Virus record (IMG/VR): IMGVR_UViG_3300045921_000143
Coordinates: 1 to 37,021 of that record
Length of the DNA stretch: 37,021 nucleotides
Reading direction: 5' to 3' (one strand)
DNA from: a virus
Positions 1-37,021 of the stretch are shown here, piece after piece; within the stretch, counting starts at the first letter, position 1; every line of letters begins with the position of its first letter. The notes under the pieces are model-generated. The model worked only from the letters and a program-made list of their open reading frames with translations. It made no database searches and was not told the origin of the DNA. Position numbers and translations under genes: made by a program.

Positions 1-1503
1 TGTGCCTACTCTATAGTGCCCGCCCTCTATGGCAGGGCTGTGACTGTGGCCGGAGATCACGCGGACGCCAATCTTGGACAAGTTGTTCACCGTGCCCTTT
101 GCGCCGTCCGGGCCGCGGTGCCCGTGGAAGCCGCACTCGATACCCCCGATGAGGCAGGACTCGTCTGGCTTCAGGCAACGGATGTCGTCACGTTCGTCCA
201 GCTGCGACTCTAACCACAAGGCAAACGGGTCTGGGTAGCTGGCCCCACCCTCAGCTACTTTTGCCTGCTCGGCAAGGGCGGCGGCCGTCTTCAGGTAGAA
301 GACCGCGTTGGTGGGGTCTTTCCGCCAGTCCGAGTCCACCAGCCACCTACGGAAGAAGTCGTCATGGTTGGAGGCGACGACGTAGGCCCGGCGGCCCGCC
401 GACTTTTCGCGGATGAAATGCACTGCCTCCGCCACCTCTCGAGCGAAGTCGGCGCTTCCGTCTCTGTGTCTGGCGACTGCTGCAAATGGGTCATGGCGCT
501 CGTGTGGGTTGACTGCAAAGCCGTCCAGCACATCGTGCCAGACGAGAGCTTGGGGGTTCAATCTGTCGACGATGCCGCCGGGACCGAACGTGGCCTTGAC
601 CACCTTTGGGTCAACAAACCTGACATGTGTGTCGCCCATCACCAGTCCCAAAGCCGGAGGGGCAGGGCGGACCGTGCCGTCCGGCAGATACTCGGTGTCT
701 AGGTCGATGAACGAGCCATCGTCCATGGCGTTGATCTGCCGGAGGTGGAAGCGCGAGCCATCCAGCTCGACGACGCAGGCTCCAAACACGTGGTGGAACT
801 CACCCTTCTTTCCCGCCTTGCTGTCGGTGTAGTTCCGGACGGTCACCGCACCAGTCGTGGTCATGATTTTGGGCAGGGCGCCGTGCGGGGTTGCAATTGT
901 CCGCAGAGCCATTTTCGAATGGCCGAGGATGCCCGACTCGCCGTGGGTAATGCCCTCGAACCCGGATAGCGGGTGCTGGGCAGTGGGGACGGTCTTGATG
1001 TCCCCGAGCAGGATAAGGTGCTTGCTCAGACGTTTCCGCTGGTTGTGCAGGTACGGAGTGAGGGCTGGGTCCCACACCTCAGCGTTCTGCTGCGACTGAC
1101 TCCACCGGGAAGTCGGGTTCTTGTAGCGGGTCGGGATGACCACGAGGTCGGCGTCCCAGACCGAACAGTAGCCCTTCAGTGCTTCTAGGAACCCCGCGTG
1201 GACTGGCGTGGCGTTCTGAGCCGATGTCACTACGAGCCGGCGGCGAGTCAGGCTACGCTTGAACCGTGGGCGGTCGACGCGCACGTTTGTCCCGTTCTGC
1301 TTCGCCACGTACCCATCTATGGGTGTAGTTGTGCTGTAGCAGTACTTGTCCTCGCCGCCGCTCCTTGACCTGCACCCCCACCTTAATCGCCCAGTAGCGG
1401 TGCGGGCCATACGGATCATCTTGCGCCCGCAACGGGGGCATGTAGGGCGGTCGCTACCTGAGAAAGTCTGCTTCGCGCCCGAAGACTGCTGCTTGTCGGT
1501 CAT
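1..1503 (-). CDS. T5 A1-like metallophosphoesterase with N-terminal zinc ribbon (partial, C-terminus outside window)
   Basis: Open for 501 codons from ATG 1503 to the left edge with no stop, so the C-terminus is missing. The start has a GGAG box nine bases upstream and lies inside the last 50 bases of the giant gene. Seen: a four-cysteine ribbon (C22, C25, C44, C55), then a domain beginning LVVTSAQNATPVH (about residues 80-280), then a complete calcineurin-like active-site series: GDTH (D291, H293), WHDVLD (D324), SNHD (N379, H380), HGHRG (H460) and GHSHSP (H486, H488). The order and the region around GHSHSP resemble the phage family often labelled A1 after the T5 pre-early protein. In T5, A1 is needed for host DNA degradation and second-step DNA transfer. 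Inferred: a metal-dependent phosphoesterase or nuclease. Its substrate cannot be read from sequence, and the A1 name is from memory of the family. Confidence 0.8.
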   Translation of the reverse strand, partial: MTDKQQSSGAKQTFSGSDRPTCPRCGRKMIRMARTATGRLRWGCRSRSGGEDKYCYSTTTPIDGYVAKQNGTNVRVDRPRFKRSLTRRRLVVTSAQNATPVHAGFLEALKGYCSVWDADLVVIPTRYKNPTSRWSQSQQNAEVWDPALTPYLHNQRKRLSKHLILLGDIKTVPTAQHPLSGFEGITHGESGILGHSKMALRTIATPHGALPKIMTTTGAVTVRNYTDSKAGKKGEFHHVFGACVVELDGSRFHLRQINAMDDGSFIDLDTEYLPDGTVRPAPPALGLVMGDTHVRFVDPKVVKATFGPGGIVDRLNPQALVWHDVLDGFAVNPHERHDPFAAVARHRDGSADFAREVAEAVHFIREKSAGRRAYVVASNHDDFFRRWLVDSDWRKDPTNAVFYLKTAAALAEQAKVAEGGASYPDPFALWLESQLDERDDIRCLKPDESCLIGGIECGFHGHRGPDGAKGTVNNLSKIGVRVISGHSHSPAIEGGHYRVGT

Positions 1504-4500
1504 TCAGATTCGCTCCGTAGGTCTGCGTGCGCACCTCGCGCTCACGCTTGTTCCGCATGGCTTGAATCAGACCAGCGATGCTTATCGGGGCGTCTGGGTA
1601 CATCTTGTTATGCTGAACAGCCTCGCTGATGAGTTTGCCCCGTTCAGACGGGTCGGCTTTCAGGATACGTGTGACGATCTCCTGCTTATGCTCAGAGGCA
1701 AGGCGCGCCCGGCGGGTGAGGTACTCCCGCTTGTCGTAGAAGCGGGAAACCGCCGTCGGGGTAAGGCCAAGGCTCTGGGTGAACAGCTCCAGCGGGGAAA
1801 CGTCGTCCGCCGGGATGAGTACGTCGCCTCGAGTAGACGTGATGCCTTCAGTAGCAAAGCGACCAGCGCGCAGGAAGTCGCGGGCGATCTTCGGCATGAC
1901 GAACTCCAAGCCGCGGAAGAACCCACGCACGTCGCCGTTGGCAGACGCTTCCATGACCTGCTGGAAACCGCGCCCCCACTGCACGCCGATGCCGACCCAC
2001 GGTCCGCCGAACGACGTAACCGCGCTACCAAGGAATGAGTCAGCATTCTCAGGCCGCAGGTCGGCCATGAAGATGGAGCCCATCGAGAGCCGCTTCGACA
2101 GGTCGACGCCGAGCAATGCCGGGATACCCTTGGTGGCAGCCTCAGCCAGCGCCGGCGAGCCGGTGATCGCGGCGAGGTTCTTCTGGAACCACCAGTCGAA
2201 CGCCTGCCCGCTGACCGCCGACGCCGCATCGTACGGCTCGTCATCGTCGCCGAACAGCGCGAGCACCAGACCGGCAGCCCACTTAATCGGCTGGAACATG
2301 GAGCCAGCCACGCCGGCGGCAAGAGTGTGGGTGGCAAGCACGTTCAGGAAGATGCGCTTGGCCTCCTTGTCGCCCTTCGTCCACTTGTACAGGTTCATGC
2401 CCATCATGGCGTAAATGTGCTGCGGCCACTGCATGAACTGTGTTACGAGAGGAGCACCGGCACCGAGAGGCCCGTTCGTCTGGAACCACCGCGGCTTGTT
2501 GGCGCCGCCGTAATTGAACTGCGTCGTGGAGACCGCAGTCTTGGCGTACAGCGTAGCCTGCCGGTCGGCCTCAACCTCACCGGCAGCCTCTACCACCTCG
2601 TTGTACTTGAGGTCGTAGGCAGCGATGGCCACCAGCACGCGGTTGTTCACCTCGGTCAGGTGGGCCATGATGCGAGAGGCGTCGAGGAGCCGCTGGGTGG
2701 GGGATAGGTCCTGCCCCTCAGCAATGTCGCGCAGCTCTGCAATCCACGACAGGTCGATGACGTTGTTCCGACGCAGCTCGGTCAGCATGGCGATGTACTT
2801 CTCGCCCCTGCCGTCCGGCAGGCTGGAGTCGTTCCGGATCTGATCGATGATCTGGTCGATGACCGAGAACGCCTGCTCAGCCGCTACCTTGCCGGTCAGT
2901 TTGCGTGCAGCTGCAATACCGCCCTTGGAGTCGACCACTGCCTCGAGGATCCGCGACTTGATGAGGTTCTGCGCCATACCCAAGGCAGCGCCAGCGGACC
3001 GCCAGCCGTACCGGGCGGCCAGCCACGGCAGCGTGATCATCCACGGCTGGGTGGCGTTGGTCATCCAGTACGCAGGTGTGGTGAGAGAGATGAATTGCGC
3101 AAACTCCGTCCCGCGCCTCACGATCTTCACGATGTCCGGCAGCTCGGCCATTTGTTCGTCGCGCTTCTTCAGCTCGTTCACCACGTCGCCGCGGCGCACG
3201 GCCGAGATGTCGTCGGTGCCACGGGTCCGCTTGGCGAACTCATCCATATCCCGCAGGTGCCGGCCAAGCTGCCAGCCGTACTGCAGCTGTGAGGTGTAGT
3301 ACGCCGACTGCTTGGCGTAATTGGCGAAGTTCCGGTGCTGGATGTCGTAGTTCACGCCCAGCCGGTTCTTGCGGCGAATTTCGTGCTTGCGGAAGCTGGA
3401 GTCCGAAAGCGACCGCAGGTAGAAGTTCTTGATAGCCGCCTGCGCCGCCGCGTTGCCCTCCAGCCTGCCGAGAATAGAGGCAAGAGCAGAGTTCGACTGA
3501 ATCACCGCGTCTTGTGCGAACTGCGACCGGCGCTGCACGTCGGACACAGCGTCAGCGCCGTAGGTCTCCACCATCCGCTGGCGGATCTCCTCCGCCTCGG
3601 TGCGCGACTCGGCAGTGCTGAACTCCTTCTCGGTGACCCGCACTACGAACTTGTCGTCGACCGCGAAGACGCCAACATCCAGCGTCGGGTCATCGCGGCG
3701 TTTTGTCGCTGCATACGCCTGCGCTTCCTTGTTGTTGGTGAACGTCTTGCGCTCGGTCTCGCGCGACGCGTACACAACAAAGTCGCCGTAACGCATCAGG
3801 GGGAAGTAGTCACCCTGCCGCATCTCCGGCAGGCGAGCAAGCTGGTTGATCGTCGCCTTCATGTCAGGCGTGGCGAGATCGCCAAGCATCTCATTCAGCT
3901 TCTCCGGCGTGATGCCCTCGAGCTTCTTGAGCGTGAACGTATCCTCGAACGTCTCGATGTCGAGCGGAGCACCGGCGCCAGTGGCCAACACCGACCGCAG
4001 GGCGTTCTGCAGGATCAGGGTAGACTCTTCGGCAAGCGCGTTGCGGTAGTAGGCCTGCAGGTCGTCGTACATCTGTCGGTACTCTGACGGCATGGCGCGG
4101 TACCGAGCGTTCAGCTCGGCCCAGCGTTGCTGCCCTGCTGGCGTTATCAGGTGCTTGTTGCGAAGGCTGGTCACCGCCTCGCCGGGCGACACGCGATACA
4201 GGCTGGCCTCAGTGGCCACGCGCGACAGCTCGACGGCGGCTGCAGGGTTCTTCTGCTGCAGTGTGGTCCACCGCTGCACGATCTTCTCGGCGCGCTCCAT
4301 CAATCGGGAGTTCTCAGCAGCCCGCTTGAAGTACGCAGTCATGTAGTCAGTCAGCGGGTTGCCTTGCGGACCTTGGAACCCGCTGGCGTACAGATCGCGA
4401 ATCTGCTCCATGCTCATGGCGCCAAGAGGCGGCACGGCCCAATCGCGGATGCGCTTGGCCCACTTAGATATGCCAACATGCTTTTCAAGAATGGCGGCGG

Positions 4501-7500
4501 CGGGGGCACGAAGGACCGCGTCCGGTATCCGCACCTCAAGCATGTCAGTCATGTCGACCTTCTCGCCGGTGAACAGCTCATCGGTCATCGAGAAGATCAC
4601 GTCGAGCACGCTGGTATCCACCGGCTTGACAGGCTCGGGCAGGCCAAGGACCCGCCGCACCAAAGCCTTGAACGCGTCCCACGCCGACTGTACCCGTGAC
4701 CAGAGGGTCGGAGTGGTGGCAGGGGTGGGAGCCGGTACACGCTTCAAAATCGCGCGCAGCTCCAGATTCGTCCATGCCTCTGCCAAGAACTCGTCAATGG
4801 GGTTCGGCCGCCCGTCGAGCTTGGTCTTCTCAAGGCCATAGCGCACGTACTCGGTCGGTGGCAGCCCGCCCATCCTCTCCTCAAGGTACTGCCGGACGTG
4901 CTCGCGCAGGCCCGTCAGCTCAAGAGCAAACCAAGGCTTGTTGCGCAGGGCGCCGTAGGTAGCCGCGTGTGCCAGCTCATGCAGTATCGTGTAAGACCTT
5001 AGTGCGTCACCACGCGCACTGAGCCCGGTGTCCTCGTAGAACTTGAGCAGGACCGTCGGGCGCCCGTTCATGTTGCGGACGAACGCACCGGCGGCGTTCT
5101 TCTTGAGGCGGCGCCCGAAATCGTAGCGGATCACTACATCGTCGAGGTTCGACATCAGCAGGCGCTGAGCGACGGCATGGAACGGGTGACCCTTCGGTAT
5201 CTTCCGCATGAACACGTCGAGCGCATCGTTGGCCGACATGCCAGAACCGAGCTGGTTAATCGCCGCGTCAATTTCGTCGACAACCGCCGTGAACTCCTCG
5301 CTGTAAAGGTCCGGGTCGATCGCCCGCATGAACAGGTCGGTCTCCTCGTCCACCGGGGTAGACCGAGCCTTGGACTCGGCAGCGGCAAGCTGCTCACGGG
5401 CTTCAGGGCTGGCGGTCCGCCGGGCCGCGGTCACAATGCTTGGCTCCGCCGGCGGCTTGACGCTCAGCATGATCTCCTTGGCCTGCTGCTTGAGGAGCGT
5501 CTTTGCCTGCAGAGCGTCCGCCACCAGACGCACCGAACGGGACTTGTCGCCGATCTTGATGGTCCCGATGGCGGGCGTCTTGCCCTGCTGCCACACGCCG
5601 AGGGCCTGCAGGGCACGCACCATCCGCTGCTCAGCCCGCACCATGCCGTTGATCGTCGTCTTGGTGTTGCTGATACGCTTGAGGAAACGGTCAATCACCC
5701 CAGCGACACGGGAGTACAGCTCAGCCTGCTGCTGAGTGCTCGCAGGGATGACCTGCTCTGCAGTAACAGGTGTCCGCATAAAGGTCGGGGCAATGTCCGG
5801 ACGCGCCCACTGCGGCAGGGGGGCGGTGATGTCCGGGATCTCCATCTCGCGACCAAGGCGACGGAGTTCCTCCAAGGCCGTGGGGGTGTCACCGGTGAGC
5901 CTAGGCTCAACAAGCGGCACCTTCACGTCGTAACCGAATGCGCGCACGAGCGCGGTAGTATCCTTCTCCTTGCCCTTCCCCGGCTGCGCCTCAACCCCAA
6001 GCTCTTCAAGGGCCGCGAACAGCCTCTGCTCGGCGAGCCGCGCCGCTCCAGCAGTGCGAGCAGCAGCGAGGTTGTTGGAGTACCGGGTGAGCACTCCAAG
6101 CACACGACTGTTGAGGACCCGGTCACGGGCAGTCTGGGACCTTTCCTCCCGCTCAGCGGCCCTAGCGGCGACCTCCCGTGTCTCCTGTATCTGCTTGAAG
6201 ATGCTTGCAGAAGTGCCTTCACGGACGAGCGGAGAAGCGGAGACCTCCGGCGTGTACTCCTCGCCGGTAACATTGTCCACTACACCGAGCAGCGTCTCGT
6301 GCTTCAGCCGAGCCTGCTTGTCGAGGTTCTCGTCAGTGATCTTTGTGTACCGCTCCTGCCGCCGGCGCGGCTTCTGCCCCTCTGGCGGCGGCTCCGAAGA
6401 CTCCTCGTACTGCAGTACTCCGTTCTCGTCGAACGTGTAGCCAAGCTGCATGAAGTATTTCGCAGTCCGCTGCGTCAGCTCAGGAGGAGTGCGCTTGTCG
6501 CGCAGCATCCTCTGCAGGGCGTACTGAACGGAATCCATCTCGGCAACGGTGGGCTGGTAGGAAAACCAGCCGTCAACCATGAACGAGTCCGCGAACTTCT
6601 GCATGACCGGCATGACCATGTCGCGGAAGTACATGGACTTCTTCATCCCGACGTCCGTGAGCTCCCTGCCAAGCCGAACAGCAGCGACGTGCTTGGCGTG
6701 CAGGGCCGCGTCGCGGTTGGCTCTGCTACGGTCGAGCACGAACTTGCGGAACGACTGGTCGCCAGTGATCAGGCGAAGGCTGCCACGGAGTGAAGCCTTC
6801 GTGACCTTCGCGTAGCCAGCGGCGAAAGCCTCATCAGACATGCCGTTAACTTCGTCGAGGAACCCAATCAGGTCCTCGATCTGATTCAGGGCAGGCGTGG
6901 ACGGGTTGTCGGCGTTGTAGGCGAACTGTGCGTAGTCGCGCAGAGAACGCAGGTATGCCAAGGCGTACACCAGCTGGGTACGCTTGGCCCGGTCAGTTTC
7001 AGCCGGCAACACCTCTTTGCGGAACCGCGTCAGCATTTCGTCGGTCTTGGCGATAGCAGTAGCCAGTTTCGGACGCAGGCGGTTGGCCCGTGCGACCCGC
7101 TTCTTGCGCACCTCCGGCGTCTCGTCCTGCACCCGCCAAAAGTTAACCAGCACGTCAGCAGAGTAGGCAGACGTGACCTCGTAGATTTCAGCGGTCTTCG
7201 GCGTGGGCTGTGCCTTCTCAACCGCCTTGTCCATCTCCGCTATGGCGGCTTCCAAGGACAACCTCTGCAGGGGCGTGACGTCGTCACCGGCCAGCCGGAT
7301 GTTCTCGGCCACGTCGCTCAGCTTCTTGAACGCCTCGACGTACAGCTTCTTGCTGCGCGGCGCACCAAACTCGACATCCTCGGGAGCGTAGTACCCCTCG
7401 ACCATTCGCTGCTTCGCCGCCTTGCGCTCGACGGTCTTCGCGCCGGTAGGCATCTGCCCAGAGAACCCGTAGCGGTTCTTCTCGCCGGTCTGCTCGTCCC

Positions 7501-10500
7501 GCCGGAACCTCGCCTGCCGGGCGCGGCCGACGTTCTGGTTGGTCTGGTACATGACCTGAGCGCGCTGGATGATCTTGCGCTTCTGGCCCGGCGTAGTGGC
7601 ACGGTCATACAGCTGTTTGACGACATCTTTGTCGCCAGTGATGATCTGAGTTACGGAGACGTCGAACTGAATGCCCTCATTGGCAAGGGCGCTGGTCAGC
7701 TCACTGCTGAGAAGCATCTCGCCGGCTGCGGTGGCACCCTCCTCGATCTCCTGCTCAGTCAGCTTGTTGGCCTGCTTGACCTCGTCAGGAGATTCCAGTC
7801 GCAGTACACCAAGCTCCTTGAGCCGCTCAATCGGCTCGTCCTGATTCTCCTCGACAGCAGCTACTGCTTTGAGGTAGTCCTTGACGAGCTTCTGCTGAGT
7901 ATCCCTGAGCGACTCAAGCTGAGCCTCCAGCGTGGCCGCCTCATCGGACTTCTTTTTCTTGCCCTTGAGGGCAGCCAGCTGCTTCTTGACTTCTTCGATT
8001 TTGTCGTTGTTTCTGAGGACCTTGTTGCCGGCGTTGGCTACCCGTGCAGCGGCATCCTCGGGGGCACGAGCCCGGCGTGGCAAGCCAGCGATGTAGTTAA
8101 CCGCCTGAGCAAACAGCTCGTCGAGTCGGAAGAGGGCCTCGTCCTGCGCCAGCTCCTTCTCCGACGGAAGGGCGCCACGCAGGATCAGCCCCGGACGAGT
8201 GGCCAGCGTCACGAGCCGGACAAGCTCGTCCTCCGGCACGAGGTCAACAGTGTCGAACACGCTGCGACTGACGTCCTCGCCGGCAGGAATATCCAGCTGC
8301 CGCGTTTTCGCCTCCGTGGTCGCCTCTGGCGACAGCTCGGACGCTACCTCAATCGGCCGCGAGTCCACCTTCTGGGTGGCACCGCCGAGCTTGCGGGCCT
8401 TGCTGAGCGTGTCCAGAACGTCGTCAAGGCGTTCAAGCTCGATGGCGTAGCGGATGCGATCGCCGACAGTAACGAAACCCTCAACGTCATTGAGTTCGTA
8501 GATGTTCAACAAGCGGGGCTTGGCGCCCTTGCGCGGCGTCACAGACGAAGCGAGGTCAACAAGCCCACGAAGCTCCTCGAACGCATTGGCGTACAGGTCG
8601 GCATACCGGTCGTCGCGGAAAGTAAGGTCCTCCGGCGCGAAGAAACCGCCAATGCGGCGATTGGCTGCGTCACGCTGGGCCTTGGCGCTGCGAGAGAGGA
8701 GGCGGGAAGCAGCGCGGCCCGGGGTCTTGGACTTGAGGGCCTCCTGCTCCTCCTCCGGTGTAATCACACCCTTCTCAACGAGCGTGTCTGTCTGCTCGAG
8801 GAACTTGTCACGGGCCTTCGTCTCGGTCCGCTTCTTGGCGCGCTGCTTGCGCTCCTGCTCGATCAGTCGGGCACGGCGGCGGAGGGCCTGCTGAGCGGAG
8901 ATGATGACCGCCCGCTCACCGATCTCTTCAGCAAGAGCGTCGGCCTCTGCGTACGTGCCAACAAGCGTCTCACGGACGACAGCCCCGGCCGGCGTACGCT
9001 CCTGCACGACATACCTGCCAGCGAGTGGCTTCCCTGCTCCAGCACGCGTGAGGAGACCGAGGATCTCTTGCATGTCCTGACCCTCAGCCTTCAGCTCGAG
9101 GGCCATGTCGGCAGTGGGGCGGTCGCGGACAATCAGCAAGCCGCCCTTGTCGTCGAAGTTACCAAGCTGCACGCCGCGGCCACGGATGACCTCAGAGGCA
9201 CGATCGCGGTTGAGCCGGTCGATGTTGTCCCGGGACAAGTACACCCCGAGACGGTCGCTGGTCTCATCCTCCATGTCATCAAGCTGGGCCTCGATGTCAA
9301 GGAGCGGCTCGGCCGTGGGTTCGTCGGGCTGCTGCACCTTTGGGGCCGGCTCAGCCGGCTTGCGCAGTTCTGCGGTCGGCACGATGGAGAACTCCACCGT
9401 GTTGAACTCGGGGTCCATGATGTACCGGGCGAGCGCGGCCTGCGCCGAGTCGGAGTCCGGGTGCGGCTCATTCACCACCACGTTGCCGTCCTCGTCGCGC
9501 CCGATAAGCCGGTAGACGTCGGCGGTAGACCGCTGACGCCGCTGGACCATTACAGTATTTCCAGTTTCCTTGGCTCGACTCCGAAGATCCTTTGCAGCTG
9601 CTTCTGCTTCGGCAAGCGTCGGGAAAGTCTTTCGTGACTTGACTTGCCGGTCACGGTCGACAACGGAGACCTCATACTCGACCGGTGCCTGAGCGGTTTC
9701 ATCGGGCTGAGCTACCTCCTCAACGGGCTGGACACTCGGCTCCTCGGTCACCGGCGCTGGCTCAGGGCGCGGGAACGGAGCCTGATCGAAGATCCCGATC
9801 TGCCGCTCGTCAGGCAGGACGCCGGGCGGCTGTGACAGGTCGCGCTCCGGCGGCTGCGGCAGCTGGCCACGGGCGGGCGGCAGCAAGCTCATGGTGCCGC
9901 CGGGGATGGGCTGGGTCAGCTCGCGCTGCTCGGTGATCTGCCCCGGCGGCGGGCGCGGTAGGCCAAGCTGCCCCTGCCGGAGCGCCATCTGATACGGGTC
10001 GGTGCCCGGGCCGGGAGTAGACAGCTCGAAGCCGCCCTCGGGGGACGGCACGGCGGCGAACATGTCCACCTGCGCCTCGTTCGGCGCGGCGGGCGGACGG
10101 ATCTGCGGCCCCTGCTCCAACAGCTGCTGGGTGCGGGCCTCCACGGCCTGCTGCCAGCGGACCTGCGCGGCGGCGACACGGGCCTTGGCGTCCTTCGGGG
10201 CCTTGGGGGAGACGGGCTTCGGCTTGCTCTCAGCCAGCTCGGCCTCAGCCTGCGCCCTAGCGGCCGCTCGCATGGCCGCCTGATCACGCTCAGCCTGCAG
10301 CTCACCAGAGTCCTGCAGCACCACCGGTCGGCCGGTGGGGTTACCCGACCGGTCGTACGGCTGTGCAACACGTGTGGTGAACTGCTCGCGGGCGCGCAGG
10401 GCGGCGGCGACGGCGGGGTCAACTGCGTCCGCGGCGGACTGCCCGGAGGTGAACAGGTCGCCCTGTGTCTGGGTTGGTCCAACGCGGACCCCACCCGAGG

Positions 10501-11704
10501 TGGGGCCAAACACGGACTCGAACGATTCGCCGGGCGTACCGCGGTTGACTGCGGCCGGGTCCTCAGTGGAAGCCCCCGGCGGCGGAGCCTCGGACGGTAC
10601 TTCCGGGCGCTGCCGGCGACCAAGCGCCACCGAGAAGCCACCACCGATAAGGCCGCCCAGCGCCCCGCCCTCAACGGTTGCCTCAAGGACGCCCTCAGTC
10701 GCGCTGCGGGTCTTGTCATACGTCTGAGCAGCGATGTTCTGAACGTACTGCTCAACAGCCGACTGCGAGGCTTCCTGCGGCGCCTCTGCGATAGCGCCCC
10801 GGCCAAGCCGCTGAAGCGCAGTGCCCGCCGCACCTTCCCCCACAATAGGTGTCCAGAGACGCCCAGCTGCGGAGGAGATAGCTCCTACGATCAGGCCGGC
10901 AAGCAGCGGGCGAGCACCCTGAGCCTCGGCCGCGAGGGCCTCACGCGCCTCGGACTCGGTCATCGTCCTGCGCAGCTCGGCGTAGCGAGGAGACTGCATC
11001 AGCTCCTCTTCACGGGCACCAGCCACCTCCTCGTCAATCTGGTTGGCGAGGGCGCCCATCGAGATGGTCGCTTCGGACGCACCTAGGTAGCCGATAGCCG
11101 CGGGCGAGGCACCCATGCGGAACATGATGATGGACGGCAGCAGAGTAGCAAGCGACGACGGGACGGCCTGCACCAGCTTCGTACCGACAGTGGCGGCTGT
11201 CTCCAACGGATCGTCGGACCGGAACACCGACTTGGTCGGATCGAGCGTGAGCCACTGACGAGAGACGCGATCGACAACCTCCGGGCGGAGAGTTTTGTAC
11301 ATCTCCTCACGGATGTTACCAAGGTACTGCCGGGTGGCACGGAACGGGGTGTTGAGGCCCATCTCCGGAACAACGCCCGGGAAAGCCTCACGAGCCTTGC
11401 GCTCACCCTGTCCGACCAGATACTCGCCGGCACCGGCCAACGCCTCGCCGACACCAACAAGCTCTGCCCCGAACATAGTAGGAAGGCCGCCTTCGCCCTC
11501 GGGCGGGCGGGGCTTGATGCCGCCACCAAGCTCCCAAAGAGGTGGCAGACCACGGTCGGCCGGGGAAGCGCCGGCACTGTACTGTTCGATGAGGGCATCC
11601 GCCCTGCCCTGAATGTCGGGCAGGGGCGGAAGCTCGAGCGGGTCAAGTGCTCGGAGAGGGCCGAAGTCCTTCTCGTACTGCCGGCGGATGTCGGACATGG
11701 TCAC
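1454..11704 (-). CDS. Giant internal-virion / large polyvalent-type protein, 3416 aa, with zincin motif
   Basis: This one gene fills 28% of the window. The GTG at 11704 overlaps the upstream stop as GTGA; an ATG at 11698 is an alternative start, and no clear ribosome site is seen. In order: hydrophobic Gly/Ala-rich segments at about 170-225, 265-295 and 335-362; a Pro/Ala/Gln-rich linker at about 365-690; long charged helical regions with a Lys/Glu coiled coil near 1225-1300; a metallopeptidase motif HELAH (H2242, E2243, H2246) with a possible third ligand in DEFLAEAW (E2305 or E2309); a hydrophobic region near 2865-2900 (TPAYWMTNATQPW); and another near 3115-3150. Giant proteins of this plan in podophages (N4-, DarB- or PLxRFG-like) are carried in the virion and ejected into the host. 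That role is inferred here from architecture and from its place after two internal-virion-type genes. Confidence 0.75.
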   Translation of the reverse strand: MTMSDIRRQYEKDFGPLRALDPLELPPLPDIQGRADALIEQYSAGASPADRGLPPLWELGGGIKPRPPEGEGGLPTMFGAELVGVGEALAGAGEYLVGQGERKAREAFPGVVPEMGLNTPFRATRQYLGNIREEMYKTLRPEVVDRVSRQWLTLDPTKSVFRSDDPLETAATVGTKLVQAVPSSLATLLPSIIMFRMGASPAAIGYLGASEATISMGALANQIDEEVAGAREEELMQSPRYAELRRTMTESEAREALAAEAQGARPLLAGLIVGAISSAAGRLWTPIVGEGAAGTALQRLGRGAIAEAPQEASQSAVEQYVQNIAAQTYDKTRSATEGVLEATVEGGALGGLIGGGFSVALGRRQRPEVPSEAPPPGASTEDPAAVNRGTPGESFESVFGPTSGGVRVGPTQTQGDLFTSGQSAADAVDPAVAAALRAREQFTTRVAQPYDRSGNPTGRPVVLQDSGELQAERDQAAMRAAARAQAEAELAESKPKPVSPKAPKDAKARVAAAQVRWQQAVEARTQQLLEQGPQIRPPAAPNEAQVDMFAAVPSPEGGFELSTPGPGTDPYQMALRQGQLGLPRPPPGQITEQRELTQPIPGGTMSLLPPARGQLPQPPERDLSQPPGVLPDERQIGIFDQAPFPRPEPAPVTEEPSVQPVEEVAQPDETAQAPVEYEVSVVDRDRQVKSRKTFPTLAEAEAAAKDLRSRAKETGNTVMVQRRQRSTADVYRLIGRDEDGNVVVNEPHPDSDSAQAALARYIMDPEFNTVEFSIVPTAELRKPAEPAPKVQQPDEPTAEPLLDIEAQLDDMEDETSDRLGVYLSRDNIDRLNRDRASEVIRGRGVQLGNFDDKGGLLIVRDRPTADMALELKAEGQDMQEILGLLTRAGAGKPLAGRYVVQERTPAGAVVRETLVGTYAEADALAEEIGERAVIISAQQALRRRARLIEQERKQRAKKRTETKARDKFLEQTDTLVEKGVITPEEEQEALKSKTPGRAASRLLSRSAKAQRDAANRRIGGFFAPEDLTFRDDRYADLYANAFEELRGLVDLASSVTPRKGAKPRLLNIYELNDVEGFVTVGDRIRYAIELERLDDVLDTLSKARKLGGATQKVDSRPIEVASELSPEATTEAKTRQLDIPAGEDVSRSVFDTVDLVPEDELVRLVTLATRPGLILRGALPSEKELAQDEALFRLDELFAQAVNYIAGLPRRARAPEDAAARVANAGNKVLRNNDKIEEVKKQLAALKGKKKKSDEAATLEAQLESLRDTQQKLVKDYLKAVAAVEENQDEPIERLKELGVLRLESPDEVKQANKLTEQEIEEGATAAGEMLLSSELTSALANEGIQFDVSVTQIITGDKDVVKQLYDRATTPGQKRKIIQRAQVMYQTNQNVGRARQARFRRDEQTGEKNRYGFSGQMPTGAKTVERKAAKQRMVEGYYAPEDVEFGAPRSKKLYVEAFKKLSDVAENIRLAGDDVTPLQRLSLEAAIAEMDKAVEKAQPTPKTAEIYEVTSAYSADVLVNFWRVQDETPEVRKKRVARANRLRPKLATAIAKTDEMLTRFRKEVLPAETDRAKRTQLVYALAYLRSLRDYAQFAYNADNPSTPALNQIEDLIGFLDEVNGMSDEAFAAGYAKVTKASLRGSLRLITGDQSFRKFVLDRSRANRDAALHAKHVAAVRLGRELTDVGMKKSMYFRDMVMPVMQKFADSFMVDGWFSYQPTVAEMDSVQYALQRMLRDKRTPPELTQRTAKYFMQLGYTFDENGVLQYEESSEPPPEGQKPRRRQERYTKITDENLDKQARLKHETLLGVVDNVTGEEYTPEVSASPLVREGTSASIFKQIQETREVAARAAEREERSQTARDRVLNSRVLGVLTRYSNNLAAARTAGAARLAEQRLFAALEELGVEAQPGKGKEKDTTALVRAFGYDVKVPLVEPRLTGDTPTALEELRRLGREMEIPDITAPLPQWARPDIAPTFMRTPVTAEQVIPASTQQQAELYSRVAGVIDRFLKRISNTKTTINGMVRAEQRMVRALQALGVWQQGKTPAIGTIKIGDKSRSVRLVADALQAKTLLKQQAKEIMLSVKPPAEPSIVTAARRTASPEAREQLAAAESKARSTPVDEETDLFMRAIDPDLYSEEFTAVVDEIDAAINQLGSGMSANDALDVFMRKIPKGHPFHAVAQRLLMSNLDDVVIRYDFGRRLKKNAAGAFVRNMNGRPTVLLKFYEDTGLSARGDALRSYTILHELAHAATYGALRNKPWFALELTGLREHVRQYLEERMGGLPPTEYVRYGLEKTKLDGRPNPIDEFLAEAWTNLELRAILKRVPAPTPATTPTLWSRVQSAWDAFKALVRRVLGLPEPVKPVDTSVLDVIFSMTDELFTGEKVDMTDMLEVRIPDAVLRAPAAAILEKHVGISKWAKRIRDWAVPPLGAMSMEQIRDLYASGFQGPQGNPLTDYMTAYFKRAAENSRLMERAEKIVQRWTTLQQKNPAAAVELSRVATEASLYRVSPGEAVTSLRNKHLITPAGQQRWAELNARYRAMPSEYRQMYDDLQAYYRNALAEESTLILQNALRSVLATGAGAPLDIETFEDTFTLKKLEGITPEKLNEMLGDLATPDMKATINQLARLPEMRQGDYFPLMRYGDFVVYASRETERKTFTNNKEAQAYAATKRRDDPTLDVGVFAVDDKFVVRVTEKEFSTAESRTEAEEIRQRMVETYGADAVSDVQRRSQFAQDAVIQSNSALASILGRLEGNAAAQAAIKNFYLRSLSDSSFRKHEIRRKNRLGVNYDIQHRNFANYAKQSAYYTSQLQYGWQLGRHLRDMDEFAKRTRGTDDISAVRRGDVVNELKKRDEQMAELPDIVKIVRRGTEFAQFISLTTPAYWMTNATQPWMITLPWLAARYGWRSAGAALGMAQNLIKSRILEAVVDSKGGIAAARKLTGKVAAEQAFSVIDQIIDQIRNDSSLPDGRGEKYIAMLTELRRNNVIDLSWIAELRDIAEGQDLSPTQRLLDASRIMAHLTEVNNRVLVAIAAYDLKYNEVVEAAGEVEADRQATLYAKTAVSTTQFNYGGANKPRWFQTNGPLGAGAPLVTQFMQWPQHIYAMMGMNLYKWTKGDKEAKRIFLNVLATHTLAAGVAGSMFQPIKWAAGLVLALFGDDDEPYDAASAVSGQAFDWWFQKNLAAITGSPALAEAATKGIPALLGVDLSKRLSMGSIFMADLRPENADSFLGSAVTSFGGPWVGIGVQWGRGFQQVMEASANGDVRGFFRGLEFVMPKIARDFLRAGRFATEGITSTRGDVLIPADDVSPLELFTQSLGLTPTAVSRFYDKREYLTRRARLASEHKQEIVTRILKADPSERGKLISEAVQHNKMYPDAPISIAGLIQAMRNKREREVRTQTYGANLNDRQAAVFGREADFLR

Positions 11705-13647
11705 TGCGCCGGCAGGGCGGTACGGCTGGCACCAGAAGTACGGAGGCGTTGCACGTCCTGAGCAAGCTGATCAAGCGTGCCGTTCTCGTAGTGCTGCATC
11801 ACCAACGCCGCAATCTCGGCTTCAGTGTATTGGGTCCTGTCAGGATACAGCGTCTTGATCTGACCCATCAAATTGCGCAGCTGACGGGCAACAGGAGCAG
11901 TAGCAGGGTCAAGTTCTAGGGCCTCGGTCTCGCTCCTGAAGTAGTCGAGGCCTGCCTTGATGTCGCTTTGGCGGATAGTACCGCCGCCGGCGCCGCCGAT
12001 ACCTCGATTGGCAGCGATAAGGCGGGCCGAGCCGTCCATGAGATTCGCTTGCGCGTTGGCGATAGCGGCAGAAGACTGCGCGGCCTGCAGGCGCATTGTC
12101 GACTCTGCCAACGGCTTGTCGATCTCCTGCCGCTGTTCGTCCTGCATGAGCTGGTCACGCCGATCCTTCGTCCACACACGCCACGCCTTCGGATCGCTGA
12201 AGTTCTCGATCATGACGGCGAGGTACTCCGGGGTAATGAGCTGCGGATTGCCGACCGGCTTACCGGTCTGCTCGTCGAAGCCCATGCCTACCAGCTGCCC
12301 TTGATAAACACCAAAACGCACATCAGCACCGTTGGGGAAGTACTGGTACGCAACCGTAAGGGCACGAGTAGCAGCGGGGATGTTTCCGGCGGCAAGATAC
12401 TGAAACGCGGCTCGAGCGTTCTGGTCGAAGCCACGCATCTGCATGTTGACCACCGTCCTGTCAACCTCGTCGATGGCTTCCGTCTCTGACTTGCCCATTG
12501 CAATCGCGTCAGCAACCATAGCCTCGCGCTCTTTCGCCCATTCCATGGTGGAGTAGCGAGGGATCTCGTCGGGGGAGACCTGAATCTGGTCGTAGGGTAT
12601 CGGCTCGGCGCTTTCGCCCAGCATGCTGAGAGTACGCTTGCCGGCCTGTGGGTTGGGGGCAATTGACAGATTCGGAAGTGCAACACCAAGGGCCGCAGTG
12701 CCGCCAGCGGCGGCGGCGGGCTGCGGCTCAGACCGCGGCTGCTGCTGTCCAACAGGCAAAGCGGACTGGGGCTGCTGACCAGCGTCAGGATCAGGCCGAA
12801 GAAGGCCAAAGGTCAGATCATCGGCAGTGCCGAGGGCGCGTACGCCGATATCCCCCAGAAGGGTAGGATCCTCGTTTGGGCCAAGCTCCATGCCGAATCG
12901 CTTGCGGTACTCCTCCGTGTCGGTGCCGGCGACCTTGGCGCCAGTACTGGCCAGATGCGCAAGCGCCCCCAGCTGAAGGGCAGCACCACCGACACCGCCG
13001 CGGGCAATTCGACTACCTTCCGGTAGCTTGCCCCTCACTGCGTCCTTGACCTTGGAGCCCATCGACTTCTTGGTCGTGGTGTCGTTGGTGAAGTCGGCCG
13101 GCCGCTTGGCCGCCCCTCGTTCCAGCTGCTCCGCGGTGCGGTTCCTAGGCGGCGGCTCACCACGGGCACGGCGGGCTTGGCGAGCCTTCCAGTCTTCTAG
13201 GGTCTCACCATCAACACGCCCGCCCTCGGCGTACGGCAGAGCACGCCGAAAGTCGCCCGCCGGCGAAGGCAGGGCGATGGTTTGCCCGGGTACAACAATG
13301 CCGTCAGTAGTAGTCGTCCCCGGAAGCGCCACAGTCTGCGAAGGGACAGCGCCGGGGGCACTGGGGGCACCGGCATTGTTCCCCAGCCCCCCAAGGTTCT
13401 TCAGCCACCCAAACAGACGCTCGCCGTAGGTCGGCGGAAGCGACCCGCGGCCGCCTTCGCGTGGGGGGAGCCCCGCCCGCTGCCGTGCCCGGTTGACGGC
13501 ACCAAGCCGCCCCTCGTTCTTCAGCTCACGGTCCTGAATCTCAGTGGCGAGAAGCCGCTCTTCCTGACGGGCGCGACGGGCGTCAACCGCCGACTGATAG
13601 CCGCCCTGAAGGCCCTGTACGAATGCGCCGAACGGGTTCTGAGGCAT
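11701..13647 (-). CDS. Putative internal virion / ejection protein, 648 aa
   Basis: ATG 13647 follows the previous stop by three bases, and the gene's TGA overlaps the GTG start of the giant gene (GTGA), so the two are probably translated together. The N-terminus (about 1-60) is charged and helical (VDARRARQEERLLATEI). Residues 60-330 are rich in Gly, Pro and Ala with a PYAEGGRVDG segment at 138-147. The C-terminal half is helical and soluble, with two stretches typical of alpha-helical bundles near the end. No signal peptide, membrane segment or catalytic motif is visible. I do not recognise a named family. Position between another internal-virion-type protein and the giant suggests a partner in the ejected set, in the manner of T7 gp14-16; this is inference from context. 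Confidence 0.6.
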   Translation of the reverse strand: MPQNPFGAFVQGLQGGYQSAVDARRARQEERLLATEIQDRELKNEGRLGAVNRARQRAGLPPREGGRGSLPPTYGERLFGWLKNLGGLGNNAGAPSAPGAVPSQTVALPGTTTTDGIVVPGQTIALPSPAGDFRRALPYAEGGRVDGETLEDWKARQARRARGEPPPRNRTAEQLERGAAKRPADFTNDTTTKKSMGSKVKDAVRGKLPEGSRIARGGVGGAALQLGALAHLASTGAKVAGTDTEEYRKRFGMELGPNEDPTLLGDIGVRALGTADDLTFGLLRPDPDAGQQPQSALPVGQQQPRSEPQPAAAAGGTAALGVALPNLSIAPNPQAGKRTLSMLGESAEPIPYDQIQVSPDEIPRYSTMEWAKEREAMVADAIAMGKSETEAIDEVDRTVVNMQMRGFDQNARAAFQYLAAGNIPAATRALTVAYQYFPNGADVRFGVYQGQLVGMGFDEQTGKPVGNPQLITPEYLAVMIENFSDPKAWRVWTKDRRDQLMQDEQRQEIDKPLAESTMRLQAAQSSAAIANAQANLMDGSARLIAANRGIGGAGGGTIRQSDIKAGLDYFRSETEALELDPATAPVARQLRNLMGQIKTLYPDRTQYTEAEIAALVMQHYENGTLDQLAQDVQRLRTSGASRTALPAQ

Positions 13648-13650
13648 GTG

Positions 13651-14676
13651 TTACGCCAGCGCCATGCGGCGCTGCTCCTTTGCCGGAGTGTGGTACTTGG
13701 CGACGAGACGGTCGAAGAACTCCTGCCCCTTGATTCGCACAACATCTGCCGGGATGACGTACTCGCCGTCGGACGCCATGATCGGTACGGTGTCGTCGAT
13801 GCCCGAGCCGTCACCCAGCCCGGTCGCGACCATACCGTCCGTGCCGTCAGTCTGCACCGTGCCACCGTCAGCGAGGCCAGCGGCAGCTCCGATGATGGTG
13901 CCAATACCGCCAAGCACACCGGCCTTCTGCCCGAGCCCGGCATCCCAGTGGGCCATCTGGTTCGCGTACCCCTGATTGAGGATGTTGGCCTGCTGGCCGT
14001 ACCCCTGCAGTGCCCCGCCGAAGTAGGTGGCCGCGCCCTGCATGGCGCCGGCAGACGTGCCAGTAGTCTGATTGGCACCGCCAATCGCCGCCTGACCCGC
14101 ACCGATGGCCCCGCCGTAGCTTTGAGCCACGTTGGACAGCGAGCCGCGACCAAGGTTGATTGCATCCGACCGGAGCGCCCGGCCGACGTCCTCAACACGC
14201 CGGTTGGCAGCGGTGGCAGCGCCAGCCTGAGCGGCGGCCTGCTGCACGCGAACGCCGATGTCGAGAGCAGCGTTGCGGGTCTGCGAGGGATCCACACCGA
14301 ACGATTCGATCCGGGCCAAAGCGTTGCGCCGCTGGGCGTCGAACTGCTGGTTAACGTCAGCGATTGCCGAGGCCCGCTCCCGCTCACGCCGGGCAACGGT
14401 GTCGTATTCCTGAGCCTCGGTGACGAACTGGTCCTCGAGAGGGCGGAACACGGACTCATACCGTTGCCGGTCCTCGCGGGCGATACGGGCCTGCTCCTCC
14501 ATCGCAGGCAGCTGAACACCGAGCACCTGATTAAGGGTCTCGCGGTTCATCGCGTCCTGCTCTTTGGCCCACTTAAGCTGGTCGAGCGCCGTCTGGCGCT
14601 GAATCTCGGCGACCTCTCTGTTGGCGTTGGCTACGCCAGAAAGGTCAGGCGGAGGAGGCGGATCACTGCAGCACAT
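13651..14676 (-). CDS. Internal virion-type protein with C-terminal ADGG/DGEYVIPADVV segment, 341 aa
   Basis: The gene starts at ATG 14676, inside the last 14 bases of the GNAT gene, and ends three bases before the next start. The N-terminus is MCCSDPPPPPD. Residues 15-150 form a long charged helix (heptad-like, Gln/Glu/Arg rich), and 150-260 is an Ala/Gly/Gln-rich region of low complexity. The C-terminus holds LADGGTV and then DGEYVIPADVVRIKGQEFF. That last segment recurs at the end of many phage virion proteins, often podoviral internal proteins. Known: such proteins lie in the capsid lumen or tail channel. Inferred: a member of the ejected set encoded with the 648 aa and 3416 aa proteins. 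A chaperone-like or tail-length role cannot be excluded. Confidence 0.6.
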   Translation of the reverse strand: MCCSDPPPPPDLSGVANANREVAEIQRQTALDQLKWAKEQDAMNRETLNQVLGVQLPAMEEQARIAREDRQRYESVFRPLEDQFVTEAQEYDTVARRERERASAIADVNQQFDAQRRNALARIESFGVDPSQTRNAALDIGVRVQQAAAQAGAATAANRRVEDVGRALRSDAINLGRGSLSNVAQSYGGAIGAGQAAIGGANQTTGTSAGAMQGAATYFGGALQGYGQQANILNQGYANQMAHWDAGLGQKAGVLGGIGTIIGAAAGLADGGTVQTDGTDGMVATGLGDGSGIDDTVPIMASDGEYVIPADVVRIKGQEFFDRLVAKYHTPAKEQRRMALA

Positions 14677-15199
14677 CGTTCGAGCCCTCTACCTTCTTCG
14701 AGTAGAACACCGCCACGGGGCGGTATCCTCTGCTTTCCAAGAACGGCCCGATATCCGGGCCACCGACAGGTCCCTTTGAGGACATGCCTATGTACTTGCA
14801 GCCGAGCTTCGCAAGGATGTCTTCGGCGTACTTCAACAGCTTCGGGGCCAGCCCCTGCCCCCTGACTTCCGGGCGCAGGAAGAACGCATCCTCGCGACCG
14901 ATCAGGGAACCACGGGAATGAGCGTCCCGGTAAACGTAGTACTGCAAGTATCCTACCAGCTTCCCGTCAACACGTGTAGTGAACAGGACATACTTGGCCT
15001 CGCGCTCCAGCTGTGACCACTGGGCATAATCTGGGTCAAGCGGGGAGTCAAGGTACAAGGTCTCAGTCTCTGCGTAGTGCAAAGCGTGGAGTGGCCGCAA
15101 TTCGTCCACTATCTGGCTGATTTTCTCGATGCCGACCACGGTACCAGCGGCAACCTCGAGCGGGGCAAAGCCGTAGTACTTGACTTCAGGCTGGCCCAT
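14663..15199 (-). CDS. GNAT family N-acetyltransferase, 178 aa
   Basis: ATG 15199 has a near-perfect GGAGG six bases upstream and overlaps the previous gene by 14 bases. The protein has the GNAT plan: an N-terminal helix region, beta strands around 70-90 (KYVLFTTRVDGKLVGYLQYY), motif A at 104-122 with the acetyl-CoA pyrophosphate loop RGQGLA (113-118), and a C-terminal part with SSKGPVGGPDIGPFLESRGY. The family moves an acetyl group from acetyl-CoA to an amine. The acceptor is not visible: it could be a host protein, a virion protein or a small molecule. It sits between the lysis cassette and the internal-virion genes, so it is expected to be made late. GNAT genes in such positions are known in other podophages, with unknown roles. 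Confidence 0.82.
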   Translation of the reverse strand: MGQPEVKYYGFAPLEVAAGTVVGIEKISQIVDELRPLHALHYAETETLYLDSPLDPDYAQWSQLEREAKYVLFTTRVDGKLVGYLQYYVYRDAHSRGSLIGREDAFFLRPEVRGQGLAPKLLKYAEDILAKLGCKYIGMSSKGPVGGPDIGPFLESRGYRPVAVFYSKKVEGSNDVLQ

Positions 15200-15554
15200 C
15201 CAAAACCTCCGCGCATGCAGGCCGCGTGTACCCGCGCTTTGCGCGCGTCTCGTATTCCCGCTCTTTCTCTTGCAGACGTGTCAGGAAAAACTGCTTAGCA
15301 GACGCTGACGTCGACTGGCACTGGCGAATTCGCGCGTCTACGAGCTGCTCTTCAAGCAGCGACACGTAGATCGAATCGACCTGCTCCGCTCTGGCGAAGC
15401 CGGTACCAAATGCCGGAGTCACGAACCACCCGAGCGCCCAGAGGGCAAAGACCCAAGACGAGACCGCGCTGACGAACAGCGCGCTGTGGTAGAACAGCCG
15501 AGCCTGCGGGTCAGAGTCCGCGGCAATGAGCATGTTGTAGAACCACTTGATCAT
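15186..15554 (-). CDS. Small membrane protein of the lysis region, 122 aa
   Basis: ATG 15554 overlaps the Rz stop as ATGA. One strong hydrophobic segment is seen at about 20-50 (LFYHSALFVSAVSSWVFALW). It is followed by a charged helical region with QLVDARIRQCQ and FFLTRLQEKEREYET and a short C-terminal tail with a Cys. The plan is one or two membrane spans and a soluble helical domain. Small proteins of this shape occur next to lysis genes in several podophages. It may be a holin accessory, an antiholin or an unrelated inner-membrane protein. I do not recognise a named family, and the role is inferred only from position directly after Rz/Rz1. Confidence 0.6.
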   Translation of the reverse strand: MIKWFYNMLIAADSDPQARLFYHSALFVSAVSSWVFALWALGWFVTPAFGTGFARAEQVDSIYVSLLEEQLVDARIRQCQSTSASAKQFFLTRLQEKEREYETRAKRGYTRPACAEVLDGPA

Positions 15555-16108
15555 CGCGGCGACATCTGCAACAGCCGGCGTTGACAGGCGCGCAGGCGCT
15601 CGCTGACGAGTTTCGCCTGCCCGACGAGATCGTCTAGTCCACTGAGATCGAGTTCAATGATTTCAGAGCGTCCTCCAACATCGCGTCCCACTCCGCGTCC
15701 GAGGGGGGAGGCACCATCACCGAAGGCGGGGGTGGAACCAGAATCTCCGTCGCGACCGGCGTACATGGCTTTGTCGTCGCACACCCTGACACGAATAATG
15801 CGAGGAGGAGTGCTGTCAATCCTGTTCTGCAGTTCACGGATCCTCTCCTGAAGTTCAGACTCAACCTGCATGCTCTGGAAGGCCTGAGCAGCCCGGAGGC
15901 GCTCACCCGCAGCCGCCAGCTCTGACCGGTACGCCTCGTGTTCCTTGACGAGCGCCGCCACAGCGAGCTGCTCGTGCTTCTTGGCGTCGTCGATGCGGTC
16001 ACTTTGGACCTTCCACGCTGCACCAAAGCCGCCCAAGAACGACACGACGGCAAGGGCGGCGTACGGCCCCCAGTTCAACGTCGGTAGCGTGAATTTGAAC
16101 GGTCCCAT
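15551..16108 (-). CDS. Rz-like inner-membrane spanin subunit, 185 aa
   Basis: A single N-terminal membrane anchor (about 14-33, PYAALAVVSFLGGFGAAWKV) is followed by a long charged helix to about residue 95, the standard i-spanin topology (N-in, C-terminus in the periplasm). ATG 16108 lies 34 bases inside the holin-candidate gene. The C-terminal part after residue 95 is Gly/Asp/Ser rich, then has a helix near the end. At 185 residues it is longer than lambda Rz (153), and the extra length coincides with the region that also encodes Rz1 in another frame. Spanins connect inner and outer membranes and fuse them after the endolysin has cut the wall. The nested lipoprotein gene makes the assignment firm. 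Confidence 0.83.
   Translation of the reverse strand: MGPFKFTLPTLNWGPYAALAVVSFLGGFGAAWKVQSDRIDDAKKHEQLAVAALVKEHEAYRSELAAAGERLRAAQAFQSMQVESELQERIRELQNRIDSTPPRIIRVRVCDDKAMYAGRDGDSGSTPAFGDGASPLGRGVGRDVGGRSEIIELDLSGLDDLVGQAKLVSERLRACQRRLLQMSPR
15634..15837 (-). CDS. Rz1-like outer-membrane spanin lipoprotein nested in Rz, 67 aa
   Basis: Lies wholly inside the Rz gene in a different frame. The best start is GTG 15837, which has AGGAG seven bases upstream; earlier in-frame starts would put an improbable Arg-rich stretch before the signal. The product has a classic lipoprotein signal: hydrophobic TALLLALFV then lipobox VSGC with the modified Cys at 19. The mature part is 49 residues with two proline runs (VPPPPSV and VPPPSD) and an acidic helical end. 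Proline-rich, short and nested in Rz is the hallmark of Rz1. It is expected to be anchored in the outer membrane and to bind the Rz C-terminus. This is strong evidence for a Gram-negative host. Confidence 0.85.
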   Translation of the reverse strand: MNCRTGLTALLLALFVSGCATTKPCTPVATEILVPPPPSVMVPPPSDAEWDAMLEDALKSLNSISVD

Positions 16109-16389
16109 TCATCCAAGTCCGAGTTGTGGTCACGGTCTCGCCAGCGGTCGTCCCGCTCGTTCCAAGAACTATCCCGGTCCGAGTGGCTACTATGGTCCCA
16201 TTCTACCCTCTTTTGGAACGTCCGGTTAGTCGTGTAGACCCCCAATATGGCAGCGGAAGTCCACCCCCAGACGTCGGGCGGAATATGTTCAGTGAACAGG
16301 GCAATGGTGGCCGTAATCTGGACGCCTAGCGACTGCCAGAACTCCGTGGAGTTCCACGAGCGGGGCGGGTTTACCGGCGGCTCGCGCAT
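16075..16389 (-). CDS. Holin candidate with charged C-terminal tail, 104 aa
   Basis: ATG 16389 overlaps the endolysin gene by 19 bases, and the gene's end overlaps Rz. Residues 14-34 (FWQSLGVQITATIALFTEHI) and 37-58 (WGWTSAAILGVYTT region) form two short hydrophobic segments, the usual size for a small phage holin. The last 40 residues are a run of alternating Asp, Arg, Ser and Trp (for example NERDDRWRDRDHN), a strongly polar mixed-charge tail. Holins set the time of lysis by opening the inner membrane. Identity rests on size, membrane segments and place between endolysin and spanins, not on a family match. The tail would lie in the cytoplasm if both termini are in. Confidence 0.6.
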   Translation of the reverse strand: MREPPVNPPRSWNSTEFWQSLGVQITATIALFTEHIPPDVWGWTSAAILGVYTTNRTFQKRVEWDHSSHSDRDSSWNERDDRWRDRDHNSDLDEWDRSNSRYRR

Positions 16390-16880
16390 CGCTCGGCCAG
16401 CAATTCAAGGAAGTGGACGCCGCGCCGCTGCCAGCCAGCAATGAACGCCGCCTGCGACCGGTCACGCCGAACGAGGTCAGCCCACAGGACGAACCTGTAG
16501 CCTAGGACCCGCAGGAACAGTGCTGTGGGGTCCTGCTCGTTGACCGCAGCAAGGGTCTTGGGGCCGACAACCCCATCCTCGGCCGCACCTGCAGCACGCT
16601 GGAGCCATCTGGCAGCCAGCCGGACCCCATGGTTGACCCCAGCGTCGACGACTAGGTACCGAAGCAGGTCGTCACCGATCCGGTCGAACCTAGGCCGCAG
16701 GATGTACTCGCGCTCGTAGAACTCCCGGGCCTGAGCCTCGGTGATGTTGCGAACGTCACTGCCATAGGCCCGCTCAGTGATGCCCCACTTGGTGCGCCCG
16801 CCCCGATCACTCGGGTGGTCGGTGAACTTGTCACCGCCCTCGTGCTTCAGGATGTTGGTGATGATCTTCTGGTTGTTCAT
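16371..16880 (-). CDS. Endolysin: GH108-type muramidase with peptidoglycan-binding domain, 169 aa
   Basis: ATG 16880 overlaps the previous stop as ATGA, with AAAGGA ten bases upstream. Residues 1-90 match the glycosyl hydrolase 108 plan: ILKHEGGDKFTDHPSDRGG with the likely catalytic Glu14 in HEGG, then TKWGIT. Residues about 93-165 match the linked PG_binding_3 domain (AEDGVVGPKTLAAV). There is no signal peptide or signal-anchor, so export should need the holin. The enzyme cuts the MurNAc-GlcNAc bond of peptidoglycan late in infection. Length fits the family (usually 165-185). It heads the lysis cassette, followed by the holin candidate and the spanins. Confidence 0.9.
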   Translation of the reverse strand: MNNQKIITNILKHEGGDKFTDHPSDRGGRTKWGITERAYGSDVRNITEAQAREFYEREYILRPRFDRIGDDLLRYLVVDAGVNHGVRLAARWLQRAAGAAEDGVVGPKTLAAVNEQDPTALFLRVLGYRFVLWADLVRRDRSQAAFIAGWQRRGVHFLELLAERCASRR

Positions 16881-18730
16881 ACAGTCGCCAGTCCTTTCGG
16901 GGTTTCAGCAATCTGCACACTATACACAGTCGTGTTGCCAGTCAGCTCCACCTGCCACCGGTCGGACTTGAAGCCGGTCGACGGACGCAGGATACGCTCG
17001 GTGCTGACGACCCGGTCAAAGGCCACAAACCTGTTACCACTTTTGTCCCACGCGTACAGAGTGCACCGCACAGCCGGCGTCTGCACGGACTGGAAGCCGA
17101 TGTCGTACAGCAGGCCGCCACACAGCGGCTGCCTGATCTCCGGCTCGGTCCAATCAAGAACCTCACCGGCAGCCTGCGCCGGGAACCCGCACAGCACGTG
17201 TCCACCAAGCGTGTCAATCGGTACGCCGGCAGCGAAGAGGGCATTGTTGTACGTACCGTAGTACTCCCTAGCATCGTCAGACACGTCGTTGTCGGTGGCG
17301 TCGAACTGAATGCGGATTGCTCCGAAGTTAACCGGCGTCGGGGTCTGGTAGACCTTCGATTGCCACCGCCAGAAAAATCGCTCGACTTGCTCCGGATCCC
17401 ACTCCCACAAGCGGTCCTGATAAATCAGGTTCACGTTACCGGTATAGCGATCGGTCTCAATACCGACCACACCAGAAAATCCAGACAGGGTTACCAGCTT
17501 GACGGTTGGCTCAGTGGGGGTAAACACCAGCCCGTTGGAGCCGTCGTAGAACGCGATGTACTGCAACCCTAGCTGTGCGGCAAAAATGTTGGACGGGTTG
17601 TAGGCCGCCCATTCTTCCTTCGTCAGGATGTCTTGCGTGATGACCTGCGCACCGCCGGAATTGGCCATGACCAGACCATTGATCGAGGCGTAGTAGACGC
17701 CCGCTGTCGTGGCGACCATGCTGCGCTTAGACAGGCAAGGCTCAACAGCGTCCATCTTTTCAAGCGTGAACCCGGCAGGTGTCGTGCCCTGTCCGAAGTA
17801 CGGCTTCGACTCAGTGCCAATGACGACAGTAGACCCCCACACAGCCGCACCGACGATCGGGAACTCGGTAGACAGCTCGTACTCGGCGGGCCACGCGTGC
17901 GGGCGGTACGGCTCGGAGAACAACAGTCGCCGGCCCTTCCACCCGATCAGGTAGCCGTTCGGCATGGCGACAATGCCGTCAAGGTCGGCTGGCGGCTCGG
18001 CCCACGTCGTAGACTCGAGCAGCTGATTAGATGCAACAGTAGTATCCGGCTGGTTATCGTTGTAGGTGGCCACATTCAGTGCGACCTCGGCTACAAAGAA
18101 GAACGCCGTCGATACCTCGCCAGCCACAGTGCGGTAGATGCGCTTCTTGACGATGTTCCGGTCTGCGGCGTTTGGTACAGTGGTATCCATCCCGCTAATG
18201 GCCCACGTAGAAGTACCATCACCATCGACCAACGTCGGGTCAGACGGTTGCCCCTCCTCACCGTAGGCGGAGACGAACGTGTAGACGTAGGACCTAACGT
18301 CGCTACCGACCGACCCGGGCACCACGGTCGGGGCGTTGACCGGACGAGGTACACCAAGGATGAGCGGCGGAAGCCCGTTGTGGATGCGGCTGTACGTGGT
18401 CATGGTGGTACGCTCGCCGCCGCCAGCTATGTAGTAGCGATCGAACGCGTCGTTGACCAACGGAGAGCGGACTACGTCCACGTTCCGGTTGCCAAACACC
18501 AGCCACTTGTCATCGTAGTAGTCGCCCTCGTCCGGAACGACGAACGCACGGCGGACGGTGAAATACTCATCGAACCGAGTAATTTCACGCGGCGCGCGGA
18601 ACCCACGAATCTCACCGTTCAGCAGCTTCGTGTTCTGGGCAACCGTGGCTGCCATGGGAGCCAGCAGGCGATCGGACACCCGAGGCGCCAGCCCCTGAAA
18701 CATCTCCAGCTTGATGCCGATACCAGCCAT
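16877..18730 (-). CDS. Tail nozzle-like virion protein, 617 aa
   Basis: ATG 18730 shares a base with the previous stop (TAATG), with GAGGTG five bases upstream. The opening (MFQGLAPRVSDRLLAP followed by VAQNTKLLNGEIRGF) is typical of a widespread podophage virion protein usually placed with tail tubular protein B/nozzle proteins. The rest is beta-rich with propeller-like elements (VYYASINGLVMANSGG, WEWDPEQVERFFWRWQSKVY). There are no membrane segments or catalytic motifs. Inferred role: the nozzle or lower tail tube below the adaptor ring. Location between the fibre-like gene and the endolysin fits a structural protein. The nozzle name is from resemblance and context, and it could instead be another tail-tube component. 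Confidence 0.6.
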   Translation of the reverse strand: MAGIGIKLEMFQGLAPRVSDRLLAPMAATVAQNTKLLNGEIRGFRAPREITRFDEYFTVRRAFVVPDEGDYYDDKWLVFGNRNVDVVRSPLVNDAFDRYYIAGGGERTTMTTYSRIHNGLPPLILGVPRPVNAPTVVPGSVGSDVRSYVYTFVSAYGEEGQPSDPTLVDGDGTSTWAISGMDTTVPNAADRNIVKKRIYRTVAGEVSTAFFFVAEVALNVATYNDNQPDTTVASNQLLESTTWAEPPADLDGIVAMPNGYLIGWKGRRLLFSEPYRPHAWPAEYELSTEFPIVGAAVWGSTVVIGTESKPYFGQGTTPAGFTLEKMDAVEPCLSKRSMVATTAGVYYASINGLVMANSGGAQVITQDILTKEEWAAYNPSNIFAAQLGLQYIAFYDGSNGLVFTPTEPTVKLVTLSGFSGVVGIETDRYTGNVNLIYQDRLWEWDPEQVERFFWRWQSKVYQTPTPVNFGAIRIQFDATDNDVSDDAREYYGTYNNALFAAGVPIDTLGGHVLCGFPAQAAGEVLDWTEPEIRQPLCGGLLYDIGFQSVQTPAVRCTLYAWDKSGNRFVAFDRVVSTERILRPSTGFKSDRWQVELTGNTTVYSVQIAETPKGLATV

Positions 18731-21573
18731 TAGGACACCTCATTCTCCCAGTCGTAGGCCGAGTAGCCGGCAGGCTGGTCTATGAATGGTCCAGTGAAGT
18801 TAACCGTGACCACGCGTTCGGTGGAATCAAGGCTGGAGGCCATAATCAACGAACGCAGAGGAATGTTCTGGTACAAGGAACCAATCGGTACGGTATCGAC
18901 CAGCACGCGCAAGCCAGAGACAATCTTCCAGAACTTGACCTCGTTGGCAGCAAAGTCGATACCAACACAAACCGTGTCGCCGGCGGTGAACGTAGGGGCG
19001 GAAGTGGTGTACACAGAGCCGTCAGCGTACACCGTACCCTTGTCGCCGTACGTGTAGGTCCCTACCCTGTTCTGCATAAAGGCGCCGAACAGCACGCCAG
19101 AACCCCCTACCCCGTTGGTCTGGTGGGCTGTGCAGACGCCAATAAACGTGCGTTCGCCCGAAGTGGTTTCAAACGGCGACGCCGCAACAGTGGCCTCAAA
19201 GTAGTACTTGTTTGGCCCGTACGCAGGATGAACAACGTGCAGCGGGAACCCCGTAGCGGGCGACACGTTGAACACCGGAGGTCCGACAGTGAGCCCACCT
19301 GCCGTCTCGCTAAACCCAAGATAGTCGCCGCCAGACACTCGAGCTGGCTCAGCAATCTGCCCAACGGGAATCAGCTCAAACGCGCAGCCAAGCGCATTGT
19401 TAGTGAAATTGACCCCGTTTATACGCCTACGTCCAACACCTACTGCCGACGTGACCGCCGAACCGCCGGTACGAATCTGCCCCCTAGACAACGCCGGCAA
19501 GAACTCACCTTCGTACAGGCCAAGCCAGCCGCCTAGCGTATTGGCATGCAAAGGAGTAGCAGCCGGACTGATGTCAGATGTCGAGCTGTTGGTAGACCCA
19601 AACGCAACACGGTACGTACCAGTCGAGGGCGGCGTGAAGGTGCCAGACACAGTGCTACCCGACGCAATTGACCCGGGAAACGCCCCATTGGAAAACGACG
19701 CGTTGCTCAGACCACTACCAAGATCGGCGGTCTTCCAGCGGCCGGTCGACCCAGAATCAAAAACCATGCCTGCAGTGAAAGAACCACCGCTGGGCACGTT
19801 GGTAACCCGCATGTAGCTGTACGAAAAGGCCCCGGGCTCACAAAAAGCCCCCGCCAACGTGTAGACCTGCCCACCTGTCAAAGTAACGTCGAAATACACC
19901 TCATGCCGTGAGTTAGCAGTCTCGGTGGGGTTCAACGACGATGGGTTATTGGTAGCAGCATTGTCCGTTACAACCATCGCTGTGCTGGACAGCGACGCAA
20001 GATTTCGATGGTTGTAGGGTACAAGGTTCTGCAGCTCGTTTTGCTCTGGGGTGACGATAGCAGTCACAAGCCCGTACCGCGCGGCGCCGGTAGGCGGGGT
20101 ACGGTTGTGCCCTTCAAGAAAGTCTGGCGTGTCGCCGACCATCTGAAGAGTGCCAATCGGATTAGTGCTATCGTTTCGGATCACCGACGAAACAAACACA
20201 AACTTGCCGCCGGGGGCAAGGTTGCCCATGTACGGCGTAGCGACGAACGCTCCGGAATCCAGATTGACAGCGGCGGACACGCGCGGGTTGATCGTCGGAA
20301 CTATCTGCCCAATCGGACGAGACACCCTAACCCCACGGAACGCGTGGATGCAGGAAATGAGATACGCAGCGGTGTCAGTGATCGTTAGCGTCCAAGTCGT
20401 ATCACCAGCAGCCAAGAACCGGTAGGCGTAGAGCAGCTCGTAATTGTTGCTCAGAGACGAAGAACGATCACCGTGCGTGGAATCGTTGTTACCGTTCCGC
20501 TGATTTAGAGGAGTCCACCCAGCCGGCAAAATTGTAGCGTTGCCCTTTTTGATTAGCAGGCACCACAGCAGGAAATCGCCTTCCTCAGCACCGATCGGCG
20601 GGCTGATAGTCACGTTGGACGTCGGGTTAGTGTTGATGCACACGGAATCAACGTAGGTCAGGTCGCCCCAACCAACGATGTTTGAGCTAGGCCCTTCGCC
20701 GGCTAAGGTACCGACCGCCCTGACGTACCAATTGTAGGAGTTCTCGTCGAGGTCGACGGTGGTGTCGGTATACGTGGTAGCGGGCGCAGTGACTGTCGCC
20801 AGCAACGTATACGGCCCACCATTTACACGCCGGTAGACCTTGTACGAAGCCAGCGTGTCACCAGAGCCGGGCGTAGCAACGGTCCACGACAGATCGTAGT
20901 CACCACCATTGCGCGTGCCGGTCAACACCGGCGCAGAAGGCGGCAGGAAGCTGACCTGCGGCTGGTTCACGACGTTGGAAGCCGGGCCATCCCCGCCAAA
21001 CAAGCCGACCGGTACAACGTACCAGTCATAGCTGTTGTTCAAGGCGTCGATGGAATCGTCAAGGTACCCCGTCACATCGCCGTCGACCTCAGCAAGCAAG
21101 CTGTAGGCCCCAGCGTTCACCCGCCGGTATATCTCGTACCGAAGGATGATGTCGTCGGTGGCCGGAGTAGCTGCAGTCCAGCTAAGCTCAAAGGACGTAC
21201 CACCAAACGAGCCAGACAGCACGACGGTCGACGGAGCAGGCGCGACGCCCGAGAGCTGATCCAAGAAGCCCTTCGTCACCGTGTGCACAACGACAGCGCC
21301 AGCCGGGAAAGCACGCGCGACGGTGCCCTCCACCCCCCGCTCTACGGTCAGGCTGTCACCGGACCGTCCGGTGCAGTAGCAAACCTCGAAATTGCCGGCA
21401 TCATCGAAGACGACCAGACTGAAGATGGAGTCTGGGTACGAGGCCGTGGACGGCGACGGGAACAGCGCCCCGCTACCACCCACAAGCGAAAAAACCGTGT
21501 CTGGCGCTGAGACAGCCGCTACAAGGGTAGATCGGGCGAAGTTCTTGAACAGGAACTTGCGGAACTCCAGCAT
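18730..21573 (-). CDS. Tail appendage protein with N-terminal virion module, two FN3 domains and SPRY-like C-terminus, 947 aa
   Basis: ATG 21573 overlaps the previous stop (TGATG). In order: residues 1-105, a beta-rich module ending in VERGVEGTVARAFPAG that is shared with the next two upstream genes; two fibronectin type III domains at about 110-205 and 208-300, each with an SWT...YEIYRRV or YKVYRRV strand and an SYDWYV/SYNWYV strand; a phage module at about 300-470 (GDFLLWCLL, PAGWTPL); a low-complexity middle; and about 759-947 a SPRY/B30.2-like lectin fold (KYYFEATV, GTYTYGDKG, GDTVCVGIDFAANEVKFWK). Such multidomain proteins decorate tails and bind host surfaces. Inferred: a receptor- or glycan-binding appendage at the tail tip. 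Confidence 0.75.
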   Translation of the reverse strand: MLEFRKFLFKNFARSTLVAAVSAPDTVFSLVGGSGALFPSPSTASYPDSIFSLVVFDDAGNFEVCYCTGRSGDSLTVERGVEGTVARAFPAGAVVVHTVTKGFLDQLSGVAPAPSTVVLSGSFGGTSFELSWTAATPATDDIILRYEIYRRVNAGAYSLLAEVDGDVTGYLDDSIDALNNSYDWYVVPVGLFGGDGPASNVVNQPQVSFLPPSAPVLTGTRNGGDYDLSWTVATPGSGDTLASYKVYRRVNGGPYTLLATVTAPATTYTDTTVDLDENSYNWYVRAVGTLAGEGPSSNIVGWGDLTYVDSVCINTNPTSNVTISPPIGAEEGDFLLWCLLIKKGNATILPAGWTPLNQRNGNNDSTHGDRSSSLSNNYELLYAYRFLAAGDTTWTLTITDTAAYLISCIHAFRGVRVSRPIGQIVPTINPRVSAAVNLDSGAFVATPYMGNLAPGGKFVFVSSVIRNDSTNPIGTLQMVGDTPDFLEGHNRTPPTGAARYGLVTAIVTPEQNELQNLVPYNHRNLASLSSTAMVVTDNAATNNPSSLNPTETANSRHEVYFDVTLTGGQVYTLAGAFCEPGAFSYSYMRVTNVPSGGSFTAGMVFDSGSTGRWKTADLGSGLSNASFSNGAFPGSIASGSTVSGTFTPPSTGTYRVAFGSTNSSTSDISPAATPLHANTLGGWLGLYEGEFLPALSRGQIRTGGSAVTSAVGVGRRRINGVNFTNNALGCAFELIPVGQIAEPARVSGGDYLGFSETAGGLTVGPPVFNVSPATGFPLHVVHPAYGPNKYYFEATVAASPFETTSGERTFIGVCTAHQTNGVGGSGVLFGAFMQNRVGTYTYGDKGTVYADGSVYTTSAPTFTAGDTVCVGIDFAANEVKFWKIVSGLRVLVDTVPIGSLYQNIPLRSLIMASSLDSTERVVTVNFTGPFIDQPAGYSAYDWENEVS

Positions 21574-21881
21574 CAGAGGTCCCTCAAGTATTCAAGAATC
21601 CCCGCAGTAATCGGCATGGTGACCTGAGCGCCAACAGGGAACGCCTGCGCAGTGGTGCCCTCCCGCGCCCGCAGAACAGACAGCACGTTGTACTCGCGCT
21701 GGTCGCAGTACATGATCTCGCGAACACCGGTGGCGGGGTCGCGGACCACGATCACGAACTCGTCGTAGTACGGGTCAGGGTCAGGAAAAAGACCCCCGTT
21801 AGAGACCGTGATCGTGGTATCGCCAGCAGCGATCGCCACAGTCGTAATGTCCGACACGTTGTTAGCAAAGATGAAAGCCAT
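21573..21881 (-). CDS. Stand-alone virion module protein, 102 aa
   Basis: ATG 21881 overlaps the previous stop (TGATG), with AAGGTGG about seven bases upstream. The whole protein consists of the module that forms the N-terminus of both neighbouring genes: a TTITVSNGGLFP strand, a long strand with YYDEFVIVVRD, the RAREGTTAQAFPVG signature, and a closing helix ILEYLRDL. No other domain is present. Seen directly: the match to residues 1-105 of the 947 aa protein and 1-100 of the 351 aa collar protein. Inferred: a small virion piece that binds the same site as its neighbours, perhaps a cap, spacer or competitor for appendage attachment. Confidence 0.7.
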   Translation of the reverse strand: MAFIFANNVSDITTVAIAAGDTTITVSNGGLFPDPDPYYDEFVIVVRDPATGVREIMYCDQREYNVLSVLRAREGTTAQAFPVGAQVTMPITAGILEYLRDL

Positions 21882-22936
21882 CAGCTTGCCACCTTCATGA
21901 TGTAGTAGATGCCGGTGTACGGTGGTACGATGGTGCTGGTGGGAACAGAGTGCTGGTGCGCGCTTGCCGCCGTCATAGTGGCAGTGTGAGTGTGGGCCTC
22001 ACCGCCACCAGTCTCTTCAAGGATCTTAATGCCGCTGCCAGTAACGGTGACGTAGCTAGAAAACTGGCCGTTTTTTATTTCGCCAATAACGCCCGCGTTT
22101 GGCTGAGTGAGGGGGCGCACAGAACCGTAATCGGGAGCGGACCAGACTCTGTGGCCGTGCGTAGGCATCTGCTCAACAGTCAGAGCAGTGGAGCCGATGG
22201 TCAGCGGGTGAGTGTGACCGCCGCCGGGGTCGACGTTAATCGACGAGCCGCTCCACCCGCCCGTCTCGTTGAGCGAGGTGGGGCCGCCGGCACCGCGAAC
22301 GAACCGGCCACGCAGGTCGGGGGTACCATTCGTACCATCGCAGAGCGCCCACCCGGTAGGGATGGACAACAGCGAACCAAACCACATGATGATGGCGCCG
22401 GTCGGGAACCGGGTCATCACTGGGTCGGTCTCGACCACGAGCCTCTGCCCGCCAGCAGTAGCGCGAGTACCATCAGCTGGCACGAGGATCTGGTTAGACG
22501 AATTGGTCTCCGATCCGCGTATTGCGGTGCCAGCAAGAATGCCGCCCTCAACAACAGTCGTCCCGGTAAGACGAGCGTTCTTGATCTTGTTGGTAGCGAA
22601 GTCGATATCGCCAGTAACAGTGTCGCCATCCTTCTGCAGCAAGTTGTCCATGGTGCCGGAGGTAAGCCTCAGCTCCACACGTGTCGTGTTCAGGACCCAC
22701 GACTGAGCTGAAGTGCCCTCCTGCCCACGCACCACCGTCAACAGGTTGCCGGTTCTACTGGTGCACTTCACGATCTCAAGGTCGCCATCGGCATTCACAA
22801 GGGCGGCCACGAAGTAATTGCCACCAGTCGGACTCGGAAACGCCGCCCCAGACGCAACCTGAATGACCGTAGTGGTTGGAGTAATGCTGGCAGCGAGGAG
22901 GCTGCTTGCGTTGTTCGAGAAGAGCTGCTTAGCCAC
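21881..22936 (-). CDS. Tail collar-domain appendage protein, 351 aa
   Basis: GTG 22936 overlaps the upstream stop by eight bases. Residues 1-100 are the shared virion module (TTVIQVASGAAFPSP, VVRGQEGTSAQSW). Residues about 177-217 form a phage tail collar domain: FPTGAIIMWFGS, GWALCDGTNGTPDLRGRFVRG. The C-terminal part is Gly- and His-rich with several HxH pairs (GGGHTHP, HGH, EAHTHTA, AHQHS), as in collar/fibre proteins of T4 gp12/gp37 type where such pairs bind metal. It ends YTGIYYIMKVAS, a common closing strand of this family. Inferred role: a short trimeric tail fibre or tip that takes part in host binding. Confidence 0.82.
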   Translation of the reverse strand: MAKQLFSNNASSLLAASITPTTTVIQVASGAAFPSPTGGNYFVAALVNADGDLEIVKCTSRTGNLLTVVRGQEGTSAQSWVLNTTRVELRLTSGTMDNLLQKDGDTVTGDIDFATNKIKNARLTGTTVVEGGILAGTAIRGSETNSSNQILVPADGTRATAGGQRLVVETDPVMTRFPTGAIIMWFGSLLSIPTGWALCDGTNGTPDLRGRFVRGAGGPTSLNETGGWSGSSINVDPGGGHTHPLTIGSTALTVEQMPTHGHRVWSAPDYGSVRPLTQPNAGVIGEIKNGQFSSYVTVTGSGIKILEETGGGEAHTHTATMTAASAHQHSVPTSTIVPPYTGIYYIMKVAS

Positions 22937-23249
22937 GCTGAATCTCCCTCACGTCGAAGAGGATCTCGTCCTCTCGGGTCTGTCCGGCGCTGGTCGTCAC
23001 CGTGAACGTAACGGTGTACTCCTCACCGCTGACTCCGCCCTCGGCGTAGTACGCGAAGCGGTCCAAGTCGGGGCCGATCACGATGTCGGTGATCTCAAAC
23101 GGCGGAGTAGTCGCGTTGTCGACCGCCGCGGTCACCGTAGTAATGCGCTCACCTTCTTCCAGCCAACGGGAATAGTTCACCAGCCGGCGGCGAACTTCGT
23201 TCGGCTGCTGGACATAACGCCCAAGGATGCTGTAGGCCCCTATGCGCAT
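22929..23249 (-). CDS. Virion protein of unknown fold, 106 aa
   Basis: The frame is open from 23306, but the better start is ATG 23249 (MRIGAYSILGRYV), which has GAGG five bases upstream and overlaps the previous gene by ten bases; the longer start would overlap it by 67. The N-terminal third is helical (VRRRLVNYSRWLEEGE), and the rest is beta-rich with an Ig-like look (ITTVTAAVDNATTPP, EEYTVTFTVTTSAG). Small proteins of this plan are common in podophage tail regions beside fibre genes. No catalytic motif is seen. Inferred: a minor tail or fibre-base component, from context only. Confidence 0.65.
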   Translation of the reverse strand: MRIGAYSILGRYVQQPNEVRRRLVNYSRWLEEGERITTVTAAVDNATTPPFEITDIVIGPDLDRFAYYAEGGVSGEEYTVTFTVTTSAGQTREDEILFDVREIQRG

Positions 23250-23866
23250 GACGACCTCGAGATCACCGGCTGGCAGCAGGATTCTACCCCAGATCGCGGT
23301 GCGCACGCACGATCGCTGGCAAGCAGGCGGCGGCCGAGGTAGACACCGAAGGCCAGCAAAGCTGGCGCACCAATGGTCTCGCCAAGCGTCAGGTTGGCGG
23401 CAAGGGGCGTGGTAGAGAGCTGGCCCACTGTCTCCCCCGGGACAACCCGGAAGTACCCGCCATTCTCCGCATACGCGTACAGAAAATAGTCCTCTCCGTT
23501 CAGCTCCAGTGGAGTGCCGAGAATGCTGTCAGGCCCCCAGTAAGCTACAAGGCGCGAAGTGGTAGGCGTGCCGGTGTCCTCGAACAGGACTACATGGTAG
23601 GCAGAACGATCATCAAGTATCTGCGCCCACTTTATGGGCGACCGCGCAGAGTAGATTCGAGCATCCCCTTCACCGGTCACCTCTGGTACGTCGATCGCGC
23701 TGCTTGTATCGATTACGAACGTGTCATCTATGTCGCTACGGTGCACGTTGGATGCGCTGTACACGAAGCCTTGCGCGAGGAGCAGCGCCTTGAAAGTACC
23801 GCCCTCCCAGTCAAGGGTCTCGTCGACCAGAGCCTGTGCCGCAACGGGATAAACACGTGCAGTCAT
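23240..23866 (-). CDS. Putative virion structural protein, 208 aa
   Basis: ATG 23866 overlaps the previous stop (TAATG); no strong ribosome site is seen, so coupling to the upstream gene is likely. Residues 1-150 form a compact beta-rich domain (FKALLLAQGFVYSAS, HRSDIDDTFVID, HVVLFEDTGTP, DYFLYAYAENGGYF) like many phage minor tail proteins. Residues about 160-185 are hydrophobic (GAPALLAFGVYLG), and the last 25 are Cys/Arg/Ser rich and look poorly folded. The Cys-rich end overlaps the next gene only by ten bases. I do not recognise a named family. Role inferred from its place among tail genes. Confidence 0.65.
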   Translation of the reverse strand: MTARVYPVAAQALVDETLDWEGGTFKALLLAQGFVYSASNVHRSDIDDTFVIDTSSAIDVPEVTGEGDARIYSARSPIKWAQILDDRSAYHVVLFEDTGTPTTSRLVAYWGPDSILGTPLELNGEDYFLYAYAENGGYFRVVPGETVGQLSTTPLAANLTLGETIGAPALLAFGVYLGRRLLASDRACAPRSGVESCCQPVISRSSCA

Positions 23867-24564
23867 TAACGTCGCGCCACGTTCCAGCCACCGGGGAACA
23901 CCCAGTTCTGGGTACCGTTGAAACCGGTGTCAGCTTCAGAACGCCAGCGGCCAATCTCCGACATGAATCGTCGACGATGCTCACCGGCAAGAATGAGGTT
24001 CGAGTACGGCTTGTTTGGGTGCAGAAGAACCCTCGCCAAGTACCCGTTGAGGATCGCGTCGTAGAACTTGATTGCGGCAATGCGGGGCAGGTGCTCGACT
24101 GACTGCTTCGGGGTCAGGGCAACGTCCACAGCCAACGTGCCGAGACCGTCCGACTCGAGCTGCGGGTAGACCTTGACGGCGTCAGGTGGGTTGCTGACGT
24201 AGTACGCCACCGGCCTGTTCGAGGACGAGTCCGGCTCGAGTGGCGGGGCGGCGATCGGCGCTAGCTGACTGTAGGCATTCGTGTCAGTAGGCTTGAACAT
24301 GACACGAAGGACAGCCACCACGTTGGAGAACTCGTCGTACGGCGAAAGCCAGTACTCCTTGTCACCGGTCCGAGCAGCGATGTTCGACATGCGCACGCGC
24401 CACGCGTAGGACCGCTCAAAGAACTCGCGGGCAGCGAGGACAAGCTCGCGGGCAGCGACAGCGCGCACCAGCCCGGGCGTCAGCGGGAGGGCGTCCTTGA
24501 GCCACGTGTCTAGCGTGACATCGCACTCGCACCCAGTACCTTCGAGGAAGACCGAGTCGGTCAT
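23866..24564 (-). CDS. Tail tubular A / adaptor-type protein, 232 aa
   Basis: ATG 24564 stands two bases after the previous stop and has GGGGGT upstream. The plan fits podophage adaptor (gatekeeper, tail tubular A-like) proteins: N-terminal helices with LVLAAREFFERSYAWRV, a middle beta region beginning EYWLSPYDEFSNVVAVLRV, a tip region with YYVSNPPDAVKVYP, and C-terminal helices (AAIKFYDAILNGYLARVL, HRRRFMSEIGRWRSEAD). Known adaptor rings sit below the portal and join the head to the tail nozzle. The gene lies right after a small head-tail joining-type gene and ahead of the tail genes, which supports this role. Confidence 0.65.
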   Translation of the reverse strand: MTDSVFLEGTGCECDVTLDTWLKDALPLTPGLVRAVAARELVLAAREFFERSYAWRVRMSNIAARTGDKEYWLSPYDEFSNVVAVLRVMFKPTDTNAYSQLAPIAAPPLEPDSSSNRPVAYYVSNPPDAVKVYPQLESDGLGTLAVDVALTPKQSVEHLPRIAAIKFYDAILNGYLARVLLHPNKPYSNLILAGEHRRRFMSEIGRWRSEADTGFNGTQNWVFPGGWNVARR

Positions 24565-24566
24565 GA

Positions 24567-24935
24567 TCAGACCCCCAACAGCGTCGAGCGGAACTGCTGA
24601 AGCAACGTCATCGCACGACCGTCCACAGTGAACTCGTCGTTCGTGATCTCGGTAACCGCAACAACGTAGTTCACAAGTGCGGGGATGAACTGATCCTCGA
24701 CGTCAACCTCGGCGGAAAGAGCAGTCTCGCCAGAGCCGGGGGTCCCGGCAGTGATGCGAGGTACGTTCAGGGAGTTCGCGTCGTACAGGGTGTAGAACGC
24801 GTCAGGACGCAGGCGTGCAAGTTCCAGCAAGCCGCGGTTGAGTACGGCTACGAGGTCGGCGTCCGAAAACCGGTTGTCTACCGTGTCCTGAAGCAGAACC
24901 CGGCTATCGTCGATGATCGTCTGATACGTAGCCAT
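24567..24935 (-). CDS. Head-tail adaptor-like protein, 122 aa
   Basis: ATG 24935 has a strong GGGAGGAG box four bases upstream, between the terminator and the start. N-terminal helices (TIIDDSRVLLQDTVDNRFSD, LVAVLNRGLLELARLRPDAF) precede a short beta part (LNVPRITAG) and C-terminal helices (FIPALVNYVVAVTEI, MTLLQQFRSTLLGV). This helix-strand-helix plan is shared by small phage joining proteins found directly after the major capsid gene (DUF6682-like). Inferred role: a connector ring component that joins portal and tail adaptor. There is no catalytic motif. Expression needs read-through of the capsid terminator or a promoter not seen. Confidence 0.65.
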   Translation of the reverse strand: MATYQTIIDDSRVLLQDTVDNRFSDADLVAVLNRGLLELARLRPDAFYTLYDANSLNVPRITAGTPGSGETALSAEVDVEDQFIPALVNYVVAVTEITNDEFTVDGRAMTLLQQFRSTLLGV

Positions 24936-24950
24936 GGGCTCCTCCCGTTA

Positions 24951-24986
24951 AGAAACCCGGGGGGCCTGTCACAGCCCCCCGGGGTT
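24951..24986 (-). terminator. Intrinsic terminator after the major capsid gene
   Basis: A G/C-rich hairpin: arms at 24954-24965 and 24974-24986, an eight-base loop at 24966-24973, and one bulged base (24984). Read on the minus strand the stem ends in AACCC paired region and is followed by TTTCTT. It lies ten bases after the capsid stop (24996), so it should end or attenuate transcripts from the scaffold/capsid genes before the tail genes. The T-run is short, so termination may be partial. Confidence 0.8.
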
Positions 24987-24995
24987 CGTCAGGGC

Positions 24996-25982
24996 TTAGC
25001 CCTTGGTTACAACACCACGACCGATCGCGACACCGTTCACCACCTTGTAGCCGTAGACCTGCAGGCCACGGAGCAGGTTGGAGAAGGACCGCTCGGAGCG
25101 GATCGTCTCCATCTTGGTGAACTGCGCAGCGAAGGTCAGCGCAGCATTGGTACCGAACAGGACCGGGTACTCGTCGTCGTAGTTGTCCTGCGGGAGCAGC
25201 AGGTTCGACAGGTACAGCGTGAACCGGTCAATCATGCCAATCCGCCCGTTCCGCAGGATGCTCGTGCCGTCGCCGGCCAGCGAGGCATCCTTCAGTTCGG
25301 ACTTCTTGATCTTCGCAGCGAACCACGCGGGCACGACCATCCACCGACCAGACTCGGGGATGTTCTGCTCGTCGAGGACCTGACCACACTCGACGATGTA
25401 GTCGGTGATGGACTTGTCGTTGGAGCTGTTGTTACCAGCGCCAGTGCCCTGCGAAGCAGAATTGACGAACACCGGCACGCCGTACTCACCGAGGTTGATG
25501 TCCCCCGTCACCTTACCGGCATTAAGGCCCCGATTGAGGGTATTGATGTCGGTGGTAGTGGCGAGGTAGTTCAGCACGTCGGTGTCGACAGCAATCTTCA
25601 TCTGCTCGGCAGCATCTTCAGACCACGTGGAGAGCAGGTCGATGTCCGACTGGATCTCCATCACGTCGTCGAGCGCGAGATTGAAGTACTTGCCCTTGTC
25701 GATCAGCAGCTCGACGATGTTGCTACCCGGCCGACGAACCGTGAGGTCCTGATTGGCAGAGTAGTTATCGATCTGGATCGTCGGACGCGTGCGGATCTTG
25801 ACAAGATCGCCTTGGTTCCGGATCTCACCTTCGTAGTCCGTGTTCGCGATGGCGCCAAGCACCGTCGCGGCATAGAACTTCTCGATGAGCTTGCCAGACC
25901 AGACCTCGGGGATGAACGTACCCGAGTAGGCCGGGGTCGGATTAAGCCCAGACCACGGGGAACTAGATACAGGATAAGCCAT
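24996..25982 (-). CDS. Major capsid protein, 328 aa
   Basis: ATG 25982 has GAGGAG eight bases upstream. The protein opens with a short N-arm, followed by a region resembling HK97-fold coat proteins of P22-like and related podophages: FIPEVWSGKLIEKFYAATVLG, a loop with GDLVKIRTRPTIQIDNY, the helix LSTWSEDAAEQMKIAVD (spine-like), then GRWMVVPAWFAAKI and DRFTLYLSNLLLP (A-domain), and a C-terminal strand GYKVVNGVAIGRGVV. Length is in the usual range. The scaffold gene is directly upstream and an intrinsic terminator directly downstream, as expected for the most abundant virion protein. There is no protease or prohead cleavage site evident. Confidence 0.88.
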   Translation of the reverse strand: MAYPVSSSPWSGLNPTPAYSGTFIPEVWSGKLIEKFYAATVLGAIANTDYEGEIRNQGDLVKIRTRPTIQIDNYSANQDLTVRRPGSNIVELLIDKGKYFNLALDDVMEIQSDIDLLSTWSEDAAEQMKIAVDTDVLNYLATTTDINTLNRGLNAGKVTGDINLGEYGVPVFVNSASQGTGAGNNSSNDKSITDYIVECGQVLDEQNIPESGRWMVVPAWFAAKIKKSELKDASLAGDGTSILRNGRIGMIDRFTLYLSNLLLPQDNYDDEYPVLFGTNAALTFAAQFTKMETIRSERSFSNLLRGLQVYGYKVVNGVAIGRGVVTKG

Positions 25983-26009
25983 TGCAGTTACTCCTCAAAC
26001 AAAAAACGG

Positions 26010-27089
26010 TTAACCAACAACCCGGCCTTCGGCGAGAGCTTTCGAGAGTTCCCGTTCCTCCTTCTGGAGGGAGTCGGGGATAGGCTTCCCACGACGGGTA
26101 TACTCGTTCCTCTTCGCGTACAAGGCGCGGAGTTCAGCGCGGGTCCACACCCGCTTACCGCCTTCATTGGGAGCGCCTGCTGGCCCGGTTTTTGGCGTTC
26201 CGGGAGCCGTGAACTCGCTCAGGTCGCGCTGTGATTCCTCGCCCTTGGGCTTTGGAGCAGCGCGGCCGTCACTGGATGCAGTCACAGCGGCGTTTTCCTG
26301 CAGAAAGCGCGTGAAGAAAGCGATCACCCTTGGGGCATCATTCTTTCCGTACGCCTCTCTGAGCATCTGTCCACGGACCTGACCCGAGAAAGGGTCCACC
26401 TGATCCAGCCACGCCAAGAACTTCGGGTCGCTGTTCAGGTCGTTCCAGTTCGGAACTTCCTCAGTCAGGGCCGCAAACAAACGCTCACGAGCAGATTGTG
26501 CCACAGAAGTGGCGGCAGTGGAAGCGGCTTCCTCCACCTTCTGGATTTTTGACTTAAGCTCGGCGGTCTGGTCTTCAGCCTGCTTGGCCGCGATCTGCGC
26601 TGCGGTGCGCAGGATGAAGTCGTAGAGGTCAGGACCAAACGCCTTGATTTCCTCCTCGGTGACGGGGGACAGGGAGGTCTTGGCCGGCGCTCTGGATGAG
26701 GCGGCAGCCTTGATCTCGAGTTCCGCCAGCCGGTTGCGCAGGTCCGCATTGACGGCCATCAAGTCGTTCACCTGCGCCGTCAGACGGGGCACCTCCGCAT
26801 TGTACTTGCCCTGAAGAACGCTGTACCGCTGCTTGTAATCGTCAGCAGGGGCACCTGCACTACCGTCCGGCGCTGGTGCAGCAGGCTCACTCTTCTGAGG
26901 AGCAGTCGCCGGAGGAGATGTAGGATCACCTCCCTCCGCAGCCTTCGATTCCGGCTCAGATTTCACCGGCTCGTCGTCGGCAGGCGGCGAGCCTGCTTGC
27001 GCTTTCTTGATCTCCTCTGCGATCTGGTTGGCTTTGGCGATCTGGTCTCGTACGGCACGCGGAAGGTTAGTAGCGGGCAGAGCACTCAC
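26010..27089 (-). CDS. Capsid scaffolding protein, 359 aa
   Basis: GTG 27089 has AGGGAG about six bases upstream. The protein is highly charged with no hydrophobic core: a Pro/Ala/Glu-rich N-terminal third (about 30-85), a coiled coil at about 85-130 (YSVLQGKYNAEVPRLTAQV), helices at 150-260, an acidic/Pro linker, and a basic C-terminus (ELRALYAKRNEYTRRGKP). This composition, length and the place just before the major capsid gene are typical of phage scaffolds, in which a basic C-terminal helix-turn-helix binds the coat protein. The scaffold is expected to leave the procapsid before or during packaging. Family assignment is by context and composition. Confidence 0.78.
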   Translation of the reverse strand: MSALPATNLPRAVRDQIAKANQIAEEIKKAQAGSPPADDEPVKSEPESKAAEGGDPTSPPATAPQKSEPAAPAPDGSAGAPADDYKQRYSVLQGKYNAEVPRLTAQVNDLMAVNADLRNRLAELEIKAAASSRAPAKTSLSPVTEEEIKAFGPDLYDFILRTAAQIAAKQAEDQTAELKSKIQKVEEAASTAATSVAQSARERLFAALTEEVPNWNDLNSDPKFLAWLDQVDPFSGQVRGQMLREAYGKNDAPRVIAFFTRFLQENAAVTASSDGRAAPKPKGEESQRDLSEFTAPGTPKTGPAGAPNEGGKRVWTRAELRALYAKRNEYTRRGKPIPDSLQKEERELSKALAEGRVVG

Positions 27090-27112
27090 GTGTATTCTCC
27101 CTGATGGTTACG

Positions 27113-27370
27113 TTACCCCCTAGAGCTGGTGGCGGTTTCCTTGAACCGCTCAACAGTCCCCGGGGCCTCGGTGTTGGCCTTGGCGAACTCGCGCAAAGCA
27201 CGGATGAACCCCTGCTCACGGTAAATGGACGCGGGAACGTCCAGCGTAAGCAAGGTGTCCGTACTCTGCTTGTCGGCCGCCTGCAGCCAGTCGAGTACAG
27301 CCTCGAAGTCAGGACTGCCCCGCAAGCGGGACAGCGCCTCAGCAGCACGCTCAGTCAGTACCAGTCTCAC
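27113..27370 (-). CDS. Small hypothetical protein, 85 aa
   Basis: GTG 27370 overlaps the previous stop as GTGA, so it is probably translated by coupling. The product is helical and soluble (LTERAAEALSRLRGSPDFEAV, IYREQGFIRALREFAKAN). There is no signal or membrane segment. I do not recognise a family. It stands between small head-region genes and the scaffold and is likely a minor head or assembly protein. Confidence 0.6.
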   Translation of the reverse strand: MRLVLTERAAEALSRLRGSPDFEAVLDWLQAADKQSTDTLLTLDVPASIYREQGFIRALREFAKANTEAPGTVERFKETATSSRG

Positions 27371-27570
27371 AGCACGAACATCTTCTGGTACCGAGCATCG
27401 CGCGCCTTGTCGTCGTCGAAGTCGCCACTACGGGCGGCGGCAACAGCCTTGCCGTTCTTCGAGAGATCGCGCTGCAGGCGCGCCTCCCACTCAGCAGGGC
27501 CGAAGCTGATGTCGCGCACACCGTCAAGGCTACGAAGACGCGCGTCCTTGATGACCCTACCGTTCTTCAT
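27367..27570 (-). CDS. Small basic hypothetical protein, 67 aa
   Basis: ATG 27570 is nine bases after the previous stop, and the gene's TGA overlaps the next start. The protein is charged (MKNGRVIKDARLRSL, RLQRDLSKNGKAVAAARSGD, FDDDKARDARYQKMF), probably helical, with no visible domain. Family unknown. Its position in a run of small genes between portal and scaffold suggests a head-related role. Confidence 0.55.
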   Translation of the reverse strand: MKNGRVIKDARLRSLDGVRDISFGPAEWEARLQRDLSKNGKAVAAARSGDFDDDKARDARYQKMFVL

Positions 27571-27579
27571 GGCAGGTCC

Positions 27580-27759
27580 TCACTTGCCGCCAGAACGATT
27601 CGGCGGCAGGTCACGGTTGCCCTTGGTGCCGCCGGCGAACTTGCCGCCAAGACCAGCACCGCCCTTGTGCGACTCGCCAGAGCCGCCATGACCGCCCTTC
27701 GACAGGTTGTGGTTCAGGTCACGGTTGCCCTTGGTGTCGCCGAGAAATTTACCCTTCAT
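27580..27759 (-). CDS. Gly/Lys-rich small protein with internal duplication, 59 aa
   Basis: The chosen start is ATG 27759 (MKGKFLGDTKGNRDL) with GAGG eight bases upstream; the frame is open to 27774. The sequence is low in hydrophobic residues and rich in Gly, Lys and Asn. A segment GKF-x-G-x-TKGNRDL occurs twice, at about residues 3-15 and 39-51, and matches a 22-base direct DNA repeat. It is likely unstructured or nucleic-acid/protein binding; no family is recognised. It is the first gene after a candidate promoter. Confidence 0.6.
   Translation of the reverse strand: MKGKFLGDTKGNRDLNHNLSKGGHGGSGESHKGGAGLGGKFAGGTKGNRDLPPNRSGGK
27607..27736. repeat. 22-base direct repeat pair (27607-27628 and 27715-27736)
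   Basis: The two copies are identical over 22 bases, begin CAGGTCACGG on the plus strand, and are 108 bases apart within one small gene. They encode the duplicated TKGNRDL segment, so they mark a recent or selected duplication inside the gene. Confidence 0.85.
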
Positions 27760-27798
27760 GTTACGAATCCTCACAGTGGAAAAGTGGAAGACACAGGA

Positions 27799-27807
27799 AC
27801 TATACCA
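27799..27807 (-). promoter_or_regulatory. Candidate extended -10 promoter for the scaffold/capsid unit
   Basis: In the 54-base gap between two small genes, the minus strand reads TGGTATAGT (27807-27799), an extended -10 (TGn plus TATAGT). A start near 27792 would give a leader of about 33 bases to the ATG at 27759. A TTGACA also lies just upstream, but at seven bases spacing it is not a usable -35. A phage-specific polymerase would not need this site, so the call is tentative. Confidence 0.35.
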
Positions 27808-27813
27808 CAGGTG

Positions 27814-28008
27814 TCAAGCGCCGAGATCCTCAAGCTGCTGCCGGCGCTTGTTCTGAAGGATGTCCCGGGTACTGCCCGTAGGCGGTGGCTCCTTGGGCGG
27901 TGCCTTGGGCGGCGGCCGACGGGGGCCGCGGTTATTGCTGTTGCGCACAGCACCACCATCGGCGTACATGACCTTGGATTTCTTCGTCGCACACTTCTTG
28001 CTACGCAT
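27814..28008 (-). CDS. Small basic Pro-rich protein with YADGG segment, 64 aa
   Basis: ATG 28008 has GAGGAG five bases upstream, which decides this frame over a longer Arg-rich frame at 27771-28082. The N-terminus is Lys-rich (MRSKKCATKKSK), then MYADGGAV (14-21), a Pro/Arg-rich stretch (PRRPPPKAPPKEPPP), and a helical end. Small phage proteins with the same MYADGG opening exist beside head genes in other podophages; their role is unknown. Confidence 0.65.
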   Translation of the reverse strand: MRSKKCATKKSKVMYADGGAVRNSNNRGPRRPPPKAPPKEPPPTGSTRDILQNKRRQQLEDLGA

Positions 28009-28017
28009 GATTGCTCC

Positions 28018-28266
28018 TCAGCAATTCCAAGCCCGAAGGCTTTTGTTGATCCTACTATTTGGGTCTCGAGCCGTCTTTGCACTCGTATTCTTGGCCTTCA
28101 TGCCTTTCATGCGAGCACAGAAGGAATCGCGCCGCTTACCGCCTTCGGGCTGCGGCGGCTTAAGGTTGCCACCAGTAGAGCTGTTGTAGGAGGCCCGCCC
28201 CTTGGCGTTGAGCCCGCCCTTGGGGTTCTTGCCTTCTTTGCGCTGCCATGCAGGGGTCTTGGCCAT
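28018..28266 (-). CDS. DUF6321-like small basic protein, 82 aa
   Basis: ATG 28266 overlaps the portal stop (TGATG). The protein is unusual and recognisable: MAKTPAWQRKEGKNPKGGL, SFCARMKGMKAKNTS, SKTARDPNSRINKSL type ends (here ARDPNSRINKSLRAWNC). This pattern is conserved in many phage small proteins annotated DUF6321, whose function is unknown. It is Lys/Arg-rich with two Cys, and could bind DNA or a negatively charged virion protein. It follows the portal directly and is likely packaged or used in head assembly. Confidence 0.8.
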   Translation of the reverse strand: MAKTPAWQRKEGKNPKGGLNAKGRASYNSSTGGNLKPPQPEGGKRRDSFCARMKGMKAKNTSAKTARDPNSRINKSLRAWNC

Positions 28267-30383
28267 CAGCCACCCATCCTCATACCGGGGCGTCCGGTAG
28301 GTCCAACAAACTCACTCTCGACAGGGCGCCGTACCTCCTCGGGGGCAGCGCGGGCTTCCGCGGGGCTGGGCTGTTGCCCGGGGGGGATCATACCCGGCGG
28401 GCCGGCGCCGGGGGGAGGCCCACCGGGAGGTACGGCATTCATCTGGGCGGCCAGCTCCTCGTCAGACGGCACGGTGCGCTCGTGGTCCAGCCCAAGATTC
28501 TGGGCAACGCTGCGCAGTACGTTGGCTCGTCCTTGCGGGCCGACAATCGCCATGTCGATCGGGTTAGCGGTCAGCTGCAGGAACTCCAGCTGCCGCATCC
28601 GGTCCTGCTCACGCTTCACGGCATGGTTGACGCCACGCACGTCGATGACCTCGTCGCCGCGGAGGAGGCCGGGCTGTGTCAGCATCACCATGTCGTACAA
28701 GTACGTGATGAGCGGCTCGACGACGTCACGGTCGATGGTGGCAGCAACGTTCTGCAGGGTCTTGCTGGCGTTGCCCATGAGCATGGCCAAACCAGACGCC
28801 GTGCGCCCCGCACCTCCGACCCGCTCGTTACCGAGCATGTAACGCGGCAGGGAGCTAATCTCGTCAGCCATGATGGAGAACTTCTCGTAGACCATCAGCA
28901 AGTCCTGAGAGTTCGAGCTGGGCTGGAAAAACTCGACCGGGCTGCGGCCGGAAGACGCAGCGTTAGGGTCGTAGCTGACCTCCCACCGCTTCCACGGGTA
29001 CAGAGACATCTCAGCGCCCGGCAGGAGAGCCTCACGGTTGATGACCACTTGCGGGCCAGAGGAGATGGACAGGTTATTGACGAGCGAGCGGACCGTGGCG
29101 TTACAGACGGTCTGCACGTCCTCGAGAAGCTCAGGCAGGCCGGCACCGATCAAGCCGCCCGGGATCTTCTCGAAGGACGAGATGTAGTAGGGGGCTCGCT
29201 GCGTCGTGTAGGGGTTGATCTGAACCTTGATGACCCAGCGGTCGATGAGCCACGCCGTGACGAAGTACTCCTCAACCTCGTCAGGCACCTTCTCCTCGGG
29301 CATCCCCCAGTCGCGCAACAGGCGGCCAGAAACAAAGCCGGTGAACTCGGCGCAGTCAATCAGCGTCGACGATGTAGCTCGGCCCCACCTCTCACGCTCC
29401 TCGAGATCGCGTCGCTCAGTCTCCACGGAACTCCACCACTCGGAGAGCCCGCTGTTCCAGAACCGCTCCAACACCTGCGTAATGGCATCGTCGTCATACC
29501 CGGGAACTCCTCTCAGCTGTGTCAGGTCAGCCCTCGAGAGACGGATGCGCTCGATGAAGTTGGCGTGCTGAACACGGCTGGCACCGGGCGACCAGTACAG
29601 GTCGAAAGGCGACACACGCTCCCAGAACATCTTCGGGGCGCGCTGTTGCATGGGCGCGCCATTCTGCCACTTGGTCTGAACGATGTTCCTGACTACCGGA
29701 CCCTTGATGACCGCGTACGGGAAGATTGGCAGGTCGATGAGGAACTCAGCGAGGGCCTCGTAGTAGCCGCCCTCTACCAGCAAATCGTTGAGCACACTGG
29801 TCGAGGCCGCGGCCTCCTCAACGGCTTTCTTCTTGCTCGCACGCTTGGCAGCCTTGCGCAGCTGCATCACGCGATCGTCAATCATCTGCTGGTCGACCGG
29901 CTGACCGCTCTGCTGGAGGGTAGCAACCTCGGTGTTTACCAGCTCGTCGATGCTTCGGTTGATGTCGTCAGGGATCACCGGCTCTGGGGTGGGCGTCAGC
30001 GTCCAGTGCGGCTCGGGACCGAGGTACACGTCACGCAGCAGGGCGGTGGCAGCGCGGCACTTGGTAGCGGTCAAGCGGGCGTAGACCTCGCTGCCACCAA
30101 ATTTCTTGATCTCGGTCAGGATATGCGGCGGGTACTGCCCACGGTAGGTCCGGAGGGAGTCGATCAGACGCTGGGCAATGCCCTCGGCGTCGCGGAAGTT
30201 CCGCATCTCTGCCAGCTGCCCGCGAACGAACGACGCAAGCTGGGAAAGACTGGCCTCTTCCTCCTGTGCAGCGGCGGCGGCTTCAGCCTCAGCACGGTCA
30301 CGGTCAGCCAGCTGCTGGGGCGACACCACCCGCAACAGAGAACCGGTCTGGGTAGCAACGGGGATAGCCGACGGAGTAGCCAT
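28266..30383 (-). CDS. Portal protein, 705 aa
   Basis: The frame is open to 30449, but ATG 30383 (MATPSAIPVATQ) avoids overlap with the plus-strand gene; MGLMAT at 30392 is a close alternative. The length and plan fit large P22-like portals: N-terminal helices, a long helix region (PDDINRSIDELVNTEVATLQ), the wing and stem (EFFQPSSNSQDLLMVYEKF, EISSLPRYMLGNERVG, GRTASGLAMLMGNASKTLQ), and a barrel/C-terminal part that is Pro/Gly-rich (PPGGPPPGAGPPGMIPPG). The dodecameric portal is the packaging channel and head-tail vertex. It lies downstream of the large terminase with the inverted small-terminase gene between. Confidence 0.88.
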   Translation of the reverse strand: MATPSAIPVATQTGSLLRVVSPQQLADRDRAEAEAAAAAQEEEASLSQLASFVRGQLAEMRNFRDAEGIAQRLIDSLRTYRGQYPPHILTEIKKFGGSEVYARLTATKCRAATALLRDVYLGPEPHWTLTPTPEPVIPDDINRSIDELVNTEVATLQQSGQPVDQQMIDDRVMQLRKAAKRASKKKAVEEAAASTSVLNDLLVEGGYYEALAEFLIDLPIFPYAVIKGPVVRNIVQTKWQNGAPMQQRAPKMFWERVSPFDLYWSPGASRVQHANFIERIRLSRADLTQLRGVPGYDDDAITQVLERFWNSGLSEWWSSVETERRDLEERERWGRATSSTLIDCAEFTGFVSGRLLRDWGMPEEKVPDEVEEYFVTAWLIDRWVIKVQINPYTTQRAPYYISSFEKIPGGLIGAGLPELLEDVQTVCNATVRSLVNNLSISSGPQVVINREALLPGAEMSLYPWKRWEVSYDPNAASSGRSPVEFFQPSSNSQDLLMVYEKFSIMADEISSLPRYMLGNERVGGAGRTASGLAMLMGNASKTLQNVAATIDRDVVEPLITYLYDMVMLTQPGLLRGDEVIDVRGVNHAVKREQDRMRQLEFLQLTANPIDMAIVGPQGRANVLRSVAQNLGLDHERTVPSDEELAAQMNAVPPGGPPPGAGPPGMIPPGQQPSPAEARAAPEEVRRPVESEFVGPTGRPGMRMGG

Positions 30384-30413
30384 TAGGCCCATCCTGTGGT
30401 TAGAATCGTGTCC

Positions 30414-30920
30414 ATGGAAACCGAATCCACCGAAGTAGCCCTCTCCCAAGAGGTGGCTCTACCGAGAATCGAAGCGTCCGTCGGGCTAGAGCACCTCTCG
30501 GCCACAATCTGCGCTGAACTGGCCGCCGGGCTGTCAGAGCCGGCGGACATCCGGGCGAAGTATAACATCAGTGAGGAGCAATGGGACACCCTGCGCCACT
30601 CACCGGTATTCCGGGCCATGATGCGGGAGGCCGTCGAGAAACTCGCCGGGGACTCCAACGCCGGCCGGCGCATCACGATGAAAGCCGAAATCGCCCTCGA
30701 GGACTCAATCCCCACGATATACAGCATGGTACATAGCCGGGAGGTGCCGGCCGCCTCACGGCTGGACGCCGCCAAGATTCTGGCGACCCTCGCCAACCGC
30801 ACCGGCAAGACGGCGGAAAACAACACCAATAGCACCGGGTTCGCAGTGAACATCCACATCGACACCGGTGAGAAGAAGGGCGTGATCATCAACGGTGAAT
30901 CAAGTCCACCCACGGACTGA
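30414..30920 (+). CDS. Terminase small subunit-like protein, 168 aa, inverted
   Basis: This is the only plus-strand gene supported. ATG 30414 (METESTEVALSQ) is the chosen start; an in-frame GTG at 30396 would add six residues, and neither has a good ribosome site. Features: an N-terminal helix region with LEHLSATICAELAAGLSEPA, DIRAKYNISEEQWDTLRHSP resembling a helix-turn-helix, a helical middle (VHSREVPAASRLDAAKILAT) and a beta/flexible C-terminus. The plan fits small terminase subunits, which form rings that bind DNA and start packaging. It is convergent with the large terminase (C-termini overlap 21 bases) and divergent from the portal. The opposite minus ORF is implausible. Confidence 0.72.
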   Translation: METESTEVALSQEVALPRIEASVGLEHLSATICAELAAGLSEPADIRAKYNISEEQWDTLRHSPVFRAMMREAVEKLAGDSNAGRRITMKAEIALEDSIPTIYSMVHSREVPAASRLDAAKILATLANRTGKTAENNTNSTGFAVNIHIDTGEKKGVIINGESSPPTD

Positions 30921-32321
30921 CGGCGGCTGCTGCGGCTGCACCGGATTCAGTTTTGCCATAATCCTACCCACGCTGTTCGAGCTGACGCTCAGCGCCATGT
31001 ACTGAAGGCAGTCGGCCAAGTCCGACCACGGATGGGTCTTCTCAGGCCTGTCCTCAAGATCGCCGGTCTTCTTCCGCCGATAGCGGTACCCATGCTTCAG
31101 GGCGTGGACGAGCGTCGGGCACCCGGGGGCGGAAATCATCAACGCAGGGCCGCCGTCAATCTGCTGCAGGAACAGCTGCTCCACTGCCCTGAGCCGCGGG
31201 TCGATGTCGTTGGTCACAGCCGGGAACGCGTCAAAGCCGAGGCGCTTGAGGGCCTTGATCGGGGACTCCTCACCAATCGGTCCCTTGGCGTTGCCGGCCG
31301 GATCGCACACCACGAAGATGCGGCGCCCCATGTAGTGCTGGTAAATCAACGGGCGCGTCTCCGTAATGGTGAACTGCTCCAGCCCTTTGTCGGTGCTGAA
31401 CAGCTCCCGCATGATCACCAACCGCCCACGATTATCGACCTGACCGAACAGGCAGGCGGGAGTGCGACCGAAATCGTGTCCAATCATGATCGGGATATGG
31501 TCCTGCGGCTCGATGTACTCGTCGACCACGTGGAACTCGGGCTTGAAACTAGCTCTCCACACCGCCTGCCCACTGAGCGACTTGCCGTATTTCGCGTGAA
31601 CGTGGACATCAACCCAGTCAGAGCTGTTGTTCGCTACAAGCAAGTCATAGTACCCGTCCGGCAGGTTCTCGACATTCTCGGCGTTCGGCTCAGTACCGCC
31701 CGGCTGGCGGAAGATCGTCCAGTTAGGCGGCTTGTCCTTTTCCAGCTTGTGGTACCACTCGCTATCTTCGTCGGGAGGGTTCGACTCAGCAACGATGCCC
31801 TTCCACGAGCAGGGCACGATGGCTTTGGCGGGGAATCGCCCAAGACGGCCAGAAAGGGCGTCGATGAGCGACGGAGAAACCTCACGGAACTCGGACACCC
31901 ACGCTCCGGTCAGGTTCAGCGAGAGAAGCCGCTGTTGGTCTTCCTTGGTGTCGAGCGGGATGAGCATCCAGTCCGAGACCACTTTGGTGCCGTCCGGCAG
32001 GGGGGTACGGATCTGGATGGTGTTCTCGGCGACCTTGAAGGTCATAATTGGCCCAAGCCACAGCTGGATGTCCGCCAAGCACGTCTGACGCAGCTGCGGG
32101 AGCGTGTTGCGGATGATCGCAAACCGGGTGAGCCGTCGCCCACGCGCGTCCGGCGCCTGCATCTTGGCCCGACGCAGCAGCTCCATGAAACAGCCGGCCG
32201 ACTTGCCTGAGCCAACCGGACCGATGATGAGTCGAATGAACGACTCGTCAAGCATGAACCGCCCGACAGTCGGAGGGGTGACGTAATTGAGGACCGACGG
32301 GTTAGGGTCGTTGGAACTCAC
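30900..32321 (-). CDS. terL: Terminase large subunit, 473 aa
   Basis: GTG 32321 overlaps the previous stop (GTGA) and has GAGG seven bases upstream. The ATPase has Walker A GPVGSGKS (34-41), a Walker B-type segment LTGAWVSEFREV (about 137-148) with acidic E144/E147, and the ATPase coupling region near GIVAESNPP. The nuclease domain shows HDFGRTPA, then VVCDPAGNAKG and the last acidic motif DLADCLQYM. This is the packaging motor, which cuts concatemers and pumps DNA through the portal. The C-terminus is Pro/Gln-rich and short. Length is near the family norm. Confidence 0.93.
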   Translation of the reverse strand: MSSNDPNPSVLNYVTPPTVGRFMLDESFIRLIIGPVGSGKSAGCFMELLRRAKMQAPDARGRRLTRFAIIRNTLPQLRQTCLADIQLWLGPIMTFKVAENTIQIRTPLPDGTKVVSDWMLIPLDTKEDQQRLLSLNLTGAWVSEFREVSPSLIDALSGRLGRFPAKAIVPCSWKGIVAESNPPDEDSEWYHKLEKDKPPNWTIFRQPGGTEPNAENVENLPDGYYDLLVANNSSDWVDVHVHAKYGKSLSGQAVWRASFKPEFHVVDEYIEPQDHIPIMIGHDFGRTPACLFGQVDNRGRLVIMRELFSTDKGLEQFTITETRPLIYQHYMGRRIFVVCDPAGNAKGPIGEESPIKALKRLGFDAFPAVTNDIDPRLRAVEQLFLQQIDGGPALMISAPGCPTLVHALKHGYRYRRKKTGDLEDRPEKTHPWSDLADCLQYMALSVSSNSVGRIMAKLNPVQPQQPPSVRGWT

Positions 32322-34405
32322 CCGTAATCCTCGACAGCGTAGTAACCGTTAAAAGCCGCCACGACCGCAGTAGTGGTAGTCGTACCTGTATTGGCCATCA
32401 CAAGCGGACCAAGACCGGTATCCGCGGGCGGTAATTTGGAAGTCACGTTGAACCTTGTGTAGACCGCCCCGGTCTCCAGATTCACAAGCTCGAGATCGGC
32501 GCGGCTGCCACCGGGCGGGACGTATATCCGTAGCTCCAGCAAAGCGTCGGCAAGGCTGGTCTTGGCCACGCCGGTGTCGGTCTTGGTCGCAGTACCAGAG
32601 CCGTTATTGTGCATCCACTGAAGATTGGTATCGCCTTGATCCGCACCTACGCCAATGCAATCGAGTAACGCTGACGGCTCGCCGGACACGTTAACGGTCG
32701 TATGCATGCCCATAAACAGGCGCTGATCCGAGCGCACGCTGGGCCAGCCACCGCGGATCATGGCAAAGAACCCGCCAGCGGCCGAGTTACCGCTGCAGCT
32801 GACGTAGACCACATACTGCACACCGTAGTTACTCAGACCAACAGACCCGGTAGCGTTAGCTGACGCAGCGGACGTACCAGTCCGGCGCATAACCTGCCCA
32901 AGCAGTGTCGTGGCGGTAGGAGAGCGATTGGAAGTCGCTTGCGTACCAAGACCGGACACACCAGCAATACCCTGCGTATCCGGTGACGCGCCGACGTACA
33001 TCCGCATCCAACGCTCGCGCTTGCCAATCTGCCCGTTGAGCATGGCAAACGGTAGCCCACTGGCAGGGCGGAACGAGGGCAGAGACAAGGCTCCGTAGTC
33101 GTGGCCGTACACACGGGTTGACCCGACGGCAGGAGCAGACGGTACGGACACCGAGTCAAGACGAGCATGGGCGGTGAAGCGGGGATTGCCGCCGTCGTTG
33201 ACCAGCCCGGACAGACCACCGAAAGACCCCGCGTTGTTGAACTGGACTTGGGTATTCGAGCCGCCCGGCGACCCGCCGCTACCAACGAAGGGAACCCATG
33301 TCGTGCCGTTAAACGTCCGCCATTCGTTAGCGGCGCTGTTGAAGTACAGATCACCTATCTCGCCACCGGGCGGGTTACCCGTCAGGGGCACGAAGCGGAC
33401 CTGTCCGTGCCGCTTGACCGTAAATCGCTCTACCCCTTGGGTGACAAACCCGAAGCGGGTGGTATCTGACCGATAAATGCCGGTGTCGGGGTCAGTCTCG
33501 AATGAGTACGCAGGCGCGCCTACTGACCCGTTCTGGTTCCTGATCTGCATCCGCACACGGATGTTGCTGGTCTGCCAGAGCATACGGTCGGTGCCACCAA
33601 CCGTCAGGTTCATCTCGTTGGCGTTCGGGGAGTAGAACCCAAGGTTCGCCCGCCCGTTGAACGAGAGGCCGGGCGCAGCCGCACTACCAAGCGCAGCCTG
33701 CAGCTGGTTGAGCGTACGAATAACTCCGGTGCCGGTGGTAGACAGGTCGATGTTGGCGCCAGAAATCGTGTTCTGAATGTCTAGGTCATCGTCGGTCGTG
33801 CTGGTGTAACCAACCCTGCCCTTGGTCACCGAGAAGTCCGAAGTCGTGAAACGTATGTGGCACCCGCCAGTAGTGGTAACCGCAGGCGCCTGAATGCCGA
33901 TCCACGAGGCCGTCGCGCTACCAAACACGAACGCCCGGTCGATGAATGAGGTCGGGTCGCCCGGTGCGCCAGTCCGCAGCTTGATGCGGTGGTCCTCGTA
34001 GCTGGTGATGGACATCGTATTGTCCCCCACCGCCGTAAACCCGATGACCCCCTTGGTGGCCCCGCCAGCCGAGACCGGCTCACGGAACCTGATGAACGTG
34101 TTGGCGTACGGCTCGGCAGTCTGGTCGCTGCGGAGGACTATCTCAGGGCTGAACTCGTTCGAGCTGCCACCACCACCACCAGAGCCCTGCACGACCAGCT
34201 CCATCTGATCGCCGTTGATCTTGATGAGCCCGAGGTCTTCCAGCTCCTCAAGACGGACGAACGACGGGCGCGGGTCGCGAACGCGCCGCTCGTGAATGTT
34301 GAGCGACGAGATGATGAGCTGCAACGCAAGCGTGTGCGACCGAATATCGTCCGTAACAGTCGGCCGCGAGGGGTACGCCCGGGAGGTTTTGATCTTTACC
34401 GCCAT
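32318..34405 (-). CDS. Appendage / tail fibre-like protein, 695 aa
   Basis: ATG 34405 comes 12 bases after the previous stop, with no good ribosome site. A helical N-terminus (1-60, SHTLALQLIISSLNIHERRV) is followed by a Gly-rich linker (GSGGGGGSSN, about 74-83) and repetitive beta structure: GTGVIRTLNQLQ, then PAYSFETDPDTGIYRSDTT and VERFTVKRHGQVRF, a pattern of phage fibre repeats. The C-terminal half is beta-rich with a Gly/Ser-rich surface. Inferred: a long tail fibre or head decoration with a virion-binding N-terminus. It lies between the glycosyltransferases and the terminase. It could be a target of the glycosyltransferases, which is a guess from position. Confidence 0.65.
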   Translation of the reverse strand: MAVKIKTSRAYPSRPTVTDDIRSHTLALQLIISSLNIHERRVRDPRPSFVRLEELEDLGLIKINGDQMELVVQGSGGGGGSSNEFSPEIVLRSDQTAEPYANTFIRFREPVSAGGATKGVIGFTAVGDNTMSITSYEDHRIKLRTGAPGDPTSFIDRAFVFGSATASWIGIQAPAVTTTGGCHIRFTTSDFSVTKGRVGYTSTTDDDLDIQNTISGANIDLSTTGTGVIRTLNQLQAALGSAAAPGLSFNGRANLGFYSPNANEMNLTVGGTDRMLWQTSNIRVRMQIRNQNGSVGAPAYSFETDPDTGIYRSDTTRFGFVTQGVERFTVKRHGQVRFVPLTGNPPGGEIGDLYFNSAANEWRTFNGTTWVPFVGSGGSPGGSNTQVQFNNAGSFGGLSGLVNDGGNPRFTAHARLDSVSVPSAPAVGSTRVYGHDYGALSLPSFRPASGLPFAMLNGQIGKRERWMRMYVGASPDTQGIAGVSGLGTQATSNRSPTATTLLGQVMRRTGTSAASANATGSVGLSNYGVQYVVYVSCSGNSAAGGFFAMIRGGWPSVRSDQRLFMGMHTTVNVSGEPSALLDCIGVGADQGDTNLQWMHNNGSGTATKTDTGVAKTSLADALLELRIYVPPGGSRADLELVNLETGAVYTRFNVTSKLPPADTGLGPLVMANTGTTTTTAVVAAFNGYYAVEDYG

Positions 34406-34417
34406 GCGCCAAGTCTA

Positions 34418-35122
34418 TCAGAAGTAGTGGTCAAGCACCCACGGATGGGTCTGGCGGACATCCTCGTCCCACGGCTTGCGGAGCCCGTGGAACGAAACAA
34501 GCCGCGCACCCTTCGGAAGCCGGCCGATATTACGGAAAGTCCTGAACGCGTGCACCCCGTCTTTGTCGGTCCACGTCGCTTCGTTCGGGCCGAGGATGTA
34601 GTTCAGCCACGCTTGGTCAGACCCGGCAAAGCCGGCTTCTCTGGCAGCGGAGGGGGACTTCACGGGGTCGAACTCTGTCCACACCTGCGGGCGGGCATCG
34701 TAGTTCATCATCCACATCGTGCCGTTGTAGATCGTGTTCTTGAACGGCCACGCCCAGATGACGAAGTCCTCCTCACGCTCGAAAAGCGGCGTCAGGTCAC
34801 CAGTGATGACCACGTCGAGGTCAATGCTCACGAACCTTTTCGCGATCGTCGCCGCGACCGCTGGATCAAAAATGCGTAGACGACGATAGCAGGAAGGCTG
34901 AAGAGGACCATGAAGAGACCTAAGATCAGCATGGTCGCTCCAAATAGGCACAGTGCGCACGCCCGGAAGAAAGCCTCCTTGGCGGTCCGTAATGCAGACA
35001 AAATCGAACGGCTTCGCATAGTGCCGGGCCACCATCCTGAACAGCGTGTTGACGTGCGTCTGGCCGAACTGCGAGCGGTAGCGCGTCAGTGGCGTCCAGA
35101 GCCAGCATACTACGGTAATCAC
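34418..35122 (-). CDS. GT-A-like glycosyltransferase, 234 aa (paralogue of the gene at the right edge)
   Basis: GTG 35122 overlaps the previous stop (GTGA) and has GAGGAG six bases upstream. The opening MITVVCWLW and KPFDFVCITD, then YRRLRIFDP and SIDLDVVITGD with the metal-binding DxD (D101, D103), and the end VSFHGLRKPW fit the GT8-like sugar transferases found in many phages and bacteria. It should use a nucleotide sugar. The C-terminal third (GSDQAWLNYILGP) matches the cut-off gene at 36804-37021. Codons 64-86 end in T in 17 of 23 cases, unlike the rest of the gene, and this is where a second frame is open. Confidence 0.78.
   Translation of the reverse strand: MITVVCWLWTPLTRYRSQFGQTHVNTLFRMVARHYAKPFDFVCITDRQGGFLPGVRTVPIWSDHADLRSLHGPLQPSCYRRLRIFDPAVAATIAKRFVSIDLDVVITGDLTPLFEREEDFVIWAWPFKNTIYNGTMWMMNYDARPQVWTEFDPVKSPSAAREAGFAGSDQAWLNYILGPNEATWTDKDGVHAFRTFRNIGRLPKGARLVSFHGLRKPWDEDVRQTHPWVLDHYF
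34828..35019 (-). CDS. Candidate overlapping small membrane protein inside the glycosyltransferase gene, 63 aa
   Basis: A second minus-strand frame is open for 63 codons inside the glycosyltransferase gene. The product would have a hydrophobic segment at about 26-52 (ATMLILGLFMVLFSLPAIVV) and a basic tail RSRRRSRKGS, the shape of a small one-span holin-like or regulatory peptide. In the core stretch its codons end mostly in G or C, as in the other genes here, while the host frame there ends in T. That is the pattern expected if both frames are selected. The start is weak (GGTGG nine bases upstream), and an internal ATG at 34932 would give 34 residues. It may still be chance. Confidence 0.35.
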   Translation of the reverse strand: MRSRSILSALRTAKEAFFRACALCLFGATMLILGLFMVLFSLPAIVVYAFLIQRSRRRSRKGS

Positions 35123-35298
35123 GTCGCTCTCCTCAACACGTGTCGCACAACCTCAGCAACAGCCTTGCGTTCGTACTTCACAAGCACCTGCAGCGCCCCG
35201 CGCAAGTACGACTTTGCCTGAGCATCACCCTGCACCGCCGCCCGGCACTTGGCCTTGAGCACGTCGCCGTCAGGGAGGCAGGTGAACGGGTCCTTCAT
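35119..35298 (-). CDS. Small hypothetical protein between glycosyltransferases, 59 aa
   Basis: ATG 35298 overlaps the GT-D gene's stop (ATGA), and its TGA overlaps the next GTG (GTGA). The two four-base overlaps and the filled gap argue for a real coupled gene. The product MKDPFTCLPDGDVLKAKCRA is followed by a helical, basic end (LQVLVKYERKAVAEVVRHVL). It has no ribosome site and probably depends on re-initiation. No family recognised. It may be an accessory to the glycosyltransferases. Confidence 0.65.
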   Translation of the reverse strand: MKDPFTCLPDGDVLKAKCRAAVQGDAQAKSYLRGALQVLVKYERKAVAEVVRHVLRRAT

Positions 35299-36062
35299 AC
35301 CCGCAATTTACCGTCGAAGTACAGGACGTTGTAGTGCTTGCTGAGAAACTCGTGCATCTCCTCCATCGTGACGTCAGCCGGTCGCCGCAGTACAACCCGG
35401 ACCGCCGGGCCGTTGTCCATGGAGGCCAGCTTGAGCAGGAACCCGCCGGCAGAGCCAAGGTCAACCGCATGGATGCCAGCAGCCGCCAGCCGCGCCGCGA
35501 TGCACGTCGCCGCAGGACCACATGACAGCACGACGAGACTGGCGCCCTGCACCTGCTTGATGAGATTGTCAGCAACCTTGTAGGACTGGTGCGACGGGCA
35601 GACGACGTGGGTCACAGAAGCCGCAGTCATGCTGATCAGAGCAAGCAGGGAGTTACCCTTCTCGCACACGACGTGTACGTCTTTGCCTGCCCACAGCTGC
35701 TGTACAAGGGTCAAATACTCCTTGCACAGGATCCACGGCGAGCTGTCGGGCCGACTCACGAACGCTGACCCGTAGACCCGGCCCATGTCGACGTACTCTG
35801 CGAACGACGTCATGTGCCGCACCCACCCGTCCAGCTTCGGCCCGTCCTTGTGCATGGTCGGGATAGCCGGCAACAGGTTAGGTGGCGGGTGTTTCAGGAT
35901 GTGCCGCAGCTCGGCAGCAAGCTCCTCGTTGGCCGGCTCACGCACCTGCGAGCTACCACGCATGAGCTTAAGCTCGCCATCACCAAAGCGGGACAGCGAC
36001 ACCCCGCCTACCACCCTCTTCATGGTCTCGAACTCGTCGAGAACTTTCGGCCATGTCCTCAC
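35295..36062 (-). CDS. GT-D (DUF1792-like) glycosyltransferase, 255 aa
   Basis: Start chosen at GTG 36062, which overlaps the previous stop (GTGA) and has GGGAGAGG about eight bases upstream; the frame is open to ATG 36080. The N-terminal region has SLSRFGDGEL (22-31), the hallmark of the GT-D fold family with its DxE metal motif (D28, E30). Further parts include SAFVSRPDSSPW, DVHVVCEKGNSLLA and, near the end, AVDLGSAGGFL, where the family has a conserved DLG. GT-D enzymes known in Gram-positive bacteria add a hexose in protein O-glycosylation. Here the acceptor is unknown. It is flanked by two other GT genes. Confidence 0.75.
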   Translation of the reverse strand: MRTWPKVLDEFETMKRVVGGVSLSRFGDGELKLMRGSSQVREPANEELAAELRHILKHPPPNLLPAIPTMHKDGPKLDGWVRHMTSFAEYVDMGRVYGSAFVSRPDSSPWILCKEYLTLVQQLWAGKDVHVVCEKGNSLLALISMTAASVTHVVCPSHQSYKVADNLIKQVQGASLVVLSCGPAATCIAARLAAAGIHAVDLGSAGGFLLKLASMDNGPAVRVVLRRPADVTMEEMHEFLSKHYNVLYFDGKLRV

Positions 36063-36811
36063 AGCGGTACCCTCTCCCATGTAAACCGCAACGGTATCGG
36101 CTTCGGCAGCTTCTCCCGGTTCTTCCGCCGCCGGATCTCACTGTACCGACTCGTGTCCCGACTGAGCACGGTCTCGGACGCGTCAGGGACGGAGTGGGTA
36201 GTATGCACATGCAACGGCATGGACGCCGGCAGGAGCCACGGCTCGGCAATAGCCGTCAGGTCCCGAAGGAATGGCGTCCCGCCACCCAGCGACCCGGAGT
36301 AGTCCTCGTCGTAGCCACCAGCCCGCCAGTACAGCTCTCTGGTGACGAGGTATGAGTCCACGTGTGGGTGGATCTCCACGAACGTCGCAGCCGGGTCAGC
36401 AGCGTCCTTCCTGCGCGTGAAGTCAGCCGCCCCAACCCGCCACCGGCAGAACCGGTACCACCGCTCCGGGTCAAGCTCGACGTTGAGGACGGCTGCCATG
36501 GTCTCAGGCGGCACCGTGTGGTCAACGTCGACGTGCAGGAGCCACGGCGTCTTGGCTACGTAGGCCCCAAGGTTACGCGCCCCACCCCGGTTCCACGGAA
36601 TGTCCTCCTTGATGCGGTACAGCTCCACCGGCAGGGGGCGGACCATGCACCGCAGGGCCTCCTCGGCCGTCATGTCAGGGCTGCCGTCGTCAACCACGAT
36701 GATGCGGAGTCGCCTGAGCACTGCCGGGTCGTACTGCTCCCAGACGTCGACATGCTTCCTGAGCATCCAGAAGTTCCGGTAGTACGGGATGATGAGGGAG
36801 ACGTCATTCAC
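36059..36811 (-). CDS. GT2-family (GT-A) glycosyltransferase, 250 aa
   Basis: GTG 36811 overlaps the previous gene by eight bases and has AAGGA eight bases upstream. Typical GT2 sequence: DVSLIIPYYRN at the N-terminus, IIVVDDGSPD with DDGS (41-44), NRGGARNLGAYVAK, and the metal-binding HVDVDH (D95, D97). The region at 150-200 (ETVLSRDTSRY is later, GGYDEDYSGSLGGGTPF before it) holds the GGxDE-like acceptor/base part. The C-terminus is basic. It transfers a sugar from a nucleotide donor to an unknown acceptor. No membrane segments, so it is soluble. Confidence 0.82.
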   Translation of the reverse strand: MNDVSLIIPYYRNFWMLRKHVDVWEQYDPAVLRRLRIIVVDDGSPDMTAEEALRCMVRPLPVELYRIKEDIPWNRGGARNLGAYVAKTPWLLHVDVDHTVPPETMAAVLNVELDPERWYRFCRWRVGAADFTRRKDAADPAATFVEIHPHVDSYLVTRELYWRAGGYDEDYSGSLGGGTPFLRDLTAIAEPWLLPASMPLHVHTTHSVPDASETVLSRDTSRYSEIRRRKNREKLPKPIPLRFTWERVPL

Positions 36812-37021
36812 GCCAGTAGTCCTTGATCCATGGGTACCGTTTCTGGGCCTGCCGGCACCACGGCTTGAGCGCCCCCGGGGTGCTGACCATGGTTGTCCCC
36901 GGCGCCGGGCCGTCAGGCGACAGCCACTTGAGGTACGCCAGCCCGTCGGCCGCAGTGAACCCCGCCGTGGGTGGGTACAACCGGTAGGACATCCAGCCTT
37001 GGTCCGACCCGAAGCACCGCG
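36804..37021 (-). CDS. Glycosyltransferase, partial (N-terminus outside window)
   Basis: The frame is open from the right edge with no need of the internal ATG at 36992. The visible C-terminal 71 residues begin CFGSDQGWMSYRLYPP and continue to the end PWIKDYWRE. They match the C-terminal third of the GT at 34418-35122 (GSDQAWLNYILGP, KPW, and a closing PW). So it is the end of a second member of that family. Its TGA overlaps the next gene's GTG by eight bases. The catalytic domain is not in the window. Confidence 0.72.
   Translation of the reverse strand, partial: RCFGSDQGWMSYRLYPPTAGFTAADGLAYLKWLSPDGPAPGTTMVSTPGALKPWCRQAQKRYPWIKDYWRE

Follow-up and report, generated by a model that had tools for sequence, protein, structure and literature searches.

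What does a phage build with a row of glycosyltransferase (GT) genes placed among its structural genes, and on which acceptor? The question is raised by the right edge of a 37,021-base IMG/VR virus record (IMGVR_UViG_3300045921_000143), the whole of which we call the window. Its phage is podovirus-like, with an SU10-type portal, a large terminase (TerL), a major capsid protein (MCP) and tail genes on the minus strand. The GT cassette lies at 34418-37021 on the same strand, reading leftward from the end of GT8b through GT2, GT-D, a 59-aa ORF and GT8a to a fibre gene and the terminase. Three relatives extend the view: L003, of which 9.3 kb is 98.9% identical to the window, and the near-complete G002 (59.5 kb) and G003 (58.6 kb), 88-92% identical across most of it. 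The features, with the evidence for each, are these.

36804..37021, minus strand: GT8b, C-terminal 71 aa, its start past the window edge (full gene in L003, G002 and G003)
36059..36811, minus strand: GT2 glycosyltransferase, 250 aa (PF00535, PF10111, family consensus)
35295..36080, minus strand: GT-D (DUF1792) glycosyltransferase, 261 aa (PF08759)
35119..35298, minus strand: 59-aa ORF, function not assigned (kept in L003 and G002)
34418..35122, minus strand: GT8a, GT8-type glycosyltransferase, 234 aa (phrog_1962, model, motifs)
32318..34405, minus strand: fibre-like gene, a neighbour and not a conserved part (phrog_28766 tail fibre, E 1e-8)
30900..32321, minus strand: TerL, downstream neighbour in the same run (phrog_2, E 1e-25)
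28266..30383, minus strand: SU10-type portal, marking the late structural region (PF23899, E 4e-9; phrog_332, E 3e-55)

In reading direction GT8b overlaps GT2 by 8 nt, GT2 overlaps GT-D by 22 nt, and both GT-D with the 59-aa ORF and that ORF with GT8a overlap by 4 nt. A 12-nt gap separates GT8a from the fibre gene, which overlaps TerL by 4 nt. A sequence-only reading of this DNA had described an island of at least four GT genes and three enzyme types beside a fibre gene, with overlapping stops and starts, made as a set. All four enzymes are present, the overlaps are borne out, and the genes form a single continuous run into the terminase, which confirms that observation and supports joint production, as far as expression can be read from gene position. 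The earlier gene list had the four enzymes and their types right but overlooked the 59-aa ORF between GT-D and GT8a, for which family searches gave no match.

Between the window and G002, dN/dS is 0.068 for GT8a, 0.074 for GT-D and 0.119 for GT2; the reference genes TerL and MCP give 0.032 and 0.091, and the 59-aa ORF 0.205. The complete cassette GTs are under purifying selection, like TerL and MCP, and these ratios together with conservation rule out chance ORFs or decayed genes for them. Two other ORFs of the window deserve mention. One, at 30396-30920 on the plus strand (phrog_36773, of unknown function), separates portal from terminase and is read opposite to the late genes; it is kept in relatives and is possibly a small terminase-like protein. 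The other, at 1454-11704, encodes a giant polyvalent-type protein of 3416 aa that contains an LPD39 domain.

A search to the right of the window for more sugar genes had been suggested, and it found them. Beyond the window edge G002 and G003 carry the full GT8b and an FkbM-type methyltransferase (gene calls outside the window came from a simple codon-model caller), so the order in G002 is FkbM-type methyltransferase, GT8b, GT2, GT-D, 59-aa ORF, GT8a, fibre and TerL. The methyltransferase has 213 aa and weak similarity to FkbM in Pfam (E 0.002, below the cut-off), and matches the FkbM family of the cassettes with E 5e-6. The small genes further right in G002 and G003, inspected by eye, included no more recognised sugar genes. 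The methyltransferase is intact in G002 and G003, but L003, the window's nearest relative, has just a truncated remnant of it (L003:4779-4973).

GT-D matches PF08759 well above the cut-off of 27 (E 1.2e-22, 81.3 bits). A profile of 38 phage GT-D members finds the DUF1792 structures 4pfx/4phr (E 1.8e-41) and 5v4a (E 2.5e-39). R31 and GDGE (33-36) are invariant; the latter, present in all 38 phage members, we take to be the conserved acidic D-x-E site. Such an enzyme had been thought unexpected in a phage late region. With 76 IMG/VR loci found by GT-D alignment it is not exceptional, yet among cultured phages it occurs in three records only, all S20/SI1, and in the literature searched no paper connects GT-D with phages. 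A GT-D search of Alcaligenaceae and Rhodobiaceae genomes gave no match, but control genomes were equally silent, so the result carries no weight. Two contigs have a single ORF with two GT-D domains fused in tandem (L119:1135-2460 and L120:6853-8178).

GT2 is assigned by PF00535 (E 3.3e-11, 43.8 bits, cut-off 23.3) and PF10111 (E 1.9e-9), and has the motifs VVDDGSP, DVDH (DxD) and GGYDE. A pattern scan for close relatives returned five loci only; the wider family was obtained from clustering of neighbouring ORFs. In contigs L027 and L028 GT2 and GT-D are one fused protein, which ties the two activities together.

GT8a matches the glycosyltransferase family phrog_1962 (E 2e-17). Its AlphaFold model has a pLDDT of 93, and the best of the PDB matches listed for it are glycosyltransferases, with few exceptions GT8 enzymes such as GlyE, glycogenin and LgtC (E about 1e-9). 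The active-site residues are all present: DxD (D101/D103), Asn133, D169-Q170 and HxGxxKPW, motifs whose conservation was compared across 113 relatives. Against Pfam GT8 (PF01501) it scores 11.9 bits, under the cut-off of 24.3, and 6 of 50 relatives match that family weakly. We call it GT8-type on predicted fold and motifs, not a Pfam GT8 member. The window fragment of GT8b has no family match by itself. The gene is complete in the three relatives, where it is 37-38% identical to GT8a. DxD and DQ are retained, with Ala at the Asn position and Pro at the His position; in the window fragment, likewise, DQ is kept and the His of HxGxxKPW is Pro. Most of the GT8b subfamily is variable at the same two positions, and GT8b may take a different donor or have an altered activity.

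How far does this set of genes extend beyond the window lineage? The GT8 alignment found 369 relatives in IMG/VR, of which 80 were kept. Clustering of neighbouring ORFs, a count that depends on fetching loci by GT8 or GT-D similarity, gave GT2 at 113 loci, GT8 at 108, GT-D at 86, DUF115-like at 70 and FkbM at 53, in every case on the strand of the GTs; the same clustering returned portal, connector, protease, capsid and tail genes. IMG/VR records are often fragments. Among 24 GT-D clusters flanked by 4 kb on each side (GT-D-fetched loci only, clustered at 80% identity), genes on the same strand within 8 kb included GT8 in 23/24, GT2 in 22/24, DUF115-like in 18/24 and recognised structural genes in 15/24. 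The DUF115-like family was considered as a GT by fold but could not be assigned: its model is confident, but no PDB match has E <= 0.001.

The cassettes sit between portal/MCP and connector/tail genes, or beside TerL/portal, inside the structural gene clusters of two unrelated phage architectures, podovirus-type and siphovirus-type. Rhizobium phage RHph_TM27A is syntenic with the window lineage in terminase, portal, capsid and replication genes, and tblastn over 50 kb of it found no island genes; syntenic Rhizobium phages lack the GT genes. Tetraselmis viridis virus S20 and the window phage have the GT genes alone in common. Taken together, these two comparisons indicate that the set moves, and its recurrence in varying combinations across dozens of other uncultured phages makes it probably a transferable kit. 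Two cases are linked to hosts. A contig of Alcaligenaceae strain CAII-56 has a prophage-like region in which a minimal DUF115-like/GT8 set accompanies terminase, portal, capsid and tail genes. The 67-kb Bradyrhizobium elkanii plasmid pUSDA31-2 (NZ_CP126028.1, 79-12712) carries portal, GT9, two methyltransferases, a GT8-like gene and tail genes, and looks like a phage-plasmid in which portal and tail tube flank the GT9/methyltransferase/GT8-like set.

We now turn to the acceptor. The fibre at 32318-34405 had been proposed as the first protein to examine for glycans, and a specific glycosylation of the tail fibre that tunes host binding is suggested by several features: the gene follows GT8a by 12 nt in the window lineage, it has Ser/Thr-rich stretches, and alignment between relatives fails in its middle part. 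The Ser/Thr-rich stretches proved uninformative as a pointer to the acceptor. TerL adjoins the cassette in sister podovirus-type contigs too, and in six of these (L028, L060, L061, L114, L119 and L120) GT8a abuts it with no intervening fibre gene, while siphovirus-type cassettes adjoin capsid/connector genes. On this evidence the fibre is not a preferred acceptor, nor a conserved partner of the cassette; it was probably gained or kept in the window lineage only, to judge from these gene orders, and we give specific fibre glycosylation only a small chance. The non-aligning part of the fibre is 33255-34180, where DNA-level alignment to G002 and G003 fails though both flanks align, which suggests a variable or exchanged segment.

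The adjacent structural gene varies and none is present beside every cassette, so the neighbourhood cannot name the acceptor. In the siphovirus-type contig L026 (4525-5451) and 40 related contigs, a family mostly with collagen repeats adjoins the portal just before the GT cassette. Members have as many as 70 GXY repeats, and the family weakly matches CBM_5_12. As a candidate acceptor it was set aside: Ser/Thr are scarce in its repeats, which mostly resemble GKDGRDG, and a long collagen run is absent from the window.

If the acceptor is not a virion protein, the enzymes might act on the cell or on DNA. GT families of such kinds serve surface polysaccharides in bacteria as well, and there are well-known examples of phage GTs acting on the host surface. 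A change of envelope glycans such as lipopolysaccharide or capsule, comparable to Gtr serotype conversion and serving to alter the receptor or exclude superinfecting phages, would also fit the weak GtrB-like match of GT2 (phrog_841, E 0.004). We searched for marker genes in 26 records: S20 and 25 viral records from phages that carry the cassette or are related to carriers. Positive controls were detected. GtrA and the flippase Polysacc_synt were each found in 0/26, a count to be read with the possible incompleteness of the records. Strong membrane segments are rare among cassette proteins, with none in the window GTs, and placement in the late structural run is ill-suited to superinfection exclusion. 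Altered host surface sugars, the other function first offered for the set, are thereby weakened, and we regard them as unlikely.

Glycosylation of phage DNA bases against restriction, as in T4-like phages, is the best-known role of phage GTs, and the GTs of DNA-hypermodifying viruses are described as diverse (Pyle et al. 2024, as given in the available text of PMC12619734). The search for this role covered the thymidylate synthase/hydroxymethylase-type route; a gene of the PF00303 type occurred in 0/26 of the same records, again possibly incomplete, with controls detected. The largest early genes of G002 included no such gene, and the enzymes whose solved structures come closest have proteins or polysaccharides as acceptors. 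This role is improbable. The absence of GtrA, Polysacc_synt and thymidylate-synthase-type genes from these records, together with the scarcity of strong hydrophobic segments, favours a late cytoplasmic protein acceptor.

Three kinds of known system bear comparison. In cluster O mycobacteriophages (Corndog/Firecracker) an O-methyltransferase and three tandem GTs lie between portal and protease (PMC4351075), and PMC11600133 reports, at second hand, that capsid and tail tube are modified by these enzymes. We ran the comparison on Firecracker. Like that module, the cassette has tandem overlapping GT genes and a methyltransferase (here in G002) inside the structural cluster, and gp35 of cluster O is homologous to the cassette GT2 family (E 1e-10). 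The other cluster O enzymes, gp33, gp34 and gp36, are not detectably related to those of the cassette: in that module GT-D is absent and GT8 not detectable, the remaining GTs are GT25-like or without assignment, and the methyltransferase belongs to TylF/Methyltransf_24 where the cassette's is FkbM. Host and phage type differ as well. With one homologous enzyme and the rest unrelated, the cassette would by analogy work like the cluster O module, and appears to be a different variant, built mostly from other enzyme families.

The streptococcal systems for O-glycosylation of the serine-rich-repeat proteins Fap1 and PsrP resemble it in enzymes. Bacterial GT-D adds glucose to the growing O-glycan on Fap1, sequentially and fused to a GT-A partner (PMC5063993), and GlyE (GT8) extends the PsrP glycan (PMC12656782). 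The GT-D family is common to both; dGT1 is GT-D plus GT-A, and in phages, too, GT-D goes with a GT-A enzyme; some have the two fused, in the reverse domain order (GT2 first). The best fold match of GT8a is GlyE of the PsrP system. The streptococcal system differs in being bacterial and chromosomal, with a secreted adhesin as acceptor and initiation by Gtf1/2; no initiator of that type was recognised in the cassette.

Two viruses carry similar sets. S20 (NC_020840) has homologues of GT8a (44-45%), GT2 (about 37%) and GT-D (36%), an FkbM and another methyltransferase, and its GT cluster lies between MCP and neck genes, but it is siphovirus-type and its set is larger, with DUF115-like genes. Chlorovirus PBCV-1 encodes a methyltransferase together with cytoplasmic GTs that have a GT8-like domain among them; it is a large DNA virus of algae that makes an N-linked glycan, and GT-D is not mentioned in the available text (PMC7826918).

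The reading we favour, and consider likely, is that the cassette is a transferable set of soluble, late-expressed GTs that builds a glycan on a virion protein. A glycan on the virion had been one of the functions first proposed, and it stands as the best reading of the gene evidence. What we infer is the late timing (from gene position), the virion protein as acceptor, the sequence of the steps, the sugars used and the benefit gained. Soluble cytoplasmic GTs would be made late, from the run that also carries terminase and probably the remaining virion genes. They would draw on nucleotide sugars of the host and act in sequence to build a short glycan on the virion protein, GT2 and GT-D probably taking consecutive steps and GT8a and GT8b adding further sugars; in relatives with the FkbM-type methyltransferase the glycan would probably be methylated.

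A wider proposal is more tentative, and we would put it somewhat short of even: that a mobile GT-D/GT8/GT2 kit with FkbM-type methyltransferases is widespread among uncultured phages from the environment, in two or more architectures, and that it places an O-glycan of several sugars, in some cases methylated, on capsid or tail proteins, following the same principle as adhesin glycosylation in bacteria. In the literature searched virion glycosylation is documented for mycobacteriophages, and the cassette supplies new glycosyltransferases. Candidates in cultured material are the Alcaligenaceae prophage-like region and the Bradyrhizobium elkanii phage-like plasmid. If the proposal is true, protein glycosylation of phage particles would be common in environmental phages and would move as a gene kit. 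Glycosylation would then affect the recognition of phage particles and their binding to surfaces, and near-identical phages would differ in their glycan coats according to whether the methyltransferase is kept or decayed and how the GTs are shuffled.
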